A stretch of 43,434 bases of DNA from Komagataeibacter xylinus. Its GTDB lineage: Bacteria > Pseudomonadota > Alphaproteobacteria > Acetobacterales > Acetobacteraceae. Shown here one piece after another: positions 1 to 43,434 of this stretch. How positions within the stretch are numbered: position 1 is the first letter of the stretch; each line of letters starts with the position of its first letter. The stretch lies in assembly GCF_004302915.1 (NCBI RefSeq), contig NZ_QQBI01000027.1, positions 1 to 43,434 on the forward strand, read 5' to 3'. The position numbers were made by a program, and so were the translations under genes. Below the pieces are notes generated by a model, which was not told the DNA's origin, did not search any database, and was given only the letters and a program-made list of their open reading frames with translations.

Positions 1-89
1 ATCCGGTTTACGGCTATCCGCCGCCGCCCTACCCGGTCTATGCCTATCCGCCGCCCCCACCCCCGCCACTGCAGAACAAGGACGCATGA
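1..89 (+). CDS. 3' end of a Pro/Tyr-rich protein (partial)
   Basis: The third forward frame is open from the window edge to the TGA at 87-89 and encodes a tail of alternating Tyr-Pro and poly-Pro (YGYPPPPYPVYAYPPPPPPP) ending LQNKDA. The start lies outside the window, so neither length nor function can be given. The composition resembles tails of small secreted or cell-envelope proteins in this group, and the Gly/Tyr/Pro-rich protein at 5742-6158 ends in a similar way. Its stop overlaps an ATG of the next small ORF. Confidence 0.6.
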   Translation, partial: PVYGYPPPPYPVYAYPPPPPPPLQNKDA

Positions 90-91
90 TC

Positions 92-256
92 ATGAACAGC
101 AGTCCCGACCCCAAGGAAGAAAAGCCGCCCACCCCCGCCGAGGAACATGAAGACGAGGGCCGCGACGAAGCGCTTGACGAGAGCTTTCCGGCCAGTGACC
201 CACCCTCGCAGGGGCGCACCACCGGTCCGCGCTCACAGCCGCACAATACGAAGTGA
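92..256 (+). CDS. small acidic conserved hypothetical protein (54 aa)
   Basis: A 54-residue ORF, highly charged and Pro-rich, with no membrane segment. Its core (DEALDESFPASDPPS) resembles a motif I know from small hypothetical proteins of Alphaproteobacteria; its function is unknown. ATG codons lie at 86 and 92. AAGGA at 78-82 sits 9 nt before the second but only 3 nt before the first, so 92 is preferred. The ATG at 86 overlaps the TGA (87-89) of the upstream gene, which suggests translational coupling. A perfect 8-bp hairpin follows the stop. Confidence 0.65.
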   Translation: MNSSPDPKEEKPPTPAEEHEDEGRDEALDESFPASDPPSQGRTTGPRSQPHNTK

Positions 257-262
257 GCCGTC

Positions 263-283
263 ATCCTCATTCAAGATGAGGAT
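263..283 (+). terminator. hairpin after the small acidic gene
   Basis: ATCCTCAT (263-270) and ATGAGGAT (276-283) form a perfect 8-bp stem with loop TCAAG, 6 nt after the stop at 256. No strong T-run follows, so it may act as a weak terminator or an mRNA 3'-end stabiliser together with the repeat just downstream. Confidence 0.5.
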
Positions 284-284
284 A

Positions 285-372
285 GCCGTTAAAAGGGCGC
301 CACCTTTTTTCGAAGCTTTTTGAAAAAGCTTCAGCAAAAACTTTTTAGCGGCAGGCAGGCCCTCTGCCTGCC
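285..372 (-). repeat. dispersed palindromic intergenic repeat, copy 1 (plus adjoining hairpin)
   Basis: Outer arms GCCGTTAAAAG (285-295) and CTTTTTAGCGGC (341-352) enclose a perfect 10-bp hairpin, GAAGCTTTTT (312-321) with AAAAAGCTTC (323-332). A second perfect 9-bp hairpin, GGCAGGCAG (350-358) with CTGCCTGCC (364-372), follows. Read on the minus strand it matches the layout of the copy at 14373-14457. It probably also ends transcription between the genes at 92-256 and 486-1118. The rest of the gap up to 485 holds nothing further that I recognise apart from the ribosome binding site at 475-478. Confidence 0.75.
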
Positions 373-485
373 AGACCCTTTCGAGGCGGGAACGCGAGCA
401 TCCCGCCCTTTTGCGGGCGCGGTTCATGCCTGTGCAGGCACCAGCCCACAGTAACATTCTATTTTACAGCACACGGAGAACAGTC

Positions 486-1118
486 ATGGCCATCCATGCA
501 TCCGGCGCGATGTCAGCCTCATCCACACACAATTCCAGCCCGCAGGCTCCCACGGCCCACGGCACGCTGGCCGGGCGCACCATTGCCTTCCTGGCCACCA
601 ATGGCGTGGAGGATGTGGAATTGAGCGAACCGGCGGCGGCCCTGCGCGCGGCGGGCGCCCATACGGTGCTTGTGGCGCCCGAAGCGGGTGAAATCCAGGC
701 CATGAAGGCCGATGTAAACCCCACCCGGCGGCTGCATGTGGACATGCCGGTCAATGAGGCCAAGGCCGATGATTTTGACGGTCTTGTCCTGCCCGGCGGC
801 ACGACCAGCCCTGATCACCTGCGCATGGACGAGCAGGCCGTAGGCTTCGTGCGGGCGTTCGTGCAGGCTGGCAAGCCCATTGCCGCCATCTGCCACGGCG
901 CATGGACGCTGATCAACGCCGGGGGCGTGCGCGGGCACACGCTCACCTCATGGCCCTCGCTGCGCATGGACCTGACCAACGCAGGCGCGCACTGGGTGGA
1001 CCGCGAGGTGGTAAGCGATGGCACGCTGGTCACGTCGCGCAACCCGCATGACCTCAAGGCGTTCTGCCCGGCCATCATCACCCTGTTTGCCCAGGCTCCC
1101 CACCGCGCAGCACATTAA
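486..1118 (+). CDS. DJ-1/PfpI-family type 1 glutamine amidotransferase-like protein
   Basis: A 210-residue protein of the DJ-1/ThiJ/PfpI superfamily (intracellular protease, chaperone or deglycase-like). The nucleophile elbow AICHGAW places the conserved Cys at about residue 136 followed by His137. The family Glu lies in NGVEDVEL (about 40-46), and LVLPGG (about 100-105) is typical. The ATG at 486 has GGAG at 475-478, 7 nt upstream. An upstream in-frame extension to 411 is possible but would run through the intergenic repeat flank. The roughly 25 residues before the fold are Ser/Ala-rich and may be unstructured. In this family these proteins are linked to stress protection; the exact activity is unknown. 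The next gene starts 15 nt downstream, so the two are probably co-transcribed. Confidence 0.85.
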   Translation: MAIHASGAMSASSTHNSSPQAPTAHGTLAGRTIAFLATNGVEDVELSEPAAALRAAGAHTVLVAPEAGEIQAMKADVNPTRRLHVDMPVNEAKADDFDGLVLPGGTTSPDHLRMDEQAVGFVRAFVQAGKPIAAICHGAWTLINAGGVRGHTLTSWPSLRMDLTNAGAHWVDREVVSDGTLVTSRNPHDLKAFCPAIITLFAQAPHRAAH

Positions 1119-1133
1119 ACGGAGGGCAGCGAG

Positions 1134-1904
1134 ATGATGAAGAACCCGACTTTCCTGCGTTATTATGCCTCCACCATGCTGTGCGCGGGTGCTGCCACGC
1201 TGGGGGCCGGTTTCGTGGCCTGGTGGCGCGGGCGCAAGGTTGCAGCCGATGCCCCCGTGGCCACGCCGCATGCCGCCCCACCTGCAGCCCACCCCGAACC
1301 CCATGAGCGCGAACCCGCCGAGACCGACACGACACGGCAGGTCGCGCGCAAGATGATACAGTATTTTGTCATTCCGCTGTGGCTGACAGCGGGCCTGACC
1401 GACTGGTGGTGCCACCGCCGCACGGATATCGAGCACACGACCGGGCTGAAAGAAACCGGCATCCATCTGCTCATGCTCGGCGAGGCCGCCTTCCCTGTGC
1501 TGGCGGGCCTGTTCCTGGAAATCGACGCCCCGGTGCTGTCACTGATGATCGCCTCATTTTTCGTGCATGAAGCCACGGCGATGTGGGATGTAAGCTATGC
1601 CGTAACCCGGCGCGAGGTGCAGCCCGTCGAGCAGCATGTGCACAGCTTCCTGGAAATGGTGCCGCTGCTGGCCGTGGCGCTGGTGGCCGTGCTGCACTGG
1701 CCGCAGCTTCAGGCGCTGCTGGGGCGCAAGGTGATCCGCTCCCACCCCATCCGCCTCAAGCGCGTGCCGCTGGGCCTGCGCTATGCCCTGGGCGCGCTCG
1801 GGGCCATGGCCGTGTTCGAGGTGCTGCCCTATTGCGAGGAAGCCCTGCGCGACTGGAAAGCCAATCCCGGCCGCCTCACGCCCCCTGCGGCGCAGCCGGT
1901 ATAA
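1134..1904 (+). CDS. conserved multi-pass membrane protein of unknown function
   Basis: A 256-residue inner-membrane protein. A first membrane segment (about 12-30) is followed by a Pro/Ala/His-rich stretch (about 38-65). Three or four more hydrophobic segments follow near 73-90, 108-145, 165-185 and 210-230. Features are a DWWCHRRTDIEHTTG segment and several buried His/Glu residues (GIHLLMLGEAAF, FVHEATAMWD, EQHVHSFLE), which could bind metal or haem; that is inference. GGAGG at 1121-1125 gives a good ribosome site for the ATG at 1134. It follows the PfpI-like gene by 15 nt, so they are probably one operon. The AT-rich terminator begins shortly after its stop. I do not recognise a named family. 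Confidence 0.75.
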   Translation: MMKNPTFLRYYASTMLCAGAATLGAGFVAWWRGRKVAADAPVATPHAAPPAAHPEPHEREPAETDTTRQVARKMIQYFVIPLWLTAGLTDWWCHRRTDIEHTTGLKETGIHLLMLGEAAFPVLAGLFLEIDAPVLSLMIASFFVHEATAMWDVSYAVTRREVQPVEQHVHSFLEMVPLLAVALVAVLHWPQLQALLGRKVIRSHPIRLKRVPLGLRYALGALGAMAVFEVLPYCEEALRDWKANPGRLTPPAAQPV

Positions 1905-1935
1905 AATATTTTCAATATCATTTATTGTTCAGACG

Positions 1936-1974
1936 ATATAGTTGGATAATCATTGATTATCCAACTATATTTTT
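1936..1974 (+). terminator. strong rho-independent terminator
   Basis: ATATAGTTGGATAATC (1936-1951) and GATTATCCAACTATAT (1955-1970) pair perfectly over 16 bp with a 3-nt loop ATT, followed by TTTT. It ends the operon before it. It is far more AT-rich than the surrounding chromosome and marks the left edge of an AT-rich island. The remaining gap to 2156 is AT-rich with no gene seen. Confidence 0.85.
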
Positions 1975-2156
1975 ATCTACTTTTTATAAAATACAATAAA
2001 AATGTAATTTGCCGTATTTATTATTTACCTATCAGAAAATTCAAAATACTTAAAGAATTATTATATTTAAAAACTGAATATCTGTAATTTCCTGAAAAGA
2101 TTTCCATAAAAACGCCTTAATTCGTAACTTTTAAAAAATTTCCAGGCGAGACAGAT

Positions 2157-3299
2157 ATGTCAGACGATTTTCGGCAAAAATTTAAAGTATTTTCAGAACG
2201 TATGGTTGGTCTCGCACCACGTTGCAGCAATGAAGAAGCCACTAAAATGTTTCTTGTGCTGCCATTTTTGCAATTCCTGGGTTATGATATCATGAACCCG
2301 GATGAAGTCTGCCCGGAGCATCATGCAGACTTTTCAGAAAAATATAAAAACAGAGTTGATTATGCGGTTCTCCGTGAAGGTCATCCCGTCATTGCTATCG
2401 AATGCAAGGCGCTTGGCGCGCCGCTCAAAGATGACAGAGGCCAACTGAAATCATATTTCAATGCAGCCCACACTGTAAAAATGGGTGTCATTACCGATGG
2501 TCTGGTTTATGAGTTCTATGCGGACTCTGACGAGCCTAACATGATGGATCCAAATGCTTTCCTTTCATTTGATCTACGCGAAATTGCCAAAGGCAAAATT
2601 GAAGATTCCGTTGTTGACGGGCTGAAAAGCCTACAGAAATCCAACTTTGACCCAGAAAATATTGGCGCTGAAGCCAAGCGCAAACTTGTTTTCCAAAATC
2701 TGGTTCAACAGATTGAAGAACTGGCTGTTACCCCCAGTGAGGCTTTCGTCCGCCTTCTTTTGCAAAATATTGGACTTAAACATGTCCGGGCCAAGGCGGT
2801 TGTCGAATATACGGAATTAACCAAGAACGCATTTGCTGAATTTGTAAATTTACGCATCCTTCAGCGATTGGACCTGCCGGTAAAAGATAAAGAAACGGAC
2901 AAGCCTGTTCTCGTTCCAGATACATCAAAAAGCGATGCGGATACAAAACCGGGCGATGGGCCGGTTATTACCGATACAGAATTGCAGGTATATGAGTATG
3001 CCAAGAGACGTTTGGCATTTTTATCCGATAATGATGATCTTTTTGATGCAATTCCAGGAGTGGAATACAAAAATTACAAAGGTAAATTTGTTGTTTTTTA
3101 TCGAAAAGAACGTGCTGGTCGTCTTTTCGATTTTTACGAAAACAAAGGCACGAAATATACATTTGATTTTGGTGAAGAATTCGGTGGGGAGTTTGGTTCT
3201 GATGAACTAGGCGGCCTGGACGAACAACTTCTTAAGGTTTTTAAAACGCGCGTCGAAGCCATGGGTATTAAAGGAAAGCGCATAAAAGGAGAGAACTGA
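2157..3299 (+). CDS. stand-alone PD-(D/E)XK nuclease, HsdR N-terminal-like
   Basis: A 380-residue protein whose first about 170 residues resemble the N-terminal nuclease domain of type I restriction HsdR subunits. Visible are Asp68 in RVDYAVL, the paired Glu82-Cys-Lys84 in VIAIECKA, and the downstream GQLKSY giving Gln96 and Tyr100 (the QxxxY motif of HsdR/RecB-like nucleases). No helicase domain, methylase or specificity subunit lies beside it. The middle is helical and charged, with a linker near 240-270 rich in Lys/Asp. The C-terminal about 100 residues (KRRLAFLSDNDDLFDAIPGVEYKN) look like a separate small domain. The gene is much more AT-rich than its neighbours and uses AT-ending codons, so recent horizontal acquisition is likely. 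AGGCGAG at 2144-2150 precedes the ATG. A defence role is inference; it could also be an orphan or relic. Confidence 0.8.
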   Translation: MSDDFRQKFKVFSERMVGLAPRCSNEEATKMFLVLPFLQFLGYDIMNPDEVCPEHHADFSEKYKNRVDYAVLREGHPVIAIECKALGAPLKDDRGQLKSYFNAAHTVKMGVITDGLVYEFYADSDEPNMMDPNAFLSFDLREIAKGKIEDSVVDGLKSLQKSNFDPENIGAEAKRKLVFQNLVQQIEELAVTPSEAFVRLLLQNIGLKHVRAKAVVEYTELTKNAFAEFVNLRILQRLDLPVKDKETDKPVLVPDTSKSDADTKPGDGPVITDTELQVYEYAKRRLAFLSDNDDLFDAIPGVEYKNYKGKFVVFYRKERAGRLFDFYENKGTKYTFDFGEEFGGEFGSDELGGLDEQLLKVFKTRVEAMGIKGKRIKGEN

Positions 3300-3360
3300 C
3301 AAAAGAAATGGTTCTTTCCTAACCCTGCGGAACAGCAAGCATGGCGGAGGCATTCTGAAT

Positions 3361-3489
3361 CGGCACAAGCAGGATTGTGATCGTGACTGAGAGAATGCCT
3401 TCCGACACCAAATAGCAGGCCCCTGACCGACCTTCATATAGAAGGATATCGTAATGGTCGCTGCCGTCATGTTCATACTGCTACACTGA
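3361..3489 (+). pseudogene. possible remnant of an IS5-family transposase C-terminus
   Basis: One plus frame reads RHKQDCDRD, stop, ENAFRHQIAGP, stop, PTFI, stop, KDIVMVAAVMFILLH, stop. ENAF followed by a hydrophobic A-V-M-F ending recalls the end of IS5-type transposases (IENAF...RLKDxRRIATRYD...AAxxFW). It carries three internal stops and a deletion, so it would be inactive. The match is by eye and weak. The rest of 3300-3698 shows no gene and no terminal inverted repeat that I could recognise. Confidence 0.3.
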
Positions 3490-3698
3490 GTGCCGGATCA
3501 GATATACTGCCCCTCTCAAAACACATATAGAAAACTCCAAGCCACGCATGGAAACATGACGTGGCGTCATGTTAAGCCCCCCGCCCCTGTGGCATGGAAT
3601 AATATCGTTCTGGGGTTCGCAGTGCAGGCATTATGTGGCATAGGCACATAATGCAAATGCGTCGCATTCATGAGCCTGCCTCTCACCCGCGCTCCACC

Positions 3699-3980
3699 AT
3701 GGCCCCTGACCGGCGCGCGCGCGCCGCACGCCTTGAGCGCAACAGGGTGGCCTGCGCCGTGGTGGCCTGCCTGCTGGCCTATGGGGTCGCCCGCCTGCTG
3801 GTAGCGGGCATTGCCGCAGATGGCGGGACCGACCGCGTCCATCTGGGCCAGATGATCGCGCTTTTGGGCCTGCCGGTCATGGTGGTGGTGGGCTTTGGCG
3901 CATGGAAACGGCACGCGGGGCTGCTGATGGTAGGGGCCTGTGGCTGCCTTGCCGCGGGCCTGGGGCTGTTCGCAACCTGA
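3699..3980 (+). CDS. small membrane protein of a PepSY-TM iron-uptake type cluster
   Basis: A 93-residue protein with three hydrophobic segments (about 17-37, 47-65, 72-92) and a positively charged N-terminus (MAPDRRARAARLERNR). It sits first in a three-gene set whose next members are a PepSY-TM protein and a DUF3325-like protein, the arrangement seen beside ferric-siderophore receptors in many Proteobacteria, where the first gene is often called an iron uptake protein. The start at 3699 is chosen because it begins just before the charged and hydrophobic pattern; upstream ATGs at 3651 or 3671 cannot be excluded. Its TGA overlaps the next ATG by one base (TGATG), so translation is coupled. Confidence 0.65.
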   Translation: MAPDRRARAARLERNRVACAVVACLLAYGVARLLVAGIAADGGTDRVHLGQMIALLGLPVMVVVGFGAWKRHAGLLMVGACGCLAAGLGLFAT

Positions 3981-5425
3981 TGCGCGAAACCCTGCGTACC
4001 CGCCTTGGCTGGCTGCATGGCTGGCTTGGCTATGGAGCCGGGCTGGTGCTGACCTGCATCTTCGCCACCGGCAGCGTGGCGGTGTTCAATATGGAAATCA
4101 CGCGCTGGATGCAGCCGGAAGTGCAGCTGGCGGCCCCTGCGCCACCCAGTCCCCCCGCGCTCGATGCGGCGGCGCGCCTCGTCGCGGCTGGGCAGGCCCA
4201 TGGCGTATCGGCCTTTATCGCCCTGCCCTCGGCCCGCTCGCCAACGCTGGACGTGCTGCATTACAACGGCCATGAATTTGTTGGCGCGCGGCTCGACCCG
4301 GCCACGGGCGCGGTCATACCGGCGCGGATTACGGCGGGGGGCGGGCTGTTCTACAATTTTCACCACACCCTGTTCCTTGGCCCACAGATGGGCACCATTA
4401 TTGTCAATATTGCCGGAATGGCCCTTCTGGTGGCCGTTGTGTCCGGCGTGGTCATTCATATCCACGCGCTGGTGCCCGATATCATCATGCTGCGCCTGTC
4501 TGCGGCCCGGCTGCGGGCCTGGCTTGATGCGCATCTGCTGGCGGGCGTGCTGTTCCTGCCCTTCATCGTCATGATGGCCTATACGGGCGTACTGGTTAAG
4601 GCGGACATGATCGTGCCCGCGCCCGTACGGCCCATGCAGGCAAACGCCCCCGCCCCCGCGCCGATGCCGGACATGACGCAACTGCCACTTGCCCCCCTGC
4701 TGGCCCAGGCGCGCGCCAGCCTGCCGGGACAGGCGCCGGGTTTCATCCTTTTTGCGCCGCAGCGCGTGTCCATCTCCGCAAGCGATGCCAGCAGCGCGTT
4801 CCTGACCCGTGACCATGCCGATTTCAGCCTGCCCGGGGGCCGCCCCCTCCCGGTTGATACAACCGCCACACCCATCGCCCGCACCATGCAGTTCATGCAC
4901 GGGTTGCATTATGCCCGTTTTGCCCCGCCGGGCTTGCGGTGGCTGTATTTCCTGTCCGGGCTGTGCGGCACCGCCGTCATGGCCAGCGGGCTGGTCCTGT
5001 TCGTGATGAAGCGCCGCCGCCATGCGGGCCACAGATGGGCCCACCGGCTAGCCGATGGGCTGAACGTGGCCGTCATTGCAGGGCTACCCGCCGCCATGCT
5101 GGCGTTTCTAGAGGGCAATCGGCTTGTCCCCGCCAGCCTGCCCGGGCGTGAGGACTGGGAAACCAGGATTTTCTTTAGCGTATGGGCGCTGTGTGCGCTG
5201 CATGCGCTGTTTCAGGCCCTGCGGGGGCAGGCACGCCTGGCATGGCGGGCGCAGCTTGGCCTTGTCGGGCTGCTGGGGGCCGCCCTGCCGGTGCTGGACG
5301 TGCTGGGCTGCCCCGCCGCATTCCGTGCGCTGCCGATGCTGCATATGGCGGTGGATGGCATGGGGTCAGGGGTCGCGATCATGGCACTTTACGCCCGCCA
5401 CAGGCTGGGGCGGCGGGGGGCATGA
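3980..5425 (+). CDS. PepSY-associated TM helix protein
   Basis: A 481-residue inner-membrane protein of the PepSY_TM family. The N-terminal signature RTRLGWLHGWLGYGAG and the first helix ending in GSVAVFNMEI are typical, as are the paired segments NIAGMALLVAVVSGVVIH and LFLPFIVMMAYTGVLV and further helices at the C-terminus. A periplasmic loop (about 45-135) precedes the second helix pair. Related proteins act as putative ferric-chelate reductases or accessory factors with TonB receptors; their biochemistry is poorly defined. An in-frame upstream extension to 3902 would overlap the preceding gene heavily, so the overlapping ATG at 3980 is chosen. The following gene starts inside its stop codon (ATGA). 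No TonB receptor or Fur-controlled siderophore gene is directly adjacent. Confidence 0.85.
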   Translation: MRETLRTRLGWLHGWLGYGAGLVLTCIFATGSVAVFNMEITRWMQPEVQLAAPAPPSPPALDAAARLVAAGQAHGVSAFIALPSARSPTLDVLHYNGHEFVGARLDPATGAVIPARITAGGGLFYNFHHTLFLGPQMGTIIVNIAGMALLVAVVSGVVIHIHALVPDIIMLRLSAARLRAWLDAHLLAGVLFLPFIVMMAYTGVLVKADMIVPAPVRPMQANAPAPAPMPDMTQLPLAPLLAQARASLPGQAPGFILFAPQRVSISASDASSAFLTRDHADFSLPGGRPLPVDTTATPIARTMQFMHGLHYARFAPPGLRWLYFLSGLCGTAVMASGLVLFVMKRRRHAGHRWAHRLADGLNVAVIAGLPAAMLAFLEGNRLVPASLPGREDWETRIFFSVWALCALHALFQALRGQARLAWRAQLGLVGLLGAALPVLDVLGCPAAFRALPMLHMAVDGMGSGVAIMALYARHRLGRRGA

Positions 5426-5697
5426 CCTTCGTGCTTCTTCTCGCGCTGTGGCTGGCAGCCTTCATGTGCCATGCCGTCCTGTGGTCCGCACGCTACAGGC
5501 TGCCCGCTCCCGGCCCTGGCGGCCAGCGCCTCGCCCGCATGATGCGGTCCGGGCTGCCGCTTGTGGCCCTTGGGCTGGCCGTGGGCGTGCAGGGGCCGGT
5601 TACGGGGCTGCTCTCATGGTTTGCCGCCCTGTCGCTTGGCGGCCTGCTGGCGGCCAGCCTCCTTGCCATGAGAGACAGGCTGACCGACCGCCCGTAA
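5422..5697 (+). CDS. DUF3325-like small membrane protein
   Basis: A 91-residue protein with three hydrophobic segments (about 2-18, 43-60, 66-85). Its size and pattern fit the DUF3325-like members that follow PepSY-TM genes. It starts at the ATG overlapping the TGA of the PepSY gene (5423-5425), which supports operon membership. A longer frame upstream only overlaps the PepSY gene and is not used. The molecular function is unknown; it is probably a partner of the two preceding membrane proteins. The gene ends 44 nt before the convergent Gly-rich gene. Confidence 0.7.
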   Translation: MTFVLLLALWLAAFMCHAVLWSARYRLPAPGPGGQRLARMMRSGLPLVALGLAVGVQGPVTGLLSWFAALSLGGLLAASLLAMRDRLTDRP

Positions 5698-5741
5698 GGA
5701 ATATCTTTGGCGAGGCTGCCTTCAGGCCGCTTCAGCCGGAT

Positions 5742-6158
5742 TTACCACCCGCCCCAACCCCAGCCCCCGACATAACCGCCATAGGGGTAGTAATAGCCGG
5801 GATAACCATATCCATACCCATATCCCTCGTATGGATAGGGCGGCGGTCCGTACCAGCCGGGGCCACGATCCCAGCCGCCACCCCAGCCACCGCGATCCCA
5901 GCCGCCACGATCCCAGCCACCACCGCGTGGGCCACCACCCGGACCGCCATGCGGCCCACCCCGGAAACCACCCCCACCGGGGCCGCCAAAACCGGGGCCA
6001 CCACCGTGGCCACCCGGGCCGCCGCCAAATCCGCCGCCATGGCCTCCACCGCCACCGGGGCCGTGCTGGGCATGCGCAATGGAGGGACCTGCCACGGGCG
6101 CAAGTGCCAGCGCCATCGCAACAAAGGCCACGGTCCATGATTTTGTACGAGTCATCAT
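5742..6158 (-). CDS. secreted Gly-rich protein with Tyr/Pro-rich tail
   Basis: A 138-residue protein with a clear Sec signal peptide (hydrophobic VAFVAMALALAPVAG, cleavage probably after SIAHA near residue 30). The mature part is almost entirely Gly-His-Gly, GGPGG and GWDRGGW repeats (about 33-100), followed by a Tyr/Pro/Gly tail (YPYEGYGYGYGYPGYYYPYGG). It is probably an unstructured exported protein associated with the cell surface. An excellent AAGGAG lies at 6165-6170 before two adjacent ATGs (6158 and 6155); either could be the start. The repeats make length variation by slippage plausible. No enzyme motif is present. It is transcribed alone, converging on the PepSY operon. Confidence 0.8.
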   Translation of the reverse strand: MMTRTKSWTVAFVAMALALAPVAGPSIAHAQHGPGGGGGHGGGFGGGPGGHGGGPGFGGPGGGGFRGGPHGGPGGGPRGGGWDRGGWDRGGWGGGWDRGPGWYGPPPYPYEGYGYGYGYPGYYYPYGGYVGGWGWGGW

Positions 6159-6170
6159 CCTTACTCCTTA

Positions 6171-6770
6171 TGTTGCCATCGTGCTGGCCCGGCACGACAA
6201 AACAATGGCGGATTGTCACAGTCCTGTATCATTCCCCCGCCAGAGGGCGGGTGCAGGCATGCCGCCGCCGCATGACCCGGCCCGCCGTATCCTGCCACGC
6301 TTACCCTCGCATACTCCCCCCTGAACACAAAGGCGGGCCAGAGGCCGAACTTTTCCAGTTACTTGGTCCGGCGGGTGCGCACACGGCTCCCGGGCGTGTG
6401 ACATAATTAACGATTCCAATAGTAAAATTGTTCCACCTGCTTATTCATGCTGGTGGCATGCATGAAAAACATGTTTCAAAAACAAAACAAGCAAACGCAA
6501 TGACCACTTGTTCGTTGATCACGATACAGGTTAAAACCGTCAGGATGGCGATCATGGCCATACCACCATCATGCAGTTTTACAATAACCTTTGCGGCTTA
6601 TGATGATCTGGGCCTTCAGGTTACCTGTTCCCGTTTTCTGGCTGCCGGTCTTTTCCATACAGACAGAATGGCACGGGCGCAGGGTGACATGGTTGCGGGG
6701 GCAAGTGTGGCTATTATGCACATGGGGCATCATAAATAACGTAATTACACGGTAAAACCATATTCACTCG
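6171..6770. other. long non-coding stretch upstream of the TonB receptor operon
   Basis: About 600 bases without a convincing gene. A plus-strand frame of 103 codons (6428-6739) exists but has no ribosome site, no recognisable domain and no typical codon bias. GC falls compared with flanking genes. I see no riboswitch fold that I can name. Confidence 0.5.
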
Positions 6771-6800
6771 TTGACCGGGTTATTTTTGGCGAATTATACA
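6771..6800 (+). promoter_or_regulatory. candidate sigma-70 promoter of the TonB/ABC operon
   Basis: TTGACC at 6771-6776 and TATACA at 6795-6800 are separated by 18 bp, matching 5/6 and 4/6 of the -35 and -10 consensus. They lie about 90 bp before the receptor start codon, the only clear promoter-like pair I found in this gap. Confidence 0.45.
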
Positions 6801-6890
6801 CACATCCATGTTGTGGAATTAATATAGCACGACACAAAACAGGACTCTGCACCAGGCCCGCACCGGGCTTCAGTCTAGGAAAGACGCAGG

Positions 6891-9293
6891 ATGAACACGC
6901 ACCACAGGCCGGTACGGCTCTCGAAAATTGTCCTTCTGACGGGTGTGGTATCCGTGTCCTGCTCTCCTGTCTGGGCCTGGGCCGATCCGGTGGTCGAACG
7001 CATCACCACCACGAAGGACGTGGGCGATGTCTCGCCCGCCTTCCGCACCTCCACCCCGCGCCACAGCACCACGCGTGTCGCGATCGTGACGGGGGCCGAC
7101 CTGCTCAAGACCGGGCAGACAAACGTGATCGCGGCGCTGCAGCAGTCCTCGCCCGAGATCAACGCCCCTCCGGGTGGCGGTGGCGGTGGTTATTCCACCA
7201 CCCCTACCCAGACCGTCATCCTGCGCAACCTCAACGCGGATGAAACCCTCGTGCTCGTCAATGGCGTGCGCCGCCATGCCAGCGCAATTGGCAACTGGAA
7301 CTATGGCCCGGCCCAGGGCACGGAACCGGCTGACCTGAGCCTGATCCCGCTCAGCGCGATCGACCATGTGGAAATCGTGACCGAGGGCGCCACCGCGCTG
7401 TACGGGCAGGACGCCATTGGCGGCGCGATCAACATCGTGCTCAAGGCGGGCAACCGCAATGGTGGCACCGCCAACATCCAGAACAGCGGCTATTACAAGG
7501 GTGACGGCCAGGGCATTACCGCCTATGGCGACCTTGAGCGCCAGCTTGGCAGCAAGGGTGGCGGCATGGACCTGGCCTGGCAGGTGCAGAACCAGCTCCC
7601 CACCCACCGCGATGGCATCAACCCCACGCTTGGCGATGTCAACCGCATCGAGGGCCTGAGCCGCTCGCTGGCCGAGCTGTTCAGCTTCAACGCACACATG
7701 CCCATCAGCCGCTCGGTCGAGGCCTATGGCACCGCCACCCTCGCCCATCGCAGCACCGACCGCATCGGCTTCATTCGCGGGGCGACCAACATCAATAACG
7801 TGCCATCGCTCCACCCCAACGGGTTCGAGCCGATCGAGACGTTCGATGAAATGGATTTCCAGGTCAATGGCGGCCTGCGCGGCACCATGCCCGCGGGTGT
7901 TGCGTGGAACACCTATGCCTCGTTCGGGCGCGAACAGGTCAATGAGGGCGTGTATGACGACAACAACCCCACCTTTGGTGCGCTGAGCCAGACCAGCTTC
8001 AACCAGGGCAAGATCGTCAATGCCGAGCTGATTGGGGGCGCCAAGTTCTCCAAGCGCTTCACAAGCCGCGCGCTGCCCAAGCCCGCCGTGCTCGACTGGG
8101 GGCTGGAATACCGGCACGACACCTACCAGATCGGCGCGGGCGACTACCAGTCATGGGCCACGGGGCCGGATTACACCGGCAGCAACTCGCCGGGTGCGAC
8201 CGGTTATAACGGCTTTCAGCCCAGCAATGCGGGCAACTGGTCGCGTGACATTTTCGATGGCCATGTGGGGCTGGACATTTTCGTCACCCCCAAATGGGAA
8301 TGGACGATCGGCGGCCATGTGGTGAATTATTCCGACACCACCACCGCGCCTACCGGGTCGATCGGCACGCGCTACAACTTTACCAAGAATTTCTCGATCC
8401 ACGCCAACGTCAATACCGGCTACCGGCCGCCCACGCTGGGCGCGATCCATTACGATGCCACGAGTTCAGGGCCGGGCTATACCACCGTCAACCTGTCACA
8501 GACCAACGATGTCGCGCGCCTGCTCGGCTCGCACAACCCCAAGGGCGAATACTCGCGCAGCTACAGCATCGGGCTGGACTGGAAGCCGGTGCGCGACCTG
8601 CAGCTCTCGATTGATGGCTACCGCATCGACATCAATGACCGCATCGAGAGCACCAGCGCCTTTTCCGGCACGGTCATGGCCGACTACCTCTCGGCCCATG
8701 GCGTGGGCGACAACATCACCTATGCCAGCTACATGACCAATGTGGGCAACACCACCACCAATGGCTTTACGGCCAAGATCAGCTATAAATTCCCCATCAA
8801 GCCCTCATACGGCGTGCTGATCGGCTCCGTGCAGGCCAATGCGGCCGATACGGAAATGACCCACTACGCCTCCACGCCGGGCATCCTGACCACGCTGGGG
8901 CAGACCTACTTCTCCAAGGCGGCCGAGACGGAGCTGCTGCGCTCATCGCCCAAGAACAAGGAATCCTTCTCGCTTAACTGGAGCAAGGGACGCTACAGCG
9001 TCTTTGTGCAGGAACAGCGTTATGCCGGGGTGGCGTGGCTGGTCTACCAGAGCGATCCGGGCGCCTACTGGACCCATGTGCGCCCGCAGGTGATAACAAA
9101 CCTTGAAGCCTCGGCGCGGGTGGGCCATGGTTTTGTCATTACGCTGGGGGCCAACAACCTGTTCAACAAATACCCGACCCGCACCAACAAGCAGGCGCTC
9201 AAGGAAAGCAGCGGCGTGTTCGCCTACCCCATGACCGCGCCCGGCGGGTATGAGGGCGGTTATTACTACGCCCGCCTTGGATACACGTTCTGA
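6891..9293 (+). CDS. TonB-dependent outer-membrane receptor
   Basis: An 800-residue receptor. A signal peptide (about 1-31, ending VWAWA) is followed by a plug domain (about 55-180) with VAIVTGADLLKTG, TVILRNLNADETLVLVNGVRR and the hallmark VEIVTEGATALYGQDAIGGAINIVLK. The rest is a 22-strand-type beta-barrel ending in an aromatic residue (YARLGYTF). No canonical TonB box was identified; ERITTTK near residue 36 is a candidate. It would import a substrate across the outer membrane using TonB energy. It is the first gene of a tight operon: the binding protein starts 14 nt after its stop. This links the receptor to a peptide/nickel-class ABC importer rather than to a siderophore system. The substrate is unknown. 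AGGAAAG at 6877-6883 serves as ribosome site. Confidence 0.92.
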   Translation: MNTHHRPVRLSKIVLLTGVVSVSCSPVWAWADPVVERITTTKDVGDVSPAFRTSTPRHSTTRVAIVTGADLLKTGQTNVIAALQQSSPEINAPPGGGGGGYSTTPTQTVILRNLNADETLVLVNGVRRHASAIGNWNYGPAQGTEPADLSLIPLSAIDHVEIVTEGATALYGQDAIGGAINIVLKAGNRNGGTANIQNSGYYKGDGQGITAYGDLERQLGSKGGGMDLAWQVQNQLPTHRDGINPTLGDVNRIEGLSRSLAELFSFNAHMPISRSVEAYGTATLAHRSTDRIGFIRGATNINNVPSLHPNGFEPIETFDEMDFQVNGGLRGTMPAGVAWNTYASFGREQVNEGVYDDNNPTFGALSQTSFNQGKIVNAELIGGAKFSKRFTSRALPKPAVLDWGLEYRHDTYQIGAGDYQSWATGPDYTGSNSPGATGYNGFQPSNAGNWSRDIFDGHVGLDIFVTPKWEWTIGGHVVNYSDTTTAPTGSIGTRYNFTKNFSIHANVNTGYRPPTLGAIHYDATSSGPGYTTVNLSQTNDVARLLGSHNPKGEYSRSYSIGLDWKPVRDLQLSIDGYRIDINDRIESTSAFSGTVMADYLSAHGVGDNITYASYMTNVGNTTTNGFTAKISYKFPIKPSYGVLIGSVQANAADTEMTHYASTPGILTTLGQTYFSKAAETELLRSSPKNKESFSLNWSKGRYSVFVQEQRYAGVAWLVYQSDPGAYWTHVRPQVITNLEASARVGHGFVITLGANNLFNKYPTRTNKQALKESSGVFAYPMTAPGGYEGGYYYARLGYTF

Positions 9294-9307
9294 CCGGCCC
9301 GCACTGC

Positions 9308-10954
9308 ATGCTTCATCCGTTCCGTGCCGTCATGTCCTTATCGTGGCCAGTGCCTGCGCTGGCCGCGTGCCTGGCTTTTCACGCCCTAGCTCCCGCACGT
9401 GCCGCCGATGCCACATCTGGCGGTACGCTGCTCTACCTGGAAAAGCAGCCGCACAAGAACCTCTACCCCCCCGCCGGTGGCTTCTACCCCAATGGCGGCA
9501 TTCTGGCCCAGATCACGGATCGGCTGACATGGCAGAACACCGACACGCTCGCAATCGAGCCATGGATCGCAACCACGTGGAGCGTGAATGAAAATAGCAC
9601 CGTCTTTACCTTCACGCTGCGCCCCGGCGTTACCTTCTCTGACGGTACGCCGGTTGATGCGGCGGCCGTAGCCCTCAATTACGATACCTTTGGCAAGGGC
9701 AACCGGGCGCTGCACCTGCCGCCCTCCGAAGTCATCAACAATTACGAGCGCAGCGAGGTCATCGACCCGCTGACAGTGCGCTTTTACTTCAGCAAACCCT
9801 CGCCCGGGTTCCTGCAGGGCACGTCGGTCATCGGTTCGGGGCTGGTCTCGCCCGCAAGCCTGCGCCGCCCGCTGGATGAATGGGGCGACGCGCCGCATGT
9901 GATCGGCTCCGGGCCGTTCGTGGTGCGCGACGAGGTGCCGGGCAAGTCGGTCGATCTGGTCACGCGCGCCGATTACGCCTGGGGGCCTGCCCAGCTTGCC
10001 CCGCAGGGGCCGAGCCGACTGGCGGGCGTGCGCATCATCGTGGTGCCCGAGGACAGCATACGCATTGGCGCCTTCATTGCAGGCCAGGCCGATTTCGCCC
10101 GCGCAGTCGAGGCCTATGATGAAGAACAGATCACCCGCCATGGCGATACGATCTACGCCGCCTCCACCCGTGGGGTGAACAATAGCGTGGTCTTCCGCCC
10201 CGATAACCCGCTGGTGGCCGACCCGCGCGTGCGGCTGGCCCTGCTGCACGCCACCGACCGGCCCGACATCCTGCGCACGCTGTATTCCCCCCATTACCCG
10301 CTGGCGCGCTCCGTCATTGCCGCCGATGCGCAGGGCTTTGTCGATCACGGCGCGGACCTGGCCTACGACCCCACCCTCGCCGCCCGCCTGCTCGATGAGG
10401 CCGGATGGACGATGGACCCCGATGGCTGGCGGCGGCGCAATGGCGTGGCCCTGGCGCTGGCCGTGCATGAGGCCCTGCCCCAGCCACAGAGCCGGAGCAT
10501 GCTGGTGCTGCTGGCCCAGCAATGGCGCAGGGTGGGCGTGCGGCTGACCATCCTGTCAGGCAGCCCGGCCATGACGGTGCTCGACAACCTCAACCCTGCC
10601 GTCACCCCCCTGTTCCATGCCGAGGTGGGCCGCGCGGACCCCGATGTGATCAAGAGCGCGTTCTACCCCACCAACCGCAACGTGCTGCTGCAAAAAGGCG
10701 GGCAGAGCCGCCATGTGGACCACTTTGTCGACCCCGAACTCAACGGGCTGCTTGACCAGGTCGCCTCCGACACCGATTCCACCACCCGCCTGGCTGACCT
10801 TGCCCGCGTGCAGGCTGATATTCTGGCCAAAGGCTACAGCATTCCCATATTCGAGGAGCCGCAGGTCTATGCGGGGTCGGCCCGCGTGCATGACATGCAT
10901 TTCGAGGCCGTGGGGCGGCCTGTTTTCTACCGTACCTGGCTGGCAAGGCCGTAG
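9308..10954 (+). CDS. ABC transporter substrate-binding protein (SBP family 5; KPN_01854-like)
   Basis: A 548-residue periplasmic binding protein of solute-binding family 5. A signal peptide (about 1-32, APARA) precedes the mature start ADATSGGTLLYLE. Typical family motifs are TFTLRPGVTFSDGTPVDAAAV and the hinge region VIGSGPFVV. Segments LYPPAGGFYPNGGILAQITD, RSEVIDPLTVRFYF, RGVNNSVVFRPDNPLVADPRVR and VGRADPDVIKSAFYPTNR resemble, from memory, the KPN_01854 subfamily, often encoded near monooxygenases and of unknown substrate. That assignment needs a profile search. A second in-frame ATG (9332) gives a shorter, equally possible signal peptide. It lies between receptor and permease genes with 14-15 nt gaps and would capture the compound brought in by the receptor. 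Confidence 0.9.
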   Translation: MLHPFRAVMSLSWPVPALAACLAFHALAPARAADATSGGTLLYLEKQPHKNLYPPAGGFYPNGGILAQITDRLTWQNTDTLAIEPWIATTWSVNENSTVFTFTLRPGVTFSDGTPVDAAAVALNYDTFGKGNRALHLPPSEVINNYERSEVIDPLTVRFYFSKPSPGFLQGTSVIGSGLVSPASLRRPLDEWGDAPHVIGSGPFVVRDEVPGKSVDLVTRADYAWGPAQLAPQGPSRLAGVRIIVVPEDSIRIGAFIAGQADFARAVEAYDEEQITRHGDTIYAASTRGVNNSVVFRPDNPLVADPRVRLALLHATDRPDILRTLYSPHYPLARSVIAADAQGFVDHGADLAYDPTLAARLLDEAGWTMDPDGWRRRNGVALALAVHEALPQPQSRSMLVLLAQQWRRVGVRLTILSGSPAMTVLDNLNPAVTPLFHAEVGRADPDVIKSAFYPTNRNVLLQKGGQSRHVDHFVDPELNGLLDQVASDTDSTTRLADLARVQADILAKGYSIPIFEEPQVYAGSARVHDMHFEAVGRPVFYRTWLARP

Positions 10955-10969
10955 GATGAGGCGCCACCC

Positions 10970-11917
10970 ATGACACGTTACATTCTCTCCCGCGCCCTCC
11001 AGGCGCTGCTGGTGCTGTGGGGGGCGTTCACGCTCTCGTTCGTGCTGTTGCAGGTCATGCCGGGCGATGCCGTGCTGATCAAGTTCCAAGACCCCGAACT
11101 CGGCCTCAGCCCGCAGCAGATCAGCGATATCCGCGCAAGCTATGGCGCCGATGAATCCGCCTTCGTGCAATATGCCCATGTGCTGGGCCGCACGCTGGCG
11201 GGCCAGCTTGGCTATTCCATCGAGACCGGGGTGCCGGTCAGCCGCATGCTGCACGCCGCCTACCCCACCACCCTGCGCCTTGCGGTAGTGAGCTTTGGCG
11301 GCGCGATCATGCTTGCGGCAGGTTTTGCCACCGCCGCCCTGCTTGCGCCCCTGCGCCCCCTGCGCGCGGCCCTGCGGCTGGTGCCGGGGCTGGCGAGCGG
11401 CATTCCCGTCTTCTGGCTCGAGATCGTGGCAATCCAGCTTGTCTCGTTTCACTGGAAGCTGGTGCCGGTGGTGGGCGTTTCAGGCTGGACGGCGGTGCTG
11501 CTGCCGGGGCTGGCGCTGGCCATTCCCATCTCGGCACCGCTGACGCAGGTGTTCCTGAGCGCGGCGGAACGGGTCATGGCCCAGCCCTTCATTGACGTGC
11601 TGCGCGCGCGCGGCGCCTCGCCGCTGCGCATCCTGTATGCCCACGTGCTGCCCAACGCCCTGCCGCCCACGCTCACCATAAGCGGGCTTGTGTTTGGCGA
11701 GATCCTGGCCGGCGCCGTGGTGACCGAGACCGTGTTCGGCCTGGACGGTCTGGGCCAACTGGCCCAGCAGGCGGTGGCCAATCAGGATGTAGCGGTGCTG
11801 CAGGCCATCATCCTCATTTCGGTGGCCGGGTTCGTGGTCATCAACTTTACTGTCGATGCGCTCCATCCGCTGATCGACCCGCGTATCCGCCGCACGCAGG
11901 CAGGAGGGGCGGCATGA
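10970..11917 (+). CDS. ABC permease, DppB/OppB type
   Basis: A 315-residue inner-membrane permease of the peptide/nickel class. The N-terminal helix of the DppB type (MTRYILSRALQALLVLWGAFTLSFVLLQVMPGD) is clear. A periplasmic loop (about 35-95) and five further helices follow. The coupling loop includes AQPFIDVLRARGASPLRILYAHVLPNAL, and the TETVFGLDGLGQL signature is near the end. It pairs with the permease encoded next, whose ATG overlaps its stop by 4 nt. The pair would form the channel for the substrate held by the binding protein. Confidence 0.92.
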   Translation: MTRYILSRALQALLVLWGAFTLSFVLLQVMPGDAVLIKFQDPELGLSPQQISDIRASYGADESAFVQYAHVLGRTLAGQLGYSIETGVPVSRMLHAAYPTTLRLAVVSFGGAIMLAAGFATAALLAPLRPLRAALRLVPGLASGIPVFWLEIVAIQLVSFHWKLVPVVGVSGWTAVLLPGLALAIPISAPLTQVFLSAAERVMAQPFIDVLRARGASPLRILYAHVLPNALPPTLTISGLVFGEILAGAVVTETVFGLDGLGQLAQQAVANQDVAVLQAIILISVAGFVVINFTVDALHPLIDPRIRRTQAGGAA

Positions 11918-12738
11918 ACACGGCCCTTGCCCAGTGGCGCCACCGCCATGACGTGACCCTGCCGCGCCTGCTTGGCGTGCTGCCCGTGCTGCTGCTGGTG
12001 CTCGTGGCGCTGTGCCCCGGCCTGTTCACCCCGCTTGACCCGCTGGCAGGCCAGACGGATGAGCGGCTCATGGCGCCATCCGCCACGCACTGGTTTGGCA
12101 CCGACCAGTTCGGGCGTGATGTGTTCTCGCGCATCATGCATGGCAGTTTCTCCACCCTGTCCGCTGCCGTGCTGGCGGTGGCGATCAGCCTGCTGGTGGC
12201 CATTCCGCTGGGGCTTGCGGCGGGGCTGGGCGGGCGCAGGCTGTCGGGCGCCATCCTTGCGGGGGCGGACATGGTGCTGGCCATTCCCGAGCTTTTCCTC
12301 TCGCTCAGCATCATCACCCTGATCGGGCCGGGGGCCACGCATGTGGCCTTTGCCGTGGGCATAAGCCAGGTGGCGGGCTTTACGCGCATGATCCGCACGG
12401 AAGTGGTGCGCGTGCGCGCGACCGAATATGTCGAGGCGGCCTTTGGCATCGGCTCCACCTTCTGGCAGGTGGTGTGGCGCCATGTCGTGCCCAACAGCCT
12501 TGCGCCCGCACTGTCGCTGGCAACACTGCGGCTTGGCACGGCCATCCTGGCCATATCGACCATCTGCTTTCTGGGCTACGGGCCCTCACCCCCCACGCCG
12601 GAATGGGGCCTGATGATTACCGAAGGCCGCAACTACCTTGCAACCGCCTGGTGGCTGACCACCTTCCCCGGCCTTGCCATCATCTTCTCCGCATGGGCGG
12701 CAACGCTGCTTTCACGCGCCATAAGGATGGACCCATGA
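11914..12738 (+). CDS. ABC permease, DppC/OppC type
   Basis: A 274-residue second permease subunit. Its N-terminal helix (LLGVLPVLLLVLVALCPGLF) and the HWFGTDQFGRDVFSRIMHG motif are hallmarks of DppC. The EAA-type coupling loop reads ATEYVEAAFGIGSTFWQVVWRH, followed by VVPNSLAPALSLATLRLG and a helix carrying GYGPSPPTPEWG. It overlaps both neighbours by 4 nt (ATGA), so stoichiometric expression of the importer is expected. Confidence 0.92.
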   Translation: MNTALAQWRHRHDVTLPRLLGVLPVLLLVLVALCPGLFTPLDPLAGQTDERLMAPSATHWFGTDQFGRDVFSRIMHGSFSTLSAAVLAVAISLLVAIPLGLAAGLGGRRLSGAILAGADMVLAIPELFLSLSIITLIGPGATHVAFAVGISQVAGFTRMIRTEVVRVRATEYVEAAFGIGSTFWQVVWRHVVPNSLAPALSLATLRLGTAILAISTICFLGYGPSPPTPEWGLMITEGRNYLATAWWLTTFPGLAIIFSAWAATLLSRAIRMDP

Positions 12739-14363
12739 ACGCTGCCTCCCCCCAGCTCAGCATCCGTGACCTTGATGTGGTGTATGAAAGCCGGGGCAGC
12801 GCGCACCATGCGCTCAAGGGGGTTTCGCTGGAGGTCCGCGCGGGCGAAATGCTGGCATTGGTGGGTGAATCCGGTTCGGGCAAATCAACGCTGGGTCGCG
12901 CCATACTGGGCCTGCTGCCTGAAAGCGCGCGCATACAGCGTGGCTCGATCATGGTAGGCGATACCGAAATCGTGGGGCTGCCCGAGCGCGCGCTGCGCCG
13001 CATCCGTGGCGCGCGGGTGGCGCTCATTCCGCAGGACCCGGCCCATTCGCTCGACCCCGTGCGCACCATCGGCGCCCAGCTTGTCGAGGCGGTGCACCTG
13101 CATGAACCCCGCGGCAATACCGCCACAACGCGGCGCATGCTGGTGGGCCTGCTTGAGCGCGTGGGCATAAAGGAGCCGGAGCGGCGGCTACACCAGTACC
13201 CGCATGAACTCTCGGGCGGCATGCGCCAGCGCGTGCTGATTGCCGCCGCCATTGCCCAGCGCCCCGCCCTGATCGTGGCCGATGAGCCCACCAGCGCGCT
13301 TGATGTATCGGTGCAGGTGCAGATCATGGCGCTGCTGGCCGAACTGCGCCACGAGATGGGCACCGCCATGCTGTTCATCACCCACGACCTGGGCTTGGCC
13401 AGCGAGCAGGCCGACCGCGTGGCCGTGCTGCAGCATGGCACGCTGTGCGAAACCGGCGAGACGAAAGCCCTGTTCGCCAACCCGCGCACGCCCTATACCC
13501 GCCGCCTGCTGGCCGACCTGCCCCTGTTCCATGAAGCTCGCGCCCCCCGCCGCACGGAAGGCCCGCGTGAGGATGCGATTGTCGTCTCGCACCTGACCTA
13601 TGCCTACAAGGGGGCCGGCGGCAGGCCGGGGCACAAGGCGGTGCGCGATATTTCCTTTAACGTGGTGGCCGGGCAGACCCATGGCATTGTAGGCGAGTCC
13701 GGCTCGGGCAAGACCACGCTGCTGCGCTGCCTGCTGGGGCTGATTACGCCTGATTCCGGGTCGGTGCATATTCTGGGCGAGAACCCGGCGCGGGTCGAAG
13801 GCGCCGCCCAACGCGCGCTACGCCGGGCCGTGCAGTTTGTCTACCAGAACCCGCATGTCTCGTTCGACCCCCGCTGCCGGGCCGCGGATATTCTGGCCGA
13901 ACCCCTGATCAATGCGGGCCTGCATGACCGCGGCGCGCGCACAGAACGGATCCGGACCATGCTGGAGCGGGTACAACTGCCGCCTGCCGTTCTGGAGCGC
14001 AGGGCGGCCAACATGTCTGGCGGGCAGAGCCAGAGGCTGGCCATTGCGCGCGCGCTCCTGTGCGATCCCAAAATCCTTATTCTGGATGAAGTGGTCTCCG
14101 CACTTGACGTATCGGTGCAGGCCGAAATCCTCACCCTGCTCGAAACACTGCAACACCAGCTCAACCTGACCTATGTGTTCGTATCGCACGATCTGGCCGT
14201 GGTGCGGCGCATTGCCGATACCGTCTCGATCATCCGCGCGGGCGAGCAGGTCGAGCATGGCCCGACCGAGACCGTATTCTCCACCCCGCATGATGACTAC
14301 ACAAAGCGCCTGCTTGCGGCGATACCCGGTCGCGACCTGATGCGCCCGGCCGTGCTGGCGTGA
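12735..14363 (+). CDS. fused double ABC ATPase (DppD-DppF type)
   Basis: A 542-residue cytoplasmic ATPase with two complete nucleotide-binding domains. Domain 1 has Walker A GESGSGKST from residue 44, the signature ELSGGMRQRV and Walker [13 protein letters not shown]. Domain 2 has Walker A GESGSGKTT from residue 320, signature MSGGQSQRL and ILDEVVSALD. In most peptide importers these are two genes; here they are fused, as in GsiA-like systems. The ATG at 12735 overlaps the permease stop, so a longer upstream frame is rejected. It powers the preceding permease pair. It is the last gene of the plus operon; the cloverleaf-like repeat follows within 10 nt. Confidence 0.93.
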   Translation: MNAASPQLSIRDLDVVYESRGSAHHALKGVSLEVRAGEMLALVGESGSGKSTLGRAILGLLPESARIQRGSIMVGDTEIVGLPERALRRIRGARVALIPQDPAHSLDPVRTIGAQLVEAVHLHEPRGNTATTRRMLVGLLERVGIKEPERRLHQYPHELSGGMRQRVLIAAAIAQRPALIVADEPTSALDVSVQVQIMALLAELRHEMGTAMLFITHDLGLASEQADRVAVLQHGTLCETGETKALFANPRTPYTRRLLADLPLFHEARAPRRTEGPREDAIVVSHLTYAYKGAGGRPGHKAVRDISFNVVAGQTHGIVGESGSGKTTLLRCLLGLITPDSGSVHILGENPARVEGAAQRALRRAVQFVYQNPHVSFDPRCRAADILAEPLINAGLHDRGARTERIRTMLERVQLPPAVLERRAANMSGGQSQRLAIARALLCDPKILILDEVVSALDVSVQAEILTLLETLQHQLNLTYVFVSHDLAVVRRIADTVSIIRAGEQVEHGPTETVFSTPHDDYTKRLLAAIPGRDLMRPAVLA

Positions 14364-14372
14364 AAGAAGGCG

Positions 14373-14457
14373 GATAAAAGTTTTGGTGAAGCTTTTTTCA
14401 AAAAGCTTCGAAGAACGCCGCCTTTTTGAAAAAAGGCAGCACCCAAAAACTTTTATC
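14373..14457 (+). repeat. dispersed palindromic intergenic repeat, copy 2 (cloverleaf-like)
   Basis: Outer arms GATAAAAGTTTTGG (14373-14386) and CCAAAAACTTTTATC (14443-14457) pair with one bulge. Inside are a perfect 10-bp hairpin GAAGCTTTTT/AAAAAGCTTC (14388-14397, 14400-14409) and an 8-bp hairpin GCCTTTTT/AAAAAGGC (14420-14427, 14430-14437). The element sits between convergent genes and can act as a bidirectional terminator. It is the most complete copy in this window. Confidence 0.85.
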
Positions 14458-14494
14458 ATTTTTTATCAATGAATTGTTTTCAAACAGTGCCTTA

Positions 14495-15487
14495 TCAGGC
14501 GTCCTCAACAGGCTCCGTGCCGTAAAGCGCGCTTTCAATCAGGTCCGCACTTTCGTGCGTGTAGCGCCTGAGGTCGGGCATGAGGCTGCGGGCGGCGTCC
14601 TCCACCGCGCGCGACAGGGTCTCGAGCGCGGGTGACGGGGTCAGGCCCGCCGGTGTCACCACGCCAAAAAAGAACGGCAGGTTTACATCAAGCGGGCGTA
14701 TGGCCAGGTCAGGCTGGTAGAACGCGCCTGCCGTTACGGGGTCGACAATGCCCACCCCGAGGCCCGCCCGCGCCAGCCCCATCAGCACCATGGCCATGTT
14801 GGCATCCATGATGGTGGCGGGTGTCCAGCCCATCTGCGCGAAGGCGCGTTCGATCGTATTGCGTATCCTGAACGGGTTGGCCAGGGTGAGCAGCCTGCTT
14901 TCAGCCAGGTCATGCAGGCTGACGCGCGCATGGGCGGCCAGCGGGTCATCCGCCCGCATGACCGCAACACAGGGCGCCATGCCAATCCACTGCAATGTCA
15001 CGCCGGGGTGGTTGAACGGAAAACTGACCAGCCCGAATGTCGCATCCCTGCGGCCCACGGCGCGCACCACCTCATCAGCCGGAACGCTGCGCACATGCAC
15101 CTCACGCGGGAGGGTGCCCTGCTCCAGGCGACCCAGCGCCATGGGCAGCAGGCCAGATGCCAGCGCGGGGATGGCGCAGATATGCAGGGAATTTTCCACA
15201 TCATGGGCAATGGCGTGCACATTCTCGCGCAGGCGCTGCACGCCGCCCAGCAGGGCCAGCGCCTCGGGCTGGAAGCGCAGGGCCTGCTCGGTGGGGGTGA
15301 TACGCGGCCCGTTGCGGTGGAACAGCGTAAAGCCCAGCCCGGCCTCAAGGTCCTGCACCATGCGCGTGACCATGGATTGCGACCGGCCCACAAGGCGCGC
15401 GCCCCCCGTCATGCTGCCAGTGGCCATGACGGCGCAGAAGGCCTCAAGCTGTTTCAGATCGGGGAGCGCGCTATCCATGCCACTCAT
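14495..15487 (-). CDS. LysR-family transcriptional regulator
   Basis: A protein of about 330 residues: an N-terminal winged helix-turn-helix (LKQLEAFCAVMATGSMTGGARLVGRSQSMVTRMVQDLEAGLGFTLFHR), then the periplasmic-binding-like effector domain (about 95-300). Possible starts are ATG 15487, ATG 15478 or a TTG at 15502; 15487 is used. It lies 50 nt downstream of the flavin monooxygenase on the same strand, so the two may be co-transcribed. LysR proteins usually control adjacent genes in response to a small ligand. The natural targets are the monooxygenase and the TonB/ABC operon, but I did not identify its binding site with confidence. Confidence 0.9.
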   Translation of the reverse strand: MSGMDSALPDLKQLEAFCAVMATGSMTGGARLVGRSQSMVTRMVQDLEAGLGFTLFHRNGPRITPTEQALRFQPEALALLGGVQRLRENVHAIAHDVENSLHICAIPALASGLLPMALGRLEQGTLPREVHVRSVPADEVVRAVGRRDATFGLVSFPFNHPGVTLQWIGMAPCVAVMRADDPLAAHARVSLHDLAESRLLTLANPFRIRNTIERAFAQMGWTPATIMDANMAMVLMGLARAGLGVGIVDPVTAGAFYQPDLAIRPLDVNLPFFFGVVTPAGLTPSPALETLSRAVEDAARSLMPDLRRYTHESADLIESALYGTEPVEDA

Positions 15488-15537
15488 GCTAGCCACCAAC
15501 AATCATGCCGGCAAACGCAAACGCGGCAGGCCTCCCC

Positions 15538-17013
15538 TTACCCTATCGCAGGGAGCGGGGTATCGCGCCATTCATCGCCCCTGAGTTCGGGCGTGTCGAA
15601 CGCCACGAGGTTGGCGTAATGGGTTTCGCGGTCCTCCACGAACAGGGCGCGGGTTATGTGGCGCGCAAGACGCTCGGCCCCGTCGCTTATGGCGGGAATG
15701 TCGCCACTGACCTTGCCGTGCGACAGCGTGGCAGGGAAGCAGAAACAATGCACGTATTTCAGCCACGGGCACGAACCGGGCACTTTCTCCAAAAACTCGA
15801 ACCCCGGCCCGAGATCGGGCGAGGTTGCGAGTTCCGCGTTGACATGGCCCGAGGGCATGTCCTGCGCGGTGGGCGTGAAGCGGTCTTTCCACAGCCGGAC
15901 ATGCGGCGCCATGGCAGCAAGTTCGGGCCGACGGGACATATCCGAACAGAAGCCGGTGGCGGCGATGATGAAATCGGTCTCCATCACGCCGCGCGGCGTG
16001 TGCAGGCGCACGGCATTGCCTGCCATCTCAATCCGGTCGATGGGGCAGGACAGATGGAAGAACGCATTGGGGTGGCTGGACACCCGCAGCACGCTTGGCC
16101 GTGGCGGCGGGGTCTGGGCATCGAGCACCGTATCCATGAAGCGCCATTTCCACCCGTCGGGCAGGCCGACAAAGCCCTGCACCACGCCCATGCTGCCAAT
16201 ACCGGTGAATTTGTTGACGGCAGGCAGGGTTGCGCGCCGTATGACCATATCCACCCGCGCGGCCCCTGCCTCGAGCGCCGTGGCGGCATTATCCATGGCG
16301 GAAGCACCCGCGCCCACCACCACCACGCGGCGGTTCTTCAGGGCTTCGAAATCAATGGGGTCGGCTGAATGGCGCCAGTAATCACGCGGCAGGCCGGCAA
16401 TGACCGGCGGCACGTAGCTGCCGCCCAGCCCGTCACGCCCCGTGGCCAGTACCAGATGGCGGCACAGAAGGGTTTCGGTTACGCCATCCTGCACCACCGT
16501 CAGCGCCAGCACGCCATCAGGCGCGCGGGCCACATTGGTCAGGGTGACGCCATTGCGCACCGGCAGGTCAAGCACATGGCGCAGCCACTCCAGGTAGGCC
16601 ATCCATGCCTGGCGGGGGATCTTGTCCAGCCCATCCCACGCGACCGTGCCGAAACGCGCTTCGTACCAGGCGCGAAAGGTCAGGCTCGGCAGCCCCATGC
16701 ACGGGCCGGACAGCGTCTTGGGCGAGCGCAGCGTGGTCATGCGCGCATAGGTGACCCATGGCCCCTCCTCACCTGCGGGTGCCTGATCGAGCACGACATG
16801 ATTGAGCAGCCCGTAGCGCCTGAGGTAACCCGACGCCGTAAGCCCCGCCATGCCGCCGCCAATCACGACCACGTCGAGCACGTGCCGCCCGTCCACGCTG
16901 CGTTCGGGCACCCATGAGCGGGTGGGCAGGTCCAGCCAGGCCAGATCCTGCCGCACGCGGCTTTCCAGCCCTGCAAGACCGCCGGGAATTTCGGGTGGCT
17001 GTGAAAACGTCAT
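15538..17013 (-). CDS. flavin-containing monooxygenase-like FAD/NAD(P)-binding oxidoreductase
   Basis: A 491-residue cytoplasmic flavoprotein. The FAD Rossmann motif DVVVIGGGMAGL has its glycines at 52, 53, 54 and 57; the NAD(P)H motif RRVVVVGAGASAMDNA is near 230-245; and the second FAD contact is DFIIAATGF near 365. The architecture fits class B monooxygenases or the wider lysine/ornithine N-hydroxylase and FMO-like group (N- or S-oxygenation or Baeyer-Villiger reactions). A canonical FMO fingerprint FxGxxxHxxxW is not evident, so it may be a distant member. It shares a locus with a LysR regulator and the TonB/ABC importer, suggesting that it oxidises the imported compound. A large near-perfect palindrome lies about 110-160 bp upstream. 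Confidence 0.82.
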   Translation of the reverse strand: MTFSQPPEIPGGLAGLESRVRQDLAWLDLPTRSWVPERSVDGRHVLDVVVIGGGMAGLTASGYLRRYGLLNHVVLDQAPAGEEGPWVTYARMTTLRSPKTLSGPCMGLPSLTFRAWYEARFGTVAWDGLDKIPRQAWMAYLEWLRHVLDLPVRNGVTLTNVARAPDGVLALTVVQDGVTETLLCRHLVLATGRDGLGGSYVPPVIAGLPRDYWRHSADPIDFEALKNRRVVVVGAGASAMDNAATALEAGAARVDMVIRRATLPAVNKFTGIGSMGVVQGFVGLPDGWKWRFMDTVLDAQTPPPRPSVLRVSSHPNAFFHLSCPIDRIEMAGNAVRLHTPRGVMETDFIIAATGFCSDMSRRPELAAMAPHVRLWKDRFTPTAQDMPSGHVNAELATSPDLGPGFEFLEKVPGSCPWLKYVHCFCFPATLSHGKVSGDIPAISDGAERLARHITRALFVEDRETHYANLVAFDTPELRGDEWRDTPLPAIG

Positions 17014-17121
17014 TGATCGTGGTTCCTAAAACACTGCGCTGGCCGGGCCTCAGCCCATGGCGGAGAGAGCCAATGATGCTGGTGGCGAACGTAAAAATTC
17101 CTTCCGCATAGATCAAGACAA

Positions 17122-17172
17122 ATCATGCATGTTATGCGTTAAATAATATATTTATTGCATAAAATGCATGAT
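17122..17172. promoter_or_regulatory. long near-perfect palindrome, candidate operator
   Basis: ATCATGCATGTTATGC (17122-17137) and GCATAAAATGCATGAT (17157-17172) are inverted repeats with one mismatch in 16, around a 19-bp AT-only core save one G. It sits upstream of the monooxygenase gene and has no T-run on either side, so an operator is likelier than a terminator. The LysR protein, or a metal-responsive repressor given the nickel permease gene beyond it, could bind here; both are inference. Confidence 0.5.
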
Positions 17173-17207
17173 GAATGACCGCATGTATCGTCTGGCATGA
17201 AAAGGCC

Positions 17208-17280
17208 GATCAAGGTTTCGTGGTGAAGATTTTTTCCACAAACCGCAGGAAACACCGCTTTTTTTCAAAAAAGGCATTCC
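17208..17280 (+). repeat. dispersed palindromic intergenic repeat, degenerate copy 3
   Basis: GTGGTGAAGATTTTTTCC then AACACCGC, a T-run and CAAAAAAGGCATTCC follow the order of the copy at 14373-14457, with mutated hairpin arms. It lies just downstream of the nickel permease stop (17297) and may still terminate that operon. Confidence 0.55.
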
Positions 17281-17296
17281 GGTCCGCTCGCCCCTG

Positions 17297-18262
17297 TCAG
17301 GTCGGGGATACACGATCGGCCTGCCTGCGGCTGACCACGACAGCACCGCCCCACAACGCCAGGAAAACCAGCACGATGCCCGCACCGAGCGCGGCCAGAT
17401 GGTTGCCAGCCGCCACCAGGCCGCGCATGAGCAGGCTGCCGCCCATGGCCCCCATCTGCGGCCCCATTTCAATCATGCCGATGCCCACTGCCGCCACAAG
17501 GGAGACAAGGCTGATGCCCAGATCATAGGCCACGCGCCTGCGGCCCGAGCGCATGCCCCAGCCATAGGCACGGCACATCAGCAGGGTGTCGAGCGTATCA
17601 ACCAGCGCCATGCCCGCCGTAAAAAGCAGCGGGAACGCCATGACCCCCACGAGACCCAGCCCATGATGGGCCTGAACCGCCGCCATGCCCAGCAGGCCGA
17701 TTTCACTTGCGGTGTCAAACCCCAGCCCGAACAGGAAACCGAGCGGGTACATCTGCCAGCTCCGGCCAATCCACCGCCCTGCCTGCCCGGACAGAAAGCC
17801 TGCGGGGCACGCGGGCAACGGGGCGGGCTGGCGCAGGGCCCGCCACTGGCGCACGGCCATGCGGGCATTGGTCAGGACCGCCACAAGCATGAAACCTGCC
17901 GAGACCAGCGTGCCGAAGCCGCCGCCCACCGGATGCCACCGCTCCAGCCAGCCCAGGGCGGGCAGTTCCACCAGCGCAAGGGTGGCGAGAACGACCACGG
18001 TGGAATGACCAAGCGAGAAGAACAGCCCCACCAGCAAAGGCGCGCCTCCCGCCTGCATGAGCCTGCGCGTCACCACGTCGATCGCCACGATATGATCGGC
18101 ATCAAGCCCGTGCCGCAGGCCAAATGCCCATGCCAGCCCGGCTGCGCCCAGCAGGACGGGCGCGCCCCCCAGCGCGGCGACCGCCCACGCCCATGCCACC
18201 ACGTTGGCCAGCAGCAGGGCGCATATGATGGCGCACGTTCCATGCCGGGCATGCGTGAACAT
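17297..18262 (-). CDS. NiCoT-family nickel/cobalt permease
   Basis: A 321-residue inner-membrane protein of the HoxN/NixA/NicT family. The signature helix RHGLDADHIVAID gives His51, Asp56 and His57 (HX4DH). Further family motifs are FFSLGHSTVVV, LGFLFGLGFDTASEI and GMALVDTLDTLLM. About eight membrane segments are seen. It imports Ni(II), possibly also Co(II). It starts 23 nt after urtE on the same strand, so it is the last gene of the urea-importer operon, and the urease operon is close by. The sensible role is to supply nickel for urease. Confidence 0.93.
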   Translation of the reverse strand: MFTHARHGTCAIICALLLANVVAWAWAVAALGGAPVLLGAAGLAWAFGLRHGLDADHIVAIDVVTRRLMQAGGAPLLVGLFFSLGHSTVVVLATLALVELPALGWLERWHPVGGGFGTLVSAGFMLVAVLTNARMAVRQWRALRQPAPLPACPAGFLSGQAGRWIGRSWQMYPLGFLFGLGFDTASEIGLLGMAAVQAHHGLGLVGVMAFPLLFTAGMALVDTLDTLLMCRAYGWGMRSGRRRVAYDLGISLVSLVAAVGIGMIEMGPQMGAMGGSLLMRGLVAAGNHLAALGAGIVLVFLALWGGAVVVSRRQADRVSPT

Positions 18263-18285
18263 GTCGATTTCCTTGCGCCCGCCGG

Positions 18286-18981
18286 TCAGATGGTGATGTA
18301 GGCGCGCACATCCTCCGCCACGAGGTCGCGGGCCTGGCCTGCCAGCACCACCTTGCCCCGGTCGAGCACGGCAATCGTGTCGGCCAGTTCGTAGGCAAAA
18401 TCGAAATACTGCTCCACGAGCACGATGGCCATGTCGCCCCGGTCGCGCAGCATGCCGATGATGGTGCCGATATCCTTGATGATGCTGGGCTGGATACCCT
18501 CGGTCGGTTCATCAAGCACCAGCAGGCGCGGACGGATGACGAGCGCGCGCGCAATGGCAAGCTGCTGCTGCTGCCCGCCCGACAGGTCGCCGCCGCGCCG
18601 GTCGAGCATTTTTGCCAGCACGGGGAACAGGTCGAATATCTCATCAGGCACCCGGCGCTGGCCGCGTGGCAGCAGGCCGAAGCCGGTTTCAAGGTTTTCG
18701 CGCACGCTGAGCAGCGGAAAGATGTCGCGCCCCTGCGGCACGGTGGCGATGCCGCGGCGGGCGCGGTCATAGGCGGCGAGCCTGGTAATGTCCTCGCCTT
18801 CCCACGTGATCGTGCCGGCACTTGTGGCATGCATGCCGGTTATGGCGCGGATCAGGCTGGTCTTGCCCACGCCATTGCGCCCGAGCACGCAGGTTACCGC
18901 CCCTGCCCTTGCTGCGAGCGAAACGCCACGCAGGGCAATCGCCGCGCCATAATGCAGGTGCACGTCGTTAACCTCGAGCAT
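18286..18981 (-). CDS. urtE: urea ABC transporter ATPase UrtE
   Basis: A 231-residue LivF-type ATPase. It has Walker A GRNGVGKTS, signature LSGGQQQQLAIARAL and Walker B LLVLDEPTEGIQPSI, the last being characteristic of UrtE. It works with UrtD to power the UrtBC channel. It follows urtD after 35 nt and precedes the nickel permease by 23 nt. Confidence 0.95.
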   Translation of the reverse strand: MLEVNDVHLHYGAAIALRGVSLAARAGAVTCVLGRNGVGKTSLIRAITGMHATSAGTITWEGEDITRLAAYDRARRGIATVPQGRDIFPLLSVRENLETGFGLLPRGQRRVPDEIFDLFPVLAKMLDRRGGDLSGGQQQQLAIARALVIRPRLLVLDEPTEGIQPSIIKDIGTIIGMLRDRGDMAIVLVEQYFDFAYELADTIAVLDRGKVVLAGQARDLVAEDVRAYITI

Positions 18982-19016
18982 GCGCGTTGCCTCCCTTTAC
19001 GCCTGTGCGGCGCCCC

Positions 19017-19757
19017 TCAGCGCCCAAGATAGACCTCGATCACGCGCGGGTCGGCGCTGACCGCGTCCAGCGTGCCTTCGGCCAGCACGCTGCCTTCATG
19101 CAGCACCGTCACATCCACGCCCAGAGCGCGCACGAAATCCATGTCATGCTCCACCACCACCACGCTGCGGGTGCGGTTGATCTCGCGCAGCAGGTCGGCG
19201 GTGGCCATGGTCTCGGCATCGGTCATGCCCGCCACGGGCTCATCCACCAGCAGCAGGTCAGGCTCCTGGCCCATGAGCATGCCGATCTCGAGCCACTGTT
19301 TCTGCCCATGGCTCATGCCGCCAGCAGGCTGGTCGGCCATGGCCTCGAGCCGGGTCAGGTGCAGGAGGCGGTCGATCCGTTCGCGCTCGCCCGCGCTGCG
19401 GCGCGCCATGAGCACGGCAAAGGGCGCGCGCACGCCCTTGAGCGACAGCAGCAGGTTCTCGGTTACGCTCAGCGCCTCGAACACGGTGGGCTTCTGGAAC
19501 TTCCGGCCAATGCCCAGCCGGGCGATGGCGGGTTCATCAAGCCGGGTCAGGTCGCGGCCCTGAAAGCGCACGGTGCCGGTATCGGGGCGGGTCTTGCCGG
19601 TGATGATGTCCATCATCGTCGTCTTGCCCGCGCCATTGGGGCCGACGATGGCGCGCATCTCGCCCGGGCGCAGCGCAAGGCTGAGATTGTTGATGGCGCG
19701 AAAACCGTCAAACGTCACGCTCACATCGCGCATGTCGAGCAGCAGGTCATCGGTCAT
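19017..19757 (-). CDS. urtD: urea ABC transporter ATPase UrtD
   Basis: A 246-residue LivG-type ATPase: Walker A GPNGAGKTT, the unusual signature region PAGGMSHGQKQWLEIGM typical of UrtD, and Walker B LLLVDEPVAGMTDAE. Its ATG overlaps the urtC stop (ATGA). Confidence 0.95.
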   Translation of the reverse strand: MTDDLLLDMRDVSVTFDGFRAINNLSLALRPGEMRAIVGPNGAGKTTMMDIITGKTRPDTGTVRFQGRDLTRLDEPAIARLGIGRKFQKPTVFEALSVTENLLLSLKGVRAPFAVLMARRSAGERERIDRLLHLTRLEAMADQPAGGMSHGQKQWLEIGMLMGQEPDLLLVDEPVAGMTDAETMATADLLREINRTRSVVVVEHDMDFVRALGVDVTVLHEGSVLAEGTLDAVSADPRVIEVYLGR

Positions 19758-20893
19758 GCCTCGTCTCCCTGCGTGTCCGCCACTTCCGGGGTCACTTCCT
19801 CAGGTGGCGGTTTACGGACATGCCGCCACAGCCCCATGAGCCCGTTGGGCAGGAACAAAGTGGTGCAGATGAACAGCAGGCCCAGCCCATACAGCCAGAA
19901 CTCCGGCAGCCACGCGGTGAACAGCGTCTTGCCCAGATTGACCAGTATGGCCCCCAGCACTGCCCCGCACAGCGTGCCACGACCGCCCACCGCCACCCAG
20001 ATCACGGATTCAATCGAATTGGCGGGCGCGAACTCACCGGGGTTGATGATGCCAACCTGCGTGACATAAAGCGCGCCACCCAGGCCTGCGATCATGGCCG
20101 AGAATACCCACACCAGCAGCTTGGCCTGCTCGGGGCGGTAACCCAGGAAACGGGTGCGGCTTTCGGCATCGCGCACGGCCACCAGCAGGTTGCCAAAACG
20201 GCTGCCCACCACAAAACGTGCGGCGAGCAGGCTTGCGGCCAGCAGCACGCCGGTCACCACCAGCAGCACCGCGCGGGTCAGCGGCGCATGCAGGTCGGCG
20301 CCAAGGATGTCCTTGAAGTCGGTCAGGCCGTTATTGCCGCCAAAGCCCAGCCCATTCTGGAAAAACGCCAGCATGAGCGCATAGGTCAGCGCCTGCGTGA
20401 TGATGGACAGATACACCCCGGATACGCGCGAGCGGAAGGCAAGCCAGCCAAACACCCCGGCCAGCAGCCCCGGCACCGCCACCACCAGCACGGCGGCCCA
20501 CGCAAAATGCTCCGAGCCCCACCAGTACCACGGCAGGCTTTTCCATGAGAGGAAGATCATGAAATCCGGCAGTTCGGCATTGCCATAAACGCCGCGCGCC
20601 CCGATCTCGCGCATGAGGTACATGCCCATGGCATACCCCCCCAACGCGAAGAACGCGGCATGACCCAGCGTAAGAATGCCCGCAAAGCCCCATACCAGAT
20701 CCACCGCCAGTGCCAGCATGGCATAGGACAGGTATTTACCCGCAAGCGACACCACGAAGGCGGAGGCATGCAGCGGATTGCCCTCGGGCAGCAGGCTGGC
20801 TGCGGCAAGGCCGCCTGCCGCCACCATAACGGCCACCGCCATCCAGATCACGCCACGCAGGGAGCGCTGGGCATGGGTTGAGAACGGGTTCAT
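19754..20893 (-). CDS. urtC: urea ABC transporter permease UrtC
   Basis: A 379-residue LivM-type permease with about 9-10 membrane helices. The conserved LVWGFAGILTLGHAAFFALGGYAMGMYLM and GRGTLCGAVLGAILVNLGKT are visible. The C-terminus is hydrophilic (KPPPEEVTPEVADTQGDEA). Its start overlaps the urtB stop and its stop overlaps the urtD start, so the subunits are coupled. Confidence 0.95.
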   Translation of the reverse strand: MNPFSTHAQRSLRGVIWMAVAVMVAAGGLAAASLLPEGNPLHASAFVVSLAGKYLSYAMLALAVDLVWGFAGILTLGHAAFFALGGYAMGMYLMREIGARGVYGNAELPDFMIFLSWKSLPWYWWGSEHFAWAAVLVVAVPGLLAGVFGWLAFRSRVSGVYLSIITQALTYALMLAFFQNGLGFGGNNGLTDFKDILGADLHAPLTRAVLLVVTGVLLAASLLAARFVVGSRFGNLLVAVRDAESRTRFLGYRPEQAKLLVWVFSAMIAGLGGALYVTQVGIINPGEFAPANSIESVIWVAVGGRGTLCGAVLGAILVNLGKTLFTAWLPEFWLYGLGLLFICTTLFLPNGLMGLWRHVRKPPPEEVTPEVADTQGDEA

Positions 20894-22494
20894 GATTCAA
20901 CTCCCCGCCCGCGTACGGGAAACATGCCGCGCGGATGGCGCTGGATATAGAGAATGACCAGCACGAGAATGGCGATCTTGGCCGAGACCGCGCCAATGGT
21001 CGGCTCCAGCACCTTGCCGCCCATGCCCAGCGCCAGGGCCGCCGCCAGCGTACCCCACAGGTTGCCGACCCCGCCAAACACCACCACCATGAAGCTGTCG
21101 ATGATGTAGGACTGCCCGAGGTTGGGGCTGACATTATCAATCTGGCTGACCGCAACGCCCGCAAGCCCCGCAAGCCCTGCCCCCAGCCCGAAGGCCAGCG
21201 CATCGACCCGTGGGGTGCGGATGCCCATCAGCGCCGCCATGCGGCGGTTCTGGGTGACCGCGCGCATCTGCAACCCAAGCGGCGTGCGCCGCAGCACCAG
21301 CATCAGCCCGCCCAGCACCAGGCCAGCAAAGACAAGGATGGCCAGCCGGTTGAGCGTGATGTCCATGCCGCCCACCGCAACCGAGCCGGAAAGCCAGCCC
21401 GGCGTCTGCACCGCGATGTTGGTCGGCCCGAAAATAGAACGCACCGCCTGCTGCAAGATGAGCGAAAGCCCCCATGTGGCCAGAAGCGTTTCAAGCGGGC
21501 GGCCATACAGGAAGCGGATCAGCCCGCGCTCGATCAAGATGCCAAGCGCCCCGCACACCACGAACGCCACCGGAATGGCCACGAGAATGGCCACCGGCTC
21601 CAGCGCGGGCACACTCGCGCGGATGGCCTGCTGCACCATCCACGTCACATAGGCGCCAATCATCATCATCTCGCCATGGGCCATGTTGATCACGCCCATC
21701 ACGCCAAAGGTAATGGCGAGCCCCGTGGCCGCAAGCAGCAGCACCGAGCCGTAGCTCAGGCCATAAAAGGCATTCTGCGCAACGCCCCAGGCACGCAGGT
21801 GCCAGTCGATGCGGGATACGGCGGCCTGTGCCTCACGGCGCACTGCTGGCGCTTCCGCATCCGACCCGGCAACACCGGCGAGGATGCCACGCGCCTGGGC
21901 GCCACCAACCGCGCCGAGCGCGCGCACCGCCTCAAGCCGGGAGGCAAGCGCATCGGGGGCGGGAGGCTGGCCAAGAATGGTCGCGGCCCGCACCTCGGCC
22001 AGCCGGGTGCGCACGGCGGCATCCTTTTCCACCGCAAGGGCATGCTCCACAACCGGCAGCATGGCCGGGTCGTGGCGGGCGTAAAGCGCGTCGGCGGCCC
22101 TGAGCCGCGTTGCGGGCTGGGGCGCGAGCAGGTCCCTGCCGGCCTGCACGCCCGCGAGTGCCGTGCGGATGCGGTTGTTCAGGCGGATCGGCTTCAGCCC
22201 CTCCGGCACGGACACCTGGGGCTGGCCCGTGCGGGCCTCCACGTAGTTTTCGCCGTGGCGGATATACACGCTGCCATCAGGAGCTGCGAACAGGCTCCGC
22301 TCGCCCAGCGCCTGCAACGCAGCCCCGGCCTGCGGGTCATCTGACGTGGCAAGGGTGGAAATGGCCGCCGTGACCACCCCGAATTGCGGGCTGGCCAGGT
22401 CGGCAAAGGCGTCTGCCCGCGCACTGTGGCCCGGCAGCAGCATTGCCCCGAGCCACAGCGCCGCCAGCAGGCAGGTCGTGCGCGCCTTACGCAT
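20890..22494 (-). CDS. urtB: urea ABC transporter permease UrtB
   Basis: A 534-residue LivH-type permease. A signal-like segment (MRKARTTCLLAALWLGAMLLPGHSARA) and a roughly 200-residue extracytoplasmic region of HEAT-like helices precede the membrane domain, as usual in UrtB. The permease core includes SYGSVLLLAATGLAITFGVMGVINMAHGEMMMIGAYVTW and FVVCGALGILIERGLIRFLYGRPLETLLATWGLSL-type segments. The ATG at 22494 is chosen over 22545: it gives the signal peptide and overlaps the urtA stop by only 8 nt. Confidence 0.94.
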   Translation of the reverse strand: MRKARTTCLLAALWLGAMLLPGHSARADAFADLASPQFGVVTAAISTLATSDDPQAGAALQALGERSLFAAPDGSVYIRHGENYVEARTGQPQVSVPEGLKPIRLNNRIRTALAGVQAGRDLLAPQPATRLRAADALYARHDPAMLPVVEHALAVEKDAAVRTRLAEVRAATILGQPPAPDALASRLEAVRALGAVGGAQARGILAGVAGSDAEAPAVRREAQAAVSRIDWHLRAWGVAQNAFYGLSYGSVLLLAATGLAITFGVMGVINMAHGEMMMIGAYVTWMVQQAIRASVPALEPVAILVAIPVAFVVCGALGILIERGLIRFLYGRPLETLLATWGLSLILQQAVRSIFGPTNIAVQTPGWLSGSVAVGGMDITLNRLAILVFAGLVLGGLMLVLRRTPLGLQMRAVTQNRRMAALMGIRTPRVDALAFGLGAGLAGLAGVAVSQIDNVSPNLGQSYIIDSFMVVVFGGVGNLWGTLAAALALGMGGKVLEPTIGAVSAKIAILVLVILYIQRHPRGMFPVRGRGVES

Positions 22495-23827
22495 GCCTGT
22501 GCCCGAGGCACGCCTTGGTAACGGTGTTGTAGTTGCCGCAGGCAATGGGCTTGCGCCAGTCGCCGATCAGGTCTTTCGTTTCCGGCACCCACGGCGACCA
22601 GGCCTGCCCGGGCACGAGTGCCGGGGTCTTCCACACCACCGAGAACTGCCCGTCATCCTGTATCTCGCCAATATAGACCGGCTTGGTCAGGTGGTGGTCG
22701 GGCAGCATCTCGGCCACGCCGCCGGTCAGGTTGGGCTGGCGGATGCCGATCATGGCGTCAATCACCTTGTCATGATCGGTGGTACCCGCTTTGGTCACCG
22801 CCTGCACCCACATGTTGAAGCCGATGTAATGCGCCTCCATCGGGTCGTTGGTGGTGCGCTTGGGGTTTTTGGTGAATTCGTGCCACTGCTTGATGAAGGC
22901 GGTATTGGCCGGGGTGTCGATGCTCTCGAAGTAGTTCCACGCGGCAAGCTGGCCCACCAGCGGGGCGGTGTCCATGCCGGCCAGTTCCTCTTCGCCCACG
23001 CTGAAGGCCATGACCGGGATGTCGGTGGCTGAAATGCCCTGATTGCCCAGCTCCTTGTAGAACGGCACGTTGGCATCGCCATTGATGGTCGAGACTACCG
23101 CAGTCTTCTTGCCCGCCGAGCCGAAAGCCTTGATCTGCGAGACGATGGTCTGCCAGTCCGACTGCCCGAACGGCGTGTAGTTGACCATGATGTCGGCTTC
23201 CGCGATGCCCTTGGCCTTGAGGTAATTGGCCAGGATCTGGTTGGTCGTGCGCGGATAGACGTAATCCGTGCCCACCAGCGCGAAACGCTTCGCCCCGCCG
23301 CCATCCTCGCTCAGCAGGTAGTCCACCGCCGGTATGGCCTGCTGGTTGGGGGCCGCACCCGTATAGAAGATGTTGCGGCTGCACTCCTGGCCTTCGTACT
23401 GCACGGGATAGAACAGGATGCCGTTGAGTTCCTCGAACACCGGCAGCACCGATTTGCGTGAAACGCTGGTCCAGCAGCCAAATACGGCCGATGCCTTGTC
23501 CACCGACAGGAGCTGGCGCGCCTTCTCGGCAAAGAGCGGCCAGTTCGAGGCGGGATCCACCACCACCGCTTCAAGCGGGCGGCCAAGCAGGCCGCCCTTG
23601 CGGTTCTGCTCGGCAATGAGCATCAGCATGACATCCTTGAGCGTGGTCTCGCTGATCGCCATCGTGCCGGACAGCGAATGCAGGATGCCAACCTTGATCG
23701 GTTCGCCCGTGGGCGCTGCCGCCCGCGCCGGCGCCGTGCGCCACATGCCCCCCACAGCAGCCGCCGAGGAGGCAAGGGCAAGACGTCCGAACGCGCGACG
23801 GGAAAGGTGAGGCAGTGTGACAGGCAT
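22487..23827 (-). CDS. urtA: urea ABC transporter substrate-binding protein UrtA
   Basis: A 446-residue periplasmic binding protein. The N-terminus MPVTLPHLSRRAFGRLALASS is a twin-arginine (Tat) signal, cleaved probably near ARAAAPTG. The mature domain IKVGILHSLSGTMAISETTLKDVMLMLI and SVFGCWTSVSRKSVLPVFEELNGILFYPVQYEGQE-type segments identify UrtA. The start at 23827 is chosen because it places the Tat motif directly at the N-terminus and has AAAGGA upstream. It is the first gene of urtABCDE plus the nickel permease. A palindrome lies 56 nt upstream in the gap shared with the divergent kinase gene. Confidence 0.95.
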   Translation of the reverse strand: MPVTLPHLSRRAFGRLALASSAAAVGGMWRTAPARAAAPTGEPIKVGILHSLSGTMAISETTLKDVMLMLIAEQNRKGGLLGRPLEAVVVDPASNWPLFAEKARQLLSVDKASAVFGCWTSVSRKSVLPVFEELNGILFYPVQYEGQECSRNIFYTGAAPNQQAIPAVDYLLSEDGGGAKRFALVGTDYVYPRTTNQILANYLKAKGIAEADIMVNYTPFGQSDWQTIVSQIKAFGSAGKKTAVVSTINGDANVPFYKELGNQGISATDIPVMAFSVGEEELAGMDTAPLVGQLAAWNYFESIDTPANTAFIKQWHEFTKNPKRTTNDPMEAHYIGFNMWVQAVTKAGTTDHDKVIDAMIGIRQPNLTGGVAEMLPDHHLTKPVYIGEIQDDGQFSVVWKTPALVPGQAWSPWVPETKDLIGDWRKPIACGNYNTVTKACLGHRHA

Positions 23828-23882
23828 GATGAATGGTCCTTTTGCTGCTGCCTGCATTGTCGGCGTACACAAAAGCGCTTCC

Positions 23883-23902
23883 CATACGCATTCCTGCGTA
23901 TG
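23883..23902. promoter_or_regulatory. perfect 8-4-8 palindrome between urtA and the sensor kinase
   Basis: CATACGCA-TTCC-TGCGTATG is a perfect inverted repeat in the 133-bp gap between the divergent urtA and kinase genes. Its size and spacing fit a dimeric response regulator of the NarL/LuxR class, the type encoded at 27275-28168. TACGCA-like half-sites recur upstream of the porin and of ureD. Confidence 0.6.
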
Positions 23903-23960
23903 TCCATCACGGGCATTCCGTTACGATTATGCACGCTGCCACCCGTAACACCCGAAAGCC

Positions 23961-26900
23961 GTGATCTTGCCGCACCCGACCAGCCGCCTGCGCATCGTGC
24001 GTCCCCGCCGGGCCTACAGCCGCTGGGCCGCCGACCAGACATTCGAGGACTACGCCCTGCGCTTTACCGCGCGCAGCGCGCGCATGGCCACGCCCATGCG
24101 GGCGGCGCGCACGGCACTGGGCTCCATCTCGTTCCTCGCCCTCGAGGCCATGGGCGGCACGCTCACGCTGGCCTTCGGCTTTGCCAACACGGCCGCGGCC
24201 ATAGCCCTTGTCACGGTGGTCATCTTCACCCTTACCCTGCCGCTATGCGCAACGGCGGCGCGCGCGGGGCTGGATATCGACCTGCTCACGCGCGGCACCG
24301 GCTTTGGCTATATCGGCTCGACCATCACCTCGCTGCTCTATGCCATTTTCACCTTCATCTTCTTCGGGCTCGAGGCGGCGATCCTGGCGGGCACGCTGCA
24401 CGGGCTGCTGGGCATGGAGCTGTGGCTGGCGTACCTGCTGTGCGCGGCCATCATCATCCCGCTGGTGACGTGGGGCATCACGTTCATCGCCCGTTTCCAG
24501 ATCGCGACACAGCCGGTCTGGCTGGCCCTCAATCTCATCCCCCTCGTGGTGCTGGCGGGCCTGCACCCCGAACTGCTGGGGCAATGGACCCATTTCAGCG
24601 CGCCCTACGGGCCGCCCGGGCGCATCGACCCCCTTGCCGTGGGCACCGGCGCCTCGCTCATGATCGTGCTGGTGTGCCAGAGTGCGGAACAGATCGATTT
24701 CCTGCGCTTCCTGCCCGAACCCACGCGTTGCAACCGGCGGCAATGGTGGGTGGCGCTGGTGCTGGGGGGGCCGGGATGGGTGGTGCTTGATGCCTTCAAG
24801 CTGCTGGCGGGGTCGTTTCTGGCATGGGTGGCGCTGCAGGCAGGCTTTTCACCGCTGCAGGCGGTCCAGCCCGGGGTGATGTACCGTTTTGCCTGGGGCA
24901 GTTTCACCCCCGCCCCGGTCGCGACCGTGCTGACGGTGGCGCTGGTGGCGCTGGCGCAGGTCAAGGTCAACATCACCAATGCCTATGCCGGGTCGCTGGC
25001 ATGGTCGAACTTCTTCTCGCGCCTGACCCACACCCATCCGGGGCGGGTGTTCTATGTCATCTTCAATGTCATGATCGCCCTGCTGCTGATGGAAGCCGGG
25101 CTGGTCAGCACCATCCAGACCGGCATCACGCTGTATGGCGTTCTGGCCTGTGCATGGATTGGCGCGATACTGGGGGATGTGACGCTGTGCAAGCCGCTTG
25201 GCCTCAGCCCGCCCTTTGTCGAGTTCAAGCGCGCGCTGCTGCCGGACTTCAACATCGTGGGGCTGGGGGCATGGGGTATCGCCGCAGCCACGGGCGTTGG
25301 GGCCTTTGCAGGCTATCTGGGCCCGATGGCCGCGGCCTATGCGCCTTTCCTCACGCTGGGGGTAGCCTTTGCCGCGGCACCGGCGCTGGCGTGGCTGACC
25401 GGGGGGCGCACCTATCTGGCCCGCCCCCAGCCAGCGGGCTGGAACGACCGGCCCGCCATGACCTGCGTCATCTGTGAGCATACCTTCGAGGCACGGGATA
25501 TGGCGCCCTGCCCGGCCTATGGCGGCACGATCTGCTCACTGTGCTGCTCGCTGGACGGGCGCTGCCGCGACCGCTGCAAGCCGGTCTCGACCCGCATGGG
25601 CAGCCAGCTTGCCGCCCCGCTCCGCACCCTGCCACCCCGCCTGCGCCGGTGGCTCGTGGCGCCTGCGGGGCGCTTTACGCTCATGCTGGCGGGCATGACG
25701 CTGGGCATGGGGCTGCTGGCATGGGCAACGGGCCATGCGTGGAGTGGCATCATGGTGCCGGTCTTCCTGGCGGGCACGGTGGGCGCGTGGCTGCTGGTCA
25801 TGGCGCAGGAGGGACGGCGCACCGCCACGCGCGAGACCCTGCACCAGACCCGCCAGCTCATGAACGAGATCCGCGCCCGCCGCCGCACCGACCATGCGCT
25901 GAAGCTGGCCCGCGAAAAGGCCGAGGCCGCAAGCCTGGCCAAGACCCGCTACATCAGCGGCATCAGCCACGAGATCCGCTCGCCGCTCAACGCCATCATG
26001 GGCTATATCCAGCTGCTGCAACACGATACGCGCCTGCCGCCCGAGCGCCACCAGGCGCTGGGCATCATGCGCGAAAGTGGCGAGCACATCACCAGCATCC
26101 TCTCCGGCCTGCTTGACATCTCGCGCATCGAGGCCGGGCGGATCGAACTGCATGCCGATACCATCGCCCTGCCCGCCTTTCTGGAATCCGTGGCCCAGAT
26201 GATCCGCCCGCAGGCGCAGGCGCGCGGGCTGGAGCTGGTATGGCGGCCCGGCTACCTGCCCGCCGTCGTCACGTGCGATGAGCACCGCCTGCGCCAGATC
26301 CTGCTCAACCTGCTGTCAAACGCGGTCAAGTTCACCCGGCAGGGCACGGTCACATTCGGGGCGAGGTGGCAGGGGCAGATTGCGGAATTCATCATAGAAG
26401 ACACCGGCCCCGGCATTGCTGCGGAAGATCATGCCCGCATTTTCGAGCCCTTTGAACGCGGCGGCGCCAGCGCGGGCGTGCCGGGCACCGGGCTGGGGCT
26501 GACCATCACCCGGCTGCTGACCGAAGTCCTGGGCGGCGAACTGACCTTTACCAGCACGCCGGGCAAGGGATCGCGCTTCAGGGTGCGGCTCATGCTGTCT
26601 GACCGGCAGGTGGAGCTACCGCCCCGCCTGCCCGCCTTCCCCACCGGCTATGAAGGGCCACGCCGTACGGTGCTGGTGGTGGATGACAATGCCGAGCACC
26701 GCCTGATCATGCGCGAAATCCTTGAACGCTGCGGCTTTGCCTTTGAAGGGGCGGAAAGCGGGGCGGAATGCCTCGACCGCCTGCCGCTGGTGCAGCCCGA
26801 CCTGCTGCTGCTCGACCTGTCCATGCCGGGCATGGACGGGCGCGACCTTGCCCTGCGCATCCGCAACTCCCCCCATGCCCGCGTGCCGATCATGTTCCTG

Positions 26901-27278
26901 ACCGGCAACCTGGTGGAAAGTGCCAACCGCCATGTCCCCTCGCTTGAGGACTGCCCCGTGCTGGGCAAGCCGGTGAACCTGTCGGTTCTGGTCACCAAAA
27001 TGGGCCAGATGCTCGGCCTTGAATGGATCTTTCCCGCCACCGGGGCTGACAGTGCGCCACTTCTCCCGCCCGACACACCCGCCACCCTGCCCGAGGCGGA
27101 GCGCGTGGCCCTGCTTGCCCTGCTTGATGGCGGTAACCTGCGCCACCTGCGCACCCACCTGGCCACCCTGCGCGCGCAGCACCCGGCCCTGGGCGGCGCG
27201 ATCGAACCGCTGCTGGCCCTTGCCGCGTCCTACCAGCTTGAAGCCCTGCGCCACCACCTGGAGCGACCCACGCCATGA
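23961..27278 (+). CDS. hybrid sensor histidine kinase with permease-like sensor domain
   Basis: An 1105-residue inner-membrane protein. Residues about 1-490 form a 12-helix NCS1-like (purine/cytosine permease-type) transporter domain, including ARAGLDIDLLTRGTGFGYIGST and FLRFLPEPTRC. Residues 502-539 are a compact Cys-rich segment (CVIC ... CPAY ... ICSLCCSLDGRCRDRC), probably zinc-binding. Two more helices (about 570-620) and a coiled coil precede the HisKA box (His670 in GISHEIRSPLN). The ATPase domain has the N box LLNLLSNAVKF and G boxes DTGPGIA and GTGLGL. A receiver follows with phospho-Asp952 (LLLLDLSMPGMDG), then an Hpt-free tail. The start is GTG at 23961 with a weak ribosome site. 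CbrA-like kinases share the transporter-as-sensor plan. Divergence from urtA suggests sensing of urea or its transport; this is inference. Confidence 0.88.
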   Translation: MILPHPTSRLRIVRPRRAYSRWAADQTFEDYALRFTARSARMATPMRAARTALGSISFLALEAMGGTLTLAFGFANTAAAIALVTVVIFTLTLPLCATAARAGLDIDLLTRGTGFGYIGSTITSLLYAIFTFIFFGLEAAILAGTLHGLLGMELWLAYLLCAAIIIPLVTWGITFIARFQIATQPVWLALNLIPLVVLAGLHPELLGQWTHFSAPYGPPGRIDPLAVGTGASLMIVLVCQSAEQIDFLRFLPEPTRCNRRQWWVALVLGGPGWVVLDAFKLLAGSFLAWVALQAGFSPLQAVQPGVMYRFAWGSFTPAPVATVLTVALVALAQVKVNITNAYAGSLAWSNFFSRLTHTHPGRVFYVIFNVMIALLLMEAGLVSTIQTGITLYGVLACAWIGAILGDVTLCKPLGLSPPFVEFKRALLPDFNIVGLGAWGIAAATGVGAFAGYLGPMAAAYAPFLTLGVAFAAAPALAWLTGGRTYLARPQPAGWNDRPAMTCVICEHTFEARDMAPCPAYGGTICSLCCSLDGRCRDRCKPVSTRMGSQLAAPLRTLPPRLRRWLVAPAGRFTLMLAGMTLGMGLLAWATGHAWSGIMVPVFLAGTVGAWLLVMAQEGRRTATRETLHQTRQLMNEIRARRRTDHALKLAREKAEAASLAKTRYISGISHEIRSPLNAIMGYIQLLQHDTRLPPERHQALGIMRESGEHITSILSGLLDISRIEAGRIELHADTIALPAFLESVAQMIRPQAQARGLELVWRPGYLPAVVTCDEHRLRQILLNLLSNAVKFTRQGTVTFGARWQGQIAEFIIEDTGPGIAAEDHARIFEPFERGGASAGVPGTGLGLTITRLLTEVLGGELTFTSTPGKGSRFRVRLMLSDRQVELPPRLPAFPTGYEGPRRTVLVVDDNAEHRLIMREILERCGFAFEGAESGAECLDRLPLVQPDLLLLDLSMPGMDGRDLALRIRNSPHARVPIMFLTGNLVESANRHVPSLEDCPVLGKPVNLSVLVTKMGQMLGLEWIFPATGADSAPLLPPDTPATLPEAERVALLALLDGGNLRHLRTHLATLRAQHPALGGAIEPLLALAASYQLEALRHHLERPTP

Positions 27279-28168
27279 CCGTGCCCGATCCATCCCGCAA
27301 ATCCGTTCTTGTCATTGATGATGACCCGGCCGTTCTGGGCCTGATGGACGAAAAACTGACCGATGGCGGCTATACGGTGCTGCTGGCGCAGTCCGGCATG
27401 GCAGCGCTTGCCGTCGTGGCGCGCACCGTGCCGGACCTGATCATGGTCGATGCCCTCATGCCCGGCATGAACGGGTGGGACGTGTGCGCGGCCCTGCATG
27501 ACGACCCGCGCCTGAGCCTCGTGCCCATTATCTTCATGACCGGCCTGACCGAGACCGAGCACGTGATCCGCGCGTTTGAGGCCGGTGCCGCCGATTACGT
27601 GACCAAGCCCCTGCGGCTGGAGGAAGTCATGGCCCGCATTGGCGTGCGCATGGAATCCGCCGCACGCATCCGCGCGGCCCATGGGGCGCTTGACCATGCG
27701 GGCCGCTTCCTGCTGGCCACCAGCCAGGCGGGCGATGTGCTGTGGGCCACGCCACAGGCGGGGCTTGTGCTGCGCGAGCTTTCAGGCCCCGGTGATGCGG
27801 GCGCGGCCCTGTCCCTGCCCACGCCCCTGCCCGCGCCCGGCAGCGTGCTCATGCGCCATAATGTGGGTGAAAACGAGCTTGTGCTGACCCTTGTGGGCAT
27901 GAGCGGACCCGATGAACTGCTGCTGCGCATCAGCCGGCAGCCACTTTTCCCCCAGCGCATATTGCAAGACAGGCTGGGCCTGAGCGCGCGCGAGGCGGAA
28001 GTGCTGCTGTGGATCTCGCGTGGGAAGACCAGCCGCGACATTGCCGATATCCTGAAGGTCAGCCCGCGCACGATCGACAAGCATATCGAACAGATCTACA
28101 ATAAGACCGGACTGAGCACGCGGGCGGCTGCGGCGGCTACCGCATCGCGCCTGCTGCAGGAGCGCTAG
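27275..28168 (+). CDS. LuxR/NarL-type response regulator
   Basis: A 297-residue regulator: an N-terminal receiver (VLVIDDDPAVLGLMDE, phospho-Asp59 in LIMVDALMPGMNGWD, Thr and Lys switch residues in FMTGLTE and VTKPL), a roughly 90-residue linker, and a C-terminal LuxR helix-turn-helix (LSAREAEVLLWISRGKTSRDIADILKVSPRTIDKHIEQIYNKTGLSTRAAA). Its ATG overlaps the kinase TGA, so the pair is co-translated and almost certainly cognate. Likely targets are urtA, the porin and ureD, which share half-sites upstream; this is inference. Confidence 0.92.
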   Translation: MTVPDPSRKSVLVIDDDPAVLGLMDEKLTDGGYTVLLAQSGMAALAVVARTVPDLIMVDALMPGMNGWDVCAALHDDPRLSLVPIIFMTGLTETEHVIRAFEAGAADYVTKPLRLEEVMARIGVRMESAARIRAAHGALDHAGRFLLATSQAGDVLWATPQAGLVLRELSGPGDAGAALSLPTPLPAPGSVLMRHNVGENELVLTLVGMSGPDELLLRISRQPLFPQRILQDRLGLSAREAEVLLWISRGKTSRDIADILKVSPRTIDKHIEQIYNKTGLSTRAAAAATASRLLQER

Positions 28169-28175
28169 GCGCGAA

Positions 28176-28224
28176 AGGTGCCGCCCTTTTTCAAAAAGGC
28201 GGTGTTTCCTGAAGCTTTTATATT
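28176..28224 (-). repeat. dispersed palindromic repeat, partial copy 4, acting as terminator
   Basis: CCGCCCTTTTT (28181-28191) and AAAAAGGCGG (28193-28202) form a G/C-clamped stem with one bulge, followed by GTGTTTCCTGAAGCTTTT, the inverted order of the copy at 14373-14457. It lies between the convergent response regulator and small secreted protein genes and probably terminates both. Confidence 0.65.
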
Positions 28225-28665
28225 TTAGGGCACGACCCTTGCCGCATCATCCGAAAGGCCGTCCTGCTGCATGTCGGGCGTGCCGATTTCAGGGCACATT
28301 TTGCGCTGCTCATGGCCACGTATCACGGCCAGTTTCTGGCGTACCTGGTCAAGGCTGCGCTCGGTGGCATCCTCCCGGATCGAGTGGCCCGCTGGCGTAA
28401 GCGTCGCCCCTTTCATGATGCCAAAGCCCGGCACGGGATCGAATTTGACAAAAAAGCCCTTCTCCGCCGGGGCCTTGTCCTGCGCCGCGGCCTGGGCTTC
28501 GCTGTGGCTGAGGGCCGCCAGCCGGTCCGACAGGCGCACATCCTCGGCCAACAGGTGGCGACAATCCATTTTTTCAGGCGCGGGGGCGGCCTGTGCCAGG
28601 CCCGCGCCCATGATCCCTGCCAGCAGGGCAAGGCCATATGTGGCGTTTCGCTTGAGGGTCAGCAT
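28225..28665 (-). CDS. small secreted protein of unknown function
   Basis: A 146-residue protein with a Sec signal peptide (MLTLKRNATYGLALLAGIMGAGLAQA, cleavage near 26). The mature part is charged, has two Cys (DCRHLL and KMCPEIG) that could pair, and no membrane segment. I do not recognise a family. AGGAGAG lies upstream of the ATG. It starts 67 nt after the porin on the same strand and is probably co-transcribed with it, which hints at a periplasmic role in the same uptake system. Confidence 0.65.
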   Translation of the reverse strand: MLTLKRNATYGLALLAGIMGAGLAQAAPAPEKMDCRHLLAEDVRLSDRLAALSHSEAQAAAQDKAPAEKGFFVKFDPVPGFGIMKGATLTPAGHSIREDATERSLDQVRQKLAVIRGHEQRKMCPEIGTPDMQQDGLSDDAARVVP

Positions 28666-28732
28666 TCCGATCTCTCCTGGCGGTGGGTCAGCCCTGCCGC
28701 CTGATTAAATGACATGAACAGGCCAGCCGTTT

Positions 28733-29929
28733 TCAGTACTGGAACTGCATGCCCAGCAAAAAAGCCCCCACCGCGCGCGTGCCCATGGCCTTGTAGCGCA
28801 CGTAATCGAACGTAAAGCGCAGGTTGTGGCCATCCATGACATAATTGCCGCCCACATCGAACTGGGTGGTCTTTGGGTGGCCGGGACCGTACATGTCCTT
28901 CTTGAAGCGGAACTGCTGGTAACGCACCAGCGGCTGGATGCGCCCCCAGCCCAGCCGGTAGGGAATGAGATACGCCGTGCTGGCCAGGAAGGCCGTGCCA
29001 TCGTTCACGCCACCCACATTGCCATAATCGGCCGAGCGCTGCCCGTAGCCTGCCGCGATGTCCTTCACGCCGCCGGTATAATACTGGTAATACGCGCCCT
29101 CGAGTGTATAGACGCCGTATTTCGCGCCCTCGCCAATGCGTTTTTCAAACAGGCCATCAACATTCCACGCCTTGTAGTCGCCCTTGTCCTGCGCGGTGCC
29201 CACGCCATCGGTTTCGTACTGGCCTGCAAGGCCAATGGCCAGGATGTCGGCCTTGCCGTAATAGGTACTGGCCGTATAGTAGGCAGGCGACGGCTCGGGA
29301 TCGAGGAAGTTGTATTCCATGCGCGCGGCAAAGAGCGGGTGCTCGCCATAATTGGAGCCGCCGCGCACCCAGTTATGCCCGCGATAGACACCCGCCACGT
29401 AGCGGAAGCGATCCTTGAGCAGCCTGCCCCACACCGAGATGCCATCATCACGGCCCGACCACGCACCCGGATACTGCGATACTATTGGAAAGGCATAGGT
29501 GCTGAGGAAGTATGGCCCGTCAAGGTTCGAGCGGTCACTTGGCGTGAGCATGCGCCCGCCCCAGACATTGAACGCCTTCCACCGCTCGACCTGCAGGACA
29601 CCGTCAAGCACGTTCCAGTTGCCATCACGCAGGCGCTCGAGGTTGAGCGTTGACTTGACGTATTTGTGGAACTGCGCGCCCATGTAGATACGCAGGTCAC
29701 TGGCACTTGCCGCATCCTTGTTGCCGGGCATGGTGGTGTCGTGGCTCAGATACTGCGCCCGCACGCCCAGGCCCAGCGTAAAGAACTGGTCCTTGCCAAA
29801 ATTAACCGTGGTGGCCGCGCGGGCATGGGGCATGCTGGCACCAAGCGCCACGCAGGCCGACAGGATACTGCCGCAACGCAGCAGCTTCTTCTTCCGGCTC
29901 ATCCTGAACCGGGACACAAGCGCAATCAT
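28733..29929 (-). CDS. outer-membrane porin, possibly FmdC-like (urea/short-chain amide)
   Basis: A 398-residue protein. A signal peptide (KKKLLRCGSILSACVALGASMPHARA) precedes a beta-barrel rich in Gly, Tyr and Trp that ends in an aromatic residue (LLGMQFQY). The start NFGKDQFFTLGLGVRAQYLS and DLRIYMGAQFHKYVKSTLNLERLRD resembles porins related to FmdC of methylotrophs, which is linked to uptake of short-chain amides and urea. That likeness is by eye. AAGGGG at 29936-29941 with a 6-nt spacer supports the ATG at 29929; ATG 29935 is alternative. Position between the kinase/regulator pair and the urease operon fits a role in letting urea through the outer membrane. Confidence 0.78.
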   Translation of the reverse strand: MIALVSRFRMSRKKKLLRCGSILSACVALGASMPHARAATTVNFGKDQFFTLGLGVRAQYLSHDTTMPGNKDAASASDLRIYMGAQFHKYVKSTLNLERLRDGNWNVLDGVLQVERWKAFNVWGGRMLTPSDRSNLDGPYFLSTYAFPIVSQYPGAWSGRDDGISVWGRLLKDRFRYVAGVYRGHNWVRGGSNYGEHPLFAARMEYNFLDPEPSPAYYTASTYYGKADILAIGLAGQYETDGVGTAQDKGDYKAWNVDGLFEKRIGEGAKYGVYTLEGAYYQYYTGGVKDIAAGYGQRSADYGNVGGVNDGTAFLASTAYLIPYRLGWGRIQPLVRYQQFRFKKDMYGPGHPKTTQFDVGGNYVMDGHNLRFTFDYVRYKAMGTRAVGAFLLGMQFQY

Positions 29930-29974
29930 GAACATCCCCTTGTGGCTGCGGTCACCGACCGGCGACAGGGAAAC

Positions 29975-29984
29975 ATTACGCAAT
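29975..29984. promoter_or_regulatory. TACGCAAT half-site upstream of the porin
   Basis: ATTACGCAAT, 45 bp before the porin start, contains TACGCAAT, identical (inverted) to ATTGCGTA at 35221-35228 upstream of ureD. A possible second, imperfect site ATGCGTGA lies nearby at about 30002-30009. Candidate site for the response regulator. Confidence 0.3.
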
Positions 29985-30101
29985 TGCACCATCAGGACGG
30001 GATGCGTGAAATTACTTATAATGGCCGTTTATGAGCTTATTCATGCCACCAACGCGGGGCAGCGCATGCCATCGTGCAATGATCGCTGGCACGCAGATAC
30101 C

Positions 30102-30131
30102 AAAAAAGCCGCCTTTTTGGAAAAAGGCGGC
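30102..30131 (-). terminator. rho-independent terminator of the urease operon (repeat copy 5)
   Basis: GCCGCCTTTTT (30108-30118) and AAAAAGGCGGC (30121-30131) form a perfect 11-bp stem with a 2-nt loop. On the minus strand it is followed by six T (30107-30102), 35 nt after the ureG stop. The arm sequence is the GCCGCCTTTTT module of the dispersed repeat family. Confidence 0.9.
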
Positions 30132-30165
30132 CCGCAGGAATATTCATTATTTCAAAGCAATGTTT

Positions 30166-30780
30166 TTACAGGCCGCCCTGTTCAATGATGAAACGGGCAA
30201 TATCCTCCACCCCCTCGCCTGCACGGACATTGGCAAACACAAAGGGCCGCTGCCCGCGCATGCGCCTGCTGTCGCGGTCCATCACCCCAAGGTCAGCGCC
30301 GACATGGGGGGCGAGGTCGATCTTGTTGATGACCAGCAGGTCGCTGCGCGTAATGCCGGGGCCGCCCTTGCGGGGGATCTTGTCCCCTGCCGAGACATCA
30401 ATGACATAGATGGTCAGGTCAGCCAGTTCGGGGCTGAACGTGGCGGCAAGGTTGTCACCGCCACTTTCCACCAGCACGAGGTCCAGCCCGGCAAAGCGCT
30501 CCGTCAGTTCCGCAATGCCTGCCAGGTTGATGCTGGCATCCTCGCGTATGGCCGTGTGCGGGCAGCCACCGGTCTCGATGCCCATGATGCGCTCGGGCGG
30601 GAGCGAGCCCGCGCGGGTCAGGAACTCCGCATCCTCGCGCGTGTAGATATCGTTGGTGATGGCGGCAATATTGTAATCATTGCGAAAGCGGCGGCACAGC
30701 GCATCCATCAATGCTGTCTTGCCCGTGCCCACCGGGCCGCCAATGCCCACACGCAGCGGGCCGTGCTTTGCCTTTGTCAT
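30166..30780 (-). CDS. ureG: urease accessory GTPase UreG
   Basis: A 204-residue SIMIBI-class GTPase that drives nickel insertion into urease. The P-loop [10 protein letters not shown] has Lys21; the nickel-binding GGCPHTAIR is near 72-79; [21 protein letters not shown] and the NKIDLAP base-recognition motif are present. It is the last gene of ureDABCEFG. Its ATG overlaps the ureF stop, and a strong terminator follows. Confidence 0.96.
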
Positions 30781-31460
30781 GTTCTGAACAACCTCGTTTC
30801 CTGGGTTTCGTGATGCATGGCGGCGAGGTCGGCGGCAAAACAGGCCCCGCCCACATCGTCCAGCGTCTGGTGCCTGGCCTGCGCTGCGGCCTGCGCCAGT
30901 ATGGTTTCAAGCCGGGCCAGCGCGTGCAGCCCGTCCGTCTGGCCCAGCGGCACCAGCCGCACGGCAGCCGACACCAGGGCCGCCACCGCCGCATACCCGC
31001 CCGAAAGCACGGCCTGCCCCACGGCCACGCCGCCACGGCGAAACACCAGCCCCTGCACCACCGGCAGCGGCCAGCGCGTGCCTGCCAGCATGGCCTTGGG
31101 CGGCACGACATGCCACACCGCCGCCGCCCGCAAAAAGGCCTCGCCCTGATATACCGTCTCCTCATACCGCTCGCGCGAGGCGGCGGAGGCGCAGGCAAAA
31201 CGGGCAATCTCGCGCAGGCGGGCATCATCCTCACCCGCCTGCCATGCCGCATGCACAATGATCAGGTCATTGCCAAGACTGCCATGGCGCAGCAACGCGC
31301 CAACCCACGCGCACAGGGTTTCCACATCACGCACGTCACCGCGCTCGACCGCCCATTCCAGCCCGTGGCTGTAGGCATACCCCCCCGTGGGGAAAGCGGG
31401 CGACACCCATGAGAGCAGCCGCAGGAAATCCTGCCCGGCCAGGCCAGCGGGTTCAGTCAT
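30777..31460 (-). CDS. ureF: urease accessory protein UreF
   Basis: A 227-residue all-helical accessory protein. It has the conserved start [29 protein letters not shown] and the [10 protein letters not shown] segment. It forms the UreDFG activation complex. The ATG at 31460 is chosen; it gives the usual UreF N-terminus and overlaps the ureE stop by 8 nt. A longer frame upstream only runs antiphase through the His-rich end of ureE. Confidence 0.94.
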
Positions 31461-31967
31461 GCGCGTGGTGGTGGCCGCCATGCTCATGCGTGTGGGCATG
31501 GTCGTGATGGTGGTCATGGCCGTGTGCTGTGCTGCGCCCTGCATAGGCCCCGCTTTCGGGGTCAAAGGCTGCCCTGACGTGGCGCACATGCCCGCCAAGG
31601 CCTGCAATCATGTCGGCAATCACATGGTCATGCCGCACGAGGATGCGCTCGGCCCCAATAGCGGCGGGCAGGTGCCGGTTGCCCAGGTGCCAAGCCAGCC
31701 GCAGCAGGTGCAGCGGGTCATGGGCGGTGACCTCCATCAGGTCTTCCGGCAGGGCTTCGACGCGAACGACGCGGCCATCATCAAGCACCAGCCCATCGCC
31801 ATCGGCCAGCAGGCGGGCATGCTCAAGTTCAAGCAGCACGCGCGCACCCGAGCGCAGGGTGAGCATCATGCGTCTGCGGTGGCGGCCTTCATAATCGGCG
31901 GCGAACACATCCGCGGCCTCGGCCACGGGCCAGCTTCCCGCTGGCAGGATTTTGGTGACACGGGTCA

Positions 31968-31968
<1 letters not shown>
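31453..31968 (-). CDS. ureE: urease nickel metallochaperone UreE with His-rich tail
   Basis: A 171-residue nickel-binding chaperone. The peptide-binding domain (MTRVTKILPAGSW ... ARVLLELEHARLLADGDGLVLDDGRVVRV) is followed by the metal-binding domain with LLRLAWHLGNRHLP and ILVRHDHVIADMI. The C-terminus ends in a His/Asp-rich tail with more than ten His in about 23 residues, as in Klebsiella-type UreE, suited to nickel storage. The ATG at 31968 overlaps the ureC TGA; an upstream frame is rejected. Confidence 0.94.
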
Positions 31969-33670
<1,702 letters not shown>

Positions 33671-33674
<4 letters not shown>

Positions 33675-34015
33675 TGGTCCACACTCCCCATCACATCACC
33701 CCTGAAGCCGATCACGCGGCGCAGGCCCCGCAGCGGCACCAGTGTGACGTCACGCTCCTGCCCCGGCTCGAAGCGCACCGCCCCGCCCGATGGCACGTCA
33801 AGCCGCCAGCCCAGCGCCTGCGCGCGCTCAAAGCACAGGGCCGGATTGACCTCGGCAAAATGATAATGGCTGCCGACCTGCACGGGGCGGTCGCCGGTAT
33901 TGGTCACGCGCAGGGTGCGCCGGGGCTGGCCTTCATTGAGGGTAATCTCGCCCCCATCGGTCAGGATCTCGCCGGGTATGGCGCCTTCGGGCAGGGGGTC
34001 AGCGTATCGGGTCAT
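33671..34015 (-). CDS. ureB: urease beta subunit UreB
   Basis: A 114-residue structural subunit: [73 protein letters not shown]-type sequence throughout. Its ATG (34015) lies inside the 3' end of ureA (17-nt overlap), and its stop overlaps the ureC start. Confidence 0.97.
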
Positions 34016-34301
34016 GGACTGTCACCAGTTTCGTGCCATCGGGGAAGGTCGCCTCGACCTGAACATCATGGATCATCTCGGCCACGCCGGGCATGACCTG
34101 CGCGCGGGTCAGCACATGGCCGCCACTGGCCATGAGCTCGGCAACACTCAGCCCGTCGCGCGCGCCTTCGACCACATGGTCGGTAATCAGGGCCACGGCC
34201 TCGGGGTAGTTCAGCCGCACGCCACGTTCCAGCCTGCGGCGGGCCACGATGGCCGCCATGGCGATGAGCAGCTTGTCCTTTTCCCTTGGTGTCAGCTTCA
34301 T
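33999..34301 (-). CDS. ureA: urease gamma subunit UreA
   Basis: A 100-residue subunit starting [20 protein letters not shown], with [21 protein letters not shown] and [17 protein letters not shown]. The ATG at 34301 matches the universal UreA start and has GGAG upstream. The three separate subunits ABC are the usual bacterial form, unlike the fused Helicobacter type. Confidence 0.97.
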
Positions 34302-34335
34302 GTCGTGCTCCGCCTCCTTGCCTGCCTGTGCTGTA

Positions 34336-35169
34336 TCATGACCGCCATGTGGAGGGCATGGGTCGCCCCGCCCGCAATGCAGGCAGGATATGACGCAGCG
34401 CCCCCTCAAGCGCCCAGCCCCCCTTGCCCACGCCACGCACCACCAGCATGCCGTTCCACGCGGATGCGGCAAAGCCCGCGCATTGGGGCGCTGCCAGCCG
34501 TTCGCGCACCGGGGCCAGCAGGTCCATCGCCTGCGGGCTGGCCAGCACCAGTGTGGCCACCGCGCCCTGCCCCGCAGCCACGGCGGGCTGGGCCAGCAGG
34601 GCCGTGACAGTGGTGCTTTCCAGCCGCAGCATGTCTTCGAGCAGCAGTTCGCCCGCGCGCCTTATGGTCAGCCGGTCGCGCACGTGCAGGCTGGCAAGCT
34701 GCTCGCCCGCGCCAAGGCGGCCGAATATCCGGCTCTCGAGAAAGAGGAAGGTGGCGGATTGCGCCATATCCACCACCATGTGGCGGCGCAGGCGGCTGCC
34801 ATCAAAAAAGATCGTGCCATGCGGCAGCCATTCCAGCCGCGCCCCGGCATCGATATGGCAGGAAACCGCCATGTCCGCCGGGCTGTCTTCGGGGCGGGCG
34901 CGGTAGATCCGCTCGGCCGCCTGCGATGTGACCAGTAGCTCCGTGCCGGGACCACAGGACAGCCGCCCGTTGATGCGGTCACCCGCCGCGATGCCGCCCG
35001 ATATATTGACCGTGGCGGCTTCCAGCCCGTTGCCCTGCACGCGCGGAAACAGCAGGCGGCAGCAGCCTGCCTGCACCAGATCGGCCATGCGGGTGCGGGC
35101 GCCATCAGCCCTGACCTCCAGCCCGAACTGCCCCCTTGCGCGCTGGAGTGGGATTATGCCCGCGTTCAT
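34336..35169 (-). CDS. ureD: urease accessory protein UreD
   Basis: A 277-residue scaffold protein that binds apo-urease and recruits UreF and UreG. Conserved are [26 protein letters not shown] and [18 protein letters not shown]. It is the first gene of ureDABCEFG; 34 nt separate it from ureA. The putative promoter and regulator half-sites lie at 35194-35240. Confidence 0.95.
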
Positions 35170-35193
35170 TTCCGTCCTGACAGCATTGGGGCC

Positions 35194-35240
35194 ATCGTAG
35201 CAGCCGGGTGCGATACGTCCATTGCGTAGAATTACGTAAT
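35194..35240 (-). promoter_or_regulatory. candidate urease promoter with tandem TACG(T/C)AAT sites
   Basis: On the minus strand TACGTAAT (35238-35231) and TACGCAAT (35228-35221) are direct repeats spaced 10 bp apart, one helical turn, with a further ACGTATC just downstream. They abut a weak promoter, TGGACG (35221-35216), 16-bp spacer, TACGAT (35199-35194) with TG in front. The ureD start is 25 nt further. The layout, weak -35 with phased boxes, fits activation by a bound regulator. Confidence 0.4.
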
Positions 35241-35261
35241 CCGCGCTACACGGCCACGAGC

Positions 35262-35328
35262 ATGCTTTTTTTCAACAAGGCCACGTTTTTGAAGGCTTTT
35301 TTTAAGTCTTCACCAGAAATTTTTTCAT
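35262..35328 (-). repeat. dispersed palindromic intergenic repeat, degenerate copy 6
   Basis: Read on the minus strand it gives GAAAAAATTTCTGGTGAAG, an A-run, CCTTCAAAAACGTGGCC and a GAAAAAAAGC end, the order of the copy at 14373-14457 with decayed arms. It lies between the end of the dehydratase gene... read in their shared minus direction, ahead of the ureD promoter, and could insulate it. Confidence 0.5.
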
Positions 35329-35336
35329 GCACGCGG

Positions 35337-36311
35337 TCAATCGGGCTGCGCGGCCTGAACCAGTTGGCCAAAGCGCATCATGTCCACATTCCCGCCCGAT
35401 ACAATCACGCCAATGCGCCTGCCCTGCCACCGGGGCGCTGCGGCAAGGGCGGCTGCCACGCCAAGGCAGCCGGTGGGCTCGACAACAATCTTCATCCGCT
35501 CAGCGACAAGGCGCATCGTGGCGACCAGGGCCGCGTCATCCACCGTGACAATTTCGCGCAGATAGCGGCGCATGATGGCAAAGGTCAGTGGCGAGACGGC
35601 AGTTGTCTGCGCGCCATCGGCAAGGGTATGGGGCACCGGAATCCGCACGATATGCCCAACAGCCAGTGACTGGCGCGCATCATCGCCCGCTGCCGGTTCC
35701 ACGCCGATCACGGCGCAGTCCGGTGCGACCTTACTGGCCACGAGCGCGCAGCCCGAGACCAGCCCGCCGCCACCAACGGGCACGAACAGCGCATCAAGCG
35801 GGCCGGTTTCCTCAAACAGTTCGAGTGCTGCCGTGCCCTGGCCTGCGATGATGTCGGGATGGTCGAAGGGGGGCAGAACGGTGGCCCCGCGCCCGTTGGC
35901 AATGGCAGTGGCTATTGCCTGGCGGTCCTGCGTGTAGCGGTCATAGAGAACCACTTCCGCGCCATAACCCTGTGTTGCGGCCCGTTTCATGGCCGGGGCA
36001 TCTTCAGGCATGACGATGATGGCGGGTATGCCTGCATCACGCGCCGCACTGGCCACGGCCTGCGCATGATTGCCCGATGAAAACGCCACCACACCGCGCT
36101 GCCTTGCGGCCTGCGGCAGGGCTGCGATGGCGTTTGCCGCGCCCCGGAACTTGAAAGCCCCCACGCGCTGGAAATTCTCGGCCTTGAAAAACAGCGTCGC
36201 GCCGCTTGTGCTATCGAGATACCGCGATGTCAGGACCGGCGTGCGATGCGCCTGCCCTTTGATCCGTGCTGCCGCCGCGACCACATCTGCAAATACCGGT
36301 AGTGACTGCAT
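35337..36311 (-). CDS. threonine/serine dehydratase-like PLP enzyme
   Basis: A 324-residue fold-type II PLP enzyme. The Schiff-base Lys54 is in VGAFKFRGA; the carboxylate loop SSGNHAQAV, the phosphate-binding GGGGLVSG and the C-terminal IVVSGGN-like loop (VIVSGGNVDMM) are clear. It has no ACT regulatory domain, so it fits the short catabolic threonine dehydratase, serine racemase or threo-3-hydroxyaspartate ammonia-lyase group. The substrate cannot be fixed from sequence. A good GGAGAGGGAG precedes the ATG. It has its own gap on both sides and is probably transcribed alone. Confidence 0.88.
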   Translation of the reverse strand: MQSLPVFADVVAAAARIKGQAHRTPVLTSRYLDSTSGATLFFKAENFQRVGAFKFRGAANAIAALPQAARQRGVVAFSSGNHAQAVASAARDAGIPAIIVMPEDAPAMKRAATQGYGAEVVLYDRYTQDRQAIATAIANGRGATVLPPFDHPDIIAGQGTAALELFEETGPLDALFVPVGGGGLVSGCALVASKVAPDCAVIGVEPAAGDDARQSLAVGHIVRIPVPHTLADGAQTTAVSPLTFAIMRRYLREIVTVDDAALVATMRLVAERMKIVVEPTGCLGVAAALAAAPRWQGRRIGVIVSGGNVDMMRFGQLVQAAQPD

Positions 36312-36391
36312 CGCTCCCTCTCCCCCAACATGGCTAGGCCATCAGCATGGCCCGGTTCTGTCGCGGCAGCCAGAAGCAATGTCAGGACGGC

Positions 36392-36415
36392 CGCTCCCAT
36401 CGCATGACGGGAGCG
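36392..36415 (-). terminator. hairpin downstream of the aldehyde dehydrogenase gene
   Basis: CGCTCCC (36392-36398) and GGGAGCG (36409-36415) form a perfect 7-bp stem with a 10-nt loop, 17 nt after the stop at 36432. There is no T-run, so its termination strength is uncertain. Confidence 0.45.
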
Positions 36416-36431
36416 ACCGGCGCCTGATGGC

Positions 36432-37802
36432 TCAGGGCGTATGGACGAGCTTACGGTTCAGGAATTCCTCGATGCCGAATTCCGAAAGTTCACGGCCATA
36501 GCCAGAGTTCTTGATGCCGCCAAACGGCAGGTCGGCCGCCGAGCCGGTCGCGCTGTTGATGAAGACCATGCCCGTATCGATCCGGGCGGCAACGCGGCGA
36601 CCACGTTCCACATCGCTGGTCTGGATGGAGCCGCCAAGGCCATAGGGCGAATCATTGGCCAGTGCTACGGCTTCATCCTCACTATCCACGGAATGGATGA
36701 TGGCGACGGGGCCAAAGATTTCCTGGTAGAAGATGGGGTTGTCCTTGGTCAGGTTGGTCAGGATCGCGGCCTTCATGAAGAAGCCCTCGCGCTCGATGCG
36801 CTTGCCACCCACAACAAGGTTTGCCCCGTGCGCCACGGCCTTTTCCACCTGGGCTACGGCATGTTCCATCGCCACCTGGCTGCTCATCGGGCCATGGGTC
36901 ACGCCCTGCTCGAGCGGGTCGCCGTATTTGAAATCATTGATCGCCACCTTGAGGCGCGAGGTGAATTCCTCAACGAGTGACTTGTGCACGATCATGCGCT
37001 TGGCTGCCGTGCAGACCTGGCCGTTATTGGACATGCGCGCCTGCACCGCAAGCGGCACGACCGTGTCGAGATCGGCATCATCAAGCACGATGAACGCGTC
37101 GGAACCGCCAAGTTCCATCGTGCTTTTCTTGAGCGCGCGGCCTGCCTGGCCAGCCACGGCGCTGCCGGCGCGCTCGCTGCCGGTCAGGGCGACGCCGCGG
37201 ATTTCGGGGCGCCCGATCAGTTTTTCCGACTGGTCATTGGTAATGAACAGGTTGGTATAGGCCCCTGCAGGCGCACCAGCCTCACGGAACAGCTCTTCAA
37301 ACGCCACGGCGCATTGCGGCACGCCCGGCGCGTGCTTGACCATGACCACATTGCCCGCCATCAGGTTGGGGGCTGCCACGCGGGCAAGCTGGTAATAGGG
37401 GAAGTTCCACGGCTCCACGCAGTAGATGATGCCCAGCGGCTCGCTGGTTACACAGGCATGACCCTGCGACACCGGCAGCTCGCGCGGGGCGAGGAAGGTC
37501 TCGGCCTTCTCGGCGTAATAGGCCAGGATATCGGCCGAAAGCGAGATCTCGGCAATGGCTTCGGGCAGGATCTTGCCCATTTCGATTGAAATCAGGCGCG
37601 CATGCTTTTCCTTGTCGCGGCGCAGGATCTCGGCTGCCTTGAGCATGATGTCACGCCGCTGGGCGATGGTGCGGCGGCGCCAGTCACCCTCCCAGAACTG
37701 ATGGGCGGTTTCGAGGCGTGCCAGCATTTCCTTGTCATCATGCAGGTCAAAGACCTTTTCCGTCTTGCCGGTGGCGGGATTAATGGTGCGATAGGGACTC
37801 AT
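36432..37802 (-). CDS. NAD(P)-dependent succinate-semialdehyde dehydrogenase-like aldehyde dehydrogenase
   Basis: A 456-residue aldehyde dehydrogenase. The catalytic Glu230 is in MELGGSDAFIVLDDADLD and Cys264 in NNGQVCTAAKR; the cofactor-binding PWNFPYYQLARVAAPNLMAGN and GSERAGSAVAG are present. The GSDAFIV context and length suit the Sad/GabD-like short group, which oxidises succinate semialdehyde in GABA or related pathways. Other small aldehydes are possible. AAGGA lies upstream of the ATG. No GABA transaminase is beside it. Confidence 0.88.
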   Translation of the reverse strand: MSPYRTINPATGKTEKVFDLHDDKEMLARLETAHQFWEGDWRRRTIAQRRDIMLKAAEILRRDKEKHARLISIEMGKILPEAIAEISLSADILAYYAEKAETFLAPRELPVSQGHACVTSEPLGIIYCVEPWNFPYYQLARVAAPNLMAGNVVMVKHAPGVPQCAVAFEELFREAGAPAGAYTNLFITNDQSEKLIGRPEIRGVALTGSERAGSAVAGQAGRALKKSTMELGGSDAFIVLDDADLDTVVPLAVQARMSNNGQVCTAAKRMIVHKSLVEEFTSRLKVAINDFKYGDPLEQGVTHGPMSSQVAMEHAVAQVEKAVAHGANLVVGGKRIEREGFFMKAAILTNLTKDNPIFYQEIFGPVAIIHSVDSEDEAVALANDSPYGLGGSIQTSDVERGRRVAARIDTGMVFINSATGSAADLPFGGIKNSGYGRELSEFGIEEFLNRKLVHTP

Positions 37803-38215
37803 GTCATCATATCCTTACAGGGTGCGGGCATGGATGGCGTTATAGCCGGGCAAGGGTTGGTGTTGTGTGAACGCGCCAACGGATTGCCACTCTTTGGTTG
37901 CAGATTGCGCCATGCCCTGCGTGTTGATGCAATGCTCCCTGTATCGTGACTATATTCCGCCGTAGCGTGTCAATGTCCGCGCCTGACAGGGCAGCCCTGC
38001 GCTCATGCACCTGTAAACGGGCTGGAATGGCTGGTTTCAGGGGGCTGGGCAGGCGCTTGCAGGGCGCATGGTGCGAGGTGGCATCACAAGAGTTTGAATT
38101 TGAGAGAAAGACCAGCGTATTCCACCTGCCCTGCACGATTCATGGGTATGAACGGCTGCCAGCCCACTTCATGTGCCAGCTCCAAACTGTTCCCTACAGG
38201 CAATGGCTGGGTTTA
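37803..38215. other. non-coding stretch
   Basis: About 410 bases with no supported gene. A plus frame (37946-38287) lacks a ribosome site and overlaps the real minus gene. From about 38080 the sequence turns less GC-rich, leading into the AT-rich small gene. Confidence 0.5.
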
Positions 38216-38621
38216 TCATTCGCCGTAAAGCTCATCCATCAGATGAGCGTAATCACCGTCTTTCATAACAGGACGCCACCCGGATGATGGATAAAACATG
38301 TTCAGATCCAATATCTGATACATATCATCCGAAATATGCACGATCGATATTTCTCCGTTTGCATAGTGAAGATATTGCCCTCCCGTGCCGGCCGGAACCC
38401 TTTCGTCAATCAATCCTATATCCCATTCGAATACAATGCCGGTCGCAGGCTGTAGAGGAACCTTGAATTCTATTTCAAAATTATGTGATATTTTACATAA
38501 GCAGGGAATAAACTTCTGCTCAATAATAATTTCCGATATACAGTTTTCAGGGAACGATATTTTTAATTTCAATACCAAGATCCATATATAATTGCGCCAA
38601 TATATGATTTTGTCTCTTCAT
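38216..38621 (-). pseudogene. small AT-rich gene, probably frameshifted
   Basis: A minus-strand frame (38578-38216, 120 codons) encodes an acidic protein with ISDDMYQILDLNMFYPSSGWRP near its end. It is AT-rich unlike its neighbours and has no ATG, only a TTG at 38578 without a ribosome site. An ATG at 38621 opens another frame, MKRQNHILAQLYMDLGIEIKNIVP, that stops at a CCC-TGA. Removing one C of that CCC joins both frames as ...IVPENCISEII.... So a one-base frameshift, or a sequencing error, is likely. The rebuilt product would be about 134 residues. Its N-terminus loosely recalls small immunity-type proteins (YezG-like pattern), which is a weak guess. The function is unknown. Confidence 0.5.
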
Positions 38622-38651
38622 CCCCCTGATAACAGGAACATCATCAGGGGG
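38622..38651 (-). terminator. hairpin after the aldo-keto reductase gene
   Basis: CCCCCTGAT (38622-38630) and ATCAGGGGG (38643-38651) form a perfect 9-bp stem with a 12-nt loop, 22 nt past the reductase stop (38673). It directly abuts the ATG at 38621, so it may also block translation of the small gene behind it. No T-run follows. Confidence 0.6.
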
Positions 38652-38672
38652 CATGTCGGGTGGCAAAAATGG

Positions 38673-39719
38673 TCAGGGCGCAGGATTGCAATGCACCTGA
38701 TGGATCGCGTTGATCTTGGCCTCGAGTTCCGGCGTAATGACCAGGTCAACCGAACCGAGAATGGTCCTGAGCTGTTCGATACTCGTGGCGCCAATGATGT
38801 TCGAGGTCACGAACGGTCGCGACGTGACAAAGGCAATGGCCATCTGCACCGGGTCGATCCCTTCCGCTTTTGCCAGCGCGATATAGGCGCTGACCGCTTC
38901 TTCCACGCCCGGCTTCTCGTAGCGCTGGGCGCGGTTGAACAGCGTGGTGCGCGCACCTGCCGGTCGCGCGCCGTTCAGGTATTTGCCGGTCAGGTAGCCC
39001 TGCGCCAGGGGCGAATAGGCCAGCAGGCCCACCTTCTCGCGCAGGGCGATCTCGGCCAGGCCGATCTCGAAGGTGCGGTTGATGAGGTTATAGGCATTCT
39101 GGATCGACACCACGCGCGGCGCGCCATGGCGGGATTCGGCCAGATATTGCGAAACACCCCATGCCGTCTCGTTAGAGAGGCCGATATGGCGGATCTTGCC
39201 CTCGCGCACCAGGTCGCCCAGCACGCCCAGCGTCTCGGCAATGGGCACCTCGTCAGCCTCGGGCAGGGCGGTGAATGTTGTGCCCCCTGCCCCGAACAGC
39301 CCCAGCTTGCGGTCCGGCCAGTGCAACTGGTACAGGTCGATGTAATCCGTGCCAAGCCGGCGCAGCGAGCCATCAAGCGCGTAACGGATCTGCCTGGGCG
39401 TCAGCCGGGTTTCCTCCCCGCCGGGGCGGAACCATGGCGATGTGCCCCGACCCACCACCTTGCTGGCAATGACCAGCCGGTCACGGCCGCCACGCGCCTT
39501 GAGCCAGGTGCCGATGATGGTTTCGGTAGCACCCTGGGTCTCGGCACGGGGCGGGATGGAATAAAGCTCGGCGGTATCGATGAAGTTGATGCCGTGATCA
39601 AGTGCGAGATCAAGCTGGGCGTGGCCTTCGGCTTCCGTATTCTGCTGACCGAAGGTCATGGTGCCAAGACAGATCTCACTGACCATGATGCCAGTGCGAC
39701 CGAGTTCACGTTGCTGCAT
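38673..39719 (-). CDS. aldo-keto reductase
   Basis: A 348-residue NADPH-dependent oxidoreductase of the Tas/YajO-like aldo-keto reductase group. The catalytic tetrad is visible: Asp48 and Tyr53 (FIDTAELYS), Lys87 (VIASKVVG), and His in YQLHWPDRK. Cofactor binding is shown by GLSNETAWGV, VVSIQNAYNL and IGATSIEQL. The start at 39719 gives the standard MQQRELGRTG N-terminus; upstream residues of the longer frame look non-native. It probably reduces small aldehydes or ketones, and the substrate is unknown. It is likely monocistronic. Confidence 0.92.
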   Translation of the reverse strand: MQQRELGRTGIMVSEICLGTMTFGQQNTEAEGHAQLDLALDHGINFIDTAELYSIPPRAETQGATETIIGTWLKARGGRDRLVIASKVVGRGTSPWFRPGGEETRLTPRQIRYALDGSLRRLGTDYIDLYQLHWPDRKLGLFGAGGTTFTALPEADEVPIAETLGVLGDLVREGKIRHIGLSNETAWGVSQYLAESRHGAPRVVSIQNAYNLINRTFEIGLAEIALREKVGLLAYSPLAQGYLTGKYLNGARPAGARTTLFNRAQRYEKPGVEEAVSAYIALAKAEGIDPVQMAIAFVTSRPFVTSNIIGATSIEQLRTILGSVDLVITPELEAKINAIHQVHCNPAP

Positions 39720-39834
39720 GTAAAAAACCTGCCTGGTTGATGGGGCGCGGCACGGGCCGTCTGTCAGGGCAAGTGTTGCAAAAGACAGACGGTAGCGCAA
39801 TCACGCAGGGCCAGGCAGGGATCAGGCAGGCGCT

Positions 39835-40548
39835 TCAGTCAAACGTGCCGCCACGGGGGCGGATGATGGGCAGGATATTGCCGGTAACAGAGTAATAGAC
39901 GCGCTCGGAGATATTGGTGGCGTGGTCACCAATGCGTTCAAGGTTCTTGGCAATGAACAGCAGGTGGGTGCACGGGCCGATATTGCGCGGGTCTTCCATC
40001 ATGTAGGTCACGAGTTCGCGGAAGAGCGACACATAGAGTTCATCCACCGCCGTATCGGACTGCCAGACAATGCGCGCGAGTTCGGGGTCGCGCTGGTCCA
40101 TCGCATCGATAGTGCGGCGCAGGTTTTCCTGCACCAGCCGGCCCATGCTGTGCAGCCCCGTAAGTGATATGGGGCATGACAGCAGTTCGTTGCGCATGGC
40201 CCGGCGCGCGATGGAGGCCGCACAATCCCCGATCCGCTCAAGGTCGCCCGACATTTTCAGCGCCGCCACCACCTCGCGCAGGTCGCCCGCCATGGGCGCG
40301 CGCAGGGCCAGCAGGCGGATGACCAGCGCCTCGGTCTGGCGTTCGAGTTCATCGACATGCGGGTCCATTTCCGGCGCGTCGAGGGCTGCGACCTCATCAT
40401 GCTCGACCACCGCCGTAATGGCCTGCGCCACCTGGCGCTCGACCATGCCGCCCATCTTGTTGATGAGCGAACGAAGCTGTTCAAGTTCCTGTTCGTAACT
40501 CTGAACAGTGTGCATTGATTCCTGTGGCATCATCACGTCTTTCGTCAT
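39835..40548 (-). CDS. phoU: phosphate signalling protein PhoU
   Basis: A 237-residue helical-bundle protein with two PhoU repeats (about 15-105 and 120-220), each carrying metal-binding acidic motifs (MSGDLERIGDCAASIAR and KNLERIGDHATNISERVYY). It links the Pst transporter to the PhoR/PhoB system and represses the Pho regulon when phosphate is plentiful. The ATG at 40548 overlaps the pstB TGA (TGATG); a TTG one codon earlier is not preferred. It is the last gene of pstCAB-phoU. Confidence 0.95.
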   Translation of the reverse strand: MTKDVMMPQESMHTVQSYEQELEQLRSLINKMGGMVERQVAQAITAVVEHDEVAALDAPEMDPHVDELERQTEALVIRLLALRAPMAGDLREVVAALKMSGDLERIGDCAASIARRAMRNELLSCPISLTGLHSMGRLVQENLRRTIDAMDQRDPELARIVWQSDTAVDELYVSLFRELVTYMMEDPRNIGPCTHLLFIAKNLERIGDHATNISERVYYSVTGNILPIIRPRGGTFD

Positions 40549-41348
40549 CAACCGAAGCGGCCGGTAATGTAATCCTGGGTGCGTTTTTCATGCGGTGCGG
40601 TGAACATCTTGTCCGCCGTGTCCACTTCAACCAGTTCGCCCATATAGAAAAAGGCTACGCGATCCGCGCAGCGGGCCGCCTGCTGGAGGTTGTGGGTGAC
40701 GATGGCAATCGAGAATTCCTGCTTGAGCTCATCAAGCAGTTCCTCGATCCGGGCAGTCGAGATCGGGTCGAGCGCGCTGGTCGGTTCATCCAGCAGGATG
40801 ATCTCGGGCCGGGTGGCAATGGTGCGCGCAATGCACAGGCGCTGCTGCTGCCCGCCCGACAGGGCGGCGGCGGAGGCATTGAGCCGATCCTTGACCTCGC
40901 CCCACAGGGCCACGCGGCGCAGCACGTTCTCCACGCGCTGGTCCATGTCAGCGCGTGAGAGGCGCTCATGCAGCCGCACGCCAAAGGCGATGTTGTCATA
41001 GATCGACATGGGGAACGGCGTGGGCTTCTGGAACACCATGCCAATGCGCGAGCGCAGCACGTTCACGTCGATGCCGGGCGAGAGGATGTTGCGACCATCG
41101 AACAGCACCTCGCCCATGGCGCGCTGGCCGGGGTAGAGGTCATACATGCGGTTGAGGATGCGCAGCAGCGTTGACTTGCCACACCCCGAAGGCCCGATCA
41201 TGCCAGTCACCTGCCGGGTGGGGAAATCAAGCGAGATGCCGCGCAGCGCATGGTTTTCGCCATACCAGAAATCAAGGTTGCGGATGGCGATGGCCGGGAC
41301 CGACGACTGTGCCGGGGCGGGCCTGTTATCCATGGTGAGGGTATTCAT
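40548..41348 (-). CDS. pstB: phosphate ABC transporter ATPase PstB
   Basis: A 266-residue ATPase: Walker [27 protein letters not shown] typical of PstB, signature [16 protein letters not shown], and Walker [26 protein letters not shown] allows two starts (41348 or 41333). The start overlaps the pstA stop. Confidence 0.96.
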
Positions 41349-42241
41349 GATGATGCGGTTCCATTACGCGAGAGCCACCAGCGGGCGAAGATGTTGGTTG
41401 CCAGCACCGCAACCGTAATCAGCAGCGCGCCGGTCCAGGCCATCTGCACCCAGTCATCATAGGCCGAACCGGCATATTGATAGATGGTGACAGGCAGGCT
41501 CGCCATCGGCGCGTTGAGGTTGGTGGACCAGTTCAGGTTGCCAAGCGAGGTGAAGAGCAGAGGCGCCGTCTCGCCCGAGATGCGGGCCAGTGCCAGCAGG
41601 ATGCCGGTCATGATGCCGCCGCGCGCCGCGCGCAGGCAGATGCTCACGATCACCCGCCACCCCGGCGCGCCCAGCGCATAGGCCGCCTCGCGCATGGCGC
41701 GGGGCACGAGGTGCAGCATGTCTTCGGTCGTGCGCACCACGATGGGAATGAACAGGATGGCCAGCGCCAGCGTGCCCGCAATGCCCGAGAAATGCCCCGC
41801 GGGCTCCACCACCACCAGGTAGACGAACAGCCCGACAAGGATGGAAGGCACGGACAGCATCATGTCCGACACAAAGCGCACGAACGAGACAATCTTGCCG
41901 TCATGGCTGAATTCCGACAGGTAGATGCCAGTCAGCATGCCAATGGGCGTGCCGAGCAGGGCGGCGAGCAGGGTCTGCTCGCAACTGCCGATAATGGCGT
42001 TGGCAAGCCCGCCCCCGCTGCCGGGAGCTGCCGTGCTGTGCACGAAGGTTGCAAGCGACAGCCCCGCCGCGCCGCGCGTGACCAGCGTCCATAAGATCGA
42101 GAACAGCAGGAACAGGACAACCACGGTGGCGATGGCGCACAGCACGTTGACCAGCCGCTCGACAATCCTGCGCCGCACGGCCTGCGCGCCACCGCGCTGC
42201 CACCCGTCGGTGGCCACGGCCTGTACTTTCTGGGCTGACAT
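41345..42241 (-). CDS. pstA: phosphate ABC transporter permease PstA
   Basis: A 298-residue inner-membrane permease with about six helices. Typical are [36 protein letters not shown] and [20 protein letters not shown]; the coupling loop has [31 protein letters not shown]. It pairs with PstC; 14 nt separate the genes. Confidence 0.95.
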
Positions 42242-42255
42242 GTAAGGCTACTTCC

Positions 42256-43233
42256 CTAGTTCTTTATGCCGCGCTGGAGGAACATGCGCGAGCAGGCCAA
42301 GGTAATGAATGAAATGACCATCAGGATCGCGCCCAGCGCCAGCAGCGCGGAGAGCTTGAGGCTGCCGGCCGAACTTTCGGGGAACTCAAGCGCAATCAGC
42401 GAGGCGATGGTGTTGCCCGGCGCGAACAGCGACCAGCCCAGCCGGTTGCTGTTGCCAATGACAAAGGTCACGGCCATCGTCTCGCCCAAAGCGCGGCCCG
42501 TGCCCAGCATGATGCCGCCCATCACCGCCTGCCGCGACCACGGCAGCACCACCTTGCGCATCACCTCCCACCGGGTCGCCCCCAGGCCAAAGGCGCTTTC
42601 CTTCAGCACGGTGGGGATGGAGACGAACACATCGGCCATGACCGAGCAGATGAAGGGCGTGACCATGATGGCCAGGATGAGGCCGCCGGTCAGCAGCCCC
42701 GTGCCATAGGGCGCGCCACGGAACAGCAGCCCGATGCCCGGCACATGGCCCAGATAGTGCGTGGCCACCGGCTCGACATAATGCGCCATGAACGGCACCA
42801 CGATGAAGAACCCCCACATGCCGAAGATGATGGACGGCACGGCGGCGAGAAGCTGCACGGCCGTCTCGATCACACGGGCGAGTGCCGGGGGCGCCATTTC
42901 AACCAGCCAGAACGCCACGCCAAAGGCGAAGGGCACGGCAAACACAAGGGCTACGACCGTTGTGACCAGCGTGCCGAAAATGGATGTCGCCGCGCCAAAA
43001 TTGTGCGTAATGGGGTTCCATGCCTTGCTGGTGATGAACCCCGGCCCGAAGGTGGCAAAAGCCTGCCACCCGCCACTGACCAGCACGATGATGATGCCCG
43101 CCATGACCAGCAGGATGGACCACCCGGCCAGCCGGGCCAGCACGCCAAAGGCGATATCGCCCGCATTGCCCCCTGCGCTGCGCCCGGAGGCGGCCGCGCC
43201 AGGGCCTGTGGTGGTGGATGGCACTTCCATCAT
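42256..43233 (-). CDS. pstC: phosphate ABC transporter permease PstC
   Basis: A 325-residue permease with six helices. FAVPFAFGVAFWLVEMAPP, AVPSIIFGMWGFFIVVP and TPFICSVMADVFVSIPTVLKESAFGLGATRWEV are PstC hallmarks. The ATG at 43233 is preferred over 43251 because AGGA lies 5 nt before it; the upstream ATG has no ribosome site. It is first in the operon; pstS, which often precedes it, is not in the 180 bases left of the window. Confidence 0.94.
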   Translation of the reverse strand: MMEVPSTTTGPGAAASGRSAGGNAGDIAFGVLARLAGWSILLVMAGIIIVLVSGGWQAFATFGPGFITSKAWNPITHNFGAATSIFGTLVTTVVALVFAVPFAFGVAFWLVEMAPPALARVIETAVQLLAAVPSIIFGMWGFFIVVPFMAHYVEPVATHYLGHVPGIGLLFRGAPYGTGLLTGGLILAIMVTPFICSVMADVFVSIPTVLKESAFGLGATRWEVMRKVVLPWSRQAVMGGIMLGTGRALGETMAVTFVIGNSNRLGWSLFAPGNTIASLIALEFPESSAGSLKLSALLALGAILMVISFITLACSRMFLQRGIKN

Positions 43234-43314
43234 GTAGTTCCTGATATGCATGACATGAATGCAGCACTAAGCGGATTAACTGACTCGTGACAATAATAAC
43301 GTGCGGCATTTTTC

Positions 43315-43332
43315 ATGAAGTTTTTATGACAC
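43315..43332 (-). promoter_or_regulatory. candidate Pho box upstream of pstC
   Basis: On the minus strand GTGTCAT-AAAA-ACTTCAT has the 11-bp repeat spacing of the PhoB box (CTGTCAT-N4-CTGTCAT). The first half matches 6/7, the second 4/7. It lies about 82 bp before the chosen pstC start, as expected for PhoB activation. Confidence 0.4.
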
Positions 43333-43434
43333 CTGCCATTACATGCATGTGTGCCTGACTGTCTGAATCAAAAAGCGACCTGATTGATTTTCCGCAGCAC
43401 TCTGCGGATATGAGCGATCATAAGCCAAGCTTCA

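Follow-up and report, generated by a model that had tools for sequence, protein, structure and literature searches.

Studies have shown that some sensor kinases carry a transporter at their head and control the uptake or catabolism of nutrients. For example, the SLC5/STAC kinases of CbrA/B, CrbS/R and RpuS/R are of this kind (PMC9100948, PMC13022988), and both transport and kinase activities have been reported for CbrA (PMC7096432). The kinase studied here shares with CbrA and the other SLC5/STAC kinases an N-terminal transporter domain on a sensor kinase. However, its fold appears to be NCS1 instead of SLC5, its substrate context is urea and short-chain amides, and it has an eight-cysteine segment and further helices where CbrA has STAC and PAS. 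The words "NCS1" and "urea" are both absent from the main texts of PMC9100948 and PMC13022988. CbrA is a precedent for a transporter acting as sensor with a different transporter family (SLC5), as the first-pass annotation of this locus had stated. In Kuenenia, an ammonium transporter is fused to a histidine kinase (PMC5764959). Like the kinase of this study, it places the transporter domain for a nitrogen compound on a histidine kinase. The Kuenenia protein, which we take to be Ks-Amt5, has the Amt/Rh fold, concerns ammonium, and is not known to be homologous to NCS1.

The NCS1 permeases (Mhp1, CodB; PF02133) have their fold and remote sequence homology in common with the fused domain, which differs from them by its C-terminal cysteine tail and by having no Pfam match, and the genomic link of its family is to urea and amides, not to nucleobases or hydantoins. 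A urt-like cluster of B. japonicum beside formamidase/amidase genes has been argued to move acetamide, formamide or similar compounds (PMC3098086), and urt-like ABC genes of the same kind were found beside the amide-type kinases in this study; the main text of that paper contains neither "histidine kinase" nor "sensor". By gene content alone, the UTS (UrtABC/AmiF) of K. pneumoniae CG307 resembles two Klebsiella plasmid loci (L152, L160), in which urt-like ABC genes and a formamidase gene lie beside the kinase, and "histidine kinase" is absent from the main text of the CG307 UTS paper. The transporter–kinase (transceptor) kind is already known. Among the titles and opening lines of abstracts listed, which held few subscription papers, no NCS1–kinase fusion or urea transceptor was described, and an earlier description is possible.

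The kinase, its regulator and its transporter domain

In the window, which is the whole stretch of 43,434 nucleotides analysed here, the forward-strand gene at 23961..27278 encodes, from a GTG start, a permease-fused hybrid sensor kinase of 1,105 aa (open reading frame and Pfam domains). Along the protein there follow an NCS1-like (LeuT-fold) transporter domain of 12-13 helices (about residues 26-480, 24036..25400), an eight-cysteine segment (residues 502-539, 25464..25577), further hydrophobic helices (about residues 565-615, 25653..25805), HisKA (PF00512, residues 660-726, 25938..26138), HATPase_c (PF02518, residues 773-879, 26277..26597) and a receiver (Response_reg, PF00072, residues 904-1012, 26670..26996), all on the forward strand. 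The further helices, which are suggested by hydropathy and by AF2 secondary structure of low confidence, precede a coiled coil and HisKA, and the Pfam scan, whose library may lack a STAC model, gave no domain between the transmembrane part and HisKA. The full-length AF2 model (pLDDT 53.8, pTM 0.30) served for helix positions only. The histidine, HATPase_c and receiver aspartate of a hybrid HisKA kinase are all present: the phospho-acceptor His670 (25968-25970) and Asp952 (26814-26816) were conserved in 118 and 116 of the 120 aligned fused proteins, respectively, and the Pfam domains agree. Cysteines 502, 505, 517, 525, 528, 529, 535 and 539, a CxxC...CxxC core plus four more, were all found in 120/120, and the core was also present in the four stand-alone permeases of the same alignment; zinc binding by this segment is probable. 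Seven rows were left out of the alignment, namely the truncated or cut reading frames L048, L120, L212, L241_1 and L242_1, the plain NCS1 permease L213 and the duplicate L046. The permease-like domain, the Cys-rich stretch and the kinase parts with His670 and Asp952 were as first annotated, and the helices at about 565-615 had been overlooked.

The next gene (27275..28168, forward strand) encodes a response regulator of 297 aa with Response_reg (residues 11-122) and a LuxR/GerE HTH (GerE, residues 236-288) according to Pfam. Its reading frame overlaps that of the kinase by 4 bases (27275 against 27278), in agreement with the coupling of the kinase to a LuxR-type regulator proposed earlier. A receiver–GerE regulator stood downstream of the fused protein in 94 of the 106 non-redundant rows. 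The other 12 rows comprised four stand-alones, five with other output architectures (L200, L204, L237, L238, L239), and L173, L177 and L241, in which a regulator match does exist and was not taken by the filter of the count.

Profile–profile comparison and a fold search support the view that the fused transporter domain is remotely NCS1. The hhalign comparison with an NCS1 permease alignment, three of whose six rows had originally been found with a query from the kinase's own family, gave a probability of 100 and an E value of 1.8e-39. When the AF2 model of the transporter domain, with a moderate pLDDT of 66 (45-51 in the other four), was used in Foldseek, Mhp1 took ranks 1-3 (best E 1.1e-6), an SLC5-type engineered iodide symporter took rank 4 (E 2.8e-5), and CodB came behind it at ranks 5 (E 7.5e-5) and 7, with the rank-5 CodB having the top TM-score by target length (0.70) in the best 50 rows. 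The interleaving of SLC5 with CodB is expected within one fold superfamily, and Pfam at E<=10 gave no SSF (SLC5) domain in the fused transporter part. Within the first 537 residues there was no Pfam match at all at E<=10 (HMMER filters discard most matches above 0.1), none to PF02133 either, and a PF02133 profile search of the source genome did not return the kinase. In searches against the sequences of solved structures, the family profile gave 0 matches at E<=1, and the best 60 of the 309 entries found with the whole kinase matched only from residue 619 onward. The earlier label "12-helix NCS1-like" is therefore correct by hhalign and Foldseek, though invisible to Pfam. The fused domain retains the motifs QxKxNxTNAY, EQxDxLRF and RGxGFGYxGS of the stand-alone permeases.

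Urea and amide genes beside the family

The kinase gene diverges from urtA (22487..23872, TIGR03407), urtB (20890..22545, TIGR03409), urtC (19754..20893, TIGR03408), urtD (19017..19757, TIGR03411) and urtE (18286..18981, TIGR03410), all on the reverse strand. The five subunits are all above the curated NCBIfam cut-offs, and the head-to-head arrangement with urtABCDE described at first reading stands. The nickel permease and the porin named there were matched to their families, yet both fell below the cut-off: the former is a Ni/Co transporter of the HoxN/NixA type (17297..18262, reverse strand, TIGR00802) and the latter is ExtI-like (28733..29992, reverse strand, NF040900). The urease operon, ureD ... 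ureC E F G, likewise lies where it had been placed (30166..35169, reverse strand), with the urease alpha subunit UreC above its NCBIfam cut-off; ureG, ureF, ureE, ureA and ureD are putative, named from position, family knowledge and tblastn between loci, and ureB is not among the genes located there.

The domain was carried by 52 of 398 Pseudomonadota genomes in an even draw, and 50 of the 52 family loci fetched from this phylum sample adjoined urea or short-chain-amide genes (four matches already in the class set and two places in the source genome were not fetched again). All 17 named Acetobacteraceae loci kept urt and/or urease genes adjacent; L047 was covered on its downstream side alone, and L048, which keeps urtB-E and has a fragmented urtA, was for the latter reason scored "none" by the context script. 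L213, a plain NCS1 permease, was tallied separately. The link was weaker than in the phylum sample in the class set (21/26; the others were L104, L109, L111 and L113, about 20 kb each, and L120, a truncated kinase) and in Gammaproteobacteria, where 8 of 17 loci were linked and 8 were not, 3 of these 8 having other output domains and some lying on short contigs, while L248 with its more distant UrtA was counted apart. Among 14 annotated plasmid loci, hand-picked from 531 records, two were without urea/amide genes. Ten neighbour proteins, nine from loci without such genes and one from L245, gave an RND pump, NupC, MCP, PntA and D-Ala ligase in NCBIfam, with no shared theme. Chance clustering was rejected, since the named Acetobacteraceae orthologues keep kinase, regulator and neighbours, and the phylum loci lie beside urea/amide genes as counted above. 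The search of other genomes for the same fusion and its neighbours, which the first-pass annotation had proposed, recovered them across Acetobacteraceae and wider Pseudomonadota, and the orthologues did not lie consistently away from urea genes.

The permease domain also occurs without the kinase. After 20 stand-alone loci, hand-picked from larger listings, were opened, 16 were found to adjoin urease or formamidase/amidase genes. For example, the copies of A. lwoffii and of G1007 and its kin lie in urease operons, that of K. pneumoniae lies after ureG, where the urease cluster ends, that of Moraxella osloensis adjoins fmdA, and that of Arthrobacter U41 precedes an aliphatic amidase gene; the copies of A. 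ursingii, Methylovirgula and Tsukamurella were also counted here. In G993, G1103, G1106 and G1108, the kinase-free copy is divergent from a family kinase and lies by formamidase and nitrilase genes, and UrtABCDE was not found at these loci. Four stand-alones (L280, L282, L286, L292) had no urea/amide neighbour. Eight kinase-free twins were scanned with PF02133; L235 with 31.8 bits and L279 with 37.7 bits passed its cut-off of 23.5, and L153, L155, L236, L281, L285 and L286 had no PF02133 match. Because kinase-free copies lie beside urease and amidase genes, the idea of a transporter domain as sensor is more than a resemblance.

On the best tree, the label switched between urea and amide at least 7 times. 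No alignment column separated urea-linked from amide-linked sensors with relatedness controlled, in a test that was underpowered, with 3 independent pairs on starred branches and 6 on all branches. Context supports a tie of the family to urea or short-chain amides. The reading of the kinase as a urea-related transceptor is supported at the sequence level by context, by the predicted operator and by the kinase-free copies, and it had to be widened from urea to urea or short-chain amides.

A predicted operator

A predicted operator, ATACGCATTCCTGCGTAT, lies between urtA and the kinase gene (23884..23901, PWM 19.4). It conforms to an ATACGYnnnnnnRCGTAT-like palindrome and is the sole match in the window with 0 or 1 mismatches (0.14 expected). 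Two weaker sites are predicted upstream of the porin gene (30002..30019, PWM 12.8) and upstream of ureD (35222..35239, PWM 9.8). The porin site and the first ATG in the porin reading frame are 9 bases apart, the site being upstream; judging from the signal peptide, a start at Met31 is more likely, about 100 bases from the site.

The palindrome exceeded 99% of the null in 65 of the 67 labelled kinase/transporter intergenes (18/18 urea and 47/49 amide), a count that is no independent test because 66 of the 68 intergenes had served to train the matrix; the 68th, L248, has no urea/amide label. Outside the training set, all 17 Acetobacteraceae loci had a site scoring at least 9.5 upstream of the porin gene, and 11 of 14 scored at least 9.8 upstream of ureD, the other three scoring 6.9. 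The null for the intergenes and for these porin and ureD sites was first-order Markov shuffling. Beyond the kinase starts, 21 of 25 sites with a PWM of at least 13 fell in the upstream stretches of urea/amide, porin or Ni-permease genes, which make up 10.6% of the sequence scanned; the 25 are not all independent, as the close relatives L097/L098 and L101/L102 are included. The raw count was 23/27, from which L150 and L157 were dropped because they are really the kinase/UrtA intergene with the ORF start called too far upstream. When 42 further loci were scanned, 17 had no site at a PWM of at least 13, and loci without one include L104, L158, L193, L201, L208, L211, L240, L247 and L250. In the source genome, the loose pattern occurred at 15 places, compared with 17 for the reversed control, and was not enriched; in a PWM ranking confined to these 15, the top three were the site of the window and two at the kinase paralogue. 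The predicted operator ties the kinase/regulator pair to urtA, the porin gene and ureD.

Proposed mechanism and alternatives

Architecture, fold class, co-conservation, the operator with its positions, and the stand-alone twins were computed here. In this study, we believed it rather likely that the pair forms a urea-responsive transceptor two-component system, in which an NCS1-type permease fold is the sensor and a urea regulon is controlled. The N-terminal domain would have descended from, or be sister to, a bacterial permease for urea or short-chain amides. Urea may bind at its central site, or be transported there, and the resulting conformational change would travel through the cytosolic eight-cysteine segment, probably with zinc, and the further helices to the coiled coil. 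The signal would set autophosphorylation of His670, with Asp952 tuning or relaying the phosphate. The LuxR-type regulator, once phosphorylated, may bind the palindrome at urtA/kinase, porin and ureD, so that a single regulon comprising the route across the outer membrane, the ABC importer and its Ni permease, and urease would be switched on. Uptake and hydrolysis of formamide and acetamide would be under the control of the same sensor–operator module in relatives. Alternatively, urea might be sensed within the cell or by way of UrtA.

One alternative, which overlaps this mechanism, is that active urea import is the first function of the domain and that the kinase reads the flux, as a dual transporter and sensor. 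The three retained permease motifs and the transport and kinase activities of CbrA (PMC7096432) speak for it; on the other hand, with a UrtA-type gene at 92 of the 127 mapped loci another importer would in many cases be superfluous, and we regard this order of functions as possible, although rather unlikely. We gave a smaller chance to the idea that the pair controls urea/amide genes while the NCS1-like scaffold senses another cue of nitrogen status, such as ammonium, pH, nickel or proton motive force. The urea and amide types do share the conserved motifs, and the underpowered search found no residue that separates them, but the stand-alone twins beside hydrolase genes point to an amide substrate over a general cue. 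Nickel is also unsuited to many formamidase/amidase loci, as formamidase and amidase enzymes are not known to need nickel, and sensing of nickel only was rejected on the amide loci.

A different regulator, for example a global nitrogen regulator, is quite improbable as the protein that binds the palindrome: when the 15 places of the pattern in the source genome are ranked by matrix score, the first three all fall at the two kinase loci, and the HTH of the LuxR-type regulator is conserved across the same span of loci as the palindrome. A global nitrogen operator was rejected on the same placement of the best matches. That the protein is an ordinary hybrid kinase, hitch-hiking in an operon near urea genes without regulating them, is strongly disfavoured and has hardly any chance in our estimate. 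A few loci have neither urea/amide genes nor a strong operator (L104, L158), as such a reading would have it; against it, the association is seen in Alpha-, Beta- and Gammaproteobacteria, and the palindrome recurs before the separately transcribed porin, ureD, fmdA and amiE genes.

Few bacterial transporter–kinase fusions have been studied, and those in the papers listed are of the SLC5 and Amt types. If the urea-responsive transceptor holds, the NCS1-type domain would be a third transporter fold among kinase fusions, in the family met above in 52 of the 398 sampled genomes; a candidate dedicated sensor of urea and amides would be named together with a predicted operator and regulon, and a new permease family would be predicted in urease operons. 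With somewhat less confidence, we incline to a wider reading, in which an unrecognised NCS1-type family of urea/short-chain-amide permeases was also made the sensor of two-component, receiver-less-kinase and GGDEF-EAL proteins, and in which sensor, operator and uptake/hydrolysis genes form one module that repeatedly switches between urea and amides and spreads on plasmids. These proposals are directly testable, because kinase-free twins of the sensor domain occur in nature and allow one fold to be compared as transporter and as sensor, and because the natural urea/amide switches of the sensor are a built-in specificity experiment. Members of the proposed permease family would at present carry annotations such as "cytosine permease", "allantoin permease" and "hypothetical", and the gene that follows ureG in the urease cluster of Klebsiella would be one of them.

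The sensor kinase and its permease-like domain

The window comes from a Komagataeibacter-like genome; K. xylinus loci share 96% identity with it over the best segment. The sensor kinase ORF (23961-27278, forward strand) encodes 1,105 amino acids with Pfam matches to HisKA, HATPase_c and a receiver, and it shares four bases with the ORF of the LuxR-type regulator (27275-28168, forward strand; 297 amino acids; receiver and GerE). Divergent from the kinase lie urtABCDE, matched by five NCBIfam models above cut-off, and on the same side a Ni/Co-type permease, whose NCBIfam match is below cut-off. Beyond the kinase/regulator pair come a small protein (28225-28665, reverse strand), a porin (NCBIfam match below cut-off) and the urease genes. 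The small protein had no Pfam or NCBIfam match and is kept between regulator and porin in 17/17 named Acetobacteraceae loci. The ORFs, Pfam, NCBIfam and the fold from hhalign and Foldseek confirmed the first-pass annotation of a permease-fused kinase with a paired LuxR-type regulator in urtABCDE/urease surroundings. The Rfam model RF02514 (5' ureB sRNA) matched 33236-33525 (forward strand, 115.5 bits) antisense to ureC, which may be a mere reflection of conserved coding sequence.

The NCS1-like label given earlier to the N-terminal domain was borne out by profile-profile comparison and Foldseek, although a Pfam search at E<=10 gave no match to kinase residues 1-537. When a profile was built from 38 relatives, it matched an alignment of six NCS1-type permeases (three found via a query of the sensor-domain family, three PF02133 matches from the source genome) with a probability of 100 and E 1.8e-39. 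The AF2 model of residues 1-545, built from 15 sequences, had pLDDT 66.4 (other four models, 45-51) and pTM 0.68. With this model, Foldseek ranked Mhp1 first to third (best E 1.1e-6), followed by an engineered SLC5-type iodide symporter (E 2.8e-5) and CodB (E 7.5e-5), whose TM-score by target length, 0.70, was the highest among the best 50 rows. NCS1 and SLC5 are related through the LeuT fold; the sensor-domain family did not pass the sequence test for SLC5 and agrees with NCS1. Given the NCS1 profile match and the Mhp1 and CodB hits, the sensor domain has, by remote homology, a LeuT fold of the NCS1 type.

Eight cysteines C-terminal to this domain were invariant in 120/120 fused proteins, and this segment presumably binds zinc. 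The CxxC...CxxC core was present in 4/4 kinase-free (stand-alone) copies of the same alignment but a search of the corresponding stretch in three Actinobacterial stand-alones did not find it. At least two hydrophobic segments preceded the kinase in 119/119 proteins with both motifs. A CxxC...CxxC stretch also lies near the end of a Paracoccus NCS1 'cytosine permease' (L252:5716-7341), which adjoins hydantoinase genes, so the Cys tail may predate the kinase fusion. The output part varied: three loci (L200, L204, L237) encode the sensor domain followed by HisKA-HATPase without receiver, L239 continues with PAS-PAS-kinase-receiver, and L238:7149-10820 joins the NCS1-Cys domain to PAS-GGDEF-EAL. 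The last is a possible c-di-GMP transceptor; urea or amide genes were not found in its surroundings.

Distribution and gene neighbours

The sensor domain was found at E<=1e-15 in 52/398 Pseudomonadota genomes (an even draw, source genome counted) and at E<=1e-20 in 26/385 Alphaproteobacteria, a draw in which four other genomes of the source organism's family had no sensor domain. Neighbours were mapped for 127 loci, 92 of which carry an UrtA-type gene. The context was either true urtABCDE, with or without urease, or an urt-like ABC importer with formamidase FmdA, FmdB, aliphatic amidase or nitrilase.

When the same fusion and neighbours were sought in other genomes, urea or amide genes adjoined 50/52 phylum-sample loci (misses: L165, whose contig stops immediately ahead of the kinase, and L212, a 4.8-kb contig; L213, a plain NCS1 permease, was kept out of this count), 21/26 class-sample loci (misses: L104, L109, L111, L113, L120) and 12/14 hand-picked plasmid loci. 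The urea link drawn from the window held in the named Acetobacteraceae, where a script found urt and/or urease adjoining in 16/17 loci and the 17th, L048, has urtB-E with a broken urtA. It was looser elsewhere: many relatives stand beside amide genes, and in Gammaproteobacteria 8/17 loci were linked, plus L248 with a more distant UrtA. A tree was built from 106 non-redundant domains, and on its best version the label (urea or amide) changes at least seven times. The kinase pair of Tistrella pTM1 (L109, L149) is preceded by a strong operator (24.1), and urea or amide genes were not found nearby; the regulon may lie elsewhere, or the link may be broken.

The source genome carries a paralogous kinase (46% identity) beside a nitrilase-type formamidase, and this kinase/regulator locus (L095, contig C64) has two operators. 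The formamidase shares 88% identity with the one on a Klebsiella plasmid, while the two sensor domains share 46%; the locus was perhaps acquired. In the plasmid collection, 342 Klebsiella plasmid records carry a sensor-domain homologue; the two Klebsiella kinase loci opened (L152, L160) contain kinase, urt-like ABC and formamidase, with resistance genes near.

The predicted operator

Dyad counting in 68 intergenes that separate a kinase from a divergent UrtA-type gene found TACGn8CGTA in 53, against about one expected. The symmetric matrix scored above 99% of the null in 18/18 urea and 47/49 amide intergenes, which are its own training set and hence not an independent test. Only three window sites scored at least 9, against 0.6 per shuffled window: predicted operators at 23884 between urtA and the kinase (19.4), at 30002 before the porin (12.8) and at 35222 before ureD (9.8). 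The porin site is 9 bases ahead of the first ATG of the ORF; a signal-peptide-like start at Met31, which is the more likely one, would place the site about 100 bases upstream.

Beyond the training set, the porin site occurred in 17/17 Acetobacteraceae loci (9.5-12.8) and the site upstream of ureD scored at least 9.8 in 11/14 and 6.9 in the other three; these are not independent events because the loci are related. Outside kinase starts, 1.86 Mb from 103 loci held 27 sites scoring at least 13, and 23 of them fell in the 350 bp ahead of a urea, amide, porin or Ni-permease gene; such upstream regions make up 10.6% of the scanned sequence. With two sites missed by the mask dropped, the count was 21/25. 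The pattern alone was not enriched in the source genome, since 15 places fitted with at most one mismatch, against 17 in the reversed control; when these 15 were ranked with the matrix, the three highest were the window site and two at the paralogue. Sites of at least 13 were absent in 17/42 further loci scanned. The urease clusters with kinase-free twins at L279, L284, L288, L293 and L294 are probably outside this regulator's control, because they have no site of at least 12.

Kinase-free twins and the proposed transceptor

Kinase-free copies stood beside urea or amide genes in 16 of 20 hand-chosen loci. Those in urease clusters belong to Acinetobacter lwoffii, A. ursingii, Klebsiella pneumoniae, genome G1007 and four loci from its relatives. 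The K. pneumoniae twin (L279:6962-8569), annotated 'cytosine permease', comes after ureG, where the cluster ends, and may be a urea permease. An IS element interrupts this record at the point where ureC should continue. The twin adjoins fmdA in Moraxella osloensis, an amidase in Arthrobacter U41 and amide genes in Methylovirgula; in Tsukamurella two genes separate it from fmdA. In four genomes (G993, G1103, G1106, G1108) it lies beside amide genes, divergent from a kinase of the same family. Twins of Streptomyces angustmyceticus, Arthrobacter NicSoilB11 and L292 had no urea/amide neighbour, nor had that of Acinetobacter baumannii (L286) in the stretch, where twin and kinase diverge around an operator of 24.1.

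No UrtABCDE cluster was found at the 16/16 urea/amide-linked twin loci, and weak UrtA-like matches occurred at L155 (30%) and L285 (26%). Most simply read, the permease takes the place of the ABC importer there, and the sensor domain is derived from, or sister to, a urea/amide permease. The four twins in the tree form one group (support 95) among kinase-fused rows; the tree is unrooted and gives no order of age.

Context, operator positions and twins support the earlier reading of a urea-related transceptor, widened to a urea/short-chain-amide family that has stand-alone twins and a predicted operator. This analysis computed the anatomy, its conservation and where the operators lie; we infer ligand, phosphotransfer, zinc binding and activation. 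Most likely, urea (or an amide) sits in the permease-like site, the occupied domain changes state, and the kinase is set through the Cys segment, the helices and the coiled coil, with Asp952 perhaps as sink, relay or tuner. The regulator would act at three palindromes (urtA/kinase, porin, ureD), jointly raising outer-membrane entry, import, nickel supply and urease.

In the parts of the literature surveyed, with subscription journals mostly outside coverage, the matches listed described neither a kinase fused to NCS1 nor a urea transceptor. An urt-like ABC beside formamidase was noted earlier (PMC3098086; PMC13209695), and the Klebsiella 'UTS' is described in PMC13060141; a text find for 'histidine kinase' in the main texts of these three gave no match. 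The idea of transporter-kinase fusion is already known from an Amt-kinase fusion in anammox bacteria (PMC5764959) and from CbrA, CrbS and RpuS (PMC9100948, PMC13022988), which carry SLC5-STAC, whereas the window kinase family carries NCS1.
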